Below, in pieces: positions 1 to 64,000 of a DNA stretch of 64,000 nt (the first letter of the stretch is position 1; each line of letters starts with the position of its first letter). Origin of the DNA: Holothuria scabra (Eukaryota; Echinodermata; Holothuroidea; Aspidochirotida; Holothuriidae); contig CM074185.1 in NCBI GenBank assembly GCA_037179385.1, forward strand, positions 51,401,000 through 51,464,999, read 5' to 3'. The position numbers were made by a program, and so were the translations under genes. Below the pieces are notes generated by a model, which saw only the letters and a list, made by a program, of their open reading frames with translations, had not been told where the DNA came from and did not search any database.

Positions 1-115
1 AGCTAGAGATTTAGCTGAAATCATGGGAGAAGTTTTCTCACTTCAGAGAAGATTACAACCCTATATGGAGCAGTACCAAAGACTGTTAGTGGATCAACCT
101 GTTCTTGACAGTGGG
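1..115 (+). CDS. BAG6: BAG6 exon a (5' cut by window edge)
   Basis: Encodes 38 residues beginning ARDLAEIMGEVFSLQRRLQP, in a predicted helical region of the conserved N-terminal half (the DUF3538-like part). Frame starts at base 2. Donor GTGAGT at 116. The exon's true start lies outside the window. Confidence 0.85.
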
Positions 116-3100
116 GTGAGTAGAGGAATGTTCTATTGAAATAAGGGGGGAAGTTGTATTGCAGTCACATCAATGTGTTCAATTTAGTTAGATATGATTT
201 AACAACACAACAACATGAATGTGTTATATAGTGTGAGCTAGATAAAAGAGTTAAGTTTAAATATAGTTTCAAATGTGGTCCAAGTTCAAGTTTAGTGTGA
301 AATAAGGAGCAAAGTTCAAGCCCTCCCTTTTAATCAATTCATACGACAGGCAAGGAATGTCTTGATCATATTCTAAAACCCCTAACTCACAGTGGGTCAG
401 AACTGTAAAAGAGTTTGAGAATATTGATATCTTAAAAAGGGTGTTGAAAAGTGCTACCACATGATGGTGCTTACAGTTAGCTATAGTTACATAAGAAGTT
501 GCAATTTTTGTTGTTTTACACAACTTGGGAAAGTCTTGGGTATTATTTTAAAACGTATGTAGTCACAAATTTCTGTGAATCAAAGTTAATCATTAATCTC
601 TTGCTCACAAAACATAGTATTTGAGATATTGATAATTGATAATATGTACGTATTATGTCGAAAGAAACTTTACAGGTTTGTAAAATTTCAGTGAATTTCA
701 TGCACCAATATAAAATATCGCTTCAAGGAGATTCTCTCAGGTGTAAGGATTAGGAGTATGCTCCACCATGAAGTATATCATCTTCATCTTCGTTTGGTAG
801 AAAAAATTAATTAACATAGCAGGGGGTAAGGATGGTTTATAAAGCTTTCACTTCCAATTTGTGGGATAACTGTGACAATAATTTTATGATGTGGTTCATA
901 TTTAGATAGATTATGCAAAACAGGCAAAGAAAACAAGAAAAGTAAAGAAAGGAATGACATGTAATGTAGGCCAAGACAAAATGAACTGACCAAAAAAAAA
1001 AAAAAAAGAAAAAAAAAAGAAAACAATAATAATCTATAAATTGACCTTAAGCCCAAGTTTGAATAAAAGAAAAAGGAAATAACCATTTTGTCTTATGATC
1101 AGATGGATTGAGTCAATAATTAAAGATTAAACAGTGATGGATAACGCACTGGATAGTGGAGACTAATAGAAGGGATGGACGCGGGTGCAGCTTCAATACA
1201 TGCAATGATAGCACCCCTGATAGTGCAATATCCTGTTTCAATGGATAGGTCAAGAGTTGTTTAAACTTGTTTGTTCACACACAACAATATGTTGTTTTGA
1301 AAGAATGAAATGAGGTAACACTTTGTTCGTAAATACAGTATAAACAACATAAAAATGGCACAACCCAGACAAAAATGGTGTTGAGTAAGCCGAGGGCATT
1401 TTTTCATTGAGATTGAGTGAATTATGCTTTTTTAGGACAATGCAGTCACATGACCATATTGGACCAATAGACAGGGAAGACTTTGTGGCAGTTGCCAGGT
1501 TTCCAGCATTTTTCTTTTTCCAAAATATGTTTGATCACCCAATTGCACCTCTTGCAACCGACTATGGTTTTGAAGCCAGGAAAAAATATTCTGACTTTTA
1601 TCTGGAAATTACAGAAGTGTCTTTAAAGCAATATCCAGAGCCATGTTTGGCTCGATGGCTCCCAGCTATAAAATAAAGGTTTGCACCTCCTGGCCCATGC
1701 CACAAAGCTAGGCTATGGTGCAACAATTTTGAGTATGTTCCCACACAGGAGATTTAAACCTTGCATCTAGGACATAACAGCTTAATGCTATATACCTAGC
1801 CACTCATGTTGGCATTGCCAGTGCTATGCTGTTGAGATTAAGCTTTCTTTAAACAGTGTGAATGACCTTTTTAGAACTGCTAACATTTAGTATTCTTCTT
1901 TATTTTCTCTTCCCCTCTCAGAGTGAGGAATTGCAGAGAGCCCGAACGGTTCAGAATGTCTGTTGTCAAGTGATGCATTACATCAGCCATATATATCATT
2001 CCCTATCGGATTTCAATGTCTGTATGTTACAGCGCCCTCCTCGAGTTGCTGCTGTGCCAAATGTGCCCTCTCCAATTGGACCCTTCCCAGTCTCTGTAAG
2101 AATTTAACATATAAAATCATTTTATCTGAGCATGTTTAACAAGTAACATAACTGTATAGGTAGGTATAGGGAAGAGGTACCCGAGCATCTGTTTGGAAAG
2201 AAATTTTGAGTGTTGTGAAAATATTCAGGTTAAACAAAGTTTTTATTTTGAAGGAAGTTTGCCAGTATAAATACATAACAGTTCTCTGCACCAAAATACA
2301 TTTTTAGTGTAGGGGTATGAAAATTTTCAGTTGGTTAGTGCTCTTTGATTGACATCAAAATTTGAAAATTCAGAAGGTGCAGAGTAGCTTACATTCCATT
2401 AAATGCAGAGAGAGTACTTAGATTACAAATTATAGCCTTGTATGGAAGTGCTTTATTCAGTTTTATAAGGAGTTTGAAATTGCACAGTTGGGAGAGTTGA
2501 TATTGTCTGGGAATGCAATAACTTCCCATTAAAGGGAAATATCGGAATCTCACATAAAATTATCTGTAGAGATATGTTGCATAGAATTATGTGCAACTTT
2601 TTAAAAAAAAGTTGGGCAACCTACATGCTTTGCTCCTTTTGAAGGGAACTGTTTGTTTTGTTAGCTTCAAAACCCATAGAAATCAAAACATTCAGATTTT
2701 CAGATTTAAACATACAGGAATACTAAAAATGATTGGAAAATTTCAAAGCTACATCATTGCAAAGGTAATGTTAATCTTTGTCCACACCAATGATTTCCAC
2801 ATTGAACATTTAGAGAAGAATAGAGCAGTTTTGCCCTGTTGACCATAGAGCACAATGAGTTTTGAGCTTGTGCACCTGCTGTACAAAGTTGATCATCGGT
2901 TACATGTTTTCATAGATGGCAATGTTGGCAAGGATGTTGTATAACTATGTCAGTCATTTTAGTTTGCAACAACTACTAAGAAAACGGTGACATATTTTTG
3001 TTGGAATTTTGAAAACAATCTATTAATTATCAGGAAAAAGTAACAGAAAAAAAAGAAAAGCAAATTCGTTTTTAAATGATACCCAGACCCCTTGCTGTGT

Positions 3101-6100
3101 AAATTTTATACCTTTTGTCTCTTTTATGACGCAGTTTGTAGGATCTCCAATCACTGTGTCTAGAGGTCAAGGGTCAAATCAACAGAGTGCTACCAGTCAA
3201 ACCACCACCCCATCAACAAGCAATACTGGTACCTCGACTGCAGCTAATACATCATCTGGCAGTGGTTCAACATCTTCATCTAGCTCTAGTTCTGGTACCA
3301 GTGTGTCCACCTCCCAGACTGGTCAAACCACCCCTTCATCACAGGTAATTTGTAGAGTATTTTGCTGTAACCTGAAATTATCCTTATTGCCATCAGTTTT
3401 TCATCATCCTCATTGTTTTTTGATTATTTAATTTGTTCAGTGGCTTTAGTACAACCTTATTCAAATGCCCATGGCAGTACCACAAAAAAAAAGCAGAAAA
3501 AGATAAGAGAACAAAAAAAATGCAAAATTATTTGCAAAGTGTAGTGACTAAAAATTCAGGAAACCATGGAAGGCAGTGTTGAACAGATAGGGGCCTATGT
3601 TTTTAGTTTTCTCATAAGTGCATGAGCACAAACATTTCTCACTTCCAGATCATAAATTTAAAATATGTAAATTATCGTTAAATATCATTACATTTTATAC
3701 AGTGTGCAACATTATTAGTGTTCCCTACCCTCTAACATATATTTCATAGACTTTGGATATGGTGAACAGAATGTATGTTCCCACATAATAGGACATTAAG
3801 CCAACAACCCTTTGTACAATGTGATACGATATTTAGTGGCAGTAAGAAAGCTTGGGCACAGATTGGAAGTGTTGAATGCCGTCTTTTGACAGTTAATAGT
3901 AGAAGATTGCCAGTGTTTGATTGGAATGGGTAAAAAGGTTCAATTAAGATTTACTGATTTAGTCTTAAAACTTTTTTAGGTCGTATCTTCATTTAGTTGC
4001 CAGATAGTGTTTTGTAGGCTTTGTAAAAGTGTATCCATTTTTCGAGGGACCTTTTTTGTTTTGCTTCATTTTAGAGGGGGTAATTGATAAGGCAGAGAGG
4101 CCAGAGACTCATGTAATATCAAAATTGAGCTGAATTTTTTCATCCAAAATGAACAGTTTTACTACTTTGTGTAAAAGGAATGAATGATTTTGAGGTTTGG
4201 AGGACAGTGGGTGTTTTGTGGGTTGGTAAAAATTTTGAAAATATTATTGGCCCATCAAGAAGAAAAACATGCATAGACTTAATAGAAATGTTTTAATTAA
4301 GTGTCATTCAATATTGGTGGGGGTTTGTTAGCGGAAAGAATTTACTTATGTATGAAAAGACTGTTTCCCATCCGTCACTCTTCATTTAACCAACCCTATA
4401 TTACCTACAAATAGCATTACAAATTGAAATATTTAGTTTCTTCTTACATTTTTAATCATTATCCACCATCTATAGACAACAAGACCCCAGCCCAGTGCCC
4501 CAACCCCTTCTGGTCCTCGACCAGGTGTTGCAACTGGTCCAAGGCCTTTTGGTCCAAGGGGAGTAAATGCTCAGGGAATGAGGATAACACTGCCACCAGA
4601 CCCCAACAGGACAGTTCATATCAGAGGTATGTCTCTTTTAGCCAGATATATTTGTTGTCTTCTTCTTCATGTTTCATTTCATTTCATTTATTATTTCTTT
4701 TCACAGCAATGTGTTGTACATGTGAAAAACATAATTTGCATCATGTAAGAAAGAGTCGTAAAAAGGGAAATGTGTTTAAAAACCCTTGGGTGTCTGTCTA
4801 GAACATACTCCCCAGAGAGCATTTAGCCAAAGTAAATGTGCTTTTTATTACAAAAATATTTTTTTACAAATTCACAGTTATGCCTTATAACAGGAACACA
4901 TGTATGAACATTGCCATAATGTACAACCATATGTGTTGTATTAATAAGGTTTCTCACCATACATTATCCAGGAATGCATTTCAAACACCTTTGTAACTAC
5001 CAGGGTTCGGTTTTGGACGGTCCAAAACCTGTTTTTGCTAGGACAGTGGCAAAAACGTGGTTTAAACCCATCTAAAGTGTCCAAAATTGTCTAAAACTGT
5101 CCAAAACTGGCAAAAAGTGGCAAAAACCCCAAGATGATGAAATTGGGAGGTGGTAAAATAGGGGTTCACATAGTAATTAGGCCTGTAGGCCTGTTGTATT
5201 TCTCTCAAGGGTACTGAACAGCAACTACTTAGCCTACAGAATTTGAAAAGAGAAATAAGTGTTATACAATTTGATATGTATGGTCTCCTAATGAAAACGC
5301 AACAAAATTAGTATAGGTCTTCATGTTTAACTTTATTTAAACATTTTGAGGGCTGCCCCAAACCAAGGCAGAACACATCAAAACTTTTAACCACATTTCT
5401 CACAAGTGTAGTTTATAAAAGAAAAAAAAAAAAACAATTTTAGGGAAATCATGTAGTCACTTTCATGAGTGGCAATCAACACAAAATTTGGCAAAACTAG
5501 TACATTCAACTAGATATCTTTGTTCATGAACACATCCCCTCCCCTTTCTCTTAATCCTCATAAGCAGTCATGGCAGTGAAACTCATTAAATATATATACA
5601 GCATATGGTAATCAACACAAAATATGGCAAAAATGGTTAATACAACTTGATATTGAATGTTCATAAAGTCGCAAACACCTGTCCCCTCACCCTTTCCCCT
5701 CCATCCCCATTTCAAACATGACAATTAATCTCAGTCATTACAGTATGTGGCAGTCAACACAAAATTTACAACTTTGGTAACAAAACCGTTACAAATCAGG
5801 ACACTAGAAAATTCAAAACTTTAATGTTTTCTGTGACTTTTGGACTTAAAACTTGACTTACTATGCTAACTTAACTATAGGCATTGTTATGTGGTAGTGA
5901 CCCTTTGAGACTCTCATTAAGATATCGATATCAACTCAATGAGCCTCTTTAGTCACACAATTAGATACTGAAAGCTAACCTACAGTAGATATACTAGATA
6001 ATATGATAATGCTAATTTTTAGTGATGGTGAGAACATGTGCTTGGGAGGGGGTAGTAATTGGGGCAACTATGCAATGATAGAACCTTGATATATTCATGT

Positions 6101-9100
6101 GATACTAAACAACTAATTTACATGAATGAGCACAATTTTGTTGAAGTTGGACTTAAATTTTGGCAGATGGTCCACAGTGGTCGAAATTGATGTATTATTC
6201 ATTATTCACTTGATATTAGCTGCACTAGATAGGTGTCATTAAAGCACACCACCTCTCCATCACCTTTCAACCATGGAAGTGTTACCTCCGAGGAAGTATT
6301 TCCATGTTTCAACATCTGGACCTGGCCAACCATTTATCTAAAGTTCTTATAGTCCAACATAGTTGCTTTATCCAGGTTGATTTTAAAACGTTATGAGTGA
6401 CACATGTGTGAATGCTGGGAGGGGTGATGGTAGTGAAAAATGTCAATTAACATTCATTGGTTTACATGTCCTGGTATTTATAAGCAAATAGCAATAAAGA
6501 AATAGCATTTATCCAGGGAAAATTATCTTTAAAAATCCTTTTAAAGAGTTTTTGCAACTAATAGGTTTTGGACGCGTCCAAAACCTGTTTTTGACACCCT
6601 GTTTAAACCGCGGTTAAAACCATGGTTTAAACCACCAGTGTCCAAAACCTGCTAACCCTAGTAACCACCAAATTGTAAGAGAGATGGCCAAATTTCTACA
6701 GAATAGCTTATAACTCTTCTAAATGTGAAGATTATAACCACCAATGTTGCCAACCAAACTCATCCCACAAATTTTAAAAGAGCTGAATAGTTGCCAGAGT
6801 AGAATAAATTCTCAGACATACTGACTTTGTGAATATGTCACATTTGGTAATGCTTCTTGGTTTATCCATCTGATACCAGTAGTTATCAAAAGCCATGCAT
6901 GCAGTGTGTGTGGTGGAACAGTACACTTGTTACAGTCATAACCATGACTAATGCTAGCCTAACTTAGGCTAGGGTTAGGGTCTAGGTCTCTCATGGAAAA
7001 TAAACTAAGTGATTCAAAAGAGAAAAAAAATTTTAATACCTGCAAAATGGAAAATGTCATTCATGAACCTCCTCTAAATGATGCGTAAAATAGGCATTTA
7101 TCTTGCCAAGAAAAAGTACTGAACTAGGAATTCAAAAACAAATTGTGAAATATCTTGCAAGTGTAAAATTGAATATCCCAAGGAATGGTATAGGAATGTT
7201 ATTGCAAAATTACTTTGCATAATTATTTTACATGAGAATGTTAAAATACTCTATGAATGACATTTCTTAAATAAGCCCCACACAGCATTATCATCTTGTT
7301 TTGTATGACAGATTTGTTTTGGAGGTATTCCACTACACTGCTCCTTTAAAAATGAACGAACAGATAGCTTGTAGAAATTGAGCAAAGTCCTTTTTTAAAA
7401 AAATCAGTGCCCCATCTGCTCTGCCAAGTGTGATATTAGGCAGGGATTTCATACTGAACAAGTGACAGACGCAATTTTTGATTCTAAGGAACGGCCGTTT
7501 TCACGGGGGTATTTAAAGAAACTGGTGTACATGTAGTTTCGCACTGTGTTCTAGAGACAGGTTATGATAGTTTGGGGTGACATTTCGTTTGGGAAGCAGA
7601 AGTGTAAATTAAAATATAAATCAAGGACTGTTATGATCTATATCATACCTTCCTTACTTACGCTGAAAATTATCCCGTGTTACCAGATATGACATCCATT
7701 ATGTGTTACTTTAATAGTTCATAGATGTGATTTGATGACACAGAAACATAAAATATTTCAATAGCGTCAGCTAGATGAAAATGTTAAGTTCAAATAAAGT
7801 ATGTAATTCTTCAAGTTCTAGTTCAAGCTTGGTCTCAAATACAGTGCAAACAGGTTCAAGTCCTCCCCTTTAGTCGCCTCTTACAACAGGCAGGGAATAC
7901 AGTCGGCATATTCTACAAACTTCAACCCATAAGTAAAACAAACAGACTCTGGTATTCATTTGTGTCAAATCTTTGTTCCCAGGTCCACATATTGAAATCC
8001 GACAACTGCCGTCACAGGGAGGGCAGCAGTCAATCACAGCATTGACTCCACAGATGATGCAAAATATTGCGCAGGCAATTATGCAACAAATTCAACAAGT
8101 GGGCCGTGCAACACAAGGGACCCCTGGGACCCAAGGATCCTCATCCGACTCCAGTAGTAGCTCAGAGACTCCACAGCAAGAGACCCAGACCTCTGCTACA
8201 ACCTCCAGCTCTGTGACCTCAACAAGTTCTGGACCAGCACCAGGTGAGGGAAATTGTTTTATGTAAAAAAATTCATTATTGTGTAAAACTTTAAACTAGA
8301 TGGCTTGTACTTGGCAGCAAGAACAAATGGAAGCAATGGAAGGTGGCATGAAGAGAAGTACAAATATTATTGCAGCTAAAATTGAAGTCTCATTTGAATA
8401 ATTAGTAGTAAGTGCTGCACAAAACAAGCAAACTACCAGCTGTACTCTCTTTTCAATGTAAATTTTTTCTGCTACCATCTCAGCTTTATGCATTGTGTAA
8501 GGAAGGTATCTTTCAAGCAGGCGACAGACCATTTCTGTGGCAGATTTTCGCATTTGCACATGTGCATTTTCAGCTGACTTGTGTCATTGGATGTAAGCAG
8601 CTGACCAGCATGTGAAGCAAGGGGAGATTTTTCATGGTGTTGTCTTGGAATCAGTGCAAGTGTAAACCTGTGTAGTTGCTTAAAAGTCTGGGACTATTTC
8701 ATGAGTGATCAAACTAGGTGTTTAAGAAAGTCAATAGAATTGCATAACAGGTTATCTTCTGTTGAGGATGAAACTTTCTGTCAGTCTCATATAGTGTGAT
8801 TATTGATATTAGAACATGGTTAAGCTGTTGAAATCATGAAACGAGTCGAAAATTCCACTTCATGAAAAGGTAAAAATAAGTGTGACAGACAAGGAATGCT
8901 TGTATGCTCGTAAAGAATGTGTACTCATGGAGATATATTGCACTGATAAATTCATGCGCCAAGCCAGAACAGAAGGCACAAATAATGTGGTAAATTGAGT
9001 CATTAAAAAGATTAAAGCTGTAAACTGCAATTGATTTTGTGAAAGTGAAAGTTATGCTGCATGTATTACCATTGAATCCAGAAAGTCCAAAGGCTGACAG

Positions 9101-12100
9101 ATTCCTTGCTGATCTTGGGAATTCTTTAAAATTTCAGTTTTTTGTCACTGTGCCTTTAGCTGATATTTTTCAAATGTCTTCTATATGAACATGCTTCATG
9201 CCCTTGGGAGATAGTCCTGAAAACTTTCCAGATGGTGAAATTTATTTGTAGCAGGGTGTAAATTTGTCAAAAGGCTCTTCAGGGTGAATGTTTTCTCTAA
9301 GTTAAAAATCTGACATTGTGAAACGTCTTCATGTAGTAGGTTTTGGCTGTGAAGTAAAAATTTCAAACAAATGGTTGGGAGTTAGGGGTGAGGAGGGGGA
9401 GGGGGGGGTAGACTGGAAAAATGAACCCTTATCCCAAGAACCACCACTTCCATTTAATGTAAATTAATCAGTTCAGTGGTCATCCTTTATGGGTGTGCCT
9501 TTAGTTGTTAGTAGGGTTTGACATACAGTGTCTGCTGCCTCTGCCTCATTTGCCATTGTGGACTTAGCTTTGTGCACAACAAAAGATAGGTGTTCTCATT
9601 TACCCAGAGACAGTCACCTCTCAACCTAGTTTAACACGCCAGTCGAAACAGTTATAGTAGCATGGCTGTGCACAAGCAACTGCTAGGAGCAGTAGGTGAG
9701 AGTTGTGCATCGTGATGTATACCACTGCTGGAGACCTATTTAAAGGGTGTGACTGCAACCATACAATGGTGTTTCTATGATGCTGAGCACCACACCCTCA
9801 GTAATGACTTAAGGATGCTTCAAAAGGGAGCACCACAGAACTAAAGTAGCACCTACTCTAATATTTCAACTGCCAATTGAAGATTTGTTCTGTCTTCTTT
9901 GTTTTTATAAATCACCATGATTACTAGAGTTTTAGCATGTTGTGATAGCCATTTGCTGTACAGAAGGGTTCAAATTTGTTGAAGAGCTCCTACCCATGTC
10001 TGAAGTCCCTTCCTGACAATTTCCTTGTAAAATATGATGGTCCCCTATCCCCAGCTATTTAATATGTGGTAACTCTTATTTGTGTGGCTTAACACTACTA
10101 TCTCACAGCTACTACGACTGCTACACAAGGGCACATACCCAGGACTGTTAGAGTCCAGATGACCCAACAAGGACAGGTGCCATCCAGCGTAAGAGTTCGT
10201 TTGCCTGGCATGAGGGTCCAGGCACAGACCAGAATACGAACAGGTAAAATACTTGCATATATTCGGCAATATTTCTCTGATTTTTTTTATCTAAATGTTT
10301 CAAGATGTGTGTATTACTTGGTCTGTGTCCTCATGTGATGTTAATTTCCCTACAATGCTGGAAAAAAATTATTGGGACACTTCCAAACCTGCCACGTTTG
10401 AAAATAAATGTTTTTCTCTTCCGTCCATATTCAAAGTTGCAATGAGGAAAAGTGCACTCTTCGCTGAAGTGCTCAATTTTTATTCACCTTGCAAACCATC
10501 ATTGAAATGGTGCATGGGGATTTGTCCCAGATAATTTTGTTCAGGATTGTTTGAACATCTGTACAAAGTAATAGGATAAGTTTCCTTTAAGCGACTATTG
10601 AAAATTTTATCAATAGACATGAAGACTTTGCCAGCTGGATCTACTGTCATTTTTAGTGTGTGTGGGGAGGTGAAGGGGAGGGTGTTGTTAAGAGAAGACT
10701 CTCAGAATTTGTATGGTAGCAGGCATAAGTGGAATGGAAATGAAGTTCAAGATGATAGTGGCTATTTATTACACAATAGATCAATGTGGTTTAGAACTAG
10801 GAGTTATTAAAGTTTGGTCAATGTGGTGGGAAACTTCAAGGAAGTGTGATGTAAAATCTGTTAATTCACAGCTCAATCTATTTGTTTTTAAATTATGAAA
10901 AGTGAAAAGTAAAAACCTGTGCCCTCTAAGAAAAGTGTTCACAGTCTCTTTTCCTGCCCCTTATAGAGTGGTTTAATGTAAATCACATAGGTCATAAATC
11001 TTTCTACATAAATCCCCATGTAAACTCTTCATTCAAACCACATTTGTTTCCGGTCTAGATATTCCTCATCTACTGACATGTCATGTACATTGTTTTGATA
11101 TTAAAGACCTCATTTTCTTCTCCTATTTTCAGGAAACTCCCAGCAAACATCTGCTTCCAGACAGTCTTCAAGCACTACTACATCTGCATCTACCAGGACC
11201 ACCACCAGTGGTAATGGTACTCCCACAGCTGGTAGCAGCAACACAAGTAGTACCAACACAGCTAGTCAGAGTACCCCCAGACCAATGCCAGCTATGAACC
11301 CACTAATTGTTGGCATGTGGGATCCTTTCTTACCATGTCAGTCACGTCACCGCACTCCAAATTCTGGTGCAAGAGTAGGACCAGCAGGAAGGCAACCTGC
11401 CCAGCATTCCCAGGCTGGTACATCCAGTATACCAGGGGTAAAGGACTAGAACATTATTCTTTAACTTAAATACTTGAATAGTTTTTAAAGGTTGTCTAGA
11501 GTAGGTCTGCTACAGGGCCACAGCTATCACCACCTGTCCAAGTTAACCCTTTACCGTTGTGCTCCGATCGGGGCATATTTGCGCGCCTCGGGATTGGGCG
11601 GAAAAGCGGATGTAGCTCACCCCGCATCGGCTTCCGTAGGCTATGACCCCGAGACCTTAAACTATTGTCTCTCTCGCTCTTGTGGCCGAATTTTCGGGTA
11701 GCTACTCGCAGTTTCGAGCTCCGCGTGAAACAGTAAAGATGTGTGACAGCCAAGCTCTCCGCATGGGTCCAAAAGGACCCAAACGACGGTAAAGGGTTAA
11801 ATACCTTACATACAACACTATCTGAAAAATTTCACTGTTCCATTTCTACCATACCTTCCTTCTTACCCCCTAACCTCCCTAAAATAGATTACAGTATGTT
11901 GGCCTTTGCCACAGCAAATGATTTTATTAAAAGATTTCTTTAAGAACTTCATGCAAACATGAATCACTCACGTTTTAGTGATTTTTACTTTTCAGGTCCA
12001 TAAATTTTATTTAAAAGTTAGGAATTCTGTATATGATGGCATTTTAGAACCTTCTTGGAGGGCATTTTAGGTAGATTTTACAGAAACACAATTGGCCTAA

Positions 12101-15100
12101 TCCTCTCACCCCAAACAATTCCACCTAATTGGTTGGAAACTGGGCTGTAAAATTCCATCTAACTAACCTACCCAAACAATTCCAGTTTTCTTAATCTACT
12201 TATAGAAGCCCCTCACTTAGTCGTATAAAATTGATCTTCAGCCAGAAAATCTCAGTTTTTTTCGCTTCACCTTTAGTGTGCAAGACACTATGCGTAATGA
12301 TAAGGTTCTCCGTCAGCTACATGGTTGTGTAGTATGAGCTTCAGTTCTGTACATTTATGAAACAGCTGTCATTTAAAGAGCAGGTGTCAATTGAGAATTT
12401 CTGTGGACTACAACAGAAATTGTTGTTTGGTTGAGAGGGTTAGCCCTTTAAGTGGCACATCAAGAGACTAAAATACTGATGATTGGTAAATTCTACAAAT
12501 ATTCCTTTACAGATGCCATCAGCTGGAAACTTTGCAGAAATGATTGGGGGAGTCATGAATGCCCTGACCTCTCAAGGAATGCTGTCACCTGAATCAATGC
12601 CAACAACAACAGGTTTGTGTATGACTTATTACTAATGTGGGACTGTATGGAGTCTGAGTTGGGGAAGGGGAACATATTTATTCATTTCTTTGAATAATTG
12701 CAAGCATGACTACTGTTTCTATCTGATAGATATTATGTAGGGAGGTCAAAGATGCAAGCCTCTGAAAAACTTTAAAAAAAAAACTTTAAAATTTAGCCAC
12801 CGAACTGCATTGCTGTTGTAAATGTAGGGAGGTTACTATATGCAGCAGTTACTGATATTTAATTTGTTGACAGGCAGTATTTATGTTTAATTGTGGCATT
12901 TTGTTTAAACCTTGAAGACCTAGAGAGAGATAGAGAGAAATGCACACATATATATATATATAAAAATTCACAAAACCCAACATATGAGGATTCAGTTTAA
13001 TTTTTCGGGTAACAATGTACTCTTGAACACAACTCATACAACACTAATATAGTAGGCAAAGTAAACAGACCCTATAAACAAGAGAAAGAGCAAAGTATGT
13101 ACATAAAGAACAGATTGCCATCATCAGTGCATAGAGCAGGACCGGAAAAAAAGGGGGGGCTCAGTTATATTTTTGTCTCCTCCCACAATTCTGGCTGTAG
13201 AAAGTATTGTCAGTTTGATATAGTTTCTGAGGATACCATTTTCTGATATCTTCATTTCGCCATGGTGTCCCATATCTAAGTGTCAAAATAATTTTAGGGT
13301 TTAATTTCAGTCTTACCTTTATAATAATACATTTTTAGATATTTTCATTCTCAATTATTATGACAGGTAATCAGGGCCCAGCATCATCATCAATTCAAGG
13401 GTCTGGACGTGGTCTTTCCCCAGAAAATATTTTGTTTCACATGTTCAACCGAATGGCAGAGACAGATATATCTCCCAACAACCCAGAAACCCTGCAGGAA
13501 CTCTTTAGAGGAATTACTCAGGAAAGTGACTCAGAAGGTAAAATGAAAATCAAAATTGTCTGAAAGTGTGCCTCAAGTTAAAAAAAATCAAAAATGTATA
13601 TTAAACAGCATGAAAAATGAATTCTTATAATCCAACTCCTATCTTCATAGGACATTCTTGAGCCAAGTCAAACTTCATCTCTCATTAACAGTCAATGCTG
13701 TCTCCATGTCAGAATGATTAATGGTTTATTTGTTCTCTCTTTAAATGTGCCTTATTTTGTTTTACAGGTTTCTTGAATGAGATGGCTGGAGCTTTGTCTC
13801 GTGTGCTTCGTGTTAACGATGTTTCTCAGATTATGTCGGGTAATACAGAACCCATGCAGAGATTGCGACCAACCATCATAGAGTTCATTAACAATAGAAT
13901 CTTACGTGGAGGCGTTGCTACCCCGACAAACATTAGGGTAAGATCTTCATCACCAGACTGTACTGGAACTGAAGGATGAAATGTCTCATTATAGGTATCC
14001 CCCCTAGCTGTAAGGTTGTTTTACATTTTGGATTTCATACGCTCTGTATGGTTTGTGCTGTGTAGATACTTGTAAAGACATTGCTTTGAAATAATATTGT
14101 ACAATTAGTTCACGAGAGAGTGATGAAAAGTGTTGATTTTTCTGAAGAAAAGTTTTTGAACTGTAAGAAGACTTGACAGTTAAGTTTTGATGCCAATCAG
14201 TAGTGAAACAAGTTGTTATTCTTGTAGATAAATGCATTTGCAAAATTGCTTGTTCCCCTTCTTAAGTAAAACAATTCTTTTAGAAGAAACATTTTTTTGT
14301 GGTTATAAGTAACAGGTATGATATAATGACTCACTTTCTGTGGGTGTGTGACATATTTTGTACCCATTAAGTTTGATTTCTTAATCTGCAGCACTTGAGC
14401 TTAGCAGTTTCGAGATTTGATTTGATTTGCACTGGGTTTAAGCACTGTGGTTTTAATCCAATATTACTCTATGCTTTCCCATGGGAATGTAGTTTGCTCA
14501 GAGAAAGGGGCCAAATGTGATATGAAATGTTTTATTGGTAAGGAATGCAAAATAGCAGTATGGTAGTCAAAGACTTGCTATAGATTTGGCTTCACTTACC
14601 AATGTTAAATTTTCTTAATATCAGCAGTTTATACTTTTTAACTTCAATTGAAGTTTTGGAAACATCTTAAAAACTGGTGATGACATTCCTTTATCTCTCC
14701 TTGTTCTACATAGTGAAAGAGACAGACAAGGATTGTTTCCCCTTTAACAACTTCTGACTGGAAAATTTCCAGCAAGCAACTTGTCCCAGGGTCATTCACG
14801 GCAGTATAATTATTTATAAATTGTACCCAGATGGGAATTGTAATAGGGAGAAGTGTATGGTGTGTACACACATGGGAATCCATGTGGGAATATACCTTAT
14901 GCATATGATGTCACAGACCAAAAAGTGTTCCCTCCTTTAGGGGCAAAACAAACAAACACAAACAAATTCAGTTGATTTGTCAACCACTGGGATACCTCAT
15001 AGTAGACTGCTACGCATACATGCTGAATTCTTATGCATGCATCAACATGTTCCATTGTTTTGCCCCCAAGGATAACATTATTGTGTCCTCATTACAGAAG

Positions 15101-18100
15101 GTCTATTGTTCATGTAATAGTTTTCCTGGAGCCTATTTCTGAATGTTTTGCCTGCTGAAAGAGATGTTTAGAGTGGATTTTTAAGTATTCATTCTTCTCC
15201 TTTCATTAAGAATTCATGTCGAAGAGTAGTGACAGAAAGCAGGGCAGAATTGGCCGAATTATTGGTAAGTCAAAGAGCTTTCACTTTAAAAGGAAAGTGC
15301 TAACTTGTAAATATATTCCTTAGAGAAACTCTACTGTCACAGTTGAATTCACTTTAGATGGAAACAAAATCTATTTCAGAAATTTGTATGAGAAAAGAAA
15401 AAACTTACTTCACATCAGCTATCCTTCATAGCTCTTCAAATTGATGCTCTTATCAATTTTTGTTTTTCTCCCTATACAGGAAGGGTATTCCACTCATCAC
15501 AACATAGATTCAATTGCAACATTTTCGTACTTTCTGGAAGAAGTTTTGACAGAGATAGTCACTAAGAGTGTAGGAGATCATGGTAAGTGAAAAATAATAA
15601 CTTCAGCATCAGGTGCTGTCACTTTAAGGGATTATCCCTTAAAGGATTATCTCCTTAATACTTATTAGGATTTTTAGGATCTGTCAGTAAACTAATGTGC
15701 TTAAATACAGATTTGCTTTAACTGAGGCCATTTTTTGTTCGCTTTCAAGTGAGTCATACTGATCTAACTTCCTCTTAATGTTTGATGCATCCTTCTTCCC
15801 ATGCTGCTTTTTGCTGAAAAGGCTGATTGTTTAAAATTTTTCCTTGTTATACTGTTGGGTTTTCTTCAAAAGAAGTCAATAAAAATGTATGTTGAATTTA
15901 TTAAAATATTATGTGAAAGATCCTGTCAAATTTGATAGTAAATGATGTAGTATTTCCTACAAGAGTCTACCTATTGTTCTAATTTTTGATCTTACAAATC
16001 CTGGAATAACACTCCTTTTGCTTTTGTGTACTAAAGAGCCTGCACTTGTAGTGTGAGATACACAGTACTCATTTTGTTTTATTTTTTTTTTCATCATTGC
16101 AAAGTGCATCAGTGATGCACAATATTATAATTGCATATATGATAATGATGTAGATAGAAGTAAAAGTGAAAGTCTGTGGGGCTTATTGAGAATTGTACTT
16201 CCTCATACTAAGAAAAAAAAAGTTAACTGTTCATGGTACAGTCAGAATACATTATTAGACAGACAGTAATTGTATACTGTTGTACATTATGGTCACTTGT
16301 CAGAGAGGCCTTTTCTCTGTGATCTGTCAATCTCTGTGAACACTATGTAGTGTAGAGGTGTGAAGTATTCTCATCACTGGAGATCACTATGTTGCATTTG
16401 ATTTTAGAGACTCCTTTACATTCGTAATCTCAACTATAGCAAGTGCTTGTTTCAGTTGCTTTGTCACAGACTTTACACTATTGGAAAGTAATAGTAAAAA
16501 AAGAAAATTTCTACTAAATAATTTTTAAAAAGGTGTCAAAAGTTAAATTTGAAAAACATTTGCCATGAGGAAATGATGTACTCATTAAAAATGTAATCAA
16601 TTTAAATTTATCAAGAATATTATGAAAGGAAAAGAAACACAAATGGAAGACAAAATAGGGGTAAAAAGGGTTTGGACAAAAGAGTTTTGTCAATACAGAT
16701 TCTCAGTACTTAACTCCTCCCACAACCTGTCAATAACTCTCCCCTATAGAAACACAGTCCTAGATGTTTTTGTAAGTCCATATCCTCCTGGTGAGTATAC
16801 AAGGCCCCATAATATGTTATCAAACACTCCTGTGCATGCAGTGTATATTACAGTGCATGTTTTGGTTATGACATTAGTGAATGAGCTGAATCATCTGAAA
16901 ATTTTATCTGTCCTCTGTCCAAAATGCAGTTTGGTGGAGAGGAGTTACTGATTTTAATACAATGTTAAAAAGGTTAATAAAAGAATTGATTAAGTTGCTT
17001 TCCTGTCCTATCATACCTGTATACCTGTCCTATCATACCTGTATACTGGTGTATAATACTTTAACTTGGGTTTGTTCATAGCGGTGCCAGAAAACCATTA
17101 TGGAGACCAAATGGTGGAACACATCCAACAGTCCATCCATCAAGGTCTACGTTTGTTGATGTACATGTATGGAGGTGAAAACCAAATGAGAGCTTTTATA
17201 TTTGAAAGAATGGTAAGTTTAAATTTCTGTTAAAACATCTCCTATTTTGCATCAGGGTATAGACAAATCCGATCAGTGCTTGTGTTTAGTGACTGTAGGC
17301 AGCCATTAGTGGGGTCCACCAGCCTAAATCGTCTTCATTTATTGTCTACATGAATCTCAAACCCTCATTTTCAGTGAAATTGAAGAAATTAAGATACATT
17401 TTAGTGCTTAACCATCCATGATACAGGTAAGCAAGGAAATTGAAAAACTAAAAGGCGACAAACCGCAGTTACGGCCGACTGAAATCAGACCATCGTTTGC
17501 TCTCCCGATTTGTCTATAGACAAATCCAGACAGATTGTGATGGTGTAAATTCAGTGGGCCATTACTGGGATCCATCACCTTAAATCTTTCGATATCCTTG
17601 CTTACCTCTATCATGGATTGTTATACACTTCATTGTATCTAAATTCCTTCAACTTCACTGAATATTAGGATTTGAAGCTCATGTAGACGATATATAAAGA
17701 CGATTCAAGGCTGATGGACCCCAGTAATGGCTGCGCACAGTCACTAAAAATAAGTGCTATTTGGATTTGTCTATACTCTGCTCTTTTAACCTTGGTCCTT
17801 TATGTAACATCCGTCATGTTTCTGTTCAAACTCAACCAAAAGCAATGTTTACAAGGGTTAGCCTCTGATAATTGAGGCAGCTATTTACTGTGCTACATTT
17901 CCCCTAAATAAGGTGTTAGTCATTTATCTGTACAGGCAGTATGAACAGTTGCTCACACCAAGAGTGAAAGTGACTTGAAAATAGTTGCCAGTTAGATCAA
18001 TGATCCTGTTCAAAATTGTGACTACCTTTGTTAAATTAGTCTGCATGCTTATATTGCTATGAGCAGTGTGCTTAGCCATGCACAAAAAAGATTTTACAAG

Positions 18101-21100
18101 AAGCACTTATTTGTTTGCACAGTAACCAGACACACACTTATCACTTAAAGAACAGGAAGTCTAGTTCACCTTACTGAAACAACACTTTCTGTTTAACAAC
18201 TGGTGTATCAGGTCCATTCATTGTAGAGCAGGGTTACTGCATAATGGTCTAAATTCATGTATTCTCTCCTCTTACCTTTGATCTTGTAATCCTTTCTTGT
18301 CTATACTTTTTTAAATGTCCTCCCGACCCTCTGGCAAAGGGCTGTTTGGGGAAACCAAAGTTTAAACTGCTTCCTGAATAAGCTATATGTCCACCAAAGG
18401 ACAACTCTTGACCAACTTTACAGCCCTCAGACCATTTACATAATTGGTCTGTCTTGTATGGCTCCATTCTGAACTGGCTGAAAAGAACAGCTACTACACA
18501 TGATCTCAGCCAAAAAGCCAAGAAGCGATCATACTTAACCGTTGTTTCTCCTGCCAATTTAACCCTCGTTTGTTCTTCAGAGGGCCTTATTGAGTTGATA
18601 TGAGATCTTAGCAATGGTGTTGGAGGGTAGTATCTGCATGACAATGCCTATGATTAGCATAATTAGTCAGTTTTCACATCAAATAGGCAAAATGTTATTG
18701 TTATGAATCCTTTGGTACCCTTGTTCTTAAGGGTTTTGTGTATTATTACAAAAACGTCTTGTTCACAAAGTTTTGAAGACGGATTGGAATCATTAGTTAA
18801 TCTCTCTCTTTTGAGACAGTTGTATGTATGGTATTGGGATTGTCTAAGTTTAATTAGATGTTAATGAGAATGTAAGGAAGACTTTACATATGTGGAAAAA
18901 TTGGTAAATTTCATAAACCAACTCAATGTACTCCTTTAAAAATTTACGCAATTCTGAAAAACACTTTGCATAATTTATTCAGGCTTTGAATTTTGAGGCA
19001 TGTGAGTGCCATGGCACAACATCACTCACCTCAAATCAATTTGAGAAGAGTGATTTTTTGCACAGCTAGGTGAAGTTTGAAGATCACATTAATCTAGTAG
19101 TGAAGTGTAACAACATAACTCTCCTACCAACTCCTGAATTTTCTGAGGAGGTTGATTTGCATCACACCTAGGAAATCTAAAATTGAACGCCTTTTATTAG
19201 AGTGAGTGATTCCAAGGTGATCTCATTTTGGGGCATAGAGAATATTGATGAAGGTCAAAAAATTGATTTAAATCAAATAAGTCAATTAAAATTGTGATTT
19301 TTGGTTTCGATGAAAAGAGAAACCTATGCATTCATGATGGCGTGTGTGTGTATGTATGTGTGTATGTGCGTGTGTATGTGTGTGTGTATGGGTGGGTGTG
19401 TGTATGTATGTATGTGTGTGTGTTTGTGACACTTTGATTGTTTACACGATATCTTGAGAAGGGAAGATCTGACAGTTCTCAAACTTGGTACACGGATACC
19501 CCATACTGAGAGGAAGAACCCTATTTATTTTGGTTGAGGTCAAAGGTCATCTGGGGTCACAGGGGGTCAAAAACCAAAATCCTTGTTTACACAATATCTC
19601 AAGACAGGAAACTTGGATTAATTTGAAACTTGATATGTTGATGCGTTATGATGTAAGGAAGAACCCTATTGATTTTGGTGGAGGTCAAAGGTCATTTGGG
19701 GTCACATGGGGTCAAACCCTGAAATCCTTGTTTACACGATATCTCATGGTAGAAACTTGGATCAATTTCATACGTGATATGTGGATGTGTTATGATGTAA
19801 GGAAGAACCCTATTGATTTTGGTGGTGGTCAAAGGTCATTTTGGGTCACATGGGGTCAAACCCTGAAATCCTTGTTTACACGATATCTCATGGTAGAAAA
19901 GTTGGATCAATTTCATACTTGATATGTTGATGCGTTATGATGTAAGGAAGAACCCTATTGATTTTGGTGGAAGTCAAAGGTCATTTGGGGTCACGTGGGG
20001 TCAAACCCCGAAATCCTTGTTTACACGATATCTCATGGTAGAAAACTTGGATCAATTTCAAACTTGACATGTTGATGCGTTAGGATGTCAGGAAGAACCC
20101 TATAGATTTTGGTGGAGGTCAAAGGTCACTTGGGGTCACATGGGGTCAAAACCCGAAATCCTTGTTTACACGATATCTCATGGTAGAAAACTTGGATTAA
20201 TTTCAAACTTGACATGTTGATGCATTAGGATGTCAGGAAGAACCCTATTGATTTTGGTGGAGGTCAAAGGTCACTTGGGGTCACTTGGGGTCAAAACCCG
20301 AAATCCTTGCTTACACGATATCTCATGGTAGAAAAGTTGGATTAATTTCAAACTTGACATGTTGATGCGTTAGCATGGAAGGAAGAACTCTTTTGATTTT
20401 GGTGGAGGTCAAAGGTCATTTGGGGTCACATGGGGTCAAACCCTGAAATCCTTGTTTACACGATATCTCATGGTCGAAAACTTGGATCAATTTCATACTT
20501 GATATGTGGATGTGTTATGATGTAAGGAAGAACCCTATTGATTTTGGTGGAGGTCAAAGTCCATTTGGGGTCACGTGGGGTCAAACCTGAAATCCTTGTT
20601 TACATGATACCTCATGGTAGAAAACTTGGATCAATTTCAAACTTGATATGTTGATGCGTTAGGATGTCAGGAAGAACCCTATTGATTTTGGTGGAGGTCA
20701 AAGGTCATTTGGGGTCACATGGGGTCAAACCCCGAAATCCTTGTTTACACGATATCTCATGGTAGGAAACTTGGATCAATTTCATACATGATATGTGGAT
20801 GTGTTATGATGTAAGGAAGAACCCTATTGATTTTGGTGGAGGTCAAAGTTCATTTGGGGTCACGTGGGGTCAAACCCGAAATCCTTGTTTACATGATATC
20901 TCATGGTAGAAACTTGGATCAATTTCAAACTTGATATGTTGATGCGTTAGGATGTCAGGAAGAACCCTATTGATTTTGGTGGAGGTCAAAGGTCATTTGG
21001 GGTCACATGGGGTCAAACCCTGAAATCCTTGTTTACATGATATCTCATGGTAGGAAACTTGGATCAATTTCATACTTGATATGTTGATGCGTTATGATGT

Positions 21101-24100
21101 AAGGAAGAACCCTATCGATTTTGGTGGAAGTCAAAGGTCATTTGGGGTCACGTGGGGTCAAACCCCGAAATCCTTGTTTACACGATATCTCATGGTAGAA
21201 AACTTGGATTAATTTCAAACTTAATATGTGGATGCGTTAGGATGTCAGGAAGAACCCTATTGATTTTGGTGGAGGTCAAAGGTCATTTGGGGTCACATGG
21301 GGTCAAACCCTGAAATCCTTGTTTACACGATATCTCATGGTAGGAAACTTGGATCAATTTCATACTTGATATGTGGATGTGTTATGATGTAAGGAAGAAC
21401 CCTATTGATTTTGGTGGAGGTCAAAGTTCATTTGGGGTCACGTGGGGTCAAACCCAAAATCCTTGTTTACATGATATCTCATGGTAGAATACTTGAATGA
21501 ATTTCAAACTTGATATGTTGATGCGTTAGGATGTCAGGAAGAACCCTATTGATTTTGGTGGAGGTCAAAGGTCACTTGGGGTCACATGGGGTCAAATCCC
21601 GAAATCCTTGTTTACACGATATCTCATGGTAGAAAACTTGGATCAATTTCATACTTGATATGTGGATGTGTTATGATGTAAGGAAGAACCCTATTGATTT
21701 TGGTGGAGGTCAAAATTCATTTGGGGTCACGTGGGGTCAAACCCCGAAATCCTTGTTTACACGATATCTCATGGTAGAAAACTTGGATCAATTTCATACT
21801 TGATATGTTGATGCGTTATGATGTAAGATAGAACCCGATGTATTTTCGTGGAGGTCAAAGGTCATTTGGGGTCACATTGGGTCAAAACCTGAAATCCTTG
21901 TTTACGTGATACATTATGGTAGGAAACTTGGATTCATTTCAATCTTGATAGGCTGATGCGTTATGATGTAAGAAAGAACCCAATTTATTTTTGTGAAGGT
22001 CAAAGGTCATTTGAGGTCACATGGGGTCAAAACCTGAAATCCTTGTTTACATGATTTATTATGGAAGGAAACTTGGATTCATTTCAATCTTGATAGGCTG
22101 ATGCGTTATGATGTAAGAAAGAACCCGATTTATTTTCGTGGAGGTCAAAGGTCATTTGGGGTCACACCCCGAAATCCTGGTTTACACTATATCTCAAGGC
22201 AGGAAACTTTGATTCATTTCAAACTTGATATGTTGATGTGTTATGATGTAAGAAATAACCCAATAAATTTTGGTGGAGGTCAAAGGTCATTTGGGGTCAC
22301 ATGGGGTCAAACTCCGAACTTCTTGTTTACACTATATCTCAAGGGAGGAAGCTTGGATTGATTTCAAACTTGATATGTTGATGGGTTATGATGGGAGGAA
22401 GAACCCTATTGATTTTGGTAGAGGTCAAAGGTCATTTGGGGACATAGGGGTCAAACTCAGAAAACCTTGTTTAGGATAGCTCAAGGTATGAAAGGTGGAT
22501 GGATTTCAAAATTAGTATGTAAATGAATTATTATGAGAAGATGGTCTGTATAAGGTTATTTTTTGTGGAGGTGAAAGGACATCTGGGGTCATGATCGGTC
22601 AAACTTTGAAAAACTTGTCAAAATGGGATATCTCAAGGTAGGAAACTTGGATGGATTTCCCAATTAGTATGTGGATGTGTTATGGTGAGTTGAAAGTACT
22701 GTACCTGTTGTTTTTGGTGGAGGTCAATGGTCATCTAGTATCACCTGGCATCAAACTCTGAAAACCTTGTTTGCAGAATATCTTAAGGCACAGTATGAAA
22801 GAAAAACCAGTCACTTACAGGTGGAGACAAAGGCTATTTTGGGTCACCAGTTGTTACAAGAAATGTAGCATTTTATTGAAAAGAGCATGTATGTATCATT
22901 GAAACCTCAATGCATTTTTGCATTCTGGTCTATCAGTTAAAATCAGGATTCTAATCCTGATAGTTGATGAGCATGATTTTTCAGGTTTTGTTTGAAGGAC
23001 ATTGATGATGTACTCTTGACAGTGGCAAAGTTTAATTTTTCTGCTGCTGCTGTTTTCTGCTGTGGCGTGGTGGAAAATGCTTTCATGATGATAGGCAGTA
23101 CCCAAATATCAATACTTGTGCTCAGAGTTGGCAGTTAACTATCTATACGTCTTTAATCTTGATTAATCTAGCGTTCTTGGGCTACATCCCTCGGTGTGGC
23201 AGGTGGAGACATGTTGGGATTGATGGTGTCTGCCAACCTTACCAGAATGGTCGCGAGTATGGCAGTCAGAGAAGCAGACATAATGAGGTTTATTGTGAAG
23301 AATGGTGAAAGTCCTCCACCTCATGGTAAGACAACCTCCTCCCCATCAGATTCAGAGATCCAGGGATACTGTCAACTTTTGAAAACACATTCTGTACTCT
23401 GGGTCTCTATAGGCTGGAAAAGTCATGGAGACCTTGGCGCTTAATAAAATTTTGTAAGACTTGGCCTGGTCATGTGACCATTTAAAAACATGTGCCAAGC
23501 AATTCACTATTTTCCCTTTGATGAATGGGATCATAATTGTACATATTTGGCAGTGAAATAGTTACAGAGAATTCATTCGGGTATGTTTCACTAAAAATGC
23601 AGTAACCAGTTGAAATAGTCATGGAAAACTTATGAGATCATAAATATTCATGATTTGGCAGTGAAATAGTCAGAGAGAATTTAGGTGGGTGTGTTGCACT
23701 TCAGTGCAGGGAGATTGTGAAATAGTTATGGAACAGTAATGAAAGTGTTTTGCTTTAATGGAACAGTAATGAAAATGTTTTGCTTTTACAGTGCAGGAAT
23801 CCTGTGCATACTAGGCAAAAAGGCAAAGTGGCCTAGTTAAATGGTCCACCCAAAGGTGCTTCAGTCTGGCGCACAACTGACCTCATTGACTGGGCAACTG
23901 ATAGTAGTGTGCATACTAGTATACATCAAATCTTTTGTTGATAACAAGTGTTCATGTCTGCTGTGCTGTGTAATTTCCCTTTCCGTCATGATTTCAAATA
24001 AATATTGTTTGACTCAACCGATTTATATCTTTGTTTTCATGTATCAGCCATTCCTTTACCAGCTCCTGAATCAAGTCCAACTTCTGCAAGGGATCCCGGA

Positions 24101-27100
24101 AGTAGTAACTCATCTGATACCATGGAAACAGCCAGGGAAAGTAGTCCAGAGGTAAACACGATTGTTAAAGCATTGGCAAATGATAGTGGATTTCTCAGGA
24201 TTAGGAAGTAGTACAAGTAATCACACAGAATACACATTTGAGCCTTAAATGACTAGTAATATAAAAAAAGGTCAGTCTCCATGCTTGTAAGAGAAAACCA
24301 TAAATAGAAGTCCAGGAGCTGAGCAATCTTGTTCATACCCATAGACAGAGTTACCAGTTTGGGTTTATCATTGTAGGAATTTTGTGTACCTGGGAGAGAG
24401 GGCACCCTCTGTCAAGATGAAACATTTTTGTTTTCCAGTAGTTCAAGTCAATGTAGTGCAACATTCTTTACTTTTGGCTTTTTAACAGAAAAATTCTTAA
24501 AGGTCATGTTCATATCTGTATCCTTCAGTGCAAGACCACTTTATTGGAAAACTGCATGGATCACAGACCAAAACTGTGCAGGGAGCACAGACCTTCATGC
24601 CCCACCCACCCCCACCACAATGGCTACATGCCTGCTCTTTCCAAACATTTAAATGACAGATTGATACACACAACAAAGACTGCCTGATGGGGTAAGAGGA
24701 GTGAAGATTGGTCTTGGTGGAGGTTGGGACTGAAGCCATCAGCCCCTTTACCTTTCTCGTCTAGAAATGTCACACCAGGTGCCTTCCAATCTAAAATTGC
24801 AGATGAGCATATCATATATAGTTCTTAAATGAAACTTTGTCTTGTGGAACTTTAGACTTCCAGTCACTGCATTTATTAATAATTGTAATTTGTTGGTAGG
24901 TGTACGTTTTCTCAAAGCACAAAGATTACTTACTTTTATCAGATATGTAAACACCTTTAACTGGGAAAAAATTGGACTCACATTTTTCTGCAATACTCGT
25001 CCAGGTGTTTACTTAGTTGAGCATATTATTAGAAGCAGTTCCCAAGCTTTACTTCCCTTCTGTTTGTTACAGGCAATGGAGGTGGACCATGGTGACTCTG
25101 TTGGTGCAACCAGTAGCAGTGCTGGTTCCTCTGCAACTCATGTGACACCAGCACCTACTCTTGGAGCCAGCTGGCAGGCAGTAGTACCTCAAGTAAGAAG
25201 AATATAGGGTTTTTTTATGGCTAATGTGTAATTCCATCGTGTCATGTGTCATAAAAAAAGTTCTACTATGCATGACTTACACTTATCAATTGAAAAGAAT
25301 CAAACAGTTGGAAATAAGTAGAATTGGTAACTGAAATTGAAACAATGGCGTGCATAATTGGACAGAACCAAAGTAAATGATCTTTTTTTTTTGTGACGTC
25401 TTTTTTTTTTTTTTGAAGTCACACATTCTCATATTGTATGATACTGATCAGTATTGGCTCTGAGCTGTATGATTTTGCTGCAAACGGTATATAATTGCCT
25501 TCAAGAAACCCCTGCACTGGTTTCTATAGACCCTAAGAATGTCCATCAAAAAAATTGTGGAGTTGAGAACTTTCCACACACAGGTATGTGGAAACATTTT
25601 TCACATTTGCCATTGAACATTGATAATAATAAAAAATCAAGGATCAGAAATGGATCTTCAAATCATGTGCATACATTTGAATATAACTCAGAAACCTTTG
25701 AATGGATAAAACTGATGGACCTCTGTCACACTGTAAGTTCAATTTTTTAATCTGCTTTCTTTAATAGGATTGGGTCCCAGTTATGACCCAGGACATCCAG
25801 AGACAAAGAAGACAGGCCCCTCAAGGCCCATTTAGTGATGCTTATCTACAAGGGCTACCACCCAAAAGAATCAAGGTAAATAAGTTGAGAATAATTTGTT
25901 CTATAAACACTCATCAATAACATGTCACACATAAATTGTATTGTAAAAGGACAGGTCAAGACTTGCTTTGTTTCACAGTTTAAACTTAAATGGAGTATTT
26001 TTTCAAGGCTCCCCTGTGTGCTGGGCAGCTGAGAGAGAAGTAATTTAATCTGATCACAGCAGGATTCAAAATCCTCTTCAGGAAAAGGTTAAATGGAATG
26101 CACCAGAAATGCTGCCACACAGTGGACAAACCACTGTCCTTTAGATGGCATTGAAATAGACATGTACACCATTCTTATGCCTTATTACATGTGTCACCAA
26201 AACAACCAGTACTAATAAACAAGTTTCCCCCAGCTCTTCCCTTCCCACCATTCTAGCCCTTGGAGAAAATTGTTCAGCTCATGACCGCTTGAATGGAAAA
26301 TTTAAGAAAACCAAATCGTAAATCAACACAGGCAACATATAACATAGTCATAACAGTAAGTAGCCAACCTGCATTTCCTGCAACCAAGCTGAAGCAACCA
26401 TGCATTGGTGCAATCAAATTAAAAAGAAGAAGGTGGGTAAAATCCTCCCCCCCTGCCCTTTTCATTTCTTTCCATAAAAATTAAAAGCATGTAAATATCT
26501 TAATTTCTTTAAAAAAAAAACACACTTTTTCAGCAATGTTTGAACTTACACAAATAAATGGCCTTTAAAACATGTCAAATTGCACCTTATAGGGGCCTTG
26601 AAGCAAGCTTTTGTCCCCCTGAACCTACTTGTAACTTAAAACTGGGACAGAGTCAATTTGGACATGAGGGTGAGTGGTGATAAATCCCATCCCCCCTTTT
26701 TTTTTGTTTCTGACAGAAGCCCTTGTAATAGTTTGTGTACCTACAGGACATGAATTTAGTTTCTGCAGCTTGCTGAAGTAACTGTGACCTGAGAATTGCA
26801 CATGTCGATTTATTGTATGTGAACCTTCACAACATGGACTAGTCCTTTGCAGCTCACTGAAAGAGCTGTGACCTGAGAATGTCATGTGGTACTTTGCAGT
26901 GTGTGCACATTCAGAGCATGGATTCAGTCCCTGCAGCTTGCTGAAGTAGCTGTGACCTAAGAATTTTACATGGAATTTAACAGTATGTTCATTTTTCATA
27001 GCATGGGTACAGTCCCTGCAGCGTCCTAAAGTAGCTGCGACCTAAGAATTGTACATGGTACTTTACAGTATGTTCACTTTCATAGCGTGAATTCATTCCC

Positions 27101-30100
27101 TGCAGCTTGCTGAAGTAACTGTGACCTAAGAATTGTACATGATACTTTACAAGTATGTTCACTTTTGTTGTATGGATTCAGTCCCTGCAGCTTGCTGAAA
27201 TAGCTGTGACCTAAGAATTGCACATTGTATTTTACGGTATGTGCACTTTCTTATTGAATTTATTCAGTCCTTGCAGCCATTTAAGGAAGCTTGCAGCATG
27301 CTTAAATGGCAGTGGACTGAGAATTGCACATGTGATTTTATAATATGTGCACCTTCAGGGCAAGGATTCTGTCCCTGCAACTTATTGCAATAGCTGTGGC
27401 CTAAGAATTGTACATGGCACCTAAAAAGGAGAGCTCTCGAGTTATAAATTTTGTTTAGTTTTGTTTGGTGTATTTGTTTCCCTACATCATTGCAAAGTAC
27501 TTCATTTACACACAGTGAAATCTTTACATTATGCAACAATGGTGTAGATGGAAGGAAAACTTAAAACCTCAAGGGCTTGTTGAGAATTGTACTACCCCTT
27601 ACTTTCAAAACAAAGTTAACTGGTGTAACAGCATCGGAGCAAAAGAAAGCATGAAGAAAAGAATTACTGAAACATGAGGAGTAAAGACTTGGAAAAGAAG
27701 GCTGGAATCCCCCTCCCCAAGATGGTCTACAGCCCCAGTCCCTGATCACATGACCATGTTCTTTTACTTCTCTGACATTGAAGTTTTCTTTTGTGTTGAT
27801 CCTCTGTTCATTTTGCCTTCATTTGTATGCCCCCATCATTACATTTGTATGTATACTCTGAATAAAAGGCGTGTGCATTTTTTTCCTGACAGTGGAGTCA
27901 TACAAAATGTTTCGGAAATAAAGAAATTTGTTCATTATTCTGTAATGAATCTCAAACAGCTGAACCTTTATTTGTGTCAACTGCCTTTATCTGGAGAATA
28001 AATTTCAGTCTAAACCATTTTCAAGAAGTAAAATTCTTTAATAGCAATAAATACTAAAAATGCTTGTATTTTAAAGGGAATATCCACATTATACCACAAT
28101 TTGAATTACTAAACCTTGGCATCAGAAGTCCTTAAAGGTAAAAAGCAGTCCCCCCAAACTTATTTTGAAGAAAAAGCTAATTAGCACAATTTTTGTCTTA
28201 TTTCTCTTCAAAGTATCTTTCATCATATTTTATTATAACTTCAATATTGCATATTCAAAGTAAACCAAGCAAATATTTCTGGTAAATTTGACCTTTGATT
28301 AGGAAAAATATTGTCACATGACTCCCAACAGCCAATCATGAAACTGGACAGTCTACTACACTACTTCAATTTGGGATGACTGCTCTTGCCCATTAATGAC
28401 TCTTCAGAGTTTCATCATCACTTAAATCTCAGGATAGTTGCAGTACATTCATTCAAATTGCTTTTGGTTTAATGTTTATGTGTTCAGAAATATCTTGAAG
28501 GGGGGTTATAAACTCTGGTGCAGAACCAATATCCAATGTTACTTCAAGTGTTACACACAAACAAATTGCCACACAAATACAACATGCGTGGCTCTGTTTG
28601 TACATGTTTGACTGAAAAACATTACATAGAATAATTTAAATTAGTACTATGTGTTGGACTGTTGTTTTTGTTCCAGCAAGACAATAATAAGCTTAAAGGT
28701 CAAGAGCAGTTGCCCACAACTTATTGTGTTTAAAATGTTACAAAAAAGAGTACAAAGAAAATAGCTTAGACACTATCCAACAGTTCAGTCTTAATCATAA
28801 ACCCCAGCAATAGAAAGAAGAGACATGGATGTTGCATCATTTGAAATGTTGAAAGTTTGGGTGAACAAATTATTCTTGAGCAACAAACAACTGAATTCCT
28901 ATTGGCGGGAAACTCATTTCTTGAAAAGAAGGTGTAATCATACTGACTTATTTTTGATAACCTGTCACCTTGTGTCAATAAATGTTAGTTTTAAAAGGAT
29001 GAATTTTTCTTGCAAAACAAATGTAATAATTACACATCACAATTTTCATCTTGTTTCTTTCTCTACTAAGTATTTTTCATCATATTTTATGAATTCAATA
29101 TTGCATATCCAAGGAAACCAAGTAGTTACTTCTAGAAAATTTCACTTTTGAAGAGTAAAAATATCACATGGTTTTCAACAGCCAATTAAGAAATAGGACA
29201 GTCTACTACACTACTTCAAGTTGGGGTGACTGCTCTTGCCCTTTAAAGCATCTGTACTTTTGAGAGGTTGTATTTGCCAGCATTTTCTTTGTGAGTCGTT
29301 ATAATAAAGAATCATGGACCAATTAATATGGTTAGCAAAAAGTCTCTAAAGTGAAACCTCAGGTTTTGGAAGGAAATTCACCTTTGAAGAGAAAATTGAC
29401 TTTTTGAATATTACATACATTTGAAAAATTGTGAAAGAACTGCTACTTGTTTAGTGAATATCAATTGTAAGCTGCACCTTCTTGCTTGGGACAGTGGTGA
29501 GTCAGATGTTGGTTATATTCGTTTGAGTTGTGATGCAGGGGGTGAGTCAAAGTTCAGCATATTTGGCATCAAAGAAATCTTGCAGGCCTGGCATTCGTGC
29601 ATCAAAATCTACAGGAAATCCACATCAAAGTGTATGAATTACTGGGTCAACTGTGTGATGGAGGGGTGCATGAATGTATAAAAATGTTTGATAACCCCAG
29701 GTAACCTGTCGATTGGGGATTGGACCCTCTGAGGATCAAACCCTAGCTGTACTCTATCCATTGTGATTTCTTGAATTCTTGAATGTCTAGAAGTTGAACC
29801 TGTTATATACTGTACATTCGTGTTTGGTACTAAAGAATATTCTAGGGTCAGTTTCACATGGTCACAAATAACAGGGTCTCAAATAAAAGGAAATAATTTT
29901 ATATCCCAAGCCCTTCAAATCTCACACCTATAGCTTGTTAATAACTTGAGATATTACTGTTTATCTTTGCCAAAAACACACTTCTGTTAAAAATCTTGAA
30001 GTAATTAATTTGAGCTTGAAACTTCACTCCCAGGAAACCTTATGTAATATTCGTTTGAGGTTGCCTTGAAAACTTTGTGAGCACTAAGGTTGCAGCTTTA

Positions 30101-33100
30101 AAGTGTCAGCATTTTTCATTTGCAGTTGTGAACATCATAAAAAAATGCAAAAGGTGCTCAATTAATGGGACGGTATGACATCATTGACTTCCCACAATGC
30201 AATGTGTTACTGTGGTTTGAATATTTTTTGAGAAGTCATAAGTTCTGAAGGCAAGTACTATTTGAGATGGAATTTTCAATTCACCAATGAAGGGAAAACA
30301 GAGCCTTGATTTACGAAGCTCTCGAAATTTGTCAGCGGAGTATCCCTCAATAGCCAGGGAACCTCAAGGGACAGCTTTTAGGAGAATGGCAAAGCAATGT
30401 CCATCTTTAGAAAAAAGGCAGGGTAGTGTCCATGTCAGGACAAGTTGACCAAAGAAAATAAAGCTATCTTTTGAAGGATACTGAAATGTTCCATTTTGGA
30501 GGAGTTTAGTTGACAATGGTAGAAAATATGAACCATTTGATAAAAATTCAATTAACCTTGTGGTAGAAAGTGACCTTCCAAGTACAACATGTGCTATTCA
30601 ACCACACACCTAATCAAATTAAGTGTAAGGCAACCAAGCCATAGCTCCCTGGTTCAACCAACAACAAGAAGCAATTCCTGAACAGGTATGAAAGTCTATG
30701 TAGAAAGAAAGTACTCATGAGGGAATTTACTGATTGATGGGAAATCCACAGGGTATGCATTGTGCTGTGCTTGTGAAGTCTACCAACAGCTGGTCTTGTC
30801 AAGTGTAAATCCCTGCCTTTTTTTTCTTTTTCTTTTTTCCTTTGCAAAATTATAGTGAGACTTTAGGGTCATATTTGGTTTAGTTCAAGTTGCTGTCCCA
30901 TACATATGAAAATAAAGAACTGCCTAGACAGTTATATGATATACTGTGGCATTACCATCAGCTGTCAGTGTGGGTATAACAGAGGGAGACATCGGTCCCT
31001 ATTTGTCAAATACCAACTCTTTAACTATTACAGACTATTGAGGGATAATAACGGTTGAATCAACTGTCAATCAAGCCCAAACTCAGTTTGTCAGACACTG
31101 TAATACAAGGACTGTTCAGGGTGTCCTGAGGATAAAAGCAGGGTACACTTGTAAGGATGTTTTCTCTCAGTCCCAATTAGCCCTAGTCAGGAGTGGGTCC
31201 CCCCCCCCACTTGAACAGAACTGATACCACACACACTTAGGAATAGCCTGTTGTCATTCCAACTTGTTGCTTGTTTAAAGGGTACAAACTGTTCCCTTGG
31301 ATTAAAAAGTAACACCTACATACCACAAATGCCCTCTAACCACAGACTTCCTATATACATGGGCAGAGCATGTAACGCAAATTTCTTATCCGTAAAATGT
31401 CCCCACTGACTGGGTCAGAAAAGGCCCACCAAGATGGCTGCCATGAAGCTGTAATTTGTATGATTTGACGACCACATTGTAATATTTTAAACTCAGTTTT
31501 TTAAACTTAAAATGAAAAAAAAATGATCATGTTCCTGCCATATGTGTGGTGATTTTGACGTTACCTTCCATTATTCCTAAAATAATTCAACTTTCTTGCC
31601 AAATCTGTTGATTTACTTGAGCAAGTCTAAACTTTCACACAAAACCCATAGCAGACCTCCACCTTGCTTTGCCTATACTCACAGGTATGGTAGTGACAAT
31701 CTAACGTGAAGTATGTGCTGTCCGCACAGATTGTGATGGTCTGACTTTACTGGGGCCCATTACCTTGAATCTTTAAACTTATTTCCTTACCTGTTCCATG
31801 GATGGTTTTACACTGAAGTGTATCTTGATTTTCTCAAATATCGCTAAATATGAGGATTTGAAATTCACGTAGACAATAATTAAAAATGATTAAAGGCTGA
31901 TGGACCTCACTAATGGCTGCCTACAGTCACAAAAAAAAAAAACACTAATAGGATCTTCTATAGGAAGTCTGTGCCTTTCACTCATTCTCTTTCTCTTTCC
32001 AAAATCCTTCTTGCTATTTCAAGGACATAGATACTGCATTTTCAGGGTAGGCCTATATCAAACAGTGATTCCTGTCCAATTTCAAAATTAAGTTAGAAGT
32101 GTGCTGTCACATGACTCTCAAGAGCCATTCATGAAATAGGATTCTAGACTACTACTCTTATCTAAATGTCGGTGACTATGTCAACTTTGACCCGAGGGTG
32201 TGTCCATACTCTCTCTCCATTCCAGTGTTGCTCTTGTGTTAATGTAACAAGACTAATGTTATGATAACATTCAAGGTTGGTAAACATCTCATTAGCTCCC
32301 TGCTTACATGTAAACACCAAGGACCTAGAGGCGGCAAAATATGTCAACAAAAATTTGACATTTTTAGAATCTTGTCATTTTTCAGACGGATTCCTCGTTA
32401 GGTAAAGCTTGAATCTGTTTGAATAAGAGATAGGTGTAATATTCCTGTCTGTTATTTTCTGAAGCATTTTTAAAGGTTGCATGACCTAGTCTATCATAGC
32501 ATGTTGCCATCATTTACCAGCTGGAGGTAATGAGGTTACTACTGCTGTCAGGTCAGCATTGCCCATGGGTCAACAAATACCCACAGGTGGTTAAGTCTGA
32601 CATAACTTAGTTGATTCCTCTCCAGGGTTTTCTCATCATTATCATGCAATTGCACCATCTTTTGTCATGCTGAGTGGCTCTTTGCCTAGGTGATACATTA
32701 CTTCTGTGACATACTGTATTAACCTCAAAAGCTGAGCAAGCAGTATGCTCAAATTCACAAGCAAGATAGTTGCTGTGTACTTTTGTACTCATAAGCTGTT
32801 TAAATAGAGTGTTTTGGCCCATTCAAAATGTTTTGGCATTGTTGAAGATTTAGGATGGAATCAATTTTAAGGTCAAATCCCAGTGTGAATTTAGTGTGGT
32901 ATTCAGGAGGCATTTGCCAATATGTCACATGGTAGACATGATTGCATTGTGGTATTGGATTGGTTGGTCTTCCTAATGAAAGGTATTTATGGTTTAAGAA
33001 AGTTAGAAACTAAATCTTTCATGTCTCACAGTAAAGCTTGGTTGGCAATGCATTTTTATATGAAATATTAAATGCTCTATTAATCTTGCCACAAGCATTT

Positions 33101-36100
33101 AAACTGTTCCCCTATTAAGTTCCATTGTAGCCCTCTTGTAATAACGAAAAACACAACCACACACCTGTACAGTTCATTTTAAAGGCAGTCCTTCATCACT
33201 CTAAACTGTAACATTACCAGTGGCCTACATAAATTCTTAGTTGGCACATCCCTTTGACTGACATCAATTTCAAATTTTAGAGTTGCTCATATTCTGATAC
33301 CACATTAGGACCGACCTTACATGCTCACCAGGGTATGCACAAAAGTAATAAACAAGGATTGTGTCTGGATGAGGATGAGTTTGAGACAGTTGTGGGAGGG
33401 GCTAGAAGTGAGTAGGTTGGGAGAATTGGAACTGTCTGGGGTGATAAATCAATGCTTTTAACTTTGTCAATGCAACATGAAATCACAGTTGTGTTCGAGA
33501 TTTATTGGGAGCAAATTGCATGTAGAAGTCAAGTCATTTATGACCGATCAGATTGGAGCTTTTGTTTGAATGATTTTCAGTCACAGTGTAGAAATCACCA
33601 ATTGTTTAAGAACTAAAAGAACCAAGAAGATTTGGAGTGGCCCAAGTTGTTTCATAATCAATTAAATATTCTTACTGATGTTTTCTACAAAGAAAAGATT
33701 GGAATATGGGGGAGGGGGATTGTTGTGAGATTTGGGAGGACTTCCAATTCCACTTGTCCCTAAAGTGCAGTAATTGTAAAACACCTTTGAAAAAAAAAAG
33801 GAATGGAAATATAATCATCATCCTGTTGACCTTGAGATTTCAGCCCTTATCATGTTTGAAATATGAGATGTTGCACAGTACAAATGAATTCCTTTAGGAG
33901 TAATAATTACTTTGGCCCTTAATAGCTTTTTGGCCAAAGAGCTAAGTAAACTTGGGAAGTGTAAGACCTGAAAAATTTAAATATGTCCACCACAGGTTCA
34001 ACCTATTTGTTTTTGATGAGTAAGCAATGGGCTATTCTGAAATTTGTGGAGTGTACCCCAAGGCTTGAATAGTTTCAAATTGGAAGCTAGTTTAGACTCC
34101 TGCTGTACTTCAAAATTGGAACCTACTGCCATCGAGCTCACTTGGTGCTTATCCTTAGCAATGGAGTTGGGAAAACAAGCCAGTAAGCTGGAACTGGAAA
34201 AACGGCTGTGACCAACCCGTCTTACTCAATCGAATGGTTAGAATTTAGAAACCGAGTCGTAAAACTCTATCTAACAGACTTACTTGCTCTTTCTACTAAA
34301 TTTGCAATTGGTGTCAAGAATATCATAACTACAACATACACATGTATAATGTTATATTAATATCGTATAGACAATGTAAGTCCCCAAGCATTGTTTGTTG
34401 GAATAGAATAAGACATACGCTATCGCTATTTCATTTGACCTTTTGACCACACTTCAGCGGATAGTACAGCTCTTTGGACCCAACCCATTATTTGACAAGA
34501 GCATGGTGGACCCAGTGGTTGTGGTTTTCTAGCAATCCAAGCTTTACTAGTTCGAATCCTGCTAGGTTCATTCCTTGTGTTCTGGTTTGGTTCAATATGC
34601 TACAAACAGTCTTCCACAGATCTGGTGTCCTATGGAGTAACGTGGTTTGTCTCCATTGCTTTTCCCCACCCTGGTGTTCAATGAGTAGGTGTAAGTTATC
34701 TTGCATATTGATATGCAGGAGAGATTGTCTTTCCAACAGGATATTGTTGGGCAGGTGTAATATTTCTAATGTGATATGAGACCTATAGTTGGTGCAAATC
34801 ATGCACTATATTAAAGCAAATTTTTAATATTGTTTTAAAATGTCTTTATTGTATCATTACTCTGTAGCAGGTACTTGTGTCTGTAAGCAATGAACTTGTA
34901 TTTTAGTTTGCTGAAACAAAAAAAAAGACAAAAGGAAAATAAGTACATTATTTCTGAGTAATGTAATTGTTAGATTGTGTGAATTTTCTTAGCTACCATC
35001 CTGGAATTGCTGCTTGATATCTGTCCAGAGATGCTTTCAAGTCTCTGTATGACTAAACCATTCCATTGGTAGTGTACAGTAGATATAAACAGGTATTAGA
35101 GCTATATACCAGAAAATGAGATTCATATGTGACATGATGACAGATTTTAATCTGAGAAAACGTTATTTTACTTTCTGCTAGGTATTGAATGTAAATGGCA
35201 GTTTACACTGTACAGGTACAGGAACCTGCTCAGCTGGCTAACATTTTATGAGCTGAATGTGACTCAGTGTTACTATGACCTCTGTCACTCAAATAGCAAA
35301 TTAAAGTTGAAATTAATTAAGCCTTCTACCATAGATTGCAGAAAATATCCTATGAACTCACTTAAATTGCTTTGATTAGACTTGTGGAAATCTTCACTCT
35401 CTGATTTCTTAAAGTACAAAAGTGGTAGGAGGCTCACTGTGGGCATTCTTGTAGACCATGGTTTCCAAACCCTTTTTCTTAAGGTGAACATATTTCAGGT
35501 GACAGCATCACATTGTGGCCCCAATTAACGTACCCCAAAATGAATCACAAATTCACCTATTCAGTTACTTTTCCTAGTGGATGGCTGTGTAGTAATTGAC
35601 TTCTTAAAGTCATAAGTTAGTAATTTGATTAGTTCTGTCTCTTCAGTCTTTCAATATCTCTTGCAGTATGTAATTGTTAAATGAGTGGTATTTTTTAGTC
35701 ATTTGGGAGGAACATGCCCTCAGGTATTGTAGAACTAGTTGACAATCCTAATGTAAGTGCTCTTGTGATCCCAATTTGGGTCAGGATGACCCCAAGGTTG
35801 AGAAGTCACATGTGTGTTAGATGCAGTTACTGTAGAGCTCCCACAGTGTGCATATGTACTTTTTTATATACTTGCCAGGTGGTGTTTTACCAAAATATTT
35901 TTTGCAAAGGGGGTGGGGAAGTGCTCTTAAAAATGGTGACTAGATAAAGGTATAAGCTGTGCTGTCAGAAGCCACCACCCCTCCCCCCTTTCAAAAAATG
36001 AGTAGAAAAAAGGTGGACAAGGGGGAATGTGAAAAGGAAGAGCAGCAACCAAGACGATGGATGTTCCTCGGGTGTAAACTTCTCATATTAAATTTGGTTG

Positions 36101-39100
36101 AGAAATATTTTCAAATGCATTTTAAGACAGATAATCTGATGTTCTTGACAAGATGCAGATAAGAAGGCTTCCCCTAGCCCCCTAGTGGGCATGAGGCCAA
36201 TGCATAGAGCACCAACAGAGGATATCTTTTCAGATGGGACATTTTGTTATGTTTGCTGTACAACAGGAATGCAAGCAATCAAGGGGGAATTCCTTTGCAC
36301 AATGCTGTTGTAATGTTTTGTTTTTTTTTTGGTGAAAAGTGGAAAAATCCCAGATACCATTACCCAAATGCTCTTCAGTTCTGTATACCAGCATTTTAGG
36401 CAAAGGAAAACGTTTAAAAGCAGAGAAGTAAAAGGAGACAGCACATACACCATTCAACATAAAGCAAGAACTTTAAATTGACATTATTGCACCTTAAAGT
36501 TATTTGATCTTGAAGCTAGCACTCATTTACTTTATGTCCTCACATAACATCAAAACTATTTTGTTTCCCTAGTTTTGTGATACTTGTAAATGACATAACT
36601 TGAGTAGTTGGGATCTGTTGCAAGCTTACATGTATGGTACGTAGGCGTCTCTTAGGTAAAATTACATCACCTCTTTTTCAAAGGTTTGAAAAATATATAT
36701 TTTTTCTGGAGTTCCCAGAGTGGGGAACGCTGGGAGAGCAAACATTTATGGTATTTCTGTATTCCAGACCTGATCCTCTCACCCCAAACATTTATAATTC
36801 TCCTTTCCTAATTGCTTTAAGGTGAGTATACAAGACCCCAAAGTGTAATCAAGACTCTCTCAGTACGGTACATGCTGTGTTGCATGAGCTGTAGTACTTT
36901 GCATTATTTGAACTAGCTCTCAATCAAAGAGCTGAGCCAATTGAAAATTTCTGTAAACCACTACAAAAATGGTTGTTTGGGGTGAGAGGTATGGCCCTTT
37001 AAGTAATGAACCCTGCATCAGAAATGTTGAACTTTGAAAAAAGTTTGTTTGAAGCAACTGCTCAATTGTTTCATGCAATTTAAAGACTACCAAGTAAAGT
37101 TAACTCCCTATGGCCCAATTTTCTTTAAAAAAGAAAGAACTTCAAAAATGTAACAAAATTCAACCTTCATCACTACTGCTCAGGTTTCAATGACCTTGTT
37201 TTAGGCCTGTATGGCCCAGCTTTACCTTCTAAGGTAAAATTTAAAATATGTGACATGAAAAAGATTTGACTTGCTTGTGGTGTCTAGATTAGTGCACATG
37301 TGTTGCCCAAACTGTAGAAATCTTTAGCCGTGTTCCCATTTGATCCAGGGAGGTGGATCTTGATCTACCGAGGTGGATCAAACACTAATGGGAACGCAGA
37401 TCAACAACACTCACTCAAGATCAAGATCCACCGATTTTGATCGACCGTTCGGGGTAGATCAGATCCACCGCGCTGGATCAAAGTTTGTAATGGGAACACA
37501 TCGGTAGATCAAGTGACCCTGGATCTCCGGTTACACTCATGTATGTTTTTGTGATACATCGATACGAAATGCATGGCGGGCCGACTTGTAAACATTGGTG
37601 ACCTTTTCGCGCTTGCGCAATGTGTTCATAAAACACGTTTGATCTACCACGCTCACTCAAATGGGAACGCGGATCTCGATCAAGGTAACTGATGTTGATC
37701 CACCTCGGTAGATCAAGATCCACCTCCCTGGATCAAATGGGAACACGGCTTTTGTTGTGCAACATCATCGAAATGATCAGGAAGTTTAAAGTATCTCCAG
37801 CATTATCCTGAGTGATCACATCCACATATTTAAAATCCTTATTGGTTAGTACTTTTTAGTGGTATGTGCAGGTAGGTGGCGTAACTTATGGGGATGGGGA
37901 TTCATGGTGAGTGCATAAGCTGCAAGTCCCTCCCAGAAGAACCCATACCAGAAAACTCAAGCACAAAAGTATTAAGTATGTGGTGATTTTATATTCAACT
38001 CCTCTGCATGACCCATTAAAGAGGGGGGGGGGGTTCCCTTCCAGTCCACCACACATTTGTTTCTGGCCATACATAATTTGGCAAAGATTATTGAATTGTG
38101 TAATACACAGTTACAGTTTGTTGGCTTAAAACTTTCAACACATGAATTGATGCAACTGCAGGTACAAATTCTTATATAAGGGAGTGCATATAATTCATCT
38201 TGCAGTTCACCAAGCTAATTGGGTGATTGAATCTAATTTGTGCGCGTATGTGGTATAGTGGTGAATTTTAATGGGTGTATAGATGACTGCCTAAGTGTCT
38301 GGTCACGAAATTTTGAAAATTGAATTGAACTGTTAAGGTACTCACCCATAAAACAGTTATTTGTATGCAGGACATGAGGATCATCTAAGTTTGACCATTT
38401 GTCATTGGTATGTGAAGAAAGAAAACAGGTTTGGAAAAAATTGTTAAATTGCATTGCCTAACTCAGTGAGCCTCTTTAATCTTTGTCAACAAATGTGAAG
38501 TGCATGCCAAGGAATCCCCCCCCCCCATTTAATGAGTCAGGCAGGGGAGCTGAATGTGGAATTACTACATACTCCACAAAACTCTTTTGCTTGGATTTGC
38601 TGGGGCGGGGGTTTTCTCTGGAGGGATTTGCGACCACATAAAAACTGAATTAGGATAAAAATCAATTAAGTTTCACTTCCAACAGGAAGGCAAAATGTTT
38701 GAATTATGAATTCTTTTGGATCCTTGCTTGTGATGGTTTTTGTGCATAGTTTTGGAAAGTTAAAAGGATATCTGTATAGACTAAGTTTGACCATTTGTCA
38801 TTGTATGCTAAGAAAACTTAATAAGTTTGGAAAAAAATGGTGAAGGTCATCCCAGGCTTTGGTATAACAACCCTCATTCTCACTCAGAATAACAACCCTT
38901 TGGGATATTGACCCTTTGGAAAATCAAATGACAACCTTATTAAAGATGTGTTATTGTACTGGTTCTTAGAAGCAGATTGAGGTACCTTACTAATAGTCGC
39001 ACTGACAATGGTGACTCACTATAAATGTTGTTTGTTACTCTCGTAAAGTGTGGCAACATGACAAGTGTGACATTCATGCAGGGAGCTGTTAAGAGTAGTG

Positions 39101-41173
39101 ACATCTCCCTGACTCATGACTTGAGTTGCTAGGCTGTGCTGATTTCATCTGGTTACTTGTATTTTCCCAGTTAACTGCCTCCACAGCAGCTGTCAAAGTG
39201 TTCCAGAATTTTGTTGACAGCATTCAATAAAATTTTTTAAATGTGCCAGAACTGTGTGGTAGGGGAAGAAAATTTTTTTTTGTTTGTCGCTTTATTTTTT
39301 TATATTTGTCTCTGTCATAGTGTGTAGTTGAGTGTGCTTCTATCGGTCCATGCGTGACATATGTCTTCAATTAAATTTAGATTGTTTATTTTTAAATCTC
39401 TCAAACATTATAAAACAACAAAGACATATGGAGCAGTAGACTCGCAAAATATAAGAGGTGGAGAGCTTTTATCCATAAATGCATGTAATGAAGCCCAGGG
39501 ATCTTAAAATAATAGGATCTTTCTGCTGTTATGGCCGATGGGGGATAACTTATAACCTTAGACAGAGTTTTTAAGGTACAGATGATTGGGTACTGGCCCA
39601 GGGGGTCATGAGGATTACCAGGCATTTTCAAGTTCACACAATCATTTTATTTCTACATGCAGCTTTACCACCATGGCGATGCATCTCTACTGGGATTTAA
39701 TGGTTTCAGTATTGAACAGGTGGCTTGATTTTTGGCCCCGAGGGTGGGAAAGTGGGTAGAAATTTTGATTATATTACTCAATATAGGTCATAACAGATCA
39801 AACAGATATTTTTGCAATATGGGAGAAAATATTTGTCAAAAAAAGGAATAAAATTGCCCATATCCTGTGGAATGCATAAATCCTGTACATCAGTTGTTGT
39901 TTAAGAATGCAGAAACAATGGCAGTTTTGTTGGGGTCTAGGCTAACAAGGTGGGTTCGGGGAATGTCATTTAGGCTGTAAAGCAGTGACTGAGGTTGGTC
40001 CTTTCTGACAATTTTGTCACTGAATGTATACTAACCCTGCAGTGAATACTTTGTATCATGCCGGGTAAGCCTGTGGCAATGAAGGTTGAATGAATACTAC
40101 TGTATGTCTTGAACTTCAGTATAAAAATAAATATTACTGCAATATATGATCACAACTAAAGCTTCAGACCTTGAGTTTAAGATTTTCCAGGTGTGCTATA
40201 AATCACTTTTCTCAGGAAAATAAGGAGTGCAATAGGTGTGCTGTTTTAATAGGATAATATGAGCTCCCATTCTTCATCTAGGTATGTAAAAATTCACACT
40301 CCTCAGAGAAATTTGAGGAGAATAATCCAATGTGCTATTGCACTAAATACATCCCAAAATTCAAGCCTGAACCTTCAAGGTAAATCTTGTCTTAACATAA
40401 AATAATATCACATTGCTTTGGAATAATGATTCAAATGTCGCATTTGGAAAAGTGAACCTCCAGAGAAGGGACCATTTTGAGTATGATTCAAATGTCATAT
40501 GTGGAACAATGTCCCTTCAAAGTAATGGCCCTTTGGAGCAATGATCGTACCACTAACAACATTCTGGCAAGGTCATTATAATGATTGGTTAGTTTGGCAT
40601 ATTGTGTTATTGGTGTACCAATTTTGTATGTATAAAGCAGTAGAAAAGGGACAATTTATTCAGAGGCTTCTGATTCTTGTGTGACCTTCTGGAGGATGGA
40701 TCCTGTTACTTTTATCTTGATTAAGTTCTAGCATGTAGACATTTGGTGGATTAAAACCAATGTCAGTCTGGAAACTGCAAATTCAACCAGAATACTAGTC
40801 AGGGTAATGGGAGCTTTGGTTGCAACCCCAATCAGTGTTTATTAGGACAGCTAAAAGCCTGATAATGAAGGTTCCTTCTCAATTTGTTTTCTTTTTTTTG
40901 TTTTGTTTTTGTCAGCTTGAACAAGATAAGAGATCACCAGCTACAGAGCCAAGTTCTTCTTTTGTAAGAGAAACTTTGCGTAGAGCTGTGGAGAATTCTG
41001 GTTTACGACCTTTGAACTCTGTAGATAGCCTGTTACAAGAGGCAGAAAGTAGCAGTGTCCTTGAGTCTGCTTGCGAGGAGCAGATGAAGAGTGCCCTCAA
41101 GCAGAGATTGAGAACAGATCCAGATTACGACCCTCAGCGATTTCCAAATACAGACAAGTACCTCCAGAAGTAA
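1..41173 (+). CDS. BAG6: BAG6 (BAT3/Scythe) co-chaperone, 3' part of gene, 18 exons
   Basis: BAG6 is a nuclear/cytosolic holdase. With GET4 and UBL4A it captures exposed hydrophobic segments, passing tail-anchored proteins to the GET/TRC pathway and mislocalised proteins to the proteasome (established for the family). Exons: 1-115, 1922-2095, 3135-3344, 4476-4626, 7983-8243, 10109-10243, 11133-11437, 12513-12612, 13367-13537, 13768-13937, 15211-15264, 15480-15582, 17082-17212, 23172-23325, 24048-24151, 25073-25192, 25768-25875, 40916-41173. All have AG/GT borders and compatible phases, giving 940 codons plus stop. Identification rests mainly on the C-terminus: a WVPVMTQDIQ block, SDAYLQGLPPKRIK with a basic nuclear-localisation-like cluster, and a final DPDYDPQRFPN segment, as in vertebrate BAG6. 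The N-terminal ubiquitin-like domain is absent because it lies upstream of base 1. Long Ser/Thr/Gln/Pro-rich linkers fit the family. No frameshift or internal stop was seen. Confidence 0.93.
193..400 (+). repeat. Dispersed repeat, copy 1 (partner at 7720-7940)
   Basis: Shares with 7720-7940 the order GAGCTAGATRAAA, GTTAAGTT, CAAGTT...AGTTCAAG, CCTCCCTTT, ACGACAGGCAAGGAAT and CATATTCTA. This is probably an old SINE-like or LINE-tail repeat. I do not assign a family. Confidence 0.5.
541..1740. other. Intron, no gene seen
   Basis: AT-rich intron sequence with an A-rich tract (about 991-1024). An open stretch at 1407-1676 has no splice context or recognisable protein. Nothing else supported. Confidence 0.6.
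1740..1815 (-). repeat. tRNA-derived SINE head
   Basis: On the minus strand, an A-box-like TGGCTAGGTATATAGC (rc of 1787-1802) is followed by a B-box-like GGTTTAAATCTCC (rc of 1748-1760) at tRNA-like spacing. No acceptor-stem pairing was seen, so a SINE head is more likely than a working tRNA. Confidence 0.4.
1922..2095 (+). CDS. BAG6: BAG6 exon b
   Basis: 58 codons, phase 0 at both ends. Acceptor follows a pyrimidine tract ending CCCTCTCAG; donor GTAAGA. Encodes a helix (QNVCCQVMHYISHIYHSLSD) followed by a Pro-rich stretch (RPPRVAAVPNVPSPIGPFPV). Continues the conserved domain of the previous exon. Confidence 0.9.
2096..3134. other. Intron, nothing recognised
   Basis: AT-rich, unstructured sequence between BAG6 exons b and c. 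Short open frames have no codon or domain support. Confidence 0.6.
3135..3344 (+). CDS. BAG6: BAG6 exon c, Ser/Thr-rich linker
   Basis: 70 codons, phase 0 both ends, acceptor GACGCAG, donor GTAATT. After FVGSPITVSRGQG it is almost wholly Ser, Thr, Gly and Gln, including a run of seven Ser. Low-complexity disordered linker, poorly conserved in sequence but normal for BAG6. Confidence 0.85.
3345..4475. other. Intron, nothing recognised
   Basis: Between BAG6 exons c and d. A- and T-runs only; no repeat or gene identified. Confidence 0.6.
4476..4626 (+). CDS. BAG6: BAG6 exon d, Pro-rich
   Basis: 50 codons plus one base (phase 1 exit), acceptor CTATAG, donor GTATGT. Encodes TTRPQPSAPTPSGPRPG followed by a Gly/Arg/Pro segment ending PPDPNRTVHIR. 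Proline-rich linker of the protein. The reading frame is fixed by both neighbours. Confidence 0.85.
4993..6665. mobile_element. About 1.7 kb non-coding element with palindromic ends
   Basis: The left end (GTAACTACCAGGGTT, then a GGTTTTGGAC inverted repeat at 5009-5029) and the right end (GTCCAAAAC...CTAACCCTAGTAAC at 6640-6665) are inverted matches. A perfect 22-bp palindrome sits at 6564-6585 and a near-perfect one at 6612-6633. Many TCCAAAAC/GGTTTAAACC words cluster at both ends. No transposase frame is visible. Likely a non-autonomous DNA transposon, class unknown. Confidence 0.55.
6666..7719. other. Intron, nothing recognised
   Basis: Low-complexity AT-rich DNA with a short GGTTAGGG-type run at about 6970. 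No gene or repeat pair found. Confidence 0.55.
7720..7940 (+). repeat. Dispersed repeat, copy 2 (partner at 193-400)
   Basis: Second copy of the repeat at 193-400, with the core TTACAACAGGCAGGGAATAC. It ends about 40 bp before BAG6 exon e. Confidence 0.5.
7983..8243 (+). CDS. BAG6: BAG6 exon e
   Basis: Phase 1 in and out, 261 bp, acceptor GTTCCCAG, donor GTGAGG. Encodes HIEIRQLP, a helix MMQNIAQAIMQQIQQVG, then a Ser/Thr/Gln-rich tail. The short Met/Gln helix in a disordered context resembles a hydrophobic substrate- or partner-binding patch (inference). Confidence 0.88.
8244..10108. other. Intron, nothing recognised
   Basis: 1.9 kb between BAG6 exons e and f. A G-rich tract at about 9391-9408 is the only feature. 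Open frames here are short and lack support. Confidence 0.6.
10109..10243 (+). CDS. BAG6: BAG6 exon f
   Basis: 135 bp, phase 1 in and out, acceptor CTATCTCACAG, donor GTAAAA. Encodes a basic, Val/Arg-rich stretch (PRTVRVQMTQQGQVPSSVRV) and RLPGMRVQAQTRIRT. Uninterrupted frame with both flanking exons. Confidence 0.85.
10244..11132. other. Intron, nothing recognised
   Basis: Between BAG6 exons f and g. The open frame at 10598-10810 has no splice context or homology that I can see. Confidence 0.55.
11133..11437 (+). CDS. BAG6: BAG6 exon g, largest internal exon here
   Basis: 305 bp, phase 1 in and 0 out, acceptor CTATTTTCAG, donor GTAAAG. Begins with a Ser/Thr-rich linker, then the conserved-looking MNPLIVGMWDPFLPCQSRH block, and ends in a Gly/Gln/Arg-rich segment. 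Confidence 0.88.
11543..11800. mobile_element. piggyBac-like MITE with TTAA target duplication
   Basis: 258 bp bounded by TTAA (11543-11546 and 11797-11800). The internal inverted ends CCCTTTACCGT (11547-11557) and ACGGTAAAGGG (11786-11796) match perfectly. TTAA plus a CCC start is the piggyBac signature (established). The interior is much GC-richer than its surroundings and holds a perfect GGGTCC-AAAA-GGACCC hairpin at 11765-11780. No coding capacity. Confidence 0.75.
12091..12451. mobile_element. TTAA-type MITE family A, copy 1
   Basis: The left end TTGGCCTAATCCTCTCACCC and the right end GAGAGGGTTAGCCCTTTAA are inverted matches. Related copies are at 36766-37003, 52854-53159 and (partial) 16680-16905. 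Lies in the intron before exon h. Confidence 0.55.
12513..12612 (+). CDS. BAG6: BAG6 exon h
   Basis: 100 bp, phase 0 in and 1 out, acceptor CCTTTACAG. The donor is GTTTGT, weaker than the other donors. Encodes MPSAGNFAEMIGGVMNALTS followed by QGMLSPESMPTTT, a Met-rich amphipathic helix. Confidence 0.85.
12613..13366. other. Intron with short TA repeat
   Basis: Only a small AT dinucleotide run (about 12946-12962) and a purine run near 13145 are notable. No gene seen. Confidence 0.55.
13367..13537 (+). CDS. BAG6: BAG6 exon i
   Basis: 171 bp, phase 1 in and out, acceptor TATGACAG, donor GTAAAA. Encodes a Ser/Gly linker then helices LSPENILFHMFNRMAE and NPETLQELFRGITQ. Part of the conserved central helical region of BAG6. 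Confidence 0.88.
13768..13937 (+). CDS. BAG6: BAG6 exon j
   Basis: 170 bp, phase 1 in and 0 out, acceptor GTTTTACAG, donor GTAAGA. Encodes helices FLNEMAGALSRVLRVNDVSQ and LRPTIIEFINNRILRGG. The strong helical character and lack of low complexity mark a folded region. Confidence 0.9.
13938..14939. other. Intron, nothing recognised
   Basis: Between BAG6 exons j and k. No repeat pair or coding signal identified. Confidence 0.55.
14940..15066. mobile_element. Short MITE-like inverted-repeat element
   Basis: GGGGCAAAACA at 14940-14950 is mirrored by TTGTTTTGCCCC at 15055-15066. The 127-bp non-coding body suggests a small MITE. The target duplication is not clear. Confidence 0.4.
15211..15264 (+). 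CDS. BAG6: BAG6 exon k, 54-bp exon
   Basis: 18 codons (NSCRRVVTESRAELAELL), phase 0 both ends, acceptor CATTAAG, donor GTAAGT. Too short for ordinary ORF detection. Supported because it keeps frame between exons j and l and has clean borders. Confidence 0.75.
15480..15582 (+). CDS. BAG6: BAG6 exon l
   Basis: 103 bp, phase 0 in and 1 out, acceptor CCTATACAG, donor GTAAGT. Encodes EGYSTHHNIDSIATFSYFLE followed by EVLTEIVTKSVGDH, a long helix with hydrophobic spacing. Confidence 0.85.
15622..15644. repeat. 11-bp-arm palindrome
   Basis: CTTTAAGGGAT, one central T, then ATCCCTTAAAG: perfect arms of 11 bp, 40 bases after the exon l donor. Confidence 0.6.
15660..16679. other. Intron, nothing recognised
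   Basis: AT-rich intron DNA between exons l and m with T and A homopolymers. No gene seen. Confidence 0.55.
16680..16905. repeat. MITE family A, decayed partial copy
   Basis: Shares the internal word GTGAGTATACAAG and the downstream TATCAAACACTC and CATGCAGTGT order with the copies at 36766-37003 and 52854-53159. The termini are decayed. Confidence 0.4.
17003..17047. repeat. Short tandem duplication
   Basis: Two adjacent copies of about 21 bp containing CTGTCCTATCATACCTGTAT, 35 bp before exon m. Confidence 0.6.
17082..17212 (+). CDS. BAG6: BAG6 exon m
   Basis: 131 bp, phase 1 in and 0 out, acceptor TTCATAG, donor GTAAGT. Encodes a helix around MVEHIQQSIHQGLRLLMYMY and GGENQMRAFIFERM. The other two frames of this exon contain stops, so the phase assignment is secure. 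Confidence 0.88.
17258..17775. mobile_element. Head-to-head pair of MITEs sharing a palindromic junction
   Basis: The outer ends TATAGACAAATCC (17258-17270) and GGATTTGTCTATA (about 17763-17775) enclose two inverted copies of about 255 bp. They meet at the perfect 20-bp palindrome 17506-17525. A third copy lies at 31715-31962. A TA duplication would suit a Tc1/mariner-type element (inference). Confidence 0.6.
17776..18254. other. Intron, nothing recognised
   Basis: No gene or repeat partner identified in this part of the exon m-n intron. Confidence 0.5.
18400..18529 (-). pseudogene. U2 snRNA-like sequence, degenerate 3' half
   Basis: Read on the minus strand from 18529, the first 50 bases match the 5' end of metazoan U2 snRNA at 44 positions by my alignment with the known human sequence. 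The match includes the 5' ATCGCTTCT, the stem-I region and the branch-site-pairing GTAGTA (intact). Downstream, stem II is not recognisable. A CAATTATGTAAATGG resembles the sequence before the Sm site, but the Sm site itself is lost. It is most likely a retro-copied or decayed U2 copy. The 129-codon open frame across it (18255-18644) is incidental. Confidence 0.6.
18650..19340. other. Intron, nothing recognised
   Basis: AT-rich intron DNA between the U2-like copy and the satellite. No exon could be justified here. Confidence 0.5.
19341..19428. repeat. GT/TATG microsatellite
   Basis: Imperfect (TG)n with TATG variants directly preceding the 145-bp satellite. Confidence 0.9.
19430..22790 (+). 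repeat. 145-bp satellite, about 22 units, carrying nuclear-receptor-like half-sites
   Basis: Conserved landmarks (AGGTCA-A-AGGTCA, then GGGTCA-CATG-GGGTCA, then CCTTGTTTACACGATATCTCA) recur about every 145 bp: 19537, 19682, 19826, 19971, 20116, 20261, 20406 and so on. The last units (after about 22480) are diverged. Roughly 14 units keep a perfect DR1 site. The period is not a multiple of three, so open frames across it are accidental. It lies in the 6 kb intron between BAG6 exons m and n. Confidence 0.95.
22870..23171. other. Intron, nothing recognised
   Basis: Sequence between the satellite's decayed end and exon n. It contains only a short GATTCTAATCC-type inverted word. Confidence 0.5.
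23172..23325 (+). CDS. BAG6: BAG6 exon n (acceptor chosen by phase)
   Basis: Encodes GGDMLGLMVSANLTRMVASM, AVREADIMRFIVKNGESPPP and the start of the next codon. The donor GTAAGA at 23326 is clear. The preceding exon ends in phase 0. The TAG at 23169-23171 gives a phase-0 start and adds the residues RSWATSLGVA. The acceptor at 23202 (GTGGCAG) would need a phase-1 predecessor and so an unseen exon. I prefer 23172, with moderate certainty for the 5' border only. Confidence 0.75.
23550..23790. repeat. Short local tandem repeats
   Basis: Two diverged copies with TTTGGCAGTGAAATAGT and AGAGAATT about 105 bp apart are followed by a duplicated unit of about 31 bp (ATGGAACAGTAATGAAARTG). Confidence 0.6.
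24048..24151 (+). CDS. BAG6: BAG6 exon o
   Basis: 104 bp, phase 1 in and 0 out, acceptor GTATCAG, donor GTAAAC. Encodes AIPLPAPESSPTSARDPGSS then NSSDTMETARESSPE, a Ser/Pro/Glu-rich acidic linker preceding the C-terminal region. Confidence 0.85.
24152..25072. other. Intron, nothing recognised
   Basis: Between BAG6 exons o and p. Overlapping open frames on both strands around 24428-24993 have no supporting structure. Confidence 0.55.
25073..25192 (+). CDS. BAG6: BAG6 exon p
   Basis: 40 codons, phase 0 both ends, acceptor TTTGTTACAG, donor GTAAGA. Starts with the acidic AMEVDHGDSVG stretch and ends LGASWQAVVPQ, just before the conserved C-terminal block. The family has a similar acidic Met-Glu region here. 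Confidence 0.87.
25193..25767. other. Intron, nothing recognised
   Basis: Between BAG6 exons p and q. Two T-runs (25382-25414); no gene seen. Confidence 0.55.
25768..25875 (+). CDS. BAG6: BAG6 exon q, conserved C-terminal block with NLS-like cluster
   Basis: 36 codons, phase 0 both ends. Encodes DWVPVMTQDIQRQRRQ and then PFSDAYLQGLPPKRIK. This corresponds to the vertebrate BAG6 segment bearing the nuclear-localisation signal and GET4-binding region (established for the family). It is the clearest single piece of evidence for the gene's identity. Confidence 0.93.
26010..26130 (+). repeat. Possible tRNA-derived SINE fragment
   Basis: GGGCAGCTGAGAGAG resembles an A box and GGATTCAAAATCC a B box, spaced as in a tRNA. 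The match is weak. Confidence 0.3.
26740..27420. repeat. 85-bp minisatellite, about 8 diverged units
   Basis: CTGCAGCTTGCTGAAGTA and CTGTGACCTAAGAATTGYAC recur about every 85 bp (near 26765, 26848, 26933, 27018, 27103 and 27188). The last units are degenerate. Minus-strand open frames across it (26625-26999, 27264-27539) are by-products of the repeat. Confidence 0.85.
27430..28132. other. Intron, nothing recognised
   Basis: Part of the 15 kb last intron. No gene or repeat partner found. Confidence 0.5.
28133..28396. mobile_element. TTAA-type MITE family B, copy 1
   Basis: TTAA at both ends. The inverted ends read TTAAAGGTAAAAAGCAGTCC and, from the other side, TTAATGGGCAAGAGCAGTCA. Internal marker ATTGTCACATGACTC...CAGCCAATCATGAAA. 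Confidence 0.65.
28693..29246. mobile_element. TTAA-type MITE family B, copy 2 (longer)
   Basis: Begins TTAAAGGTCAAGAGCAGTTG and ends TGACTGCTCTTGCCCTTTAA, nearly perfect inverted ends. The right half aligns with copy 1, including TCTACTACACTACTTCAA. 554 bp, about twice copy 1. Confidence 0.6.
29247..31714. other. Intron, with one possible tRNA-like SINE scrap
   Basis: No gene seen. About 29690-29790 on the minus strand shows an A-box-like TGGATAGAGTAC and a B-box-like GGGTCCAATCC, suggesting a SINE head (weak). A CCAAGATGGCTGCC word occurs near 31430. Confidence 0.45.
31715..31962. mobile_element. Third copy of the 17258-17775 MITE family
   Basis: Matches the right half of the inverted pair: GATTGTGATGGTCTGA, CTTACCTGTTCCATGGATGG, GAGGATTTGAAATTCACGTA, GGCTGATGGACC, and a decayed GGATCTTCTATA end. 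Confidence 0.6.
31963..34054. other. Intron, mostly nothing recognised
   Basis: A partial family B MITE lies at about 32102-32165 (TCACATGACTCTCAAGAGCC). Otherwise unstructured intron DNA. Confidence 0.5.
34055..34290 (+). repeat. SINE family S, copy 1
   Basis: Shares the body CTACTGCC...CTTGGTGCTYAKC...GGAAAACAAGCCAGTRAGC...AAACTCTATCTAAC with copies at 48276-48435 (minus), 49445-49714 and 54190-55330. A decayed B box (AGTTTAGACTCCTGC) is present. Confidence 0.6.
34490..34800 (+). repeat. Second tRNA-derived SINE type
   Basis: The A-box-like TGGACCCAGTGGTTGTGG and the B box AGTTCGAATCCTGCT are at tRNA-like spacing (about 34507-34562), with an unrelated 3' body. Open frames on both strands here are not genes. 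Confidence 0.45.
34801..36765. other. Intron, nothing recognised
   Basis: Part of the last BAG6 intron. No repeat partner or gene identified. Confidence 0.5.
36766..37003. mobile_element. TTAA-type MITE family A, copy 2
   Basis: Left GACCTGATCCTCTCACCCC and right GGGGTGAGAGGTATGGCCCT are inverted matches. Internal GTGAGTATACAAGACCCC and GAGCTGAGCCAATTGAAAAT are shared with 52854-53159. Confidence 0.65.
37326..37750. mobile_element. MITE with perfect 56-bp terminal inverted repeats
   Basis: Bases 37326-37381 are the exact reverse complement of 37695-37750, starting AGCCGTGTTCCCATTTGATC. The 425-bp body is studded with GATC words such as GTAGATCAA, GGTGGATC and TGGGAACRC. It is flanked by TTT on both sides, so a 3-bp duplication (PIF/Harbinger-like) is possible but unproven. 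No coding capacity. Confidence 0.8.
37751..39439. other. Intron, nothing recognised
   Basis: Contains G-runs (about 38021-38032) and a C-run (about 38516-38527). No gene identified. Confidence 0.5.
39440..39640 (-). pseudogene. Possible hAT transposase C-terminal remnant
   Basis: The minus-strand translation contains YPPSAITAERSYYF preceded by Leu-rich sequence, resembling the hAT dimerisation-domain motif (T/S-A-x-x-ERS-F). The usual Lys/Arg-rich continuation is degraded. A short fragment only. This could also be a chance match. Confidence 0.35.
39641..40915. other. Intron, nothing recognised
   Basis: Two diverged copies of a GATTCAAATGTC unit of about 60 bp lie near 40427-40500. Nothing else seen before the last exon. 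Confidence 0.5.
40916..41173 (+). CDS. BAG6: BAG6 exon r, terminal exon with BAG-like end and stop
   Basis: 85 codons plus TAA, phase 0 in, after a long pyrimidine/T-rich acceptor tract ending GTCAG. Encodes SSSFVRETLRRAVENSGLRP, a central helical stretch, and LKQRLRTDPDYDPQRFPN near the end. In BAG6 this BAG-like module binds UBL4A. It is 15 kb from the previous exon, but the junction reads continuously against the family's layout. Confidence 0.93.
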   Translation, partial: LEQDKRSPATEPSSSFVRETLRRAVENSGLRPLNSVDSLLQEAESSSVLESACEEQMKSALKQRLRTDPDYDPQRFPNTDKYLQK

Positions 41174-41298
41174 ATGAAATCCACAAATCCTTGTCTTAAA
41201 CAGATGAGTCACCATGGTAACTGACCTGATCAAGACCTGGTTGTGGTTATAGAAGCATAATACATTTTTAATTAATTACCATCAACTGTCTTGGTTTG

Positions 41299-41304
41299 AT
41301 TAAA
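41299..41304 (+). terminator. Possible BAG6 polyadenylation signal ATTAAA
   Basis: ATTAAA lies 126 bases after the stop. No AATAAA was seen until 42769, which falls in repeat DNA. A variant hexamer alone is weak evidence, so the 3' UTR end is not determined. Confidence 0.25.
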
Positions 41305-42107
41305 ACAAATTAGTTGTGAAATGGATGTGTTATGTATCAATACCTATTGTAGTATTGTTATATCTCATTAGTACCTATGAACCTCTTCAGTATATATACA
41401 GACTTGGATTTGAAATTTCATCACCTTTTAGACCATAGCACGTGGTCTAAAAATATTACGCCAGCATTGTCATGCTTACCCGCCATGCATTTATACACAT
41501 TCAGCATTGTCATGTTTATTGCATTTATGTTCACAACTAAACTTTATCTGTATTCCCTAGTTTCACAAGCATGTAATGTACAGGTATTCCTTTTTTCTTT
41601 GGATCTTTTCTTCCAGTGCCTCAGATTTCAATCCCTGGTAAAAAATGGTTAAAAATGAGAAAGTGCTGATATTTAGACAAAAGTCATTGCCATTGAAAAG
41701 GTAAACATCCATGCACCTTTGACCACTCACCTCTTATGTGCTTATTTGTACTTTTGTAAAAGTGATGAAAAGAATTGATAAGTTTTTATGTCATAATGTA
41801 TTTATCTGACTTCCTCTGTGTAATAATAATCTCAGACATTTTCCCAGAACCGGGGCTTGTCAAAAAAACTTTCCTTTTTTTTATCGTATAGTTTTCTTGT
41901 AAAAACATGAATCGTTTGGTTAGCTGCTTTTGCCATTAATGTGTTGTCTGCCTTGTTGATATGTCCCTATTTAACAGTTTTGGAAAGGTTTGAGGAATGG
42001 GGAAGAGAGGGTAGCACATCTCCAGTTTAAGACTGAAAGGTTAGTCAAGAAGAGGACATTAAGGATTGTGCAGGTTAACATGGAATGTTTTTTTTTTTCT
42101 CTTCTTG
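41305..42107. other. 3' flank of BAG6, probable 3' UTR in part
   Basis: AT-rich. The open frame at 41377-41652 has no support. How far the BAG6 transcript extends is not visible. Confidence 0.45.
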
Positions 42108-42363
42108 TTAAGGGCAAAAGCAGTCACCCAAAGCTTGTTTTGAAACAATAGCCAGATACCCTAGATTTCTTCTTATTTTGCTTTTAATTATCTTTCATCA
42201 TATTTCAAGACTTACACATTTTACATTCAAGGTAAAACAATGAGTCAATCTTCTAAAATTAATAATTTAGTTATTAAATATCGTCACATGACTCTCAAGA
42301 GCCAATCATGAAACAGCAGATGTACTGTACACTAATCCAAATTGGAGTGACTCCATACCCCCT
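42108..42363. mobile_element. TTAA-type MITE family B, copy 3
   Basis: Begins TTAAGGGCAAAAGCAGTCAC. Internal ATCGTCACATGACTCTCAAG and CCAATCATGAAACAG match copies 1 and 2. The right end is decayed. Confidence 0.6.
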
Positions 42364-42374
42364 TTATATATGTA

Positions 42375-42945
42375 TACATATTTCAAATTGCGGATTAAGG
42401 CAAAAAATCGTCTGAAAAAAGGACCCATAGGGCAAATTTACCCATAGGGTAAAAAAACTGTTTCCTATTAACGTTTTGACACACATTTTCAATGGGAATA
42501 TGTAACAGTATAGTAAATCCCCACATGCCATACGTAGTTCATGTAATTACTTCAGTGTATACCATATATATTTCAAATTGCGGATTAAGGCGAAAAATCG
42601 TCTGAAAAAACGACCCATAGGGCAAATTTACCCATAGGGCAAGAAAACCCTGTTGTACATTAAAGGGGAAATGTATCCCAATTTAAACCAGCACACTCCT
42701 GTACCCTGCTTCATGAATGTATCTTTTAATTGTGAGAAAGTCTTTGAACTTTAAAAACAATCATGGAGAATAAAGTCTGGATATGGCCCGTCATACATTT
42801 GTGTTGACGGCTACAGGTATCCGTCAACACAAATGTATGACGGGCCATTGAAATAATGTGTATGCATATCTCAAAACGCAAAGGGGAAATATATTCTTGT
42901 GTATTTTATTGTTTTATTTTCGCCTTAACGTTCTGACCATATACC
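42375..42945. repeat. Repeat with an internal duplication of about 90 bp and inverted edges
   Basis: ATTTCAAATTGCGGATTAAG...CGACCCATAGGGCAAATTTA occurs twice about 190 bp apart (near 42380 and 42570). A TTTTCGCCTTAACG word near 42917 is inverted to the left edge. Likely a mobile element body containing the hairpin at 42783-42848. Confidence 0.5.
42783..42848. repeat. Perfect 28-bp hairpin
   Basis: 42783-42810 is the exact reverse complement of 42821-42848 around a 10-base loop (CTACAGGTAT). It begins ATGGCCCGTCATACATTTG. Confidence 0.95.
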
Positions 42946-42972
42946 GATTTCCCCCTACTGGTTGATCCAGCG

Positions 42973-42991
42973 TTATATATATATATATATA
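42973..42991. repeat. AT dinucleotide run
   Basis: Short (TA)n microsatellite. Confidence 0.9.
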
Positions 42992-45900
42992 AGTGGTAGC
43001 TTTGAAAAATTTGTCATTTTATTTGGCATCGAGGTCATTTTCAAGAATAGAATGTTCATTACCTCTGTCAGCTGTTCAAATTCCATGTAGCCCTGGAGTT
43101 TTTCACAATATCAGGTGTTTAACTCTTTTTCCCATCTCTTCTTTCCCCTCCCCATAATTCAACCCCTTTCCCCCTCCCCTTTCTTTCTTCCCCTTTAAAG
43201 TTGCCTTCCCCTATAGGGTGGAGAGAAGGTTAATTACCATTTCCTTTGGTGAGGGGTCATGGAATGCTGTGTATATAGAATACAATCATTGAGACCAATT
43301 CTTTTAAAAACATGTTTTAATCCTCCTGATAGATTTAAAGGAATTGCCTTCTACTACTTCTGTCAAATACACCTGGGTTGCTTGTTTATCACTGATTTGG
43401 TGCATATATATACATATAATTTACACATCGTTCCCTTTTTGAGAGGATGGTTTCAACTTTAATGAGAACTTCAGTGAATGTTCTCTTTGAATTTATTTTG
43501 TAAATTTTGTGGTGAAGGTTTAAGGTCGTAAGGCTAAATCTTATATCATAGCATTATAATTGAGGAAGTTTTAGGGAAGGTCTCCATGTGTGAAGTATTT
43601 CTAAAATCTTTTTGAAGCAATTTGTAGTACTGTGTGTAGCTCCTTTCAAAAATGTGAGCTGTGTTTAATTCACAGTGATTGAAGTAGGGGTGTTCACGTT
43701 GGTTAGTTATGGTGCCCAAAGGGGTTTTTCCAAGATCGGAAGTCTCTGAGGAGGATTACATCACCAAATACATTCAATTTTGTTGCCAGAATTACTCATT
43801 TTAAGTAGTAACCTGAAGTATGAGACTCACAGTGTCTCTGAGAGTGATATGACTAAGATTAATGATTTGTCAAATAAGCAAATAAGATGATGCTATAAAC
43901 AGTATGAGGAGCAAAATATTATTCTATTGGGTAAGTATGGAGTAGGGAGGGGGAGGGGGAGGGGGAGGAGGAGGAGGAATCAGTGGGACATGTGAGCCAA
44001 AAGTGAAAAAATGAAGTGCTTTTATCTGAAAATGTTTGAAAATTTTAATCATCCCTACTTTCCATGGGGTTTAGGAAAAGAAGCGATAAAGGGTGGGGGC
44101 AACGAAAAACGAATGCCTCCACAGCCACTCTGCAATGCTAGTACTTAGTGTTTCATGCTCAGCTAGGTATAATGAAACAATCCTGTTTGTTAAAAGTTTG
44201 ATTGGCATAATATTTCTTTTTTCTTACTGAAAAAGGCTCATTGAGATGATGTCTACTTCAACATTACTTTTAATGTAGGTGAAATATTTTTCAGAAATTG
44301 TCATGTTTGTTACTATTTTAGATTCTAAGGAATTCTTATTTTTACTTCGTTTGGTTAGGGTAAGTTTTTAAATCATATTCAAGAGGTGATCGGAAAAGTA
44401 GCAGAGAGAGATATTTCCTCTCGACCATGTCACATTAAAAATTTAATGCATGATAGTAATGAGTAAATGCTAAACGTAATATTAACATGTTTTTGAGTAT
44501 TGCTTCATGTATGTAATGATGCACTGAAAAGTTACAACAAACTAAAGTCAGCAAAGAATATTATTTTACTGTCATTTCTTGGTTCTGTGATCTTACAAAA
44601 GCATTATTTCTCAAAGTTCTCGCCTGACCGGGGTAGGCAATGTTTGTGGGGAAACTATGCCTCCTCAGTGCAAGGAATCATTTCTGACGTGGGCATTGGC
44701 AATAATGAATATGGTAGTCTTTTGTGGCAATTAAATTGCATGCCATCCTCATTTGCCTCTGACAATTTCCATAATTTGCACCTATACTGGACGGGATCTC
44801 AGTGTTGATTCTGTGATTCTTGGCCTTCTCAAATGAGAGTGAAAGCATGGAGGAGCATGGAGGGGGGTGGATGACTGTAAACTTTATTTCATCAGCATAT
44901 CCCACCCCGAGGGATACATGACCAGTGAAGTGAGCTTTCAATATTAAATCAACAAATATTATGTTGCATTTGTTTTTAAACTTTAGGTGAGACGTAACCG
45001 TTCAATTATGAAGACAGTGTTAATTAACATAGTGTGAAATGATTTTACACTAGTTTTTGCTGGACTCCGTCTCAAATAAGAAAATGCATTTTCAGCATGC
45101 TCTTTTCATATGGTCTCACTACTCCATTAGAGTAGTATTCTAGAGCAGCAAGTGCAAACCCTCAAAGAAGTAGTCCTTTTAACTCTGGTTTGGACCAAAT
45201 TTTGTCAGGATAACCTGCCAGCTGGGTAATGAAAGTCCTTTAATATGAAAGAGGACTTGCCAGAGTGTGGATATTGAAAATTTTGGTAAAATTTATGGTG
45301 ATTCAGCTGTTTAAAAAATTGCTGTCAAATGGGGGAGATTTCCCGTTTTTGTGAAGAGGCCAGGGTGGGTGTACCCTACAAAAACTTGTAAGTCCTTCTA
45401 GCTCAAAATCTAAACGGTCTTGGTATGGAAATTTTGTAGAGCCATGATGGGCAAACGTGTCAGCTATCAAGTGATTTGTGTCTTGAAATAGCTGTGAACT
45501 TTGACAAGGCTGCAGGGGCCTCGAAAGGGAGCTAATTTAGTGTGTAAGTCAATGGGGAAATTATTGGGGCTGCGAGACCATATACCCTCAAGGACAGTCA
45601 TGAACAAGTGGTAGACATTCCCAAGGTTGAACTTGAACACGGAGGATGGAAAATGAGATATTTTGGTCGGAGTACCCTTCAGATACACTTTGGATAGTCT
45701 AGACCAGGGGTGTGCAATCTTTGAAAACACCACTGGCCATATCATGTTGTTGTGACCATCTGGAGCATGCAATGGAACAGAGAGTTATAGTTATGAGGGA
45801 GGTATTTTTTTCTTTACCCACCCCTTCCTTTTAGAGTGACCGATGGACACATGTATAGGCACGCCCACATGGGCTTAATATATGTTGTAATATGGATCTA
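42992..45900. other. Intergenic, nothing recognised
   Basis: A purine tract (GGGGGA and GGA repeats, about 43938-43978) could form triplex or G-quadruplex DNA. No gene or clear repeat found in the rest. Confidence 0.5.
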
Positions 45901-45949
45901 CCATTTATTGGCAAAACTTGACTCATGGGGTTACATCAGGGAGGTGTTA

Positions 45950-46515
45950 TTAACTATGGCACACCAAAAGGCTCACCAAATATGATGATATTCTAAAAAT
46001 ACATGTTCATGTACTAAAATTACACATTCATGTACCAAAAATATACGATGATGTTCTAACTTAATACGATCATGATGTAAATTTACACCATCATGTACTA
46101 AAGCCATAAGTTCATCATGTTAAATGTTACGATGTACATGTAAAATCACACGTTGTACATCTAAAAACACATTTTGTACATGTAAAAACGTAAGATCATC
46201 ATGTTATTATTTTCTCTTCCGCATGCCATACTGAGTAATCCTTTCGGCGTACCAGAAGTCCGCCAACATACCATGATCATCTAATCTCATGCTATGTAGT
46301 AAAAGTACACGTTCATGTACTAACTGCTTACGATGATGTACAAAGATTGCATACGATCATGTACTGATTTCATGTACTGTTTGCTTACATACATGTACTG
46401 ATTTCATACGTACATGTACTGATTGCAAACGTACATGTACTGATTGCATACGTACATGTACTGAATTCATATACGATCATGTACTAAATGTATACGTTCA
46501 TGTACCGGAGGGCCC
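45950..46515. repeat. Degenerate ACATGTAC-rich palindromic array
   Basis: Dozens of words of the type CGTTCATGTACTAA, ACGATCATGTACTGATT and ACGTACATGTACTGATTGC recur every 20-26 bases in two blocks (about 45990-46205 and 46295-46505). A unique middle (CGGCGTACCAGAAGTCCGCC) separates them. The core is self-complementary. Confidence 0.75.
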
Positions 46516-47942
46516 CATGTAAGTATCGAATGGTAATAGGCCTCTGTCAATACTAAGGGCCCAAAGAATCAATTTTGAAGGTACGACCTGCGGAACTTTT
46601 GATTCGATTGGGAATTGAGATGGTACATTGCATTAAATACACTAAAGAGAGCAAGAGGTTTTTTTTTTTCTAATTTCCGTGACAGAAGATGGCACAGGGG
46701 CCTTACAGCCTTGTTGATAGAGAAAAATTAGTTCAAGAACCGGAAGTACGTACCGATTCATCATTGGATCTGTTGGCGACGAGTAGGCCTGGACATTCAC
46801 TGGACATGACAAGTTGAAGTATTAGGGCCAAATTGCAGCATGGTAGTAGATCGAAATTTTGGGGCTCAGGGCCCCATTGTGGGCAAGAAAGGCACCGAAC
46901 ACCAAAGGAAACATTGAAGTAACACTCAGTGACCACTGCGTTCTTATTTTTTGTCCTTATACAGATGTAATGGAATAGCTGGTATGAAAACCAGTATAGC
47001 CTAACCGTTTTAGGTCCCTGGGGCCCGGTCCTGCAGATCCTTCAGTATTGCCAAGTGTTGCATGCATGATGTAAAGCATATGAGAAAGAATACGAAGCTG
47101 CTGTTCATTTCACTTTAGTGGCAAGAACCATAGCTTCATTTTAAATTTCCCAATACACGGCCCTGGGCCCACTTTCAAATACGCCGACTCCAAGTTTTCC
47201 TCAACAAACCAATTTTTCAGATTTTTTTTTGTTAGAAAAAATCGACACGTTCCTAAATTTCTTCAATAAAGTTCTCAAACTTTCTGTAAAACAACCTAAA
47301 CATTTGTCGGCTCATGCGCGCCACATGTTTCACTCTTTTGGCGAGTCATCGCCTTTTGTCGGGGCTTTAGCTTATTGAACCATCCGTAGGCTACGGGTGT
47401 GTCTCTTGCCTCCCCACTCCACCTTCGGGCATTCTCATGGCTACGGTTGGAATGCAACGGTCGCATTTAAGCTAGACCTACGGCGCACTCATTAACCTAT
47501 CTTAACATATGCTAGGAAGTAACTTTAGTTTTCATTACCACGAAAGTCCCTGTCTTCCGCTGAAGTGTTCGTATCCTCTGGACATTAGAAATTATTTGTC
47601 TCTCTTAATGAAAGAACATAAAAAAAAAATACATGTTACAGATATGTTTGCCCAAATTTCACTCGTTTTGAAATGTATTTTTTCTTCTGCTTATACACAA
47701 ATCGATTTTTCCAACTTTTGAAGTTAACTGTACCGTCTAATTCCCGGTACTTGCGCTTTCAACGAAAACGCAGGTTTGTCATGAATGTTAGAGAAAGGGA
47801 TTTATCGAAAAAGGTTTCGAAGAATTACAATCTGAATTCGTAGTATACTAGGCGTGAACTTACACTTCTCTTTAATGAACATATTCTACACAGGTGTGAA
47901 AATAATACACGTCCACCGGGCGGGTTAGTTGACAACGCAACC
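46516..47942. other. Intergenic, less AT-rich, no gene proved
   Basis: More CpG-containing than the introns. No repeat partner found. It could hold regulatory or UTR sequence of a gene near 47943. Confidence 0.4.
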
Positions 47943-48167
47943 ATGGTGATAAAGTTTGTCTCTACCGCTGTGTTTATTACACATATATCAGGTGTTAGTG
48001 AACTTTGTAGAGCAATTCGAAATGAACTCATTTCTGTGCCAAAAGGTGTCAAGATTATGAGAAACGTGTTACGACTTTTTAGAGGTTGGCGACAGGGCGC
48101 TCAAAATGCGAGGGAACTTTGTCGAAAATTACTCAACTTGATACAGAGTTTTTCATCGCCACACTAA
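47943..48167 (+). CDS. Unidentified small open frame, 74 codons
   Basis: The ATG sits in a strong context (CAACC before ATGG). The product begins MVIKFVSTAVFITHISGVSE and continues with Arg/Lys-rich amphipathic segments (KIMRNVLRLFRGWRQGAQNA, RELCRKLLNLIQSF) before a stop. I recognise no family. It could be a small single-exon gene or an accident. There is no splice or promoter evidence. Confidence 0.25.
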   Translation: MVIKFVSTAVFITHISGVSELCRAIRNELISVPKGVKIMRNVLRLFRGWRQGAQNARELCRKLLNLIQSFSSPH

Positions 48168-48275
48168 CCCTTAACATCCTTGTCAAAAGAAACTTCACCT
48201 CTAAGTACTCGGCATCGCTCCATTTTCTTTAATCGGATGAATTAAGAAAGTGGTTTCAAATGCCCTCGTTATGAA

Positions 48276-48435
48276 GTTATCTAAGTTAGATGGTGTTTTA
48301 CGGCCCAGTTTCCAATCTATTGGTTCAAGTCGAGCCGGCCACGGCCTTTTTCCAGTTGTGGCTCACTGGCTTGTTTCCCTACTCTACTGCTTATGCGGAG
48401 CATCACGCACAACGACAATAGGTTCCACTTTTAGA
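48276..48435 (-). mobile_element. SINE family S, copy 2, with 14-bp target duplication
   Basis: 160 bp, 5'-truncated, minus orientation, flanked by identical GCCCTCGTTATGAA at 48262-48275 and 48436-48449. The body matches the family (CAGTAGAGTAGGGAAACAAG, CCGGCTCGACTTGAACCAAT). The duplication shows insertion by LINE machinery (established mechanism). Confidence 0.85.
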
Positions 48436-48449
48436 GCCCTCGTTATGAA

Positions 48450-49444
48450 ATGACCGAGACTTATGTAAAGAAAAATCTGTTATTTGATGGAGAAGGGGGC
48501 TCGGGTGGGGTCGAGCGAACTGCTTGAAAGGCGATGAAAGAGCGCTCTTCCTGACGTGTGTCCATATGGCTCTTATTCGGGCCCATGAACAGTGCCCCAG
48601 CAGCCTTTGAGCGGGAAGCCGCAACAGAGTGCGTTCGAGGGGCAATCCCCTCGTAGTGGCCGAGAGGGTGAAAATCCTTACGATTTGATTGAAAAGTTCT
48701 ATTTCTAAAGGGATGGGGATGTAGTTAACCGAAAGATGGTTTAACCATGGCACCTGTTGACCTCCGTCAATAAATGGTTTGCGGACATAGGTATAGGCCT
48801 ACATATTTTGCCGACTATGGTTATATTGCTTGTCAGGGGTGAAATGATTTGGTCCCCGATGCACACTTGACGAGTGTACGGTAGGGTCTTGTACGTGACA
48901 CTCAGTGAGACTCAAGAGGCTAATGGCCCTAGATATCATCACGGGGACTATTTATCATGATTTGTTCAAGTTGCAACGTTTCAGAAGCCCCCTAGAAACG
49001 AGAACTCCCAGTGTAAATATCTCAAAAACGTATCCTAATCGTTGAAAACATCAAAAATTGGAAATTACACTTTTTTTTCATAGTGTCTTGCTTGGTAGAG
49101 ACAAATGTCCCGTGAATTTGAATTGAGATAGATAAAATTTGAGGTAGGTAAAATTTAAAGTTTTGTGCCTTTATCTTGATTACCATAGAAAAGCGGATCT
49201 AAGTCATTTTATGATTTCATGACGGTAAAATCCTTTTTATTCGTCGTAAGGTTTCTTTCTCTCTATCTCTGACAAAATGATGCACAGTGAATTAATTACA
49301 ACGTGAATCGGTGCTTTTAAACCTTTTAAGTGTTTTTGAAGAAAGAGGAAAAAGAACCCGTTTTACCAGCTGGGGAAAGATTAAAGACCCCTTTTTCTTT
49401 GTATCTACTTATCAAAGCATTAAAAGAAATTATAGAAATTTTCG
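48450..49444. other. Intergenic, GC-richer island, nothing identified
   Basis: About 48490-48780 is GC-rich and unlike its surroundings. A minus-strand open frame (48403-48753) crosses into the SINE and is therefore not believed. Confidence 0.4.
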
Positions 49445-49714
49445 TCTTCTCTGACCCCACCTGTCGTCAACTTGGAGCCGATAGGTATTGAGTTCGACTC
49501 CTGCCCCGGTCAAAAAAGAAAAGTTTTAAAATGAAACCTTCTGCCAGTGTGCTTGGTGCTCAGCATATGCCTGTAGAGTAGAGAAATATGCAGTGCATCG
49601 GTCACAATTAGAAAAAAAAAAGGCCATGGCCGGGGCGACTTAAACCAATGAGTTAGAAACTGGATCATAAAACCTCATCTAGCAAACTGACTTTCCCCAT
49701 TTGGTGGATGGAAG
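49445..49714 (+). repeat. SINE family S, copy 3
   Basis: B box GAGTTCGACTCCTGCC, then CCTTCTGCC, GTGCTTGGTGCTCAGCATA, an A-run, GGCCATGGCCGGGGCGACTT and the tail CATCTAGCAAACTGACTT. Confidence 0.7.
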
Positions 49715-50502
49715 CATGGGCGTCCGCAGAAATTTTTACAAGGGGGGGGGGGCAAGGTCATTCATAGATGATTGAATCGTGTACGTTATCTAAGCGGAGC
49801 GCCACCATAGGTTGGCGCGGAGCGTACAAGAAAATTTTGGGCCTTACAAACCCCCCAGATGGCCGGAAACGACACTTGGCGAGTGTTATAAGCTGCATTT
49901 ACCCAGTTCTGAAACAGGAATTTCATGTCTGCAATTTTTAGATTTTTTAAAATTTTCAATGTAAGAAATTGTTGAAGGGAAATCTGCTTCTCGGTAACGG
50001 CCTCGCACGCCTATGCACGATTAAACTTACAACTGTCAAACAGCCTATATAGGCCTATATCCGTTACCCAATTATGAATCATACCCCCCATGTTCACCTT
50101 GTATATCCCAGTTACATCCGCGCGTCCCAGTTACATCCGCGCGTCGCCACTTGAGATCAGCACGGGACCAAACCAAGACCAACGCATTCATCAATAGTAG
50201 GATGCCATGTGCACAGTACATACCTGACAACTAGTACAATTTTAGCATAGTTTTTACAATTACAAATTTCCAATAGATATCACGAATGATGGTCCCCAAA
50301 TAACGATTTCACTATTCAGCATACCATCTTCTCTTTTGCTATTCCTGGTCAAATGTCCGCATATTTCATGAATAGAAACTGACGCTGTGAGTGAAGATAT
50401 TTTGATGATTTATTTTATTTTTTAATTAATTTTTTCACACAAGTTTGATTTTCCAGGGGGGGGGGGTGCCCCCTTGCCCCCCCCTCCTTCCGGACGCCCA
50501 TG
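49715..50502. mobile_element. hAT-like non-autonomous element with 8-bp target duplication
   Basis: 788 bp with inverted ends CATGGGCGTCCG and CGGACGCCCATG, flanked by GATGGAAG at 49707-49714 and 50503-50510. Long G- and C-runs lie just inside both ends. The interior holds AAGCGGAGCGCCACC, shared in reverse with 51575-52365. The 8-bp duplication and the ends fit hAT (established signature). Confidence 0.8.
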
Positions 50503-50806
50503 GATGGAAGACAGTTGTTAACATTTGAAAATAACACGGACAGACCGCTTTAACTGGCCAAATCGCCAATGGAGAATTTCTGTAAACTACTTCAAAAATT
50601 GTATTTTGGGGTGAGAAGTAACTGATTTCAAAACATACTGTACATTATCTATGCCAACATTGCCCTCTGTTTGAACTGAGGATCCGTGTACTACACCGGG
50701 TACACAAATCGGTTCCGTATAAACTGTAGCTGGAAACTCACTGGGTGTTCTATAATCTTATCCCCATGAGATATATTTTCTGATACAGAGTGTTTCCCCG
50801 GAAATC

Positions 50807-50986
50807 ATGTCTGAATGTTGTAGGCGTTTCCGTGTAACGAGTGTAGAGTTCGAAGATTTGAACTGTAAAAACCTTCAAGTTCAGGAATGTAACCTTGCAC
50901 CGTGTCAAAAGTGCAAATATGGTCCTCTGCTGGTTTGTCTTTTAGCTTGCGCTTTGGCCTTAGGCTTGCTCTTTTTACTCGGGGAG
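50807..50986 (+). CDS. Candidate first coding exon of a type II membrane protein
   Basis: 60 codons from the ATG at 50807 to a GAG|GTGTGT donor. Residues 1-38 are Cys-rich and polar (MSECCRRFRV..., CNLAPCQKCK). Residues 41-58 form one hydrophobic segment (LLVCLLACALALGLLFLL) suited to a signal anchor. There is a possible acceptor at 50788 (GATACAG), which would put the ATG 18 bases into an exon. I do not recognise the family, and no downstream exon was found. Read past the donor, the frame runs into a Gly-rich low-complexity stretch, which favours splicing. Confidence 0.4.
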
Positions 50987-51086
50987 GTGTGTGTGTTGGG
51001 GGAGGGAGGGGGGGGGGGTAACCAGGACTTTTTAGTGGAGGTGGCTAGGCGTAAGTAAGCTAAAGTGGCAAATATCTTGATATTAA

Positions 51087-51300
51087 ATGCAGGCTACAGA
51101 GTGCAGTGTAGGTATGGAGTGCCATGGTAGTGCTTCATAGTGTAAAGTTGTTTGTCAATTCACGTGTTGGTTTCGATATTCCCTTCCATTGTCTTTTGAT
51201 CGGATTGTGCAAGCCCTTAGTTTTTCTACGTTGCTTCTGTTCTATTTTTTGTTTTCGCATTTGAATTGGATTGGTACTGTCCATGCGCAGTGACATTTTT
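51087..51300. other. Intergenic, nothing recognised
   Basis: No gene or repeat seen between the candidate exon and the hairpin. Confidence 0.4.
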
Positions 51301-51313
51301 TAACAAGGTGCAA

Positions 51314-51353
51314 CCAGGGAGTTGTTAGGGACTACTCCCTAACAACTCCCTGG
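51314..51353. repeat. 18-bp perfect hairpin, 4-base loop
   Basis: CCAGGGAGTTGTTAGGGA (51314-51331) pairs exactly with 51336-51353 around CTAC. Flanking GCA/TGC extends the stem past a one-base bulge. Confidence 0.95.
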
Positions 51354-51574
51354 TGCGACTTATAGAAGTAAAATCATTTGTATTCAGGGGTTCGGGCAGC
51401 CAAATAGACAATTTTATCTACTGAATTTAGCCAAGGGTCGCAAAAGAGTAAAAATATTAACATCTTCTTAATTTTGTTGTGTAGTCTTTCCCCCGAAAAG
51501 ATAAATACAAGGCTATTCCATCCAATGGTAGTGGTACATTTTATTTACTAATTTCCTGACTGACTGGTAAAATT

Positions 51575-52365
51575 TCTGATCACTCAGCAAGTTGCTCTTT
51601 TTTATTATTGCAATCGAAAACTTGAAACAACGACTGCTTAGATCCTCCTTATAAGCCTGGGAATACGACATTTCCGGCTGCCCGAGAGGTTGAGTTTTCA
51701 AAATTTCCTGTATGCCAACTAAAGGTGGCGCTCCGCTTATGGTCTTTCTCCATGAATTTTAGTTTTTTTTTTAGTTTAACTTAAGTAAACGAAAACTCAA
51801 AGTAGCGACCATTCAGATTCTCCTTGTAAGCCTGGAAAATGCCAATTCCGGCTCAGTCTAATTGGTACGATTTTCTAAAATTTTCTGCACGCTCCGCACC
51901 AACCCATGGGTGGCGCTCCGCTTAGATAGCCTTTCGGGCATAAATACATTTTTCGGGCAGAAAATTTTCTTCCCCCCAAACTGCAATGCTCCCGTACGGC
52001 AAATTTTGCATTGGCCGAGGATCTGGAGTTAGGCAACTGAAAGTCACCGCCCCATGAGAGAAGGGGTCCAGTGAGGCCATGTTTTATACTCACAAAATGT
52101 GCCCATTTGTTAGGGAATTAGGAAGGTCAGGGAGACGACCAGTTTCGTAGGAACCGCGTAACGGGGTCAGATGACCATGACTTCACAATATTTTTGTGGG
52201 GGCCAAATGTCATTGCGTTTCCCCTTCCCTCTTCGTCGTCAAATTGCGATAGTGTTCTTACATATTCTTCTTACAATGCCTGATAAATTACATATCCGTC
52301 TGTAAGGGCGGTCGAAATTTTTCAAAACCCTCACCAACTTGTGGTGGCGCTCCGCTTTGATAGCG
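51575..52365. repeat. Tandem hAT-derived repeat, period about 184 bp
   Basis: Units at 51575-51745, 51765-51935 and about 52230-52365 each end in GGTGGCGCTCCGCTT followed by ATAGC or similar, and share CCTTRTAAGCCTGG and TTCCGGCT. They are related in reverse orientation to the interior of the element at 49715-50502. Confidence 0.7.
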
Positions 52366-52853
52366 TACCGGTGATATTAGAAGTACAACCAATCCATCAC
52401 AAAGATAAGCAAACCTCCTTCAGGCGTTCCATCAGGAAAAAACAGGTTGCACCACTGATTAATAAACATTCTTCCCGTTGTCATATCTGGTTTGGTATTC
52501 TTTTCCTTTGCCTAAGTTCATTTTTTGTTGCTTAAATTAAAATCAGAAATATTAAATCTATCAAAATTATGATGTTTTGGTTTGTGGACTGGGATCAACG
52601 TTGAAAAGTGTGATCTGCTTCCCCCAAAATGTAAAATATCTTTTTTTACCGTTGGAATCGACCGATTTGGTAAATCATGGAAGTACCACCTGGGAGTATC
52701 CCCTTCCCTTACAGTTCCCGGGCAAGGTCCCGGAGTTTTGTACATTGACAATAATCCTAAAGTACAAGGAAATTGTAAAGAATTCTAATATGACCACTTA
52801 CCGGGCAAGTAGTAGTCCCCTTACATACCGAGTGGTAGAATGCTGCACTTAAC
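52366..52853. other. Intergenic, nothing recognised
   Basis: Overlapping open frames on both strands (52518-52852) with no domain or splice evidence. Confidence 0.4.
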
Positions 52854-53159
52854 TTAAAGGCCCAATTCTCTCACCCCAAACAGTACCAATTCTCCTAACA
52901 TTCTTACTTAAGCCCCTCCTACAATTGTCTGAAATTCATCCTCATCCAGAAACAATTTCTGTTTATTGTTTCAGGGTAAGTATACAAAAGCGCAATGTGT
53001 ATAATCAAAACACTCTCAATACATTTCATGCTGTGTAATAAAAGCTTTGTTACTCTGCATTGTTTGAATTAACTGTCAATCAACGAGCTGAGCCAATTGA
53101 GAATTTTGGTAAATCCCTACCAAAATTGTAGTTTGGGGTGAAATGATTGGCCCTTTTAA
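52854..53159. mobile_element. TTAA-type MITE family A, copy 3
   Basis: TTAA at 52854-52857 and 53156-53159. The inverted ends read TTAAAGGCCCAATTCTCTCA and, from the right, TTAAAAGGGCCAATCATTTC. This is the best-preserved copy. Confidence 0.75.
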
Positions 53160-54187
53160 AGTGGAAAAGTTCATTTTCATGTCCTTGATAATACCATTAC
53201 GATGTTTATGGGCGGCCCGCGTCATGGGAGAACTGATTCACTAACAGTGATTTCGTTAGATGTGTGTTTGTTCTCATTTTGTCCTACATGACGCTCGGAC
53301 GTCAAGTGTTGTTGTAAAAGACTGCACTCGGAAAATTTAATTTTCGACCCTAAAATATCGCCTTGATCGGAATAATGACGAATGGGTAAGCAATAATCCT
53401 GCAATACATCGGCCATCACAGCTATTATTTGAGTCTTACAGGATATTGCGTGGTTATGGGACTATAGTTTAAAGAGGCAGGTATGAATACTGGAAGCTGC
53501 ATCAGTCTTATTTTGATCATAACCATGTGTACGGGATTGTTGCCCGCTAGGGAATCGTAAAAGTCACTCTTCTCCCATTTATTTTTCATCTCGGTAAAAT
53601 GAAATTATCTCTACACGGTGACAAATGTGGTTTTAGTTGGCGCCAAAGAAAATTCTTGGGTTATTGCTATACTGATCAATAAATAATAACGTTTTGAATT
53701 TTACAGAAATTCCTAGCCACAAAGTGACAAAGAAGGATGGTTTATACAAAATAAGACCGGCGATTTGTTCTCAATCAAATATGGAGAAGGGGGTTACCTC
53801 ATTAAAAAATTCTGTGTGAAAATGTCAATTGACAATTGACAGTACGAATTTGTCAAGAAAATGGTTCCCAGCATCCTTACCGTGACATGGTCTTGTGTAT
53901 TTGTGGAAAACTGTCGATCGACTGATGGCCGCATGTAGGCGTTTTGGCCTAAACCTCTATTTTTAAACATTCAAATCTGGGGTTCGAAAATGTGTAATCA
54001 TGTAACGTGAAATAAGTGAACTGTCCAAATTACATTATTTCAAACCACCCGGGAACTATTTTTATTTCCTCGTGGATTACACACTGATAGACATAGGCGT
54101 ATAAAAATATTCATTTAAGTTTGGGAAGACGACTGTTATCCAGTAAAACGGAATCCTGTCAGGCTGAGAGACTACCTGAGCGGACCG
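53160..54187. other. Intergenic, nothing recognised
   Basis: No repeat partner or coding signal seen. Confidence 0.45.
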
Positions 54188-54189
54188 GA

Positions 54190-55324
54190 GCGACTGCATG
54201 GTCAAATAGTTAGAGCATTAGACATGCGCAGTGGGGAGGAAGGGAGGTCGCGAGTTCGATTCCTGGGTTAGGGTTTGTCGCAAAGGCTTTAAAAATGGAA
54301 TCTACTGCCACAGGCGTATGAAGCGGGGAGGTCGCTCCCAGTGAAAAATGAGGGGGCGGAAGTATGTTTTCACCCCCACTTCTTCTCGGGTCAGAAAATT
54401 CCTTTTTTTTTTTTTCATTTTTCCAATTTCCCCAAAAGACGAAATTTCCGGCCCGCTTAGCGCAGAATGCAATGTACATTACTTCTCGCTCATATATCAG
54501 TTTGGTTAAATTTTCCGATCTCTGGAAATGACAAAATCGGATATTTACTATAAATGACACCACCCCACCAAGAGACACCGGCAGCTTTATTGATAGTTTT
54601 GTAAACTGTCTTTCATAGAATTCCAAATTTCCTTCGATGAGAGCTCTTGATTTTGAAACATTTTGTCCAAAAAGGACAACGAAGTTTGGGAAACTCTTGA
54701 AATGTCATCGGAGAGTGTCAATTCGTAGTCCTTAGAAAACAGTATGTAGCAACAACGATTCAGTCGTCGTGCAGTTTGGTTTCGTCGAACGGCTCTTTGT
54801 CAGAGAGTCGGGAGGTTTTTAGAAAAAGCACTCATTCTCAGATTTGCCACCAATATATGAAGGAAGTGCACATTATTCTGTAATCCCCCAACTCTTTAAA
54901 TTGCCTAACAGGAAACCCCAGAATCCAAAGCTACTTGTAATATAAGCTCCATATCTACATATATTTGCGCGCCACAAATTACGTTCCTAACATAGTGAGT
55001 AGCGTTCACACGTAAGAAAAATTCAGATTTTTTTATCTTAAAAAAATTCGTTCCTGCTCGTAGAAAAAGCGAAAAATCTAGCGTAAAAATATACCTTTTG
55101 GTCAATGGGGTAAGGTGACGTTCATGGTCCAAAACTGTTCCGCCACCCACTCTCATATTGCTTCCTACGCCACTGCCTACTGCCGTTGTGCTTGGTGCTC
55201 AGCATAAGCAATGGTGTAGGGAAAACAAGCCAGTGAGCCACATCTGCATTAAAAAAGGCCATGTGCGGCTCGACTTTAACCGATTGGTTGGGAACTGAGC
55301 AGTTAAACTCCCATTCACTACCTG

Positions 55325-55330
<6 letters not shown>
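54190..55330 (+). repeat. SINE family S, copy 4, split by a hAT-like insertion
   Basis: The tRNA-like head (A-box-like region near 54200, B box GAGTTCGATTCC near 54252) and body start (GAATCTACTGCC) are on the left. The body resumes at 55177 (CTACTGCCGTTGTGCTTGGT) and runs to the tail CCTGACTGACTGACTGACG, which merges into the tetranucleotide array. Confidence 0.75.
54310..55176. mobile_element. hAT-like element nested in the SINE
   Basis: 867 bp between direct copies of CTACTGCC (54302-54309 and 55177-55184). The ends CAGGCGTATGAAGC and GCTTCCTACGCCACTG are inverted with a 2-base gap, matching the hAT CAGTGGCGTAG type. The minus-strand open frame at 54210-54626 crosses the left boundary and is not a gene. 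Confidence 0.7.
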
Positions 55331-56378
<1,048 letters not shown>

Positions 56379-56967
56379 GCGTTAGTGCTCTTCTCCAAAT
56401 TGCCTTCGACTTGTGTTCTGAAATACCCGAAAATTCCGTGGCACATAGTCATATGATAAAACGCAAATACAGACCTGCCGACAGACCAAAACGGACTGAA
56501 ACGATATCATACTCATTTGTAAGTAAGAACAAGTACATTCAGAAAAATAAGAAACTCGAAAATAACCTGTTAGGACATTCATGCATGCATCGATTTCCTC
56601 CTGTCTTTTCTCCGAAAATTTTGTACTGCTATTTTCCCATTTTAGCGCTCAAAATTCCTGAGCCCGGGGCGTGTGTAAAATTGTTGGCACTTTGAAAAAA
56701 TATCAGATATTAATAGGGACGTATTCATTATTCCTTCCACTGTTTCAGCAATATGAACTCCACGGAATTTTTGCAGACTGAGGATAGAGGTATTTTCCTT
56801 AGCAATAAACTAGACTGATACCAATTGACGAGTCTGAGCACATGCATGCCGAAATGATGATGTACTAAAATCATCGTGTATCCCGACGATTTGCAGGATG
56901 TGCGCATGTGCATTCCCTCAAATCGAATTACCGAACTTGCTAATTGTTGAAACAAATCCATAAAACA
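56379..56967. other. Intergenic, nothing recognised
   Basis: No repeat or gene evidence; short open frames only. Confidence 0.4.
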
Positions 56968-57099
56968 ATGGTAGGACTATGTTTGAAGATCGTACACGAA
57001 GAGACTTTCGCAAGTTCAGAACCGTCTCGAAACATTAACAAATTAATGTCAGTGATCCAACAATTAGACATAGAGAATTTCCTGCAACTAAAACTTAAG
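56968..57099 (+). CDS. Weak candidate coding exon
   Basis: 44 codons from the ATG at 56968 (MVGLCLKIVHEETFASSEPS, then NINKLMSVIQQLDIENFLQL) to an AAG|GTATAC donor. Non-repetitive, with a helical look. No neighbour exon or family is recognised. It could be chance. Confidence 0.2.
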
Positions 57100-57141
57100 G
57101 TATACAGTATCCAACATTTCTTTGCTAACCCGCCCTCTTAA

Positions 57142-58127
57142 TATCTAAGCTTATCGTGCTGCGGAAAAACTTTTGCCAGGCAAAAATAACACACTTCTCA
57201 TTTTCGAGAATCCATTTCTTGGTGTAATTCCACTTTATCCATTTCTTTGAAATGTTTTATGTGAATCATCCGTCTCATAAAATATACGACAACCTTTAGA
57301 TACCCCCACAGAAAAACGAGCCCCAAATTCCGGAGAGATATAGCGAGACGTTACTTTAGACGACTCTTAGAGGAATATGGTCTTCCACAGAAAAAAAATA
57401 CGGGACAAAACTTTGGATTGATCAAATAAGGGGGAATTCTTAACTCCAAGAAAAAAAGCTTTATTGCTTAATGTTGATGCTTCTTAATGGGTGTAACCTG
57501 GACTTTGCCAGGGGACGAAGTCTGTACAAGCAAATTTTCTAAGATCTACGTGTAGCTCAATGAAAGTTTGTTGCGAAGTCCCAATATCATCTTGGCCAAA
57601 TATGCTTTCCAGATCGCCAAAAATGACACTTCCTCGTGAGTTTCATCAAGTCATGATTTATTTTGAAATCTTATGTTGCGGGACTTTTCTACAGATATCT
57701 TAAAAGTGTTGATGTAACCGTTTCCAAATTGATGCTTTTGGGGGGAGGGGGGGGGGGTATGATGCTCTCCTTTCAGACGTACGCATGTTGGAGAGTGCAA
57801 AGCAGTAGTCCGTGGACTGGAGGGGCCCACCCAGCATACCCCTATAATTGATGAAATAAGGATAGGAATGTAGTTTGAAGTGTAAATTGTCAGATTTTTA
57901 TATGCTAACATTGATTTCTTTGGGATGAACCATGTTTAAATGTTGATAGTCCACGACAGCTGAGTGATTATATTTTGGGGATAGGGGAAATTAAAAAAAC
58001 AGTAACTCTGGAAAGAATAGTTACTTTTTGATGAATAACCAATAAAAATGTTTGCCTTGATCAACTCTACCAATAAAAAAAGTATGAATGCAAATTATGT
58101 GCAATATGAGGCCACAAGAGGTCAAAA
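57142..58127. other. Intergenic, nothing recognised
   Basis: A G-run lies at about 57740-57757. No gene or repeat pair found. Confidence 0.45.
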
Positions 58128-58459
58128 AGTCACCAATTTTGAACGATGCCCAAAATGTGGAACACCCATTTTGATACAGCCATTTCTACCCTGGATTTGT
58201 ACAAAAACACTTTTAACAACATGGAACGTGTTGTTTAGACATCCCCTTGAATATTTAAGCGCCAAATATTCAATTATTTTCTATACATTTATTTCTGTGA
58301 CAAACGGAAGTAGGTCAACCGTCAAAAAGTGGAAAAATTGAGAAACAAAGTTGAAAAAATAACAAAAAAAAAACTCATTAAAAAAAAATTTCAATCAAAA
58401 AATTCTAAACATTCTGCTATGGGATTATAGCATATGTTTTGCACTTTATTTTTGATAGT

Positions 58460-59110
58460 TTTTGCAGGACCTCAACTTAACCAAGATGGCGGAAATAACA
58501 AAATGGCTGCCAAAATGACAATCATAATTTATAAAAATGATATGAAAAATCACCATTAAAAATTATCTAAATATAGCTATCCTTAAAATCTGGCCTTATT
58601 TTATAGCATAAAAATTGGAATTATATTTTGATAACAAATTTTTCCTTTTGAGGTCAGCCAAGATGGAGAAAGAGTAAAATTGCCGCCAACGCAATAATTA
58701 TGTCAATTTACAATGAAATACAATAAAATAATCATCAAAACTATATTTCAATCAAAACTACTGAATGCTTTGATATAAGATTAGAGCATATTTTCTCAAC
58801 TTTTTTTGATAGTTTTTTTGCAGGACCTCAATCTAACCAAGATGGTGGAAATCACAAAATGGTTGCCAAAAACAACCATAATTTATAAGAATATTACGAA
58901 AAATAATAATTTAAAATAGTTTAAACATTGTTGCTTTAAAATCTGAACATGTATTATTACAGATAAAGTGACATTATATTTTGAAAACATTTTTGTCGGA
59001 TTTAGGTCAACCAAGATGACGGAAAAGGAAAATGGCAGCCAATGTGGAAATTATGTCAATTCACAATAAAAATAAAAAAAAAATCTTAAAAAATATATTT
59101 CAGTTAAAAC
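58460..59110 (+). repeat. Tandem repeat of about 178 bp with CCAAGATGGCGG motif, left arm
   Basis: The motif occurs at 58481, 58658, 58837 and 59011 with small variations, each near AAAATGGCNGCCAA and followed by a long AT-rich stretch. Confidence 0.75.
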
Positions 59111-59159
59111 CCCTAAATATCTTGATATGTGATTATAGCATAGTTTTTAACCAAGTTCA

Positions 59160-60709
59160 TTTGCCATAAAAGTTGCCCAGATATTGGAATTTAGGAGAAC
59201 CTATCTTCATTATATTTATTATGAATATTGTCATCATTGTAATCATTTTAGCAAAATATTATGAAGTATAAATGAGGAACCATGATGCTATTACTTGCAA
59301 TCTTGATTGATCTGTAAAAGAAACACATGTCTACAAAACACTTTTTGATAATTTTGTTTAGAATATGGACATGGACATATGTTAGGTTCATATCATCGAA
59401 GCCCACGGCTTCCGTCGATTGTAGGATTTTCAGACTTGCTCGGCTGCTTTTCCGCCTATTTATGCGGCTCGTCCCCAGGTACATTTTCTTATCTGCCGTA
59501 TACATTGGCACGCGATCACTGCAGACGTATCACGCCATTGGACAAATACGCAGGGCGATTTCGCCACGTTGTCTTCCAGTGTTTCCATGAACAGAGGGAA
59601 TTTTCAATATCATGGTCTCATATTGCCTTAAATTTCATATTTATTGCCTTGATCAAATGCAAATAACTTTTCCGTAGCTACTTGTGTTCTTTTAGTGGAC
59701 TAACGCACATAAAAAGAATGGAAAACATCCAGAGCATATTTGCCAAATAATTCTTTCCTGAAAATTGACAGATCAGTGTTGTGGAATCAGTGGAATTACC
59801 CTGCTCGGGTGAAAAGGCCTGATCAAAAGGCCTAGTGAAAGGGAATTCTGTTCTCCAGTGTTTCCACATTTAAAAAACAAGTTTCCAAGTTCATCGTCTC
59901 AATTACATTAATTTCCATATTCAATGCTTGGATCATATAAAGTTCACCTTATTCTAGCTATTTTTGTTCTTCAACAGGATGTAAAAACATGTAAAGAATG
60001 ACAAAACATCCAGTTTACTCTCTCCTAATAATTGTTTTTTCAAAAATCACCCACCAGTGTTGTTCGAAGTGGAAGTGCTGTTCAATTATCTTTTAATTAC
60101 CCCTTTCGTGTAAACACATATATTGTATAATACTTGTACTGTTAGTGTGAAACAGTATGCCTACCGTACGAACGTGTGTGTAGGTGATAAGTTAACGTGG
60201 CGAGGCGTATACATGTAGGCTACGTATAATTCTCAAACGAACAGGCAATGCACAATTGGAATTTGTTCAGTGAAATCGGTTAGGGGTTAGTTAGGGGTAG
60301 GCCTATGTCAGAAATTTAATTGCCGGTTGTTTGTAGTTGGACCTTTAAATTGAAGAAAAAATGTCGAAGTTAGTAACACATAGCGTTGGCAATGGTTCGG
60401 CTAATTTGCTATCCTGAATGAGACCCCTTTGGAAAATGTTTGCTTTTTGCTTTAGAGGAGGGATGAGATGTAAAATGGTGCTATTTGAAAACATGTGGAA
60501 GCATATTGAAACACGCATAACGGCCGTCAGTTGTGGAATTTAGCTCTTACTGATCGGACAAACTCGGGCTGACTACTGACTTCCGACTGGGATTTCCCCT
60601 GACTTGCTGATTTTCCCCGACTAGGCCTACATCCAGAAGTGCATGGGGGCATGCGACCCATGATGAACAGCCAACGACTAGGCTAGGCTATTAATGGTGT
60701 TTAGACTGG
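59160..60709. other. Core of inverted structure, no gene recognised
   Basis: 59572-59795 and 59850-60085 are diverged direct copies (CCAGTGTTTCCA, TTTTCAAT/TCTCAATTACATTAA, ACATCCAG, CCAGTGTTG landmarks). Overlapping open frames at 59327-59666 show no domain. Confidence 0.45.
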
Positions 60710-60710
60710 T

Positions 60711-62215
60711 GTTATTCAGTATGCGGATGATACTTCATTCATACTTGACGGTAGAGAAAACCCCTTTAAGGAGTTGTTTTCTGTTCTTGATAATTTTAAT
60801 TAAGCATCTAGGCAAAAGATTAATTTTTCAAAGTCTCATTTGTTTCCATTGGGTCCTTTCGTTAACGAAAAGCCACTCTTTCTCACCGATTTGAATATAG
60901 AGGTCACCTTGGGTCTTATCAGTATGTTAGCAGGGACCGCGGAGACGGGGGGCTAGGGGGCGTGAGCCCCCGCACTTTTTTGCTGGGCATTTTGGACCGC
61001 CTTAAACTGCATTTATTTTATTGGACATGTTGGGCCGCTTCGATGATTAGAACCCGCACTTCGAAATTGCCTCAGGCTCCGCGGCCTCTGGTAAGGTATT
61101 GCATTTACTTTTGATGGAGATGACATATTTCGCCTCAATTACTAGCCGAAGTTCTCTCAGCTAAAAAACTCCCTTCCAATCTGGGCAAGTCGTGACTTAA
61201 CCCCTATTGGCCGTAACATTATCCTTAAAACTTTTGAGCTTTCTCAGCTAGTGTATCTTTTTCTCGTGAAACCCAACCCCATAGGCAATTCCATCAAAGA
61301 ACTCCAGAGAACATTTTTTGCTTTTCTTTGGGCTGGTAGTCCAGACAAGGTTGAACGCTCTGCAATTATCAATCCCATCAATTCAGGAGACTTAACAGTT
61401 ACCCATGTTTATAGTTTCATTAAAAATCTAAAATGTATATGGAAGCGTTATTGTAATGACTTGAATGGACCCTGGAAAAACTTTTTCCACATACCATTAA
61501 AGAAGTATAGTCATGGACTTTTACTTAACTGTAACTGTAAACCTGAAGATGTTAAATCCATTTGCAATACTTTTGATAGACAGGTTGTTCAATCATGGTG
61601 TGAGATCCCGTATGTTCCCCCTAATACAAACTATAGCGCCCCAACAGCCAAATCGTTTGGAACAATTCAAATATTAAGATTAATGGTGAAATTGTTTTTT
61701 ATAAATTCTTGCTTGACAAGATGTCAAGTATGTCAAAGACTTTTTTGACAAACAAGGGAATCCTTTTACCTATGATGTCTTTAATCGTAAAACGAATGTA
61801 ACGAGTTTACCGTTTACGTTGTGTTATGGTATAATACGAAGTATACCCACCAGTTGCGGGGACTCGTTGACTTATGAGAATGGTAATGAGAATGTGAACG
61901 AAATATTTTTTGCAAACTACCTGAGAGCACACAGATCTTCAAAATTTATTTATAATAAGTATTTACTATCTACAACTGAAAGGCCAACATCTATTAATAA
62001 ATGGGTTGTTTCTTTTGTCAACTTAACAGATTGCGACTGGACCCGCATTGGTTTACTACCTGGTTTTCCATGCCCGAAGACAAATTAAAATACTTCCAAT
62101 TTAGGTTTATACATAGGGTACTCCCGCTTAATAAATTTCTTCTTCTGATGGAGAAGTCCGAATCCCCATATTGTACTTGGTGTGAGGAGGAAGAAGAAAC
62201 ACATTTTTAAATGTA
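60711..62215 (+). pseudogene. 5'-truncated, dead LINE (L1/Tx1-like) ORF2 remnant
   Basis: Starts just before the reverse-transcriptase YADD catalytic motif (60720-60731), followed by a KINFSKS-type block. Later it shows the typical ORF2 C-terminal parts: a DLTPIGRNIILKTFELSQLV segment before 61251, an ELQRTFFAFLWAGSPDKVER block near 61297, and a final KLKYFQFRFIHRVLPLNKF then C-x2-C...H region near 62080-62210. Disrupted by an in-frame TAA at 60801, a MITE insertion (60931-61090), a stop at about 61746 and at least two frameshifts. The N-terminal half is absent. An A-rich tail follows at about 62285-62318. Confidence 0.8.
60931..61090. mobile_element. Short GC-rich hAT-like MITE inside the LINE
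   Basis: 160 bp with inverted ends CAGGGACCGCGGAG and, from the right, CAGAGGCCGCGGAG. An internal GGGGGC...GCCCCC pairing is present. It interrupts LINE coding sequence. I could not find a matching 8-bp duplication. Confidence 0.55.
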
Positions 62216-62559
62216 AATTGGTAAAAAGTATACCAGATGTGAATACTTTCTTTCGTACATTTAAATTTAATGCTAAAGTGGAACAATAAAAAAAGTAAAA
62301 AAAAACAAAAAAAAACAGAATGTTGTAAATTTTTTCGATATCAGAGAAGCATTTGTTTCCTGTGGGAATTTATTTTCAGATTAGCTTTGCAAAACAGGAA
62401 GAACTCTGGCATTGCATACTAGATTCGTTGAAATATTTCCATTTGCATTTGAAAAGGATATCACATTTATGTTATTTGTATATTATACCACGATGGCTAT
62501 ACTGTATGTATATAATTTGAACACTACTAATGAAGAATAAAAGGAAAAAATGTTTAAAC

Positions 62560-63110
62560 TATTTTAAATGATTATTTTTCGTGTTATTTTTTATAAATTA
62601 TGTTTTTTTGGCCGCCATTTTGTGATTTCCGCCATCTTGGTTAGATTGAGGTCCTTCAAAAAACTATCAGAAATAAAGTGTAGAAAATATCCTATAATCT
62701 CATATCAAAGTATTCAGTAGTTTTGATTGAAATGTAGTTTTGATGATTTTTTTTTGTATTTCATTGTAAATTGACAAAATTATCGCATTGGCGGCCATTT
62801 TACTTTTCCGTCATCTTGGCTGACCTCAAAAAAGAACAAAATTGTTGTCAAAATATAATTTCAATTCATATGTAGTAAAATATGGCCAGATTTAAAGGGC
62901 AGCTATTTTTAAATTATTTTTAATGATTATTTTTCATATTATTTTTTATGAATTATGATTGTCATTTTGGCAGCCAATTTGTTATTTCCGCCATCTTGGT
63001 TAAGTTGAGGTCCTGCAAAAACTATCAGAAATAAAGTGTAAAAAATATGATATAATCCGATACCAGAATATTTAGAATTTTTGATTGAAATGTATTCTTA
63101 ATGAATTTGT
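62560..63110 (-). repeat. Tandem repeat of about 178 bp, right arm
   Basis: Inverted counterpart of the left-arm repeat. CCGCCATCTTGG-type motifs lie at 62629, about 62809 and 62989. Confidence 0.75.
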
Positions 63111-63783
63111 TTGTATTTTTTCAACTTTGTTTCTCAATTTTTTCCACTCTTTGGCGGTTGATCTACTTCCGTTTGTCACAGACATAAATGTATAGAAAAT
63201 AATTGAATATTTGGTGTTTAAATATGCAAGGGATGTCTATATAAAACGTTCCATGTTGTTAACAGTGTTCTGTACAATTGAATTCCGGGTAGAAATGGCT
63301 GTATCGAAATGGGTGTACCACATTTTGGGCATCGTTCAAAATTGGTGTACTGCACGTTAACACTACACCATCAATTTAGTTGTCGAGGCAGTCCTACAGA
63401 TATTTTCGTCAATCACGCAACGAGTGATTGTCTAGAATTAATAATCAGTGATAGCATGATCCCACAGAGCGTTAGCTGCGCCCTGCGAGGCGTCACCTCT
63501 ACCATTGAGATTGCTTTACGATACCAAAGAGGACAAATATAGCAACGGTTAGGGTATTTACTTCGCGAAATAAAATTTGCACGTGAAGCTGATAGCATTG
63601 ACTTACCGTATATAACACAGGGTCGTTACCATGGTTACTGAAACTTGTGCTGAAGGCTTCTCAACAATTTAATTCGGCAATTGAGGTATCTTTAGTGTTG
63701 CCTTAATTTCCACCAACCACCTGTGCACAGATTTTAACATTCCGAGAGTCATATTCCGATTGGTCGGAAAGGGTAGAAATATG

Positions 63784-63791
63784 TGACGTCA
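63784..63791 (+). promoter_or_regulatory. Full CRE palindrome TGACGTCA
   Basis: A perfect CREB/ATF site in a less AT-rich stretch with a nearby inverted CCAAT (GATTGGTC, about 63758-63765). It lies 166 bp upstream of the candidate start codon at 63950. This suggests a promoter (inference). Confidence 0.45.
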
Positions 63792-63949
63792 TCATATCAA
63801 GGTTGGGTAAAATTTTACCTTAAGTTTGGAGTCTTCGACGCCATGGCCTGAGCAACTCCGTTTATCTCAAATAGCTTTGATCAGAAAGTGATAAAACGTT
63901 TGGTTTACTTTCCTACTTCCGTAATCTTTTCAATTTTTCAACTTTGAAG

Positions 63950-63973
63950 ATGGGACATTTTACTCGTATAGCA
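63950..63973 (+). CDS. Candidate first coding exon of the next gene
   Basis: The ATG in a strong context (A at -3, G at +4) encodes MGHFTRIA, then a consensus donor GTAAGTAT at 63974. Eight codons are too few to identify a product. The upstream CRE and CCAAT box make a gene start plausible. Confidence 0.35.
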
Positions 63974-64000
63974 GTAAGTATTGATCAAACCTATATACAA

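Follow-up and report, generated by a model that had tools for sequence, protein, structure and literature searches.

The tandem array at the centre of the window, the 64,000-nucleotide stretch of Holothuria scabra contig CM074185.1 analysed here, is best read as the tandem core of a non-autonomous Helentron-type element (HINE) inserted into a host gene; we put the probability of this reading at roughly 0.78. The definition of a HINE includes an autonomous partner with Rep/helicase and the same ends, and the anatomy of the copies suggests that they spread with Helentron machinery acting in trans. An earlier note on this DNA had described a satellite in a BAG6 intron. The ends of the element recur at other loci, which contradicts a stand-alone satellite and points instead to the core of a dispersed HINE-type element that is not special to BAG6. 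The coordinates proposed there, 19430..22790, do span the array, but the whole element is larger (19298-22929).

Table 1. Features of the window, in window coordinates.
Feature	Position	Strand	Basis or detail
Whole mobile element, probable non-autonomous Helentron/HINE type, ends TTTTTGG...CTGGT	19298..22929	+	Ends common to other loci
5' subterminal inverted repeat GGTTTCGATGA	19303..19313	+	Complementary to 3' copy
Short inverted repeat GAAACC, complementary to start of 5' subterminal inverted repeat	19319..19324	+	Stem 6, loop 10 at 19303-19324
GT-rich microsatellite at inner edge of left flank	19342..19428	+	TRF
Central tandem array: 23 units, each ~145 bp, and one degenerate partial unit	19434..22860 (end approximate)	+	TRF, unit comparison
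Homogeneous array core; 3' edge decayed	19578-21896		
Four-half-site block, example unit 2	19682..19714	+	AGGTCA 19682, AGGTCA 19689, GGGTCA 19699, GGGTCA 19709
3' subterminal inverted repeat TCATTGAAACC	22896..22906	+	Complementary to 5' copy
3' palindrome AATGCATTTTTGCATT	22909..22924	+	Stem 6, loop 4; follows 3' subterminal inverted repeat
BAG6 C-terminal (BAG-similar) domain exon of host gene	40829..41170	+	Pfam PF20960, PDB 7ru9/4x86

The left (19298-19341) and right (22861-22929) flanks match loci L014, L015, L019 and L020 at 83-100%. The left-end match begins at 19298 in three of the four loci, with L020 extending 11 bp beyond, and the right-end match stops at 22929 in three of the four, with L014 extending 3 bp beyond. 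A palindrome at 22942-22961, considered as the 3' hairpin of the element, was dropped and placed outside it because the copies end near 22929. Within these boundaries, the subterminal inverted repeats (subTIRs) GGTTTCGATGA and TCATTGAAACC are complementary at 10 of 11 positions in the window and at 11 of 11 in L019 and L020. The inverted repeat beside the 5' subTIR is 6 bp in the window, one under the oyster range of 7-12 (at a distance of 1-12 bp from the subTIR), and 11 bp in a sister subfamily (type 2). On its left side, this subfamily carries subTIR GATTCCTTGCC, the 11-bp inverted repeat GGCAAGGAATC, a microsatellite and then the array; on its right side, the array is followed by 3' subTIR GGCAAGGAATC and palindrome GCCTTTTGGC. 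A microsatellite lies between left flank and array in five copies (the window included) and in 12 sister-subfamily copies, and the left-flank order, microsatellite included, recurs in H. leucospilota P0061 and P0103. The peptide following the array in the metagenome protein P0071 overlaps the 3' subTIR region. Judged by eye, the insertion flanks of five copies fit a TT/T-rich site without target-site duplication.

Taken alone, the inverted repeats of the flanks are not above chance (2 found; null values 0-14), and among 348 random pairs an inverted repeat occurred in 30, an 8-bp palindrome in 10 and both in 2. For this reason, further copies of the element were sought. The family appears to comprise at least two end-subfamilies with one repeat unit in common.

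This architecture resembles that of Cg_HINE, the non-autonomous Helentrons with satellite-like cores of Crassostrea gigas, as described in the available part of PMC7492417. In both, a 5' subTIR, a complementary inverted repeat, a microsatellite, the array, a 3' subTIR and a palindrome follow one another, a likeness drawn from the order of parts. As here, the Cg_HINE array units are mostly 140-180 bp and fixed in orientation, and copies lie within genes; the Cg_HINE insertion site is T-rich without visible duplication, as may also hold for the present family. The window array is longer, at 23 units against an average of up to 5, and two end types with different subTIRs on one unit family are also unlike Cg_HINE as described there. 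The bivalve Pearl elements and Drosophila DINE-1, likened by description and not by sequence, are likewise Helitron/Helentron-related with tandem-repeat cores in that account. In the available text of PMC7492417, 'GGTCA' was not found as the start of a word; the consensus sequences stand in a figure.

The family is both abundant and dispersed. The 17-mer formed by a direct repeat of two half-sites with a 1-bp spacer (DR1) and TTTG has 47,390 exact occurrences in the 1.19-Gb genome, against 0 for the reversed control, an abundance on which a BAG6-specific array was rejected. Among 25 arrays (the window included), compared on the unit's strand and upstream against upstream, the upstream flank is common to another array in 21, the downstream flank in 21 and both in 18, so that the units stand in fixed orientation to their flanks. 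The commonest unit spacings in these arrays are about 137-158 bp, with shorter fragments too. In 33,661 array bases, 707 half-sites are sense and 5 antisense, separated mostly by spacers of 4 (262) and 1 (129). The loci L009-L028 were picked by the DR1+TTTG seed, and subfamilies without DR1 could therefore not show up; L001-L008, which overlap L009, were left out. Of 262 nhmmer matches, 70 covered less than 90% of the unit and were removed, leaving 192 full units.

Related units also occur in the sea cucumber H. leucospilota, on 21 contigs over 40 Mb. Relatives' proteins were found through shared words, and pieces overlapping or on the minus strand were dropped before counts; 'hypothetical proteins' of H. 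leucospilota make up 108 of 120 among the matches listed. When the array-masked window was compared with 126 relatives' proteins, with low-complexity rows removed before ranking, the two best matches were the element flanks: P0014 on the left (E = 2e-11, 19267-19389) and P0071 on the right (11 of 11 residues, E = 0.007, 22898-22930). P0011 ranked sixth (E = 0.014, 19298-19354). Flank matches in relatives' proteins preceded the examination of genome DNA. No relative turned up in the viral and prokaryotic collections, which were scanned both by pattern and by protein.

The array likely lies inside an intron of BAG6. Exon 40829-41170 matches Bag6_BAGS (PF20960) in Pfam (E = 5.3e-5, above cut-off) and BAG6 chains 7ru9/4x86 in the PDB (E = 9.3e-11), which supports the host gene named in the earlier note; the exons 5' of the array were called by eye and lack a Pfam match. 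The assignment is held at likely because a Pfam search with candidate exons at 1927, 13722 and 23172 gave no match and a protein search with the composite BAG6 protein was empty.

Within the array, TRF calls a repeat of period 145 and 20.5 copies at 19511-22473. The tandem, homogenised array has a dimer periodicity, and units 22-24, at its decaying 3' edge, keep 48-73% identity to other units. The homogeneous core, with its dimer periodicity, and the decayed edge suggest that array length changes both ways through unequal exchange. Every unit had been said to encode four half-sites with spacers of 1, 4 and 4. The motif is real and this spacing, a 33-bp block, is kept in 21 of 23 units, but all four RGGTCA are intact at these spacers in 12. 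The count of 14 units with a perfect DR1 was also right, though out of 23 and not 22. All 14 perfect DR1 copies in the window (AGGTCAAAGGTCA, AGGTCA-A-AGGTCA) are on the + strand and within the array, and GGTCA occurs 80 times on the + strand and 0 times on the - strand of 19430-22790. At other loci, which were seed-selected, 103 of 170 full units carry a perfect DR1. When one consensus unit was shuffled 100,000 times with its dinucleotides preserved, DR1 appeared 8 times and four or more RGGTCA on the same strand 0 times, which rules out the motif as mere coincidence.

Comparison of half-sites with other bases, the check proposed at the outset, finds the half-sites less variable in the window, in the 170 other-locus units and in the relatives. 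Among window units, parsimony changes per column are 0.62 at half-sites and 1.57 in the rest; 1 of 143 circular shifts is as low, as are 0 of 20,000 base-stratified permutations, a test that ignores neighbour correlation. Variation in the window is 0.035 at half-sites, 0.117 in the spacers between them and 0.103 in the rest. The minor-allele fraction is 0.088 at half-sites against 0.229 elsewhere across the 192 full units, and 0.110 against 0.234, with 3 of 142 shifts, in the 92 units lacking the DR1+TTTG seed. Within relatives, the majority fraction is 0.922 at half-sites and 0.773 in the rest; consensus changes against relatives affect 0 of 24 half-site columns and 22 of 121 others, a weak test (Fisher p 0.025; 7 of 144 shifts). 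Each of the three subfamily consensuses retains the GGTCA of half-site 3, against differences at 32-40 of 119 other columns. Receptors tolerate R (A/G) at the first base of a half-site, and at half-site 3 this base is G in 108 and A in 57 of the 170 units from other loci; this change is weak evidence because 14 of the 57 variable columns have A and G as their two alleles.

The chances slightly favour a HINE without receptor function, in which the GGTCA block arose from 7-bp and 10-bp internal duplication in an ancestral unit. Consistent with this proposal, the half-sites lie at offsets 0, 7, 17 and 27, the bases beside them are nearly the same (TGGGGTCA occurs twice), and TRF also reports a 10-bp GGTCACTTGG repeat. 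TTTTGGTGG and GATATCTC, boxes that are not receptor sites, equal the half-sites in conservation among relatives. The 33-bp block is gap-free in 152 of 170 units, the same as the median of other 33-bp stretches, and its indel rate in relatives is 0.025 against 0.026 elsewhere; because indels do not spare the block, the receptor step is given less weight and the functionless alternative more. Half-site 4 is dispensable: it is missing in type 2, where 0 of 39 units carry it, ranks 40 among 143 6-mers and begins with C in 38 of 170 units. Half-site 2 is not conserved in the homogeneous core, where 105 of 145 6-mers are equal or better, and reads AGTTCA, AGTCCA or AATTCA in four type-B units. The apparent conservation would then reflect shared ancestry, chance rate variation or another constraint on the element, such as replication, nicking, transcription by another factor or DNA shape. 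Standing against such an account are the window spacers, which vary like the rest of the unit when the half-sites do not, and the persistence of half-site 3 across the diverged consensuses.

Judged from its sequence, the consensus DR1 is a candidate site that HNF4/RXR/COUP-TF-type receptors should bind. In the putative receptor block of the unit, DR1 is followed by a spacer-4 half-site in all three subfamily consensuses and by another in some. That the constraint is due to host DR1-class receptors (HNF4, RXR or COUP-TF type) binding the units is a tentative proposal, though the leading one for its mechanism. Receptor-bound units could serve the element as promoter, enhancer or open chromatin in cells copying it, and consequences for host genes would be secondary to this use. 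It is more doubtful still that the Helentron-type core acts as a phased receptor-binding array, with element expression or copying dependent on host DR1 receptors and consensus DR1/DR4 sites seeded in tens of thousands.

Co-option as a host regulatory array or receptor sink, with copies regulating BAG6 or buffering receptor levels, is improbable: the very many consensus sites (47,390 seeds) and the Alu-HNF4 sink discussed in the available part of PMC3252374 would suit it, but the family is abundant and dispersed, nothing marks the window copy as special, and the 3' edge of that copy is decaying. The role of receptor sink, enhancer or receptor-guided chromatin suggested earlier for the array is conjectural. 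A classical satellite or simple gene-local tandem duplication with a coincidental motif would account for a tandem, homogenised array with dimer periodicity, but can be dismissed in view of the shared ends, the two-sided flank matches in 18 of 25 arrays, the relatives on many H. leucospilota contigs and the rarity of DR1 in shuffled units.

Alu is a SINE and not a tandem-core DNA element. Alu repeats carry HNF4 sites and DR2/RAR sites and, like the window element, are mobile elements by which nuclear-receptor direct repeats spread across a genome, according to the available parts of PMC3252374 and PMC1785376. In contrast to Alu, every copy here combines consensus DR1 with spacer-4 half-sites in a tandem array. 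A known 32-bp module shares with the array units closely packed hexads, possibly of viral or mobile origin; it is single, gene-specific and of tested function, whereas here the units are many and the sites predicted. By title, the matches listed for Helitron with nuclear receptor included no Helentron, and those for Helentron with sea cucumber none on the element family; the H. glaberrima genome preprint (PMC13228809), searched by word, contained neither 'satellite' nor 'nuclear receptor'. A literature search combining satellite DNA with nuclear-receptor terms gave no paper on such an array by title, and for AGGTCAAAGGTCA as text, judging by titles, the HNF4/Alu paper alone among the matches listed dealt with a repeat. 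Three fish papers print AGGTCAAAGGTCA as part of PCR primers. From a repeat with GGTCAAAGGTCA, which we take to be widespread in fish and invertebrates, no claim is drawn; short pieces of it were not found in a literature search.

To our knowledge, there is no agreement on what the tandem cores of Helentron-type elements do; if such a core retained its receptor half-sites as its other bases drifted, the purpose of these repeats could be tested directly. Even without receptor binding, the family needs masking in motif scans and ChIP peak calls of such genomes, and it affects gene annotation, as with the H. leucospilota 'hypothetical proteins' among the matches listed. If the receptor proposal is true, a mobile element has scattered consensus hormone-receptor sites by tens of thousands, an invertebrate parallel to Alu, and its spread could rewire or titrate receptor signalling genome-wide.

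The array of ~145-bp units is the core of a dispersed mobile element with the ends of a non-autonomous Helentron (HINE). Comparison loci were 20 stretches of contig 1, chosen among the earliest-listed sites of the 17-mer AGGTCAAAGGTCATTTG. Four of them (L014, L015, L019 and L020) have arrays bordered by the flanks seen in the window, left from 19298 and right to 22929, at 83-100%. On the left, the match begins at 19298 in three and extends 11 bp further in the remaining one; on the right, it stops at 22929 in three and extends 3 bp further in the remaining one. Among 25 arrays including that of the window, 21 have an upstream flank in common with another array, 21 a downstream flank and 18 both, and a single array (L023_0) shares neither. 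Relatives' proteins matched both flanks before any genome DNA was compared: with the array masked, the matches at the flanks were P0014 (E 2e-11), P0071 (E 0.007, 11/11 residues) and P0011 (E 0.014).

The inverted repeat by itself would have been too little to identify the element. The parts at the ends compared are ordered: 5' subterminal inverted repeat (subTIR), short inverted repeat, GT microsatellite, array, 3' subTIR, palindrome, and terminal CTGGT. This order agrees with that of the oyster HINEs (PMC7492417), and the element is classed as probably HINE-type; the short inverted repeat of the window copy, at 6 bp, falls one below the oyster range of 7-12 bp, and the flanks of five copies are by eye compatible with a T-rich insertion site. 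A sister subfamily (type 2) has distinct subTIRs, GATTCCTTGCC / GGCAAGGAATC, but shares the plan and unit family of the window type. A third set of array flanks, differing from both, is shared by L019, L025 and L026.

Features of the window
Feature	Position	Description
Element	19298-22929	Probably HINE-type, array as core
Array	19434 to ~22860	+ strand; 23 units, all 143-150 bp long except one of 132 bp, plus a partial, degenerate one
E-box units	19866-21746	CACGTG replaces CACATG at the last spacer in 6/23 units (4, 8, 10, 12, 14, 16), mostly alternating with the CACATG type in a dimer-like pattern
Palindrome	22942-22961	ATCAGGATTCTAATCCTGAT, 9-bp stem; begins 13 bp past the element 3' end
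Tandem repeat	26749-27277	Separate; period 84/169, ~6 units; carries in-step TGACCT/TGACCC, antisense half-sites, at 26785, 26869, 26953, 27122, 27207
Inverted pair	18978-19182 / 40176-40371	~68% identity; may be a further old mobile element next to the insertion
Exon	40829-41170	Matches to Pfam Bag6_BAGS and, in PDB, to BAG6 chains
Simple repeats	55322-56377	~1 kb, tetranucleotide type (CTGA, CTAA, ACTT)
Reading frames	61146-62088	Two; by eye resemble LINE reverse transcriptase end; no Pfam match

The host gene appears BAG6-like from its sequence, with exons 5' of the array called by eye only. Translating a spurious frame across the array gave 14 protein matches, eight of them from the sea cucumber Holothuria leucospilota. 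A profile search scoring 7,987 candidates returned 315 matches; this species supplied 108 of the best 120, and among the 120 listed its matches lie on at least 21 contigs longer than 40 Mb, plus smaller contigs. The matches make a sea cucumber, or another echinoderm, the probable host, possibly H. leucospilota itself with a different unit subfamily. Many of its 'hypothetical proteins' among P0001-P0126 appear to be frames through the repeat, an annotation artefact.

The element core carries strand-biased half-sites (RGGTCA): 707 sense and 5 antisense over 33,661 bases within arrays, and 45 and 11 over 74,658 bases outside. Across the 1.192-Gb genome (31 contigs, the window on contig 7), exact copies of the 17-mer number 24,163 forward and 23,227 reverse; simple arithmetic gives a chance expectation of ~0.1, and the reversed 17-mer has no exact match in the whole genome. 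The window holds 14 copies of the perfect DR1 (half-sites at spacer 1), AGGTCAAAGGTCA, always on the + strand and within the array. Shuffling the consensus unit 100,000 times produced DR1 in 8 cases and four half-sites in none. The motif reported in the earlier note is thus real, but its presence in every unit is not: four RGGTCA at 1-4-4 spacing occur in 12/23 units. Among the 21 units with intact spacing, 12 have DR1, or 15 if AGTTCA and AGTCCA are admitted as half-sites; according to PMC10315846, AGTCCA is the HNF4-specific variant and the HNF4 crystal-structure site contains AGTTCA. The 1-4-4 spacing, kept in 21/23 window units, is a subfamily trait rather than family-wide, since the consensus sequences of all three unit subfamilies have only DR1 and one spacer-4 half-site in common. 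One unit subfamily (L009, L011, L016, L017, L024, L028) adds a consensus fifth half-site after the fourth, AGGTCA-AA-AGGTCA, at spacer 2; this spacing occurs 27 times over all arrays.

Half-sites are less variable than the rest of the unit in the window, at other loci and in relatives, the comparison the earlier note had proposed. In window units their minor-allele fraction is 0.035 vs 0.103 elsewhere (0/143 circular shifts as low), with spacers at 0.117; in the homogeneous core alone it is 0.023 vs 0.055 (5/144). On the unit tree, half-sites show 0.62 vs 1.57 changes per column (1/143 shifts), and a base-stratified permutation, which ignores neighbour correlation, gave 0/20,000. Full-length units of the window and 19 other loci, 192 kept from 262 hits, give fractions of 0.088 vs 0.229 (4/142). 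Excluding the window and one seed unit per locus leaves 151 units at 0.093 vs 0.231 (4/142), and 92 units without the seed give 0.110 vs 0.234 (3/142). GGTCA of half-site 3, outside the seed, is retained in all three unit-subfamily comparisons, where 32-40 of 119 other columns differ. The relatives' sample (219 aligned pieces of translated units from 126 proteins, most of them of H. leucospilota) was found through shared words, which favours conserved parts; here, agreement with the window consensus is 0.901 vs 0.577 (1/144 shifts) and the majority fraction 0.922 vs 0.773 (0/144). The inferred relatives' consensus departs at 0/24 half-site and 22/121 other bases (p 0.025, 7/144 shifts).

Several observations count against this constraint: TTTTGGTGG and GATATCTC are as conserved in relatives as the half-sites, and indels do not spare the 33-bp half-site block. 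The block is gap-free in 152/170 units, the median of other 33-bp stretches, and in relatives indels per codon step are 0.025 vs 0.026. Half-site 4 is intact in 93/170 units, all four half-sites in 0/39 type-2 units, and half-site 2 is not conserved above background in the window core. Little weight attaches to the A/G change at half-site 3, since the same pair accounts for 14/57 variable columns.

A working scheme would involve: spread of the element by Helentron proteins supplied in trans; turnover of the array via unequal exchange, as suggested by higher unit identity at even (92.6-93.5%) than at odd lags (91.3-91.8%); and, tentatively (probability about 0.35), binding of units by DR1-class host receptors, by which the element would be transcribed or its chromatin opened. 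HNF4, RXR and COUP-TF have consensus DR1 as a known site (PMC10315846), so receptor binding of the predicted sites would be expected in vitro. The nearest precedent for receptor sites carried by a mobile element is Alu (PMC3252374, PMC1785376); among the literature matches listed, judged by title and with most subscription papers outside scope, none concerned a receptor array in a Helentron or satellite. Receptor binding, if true, would account for half-sites conserved next to variable spacers.
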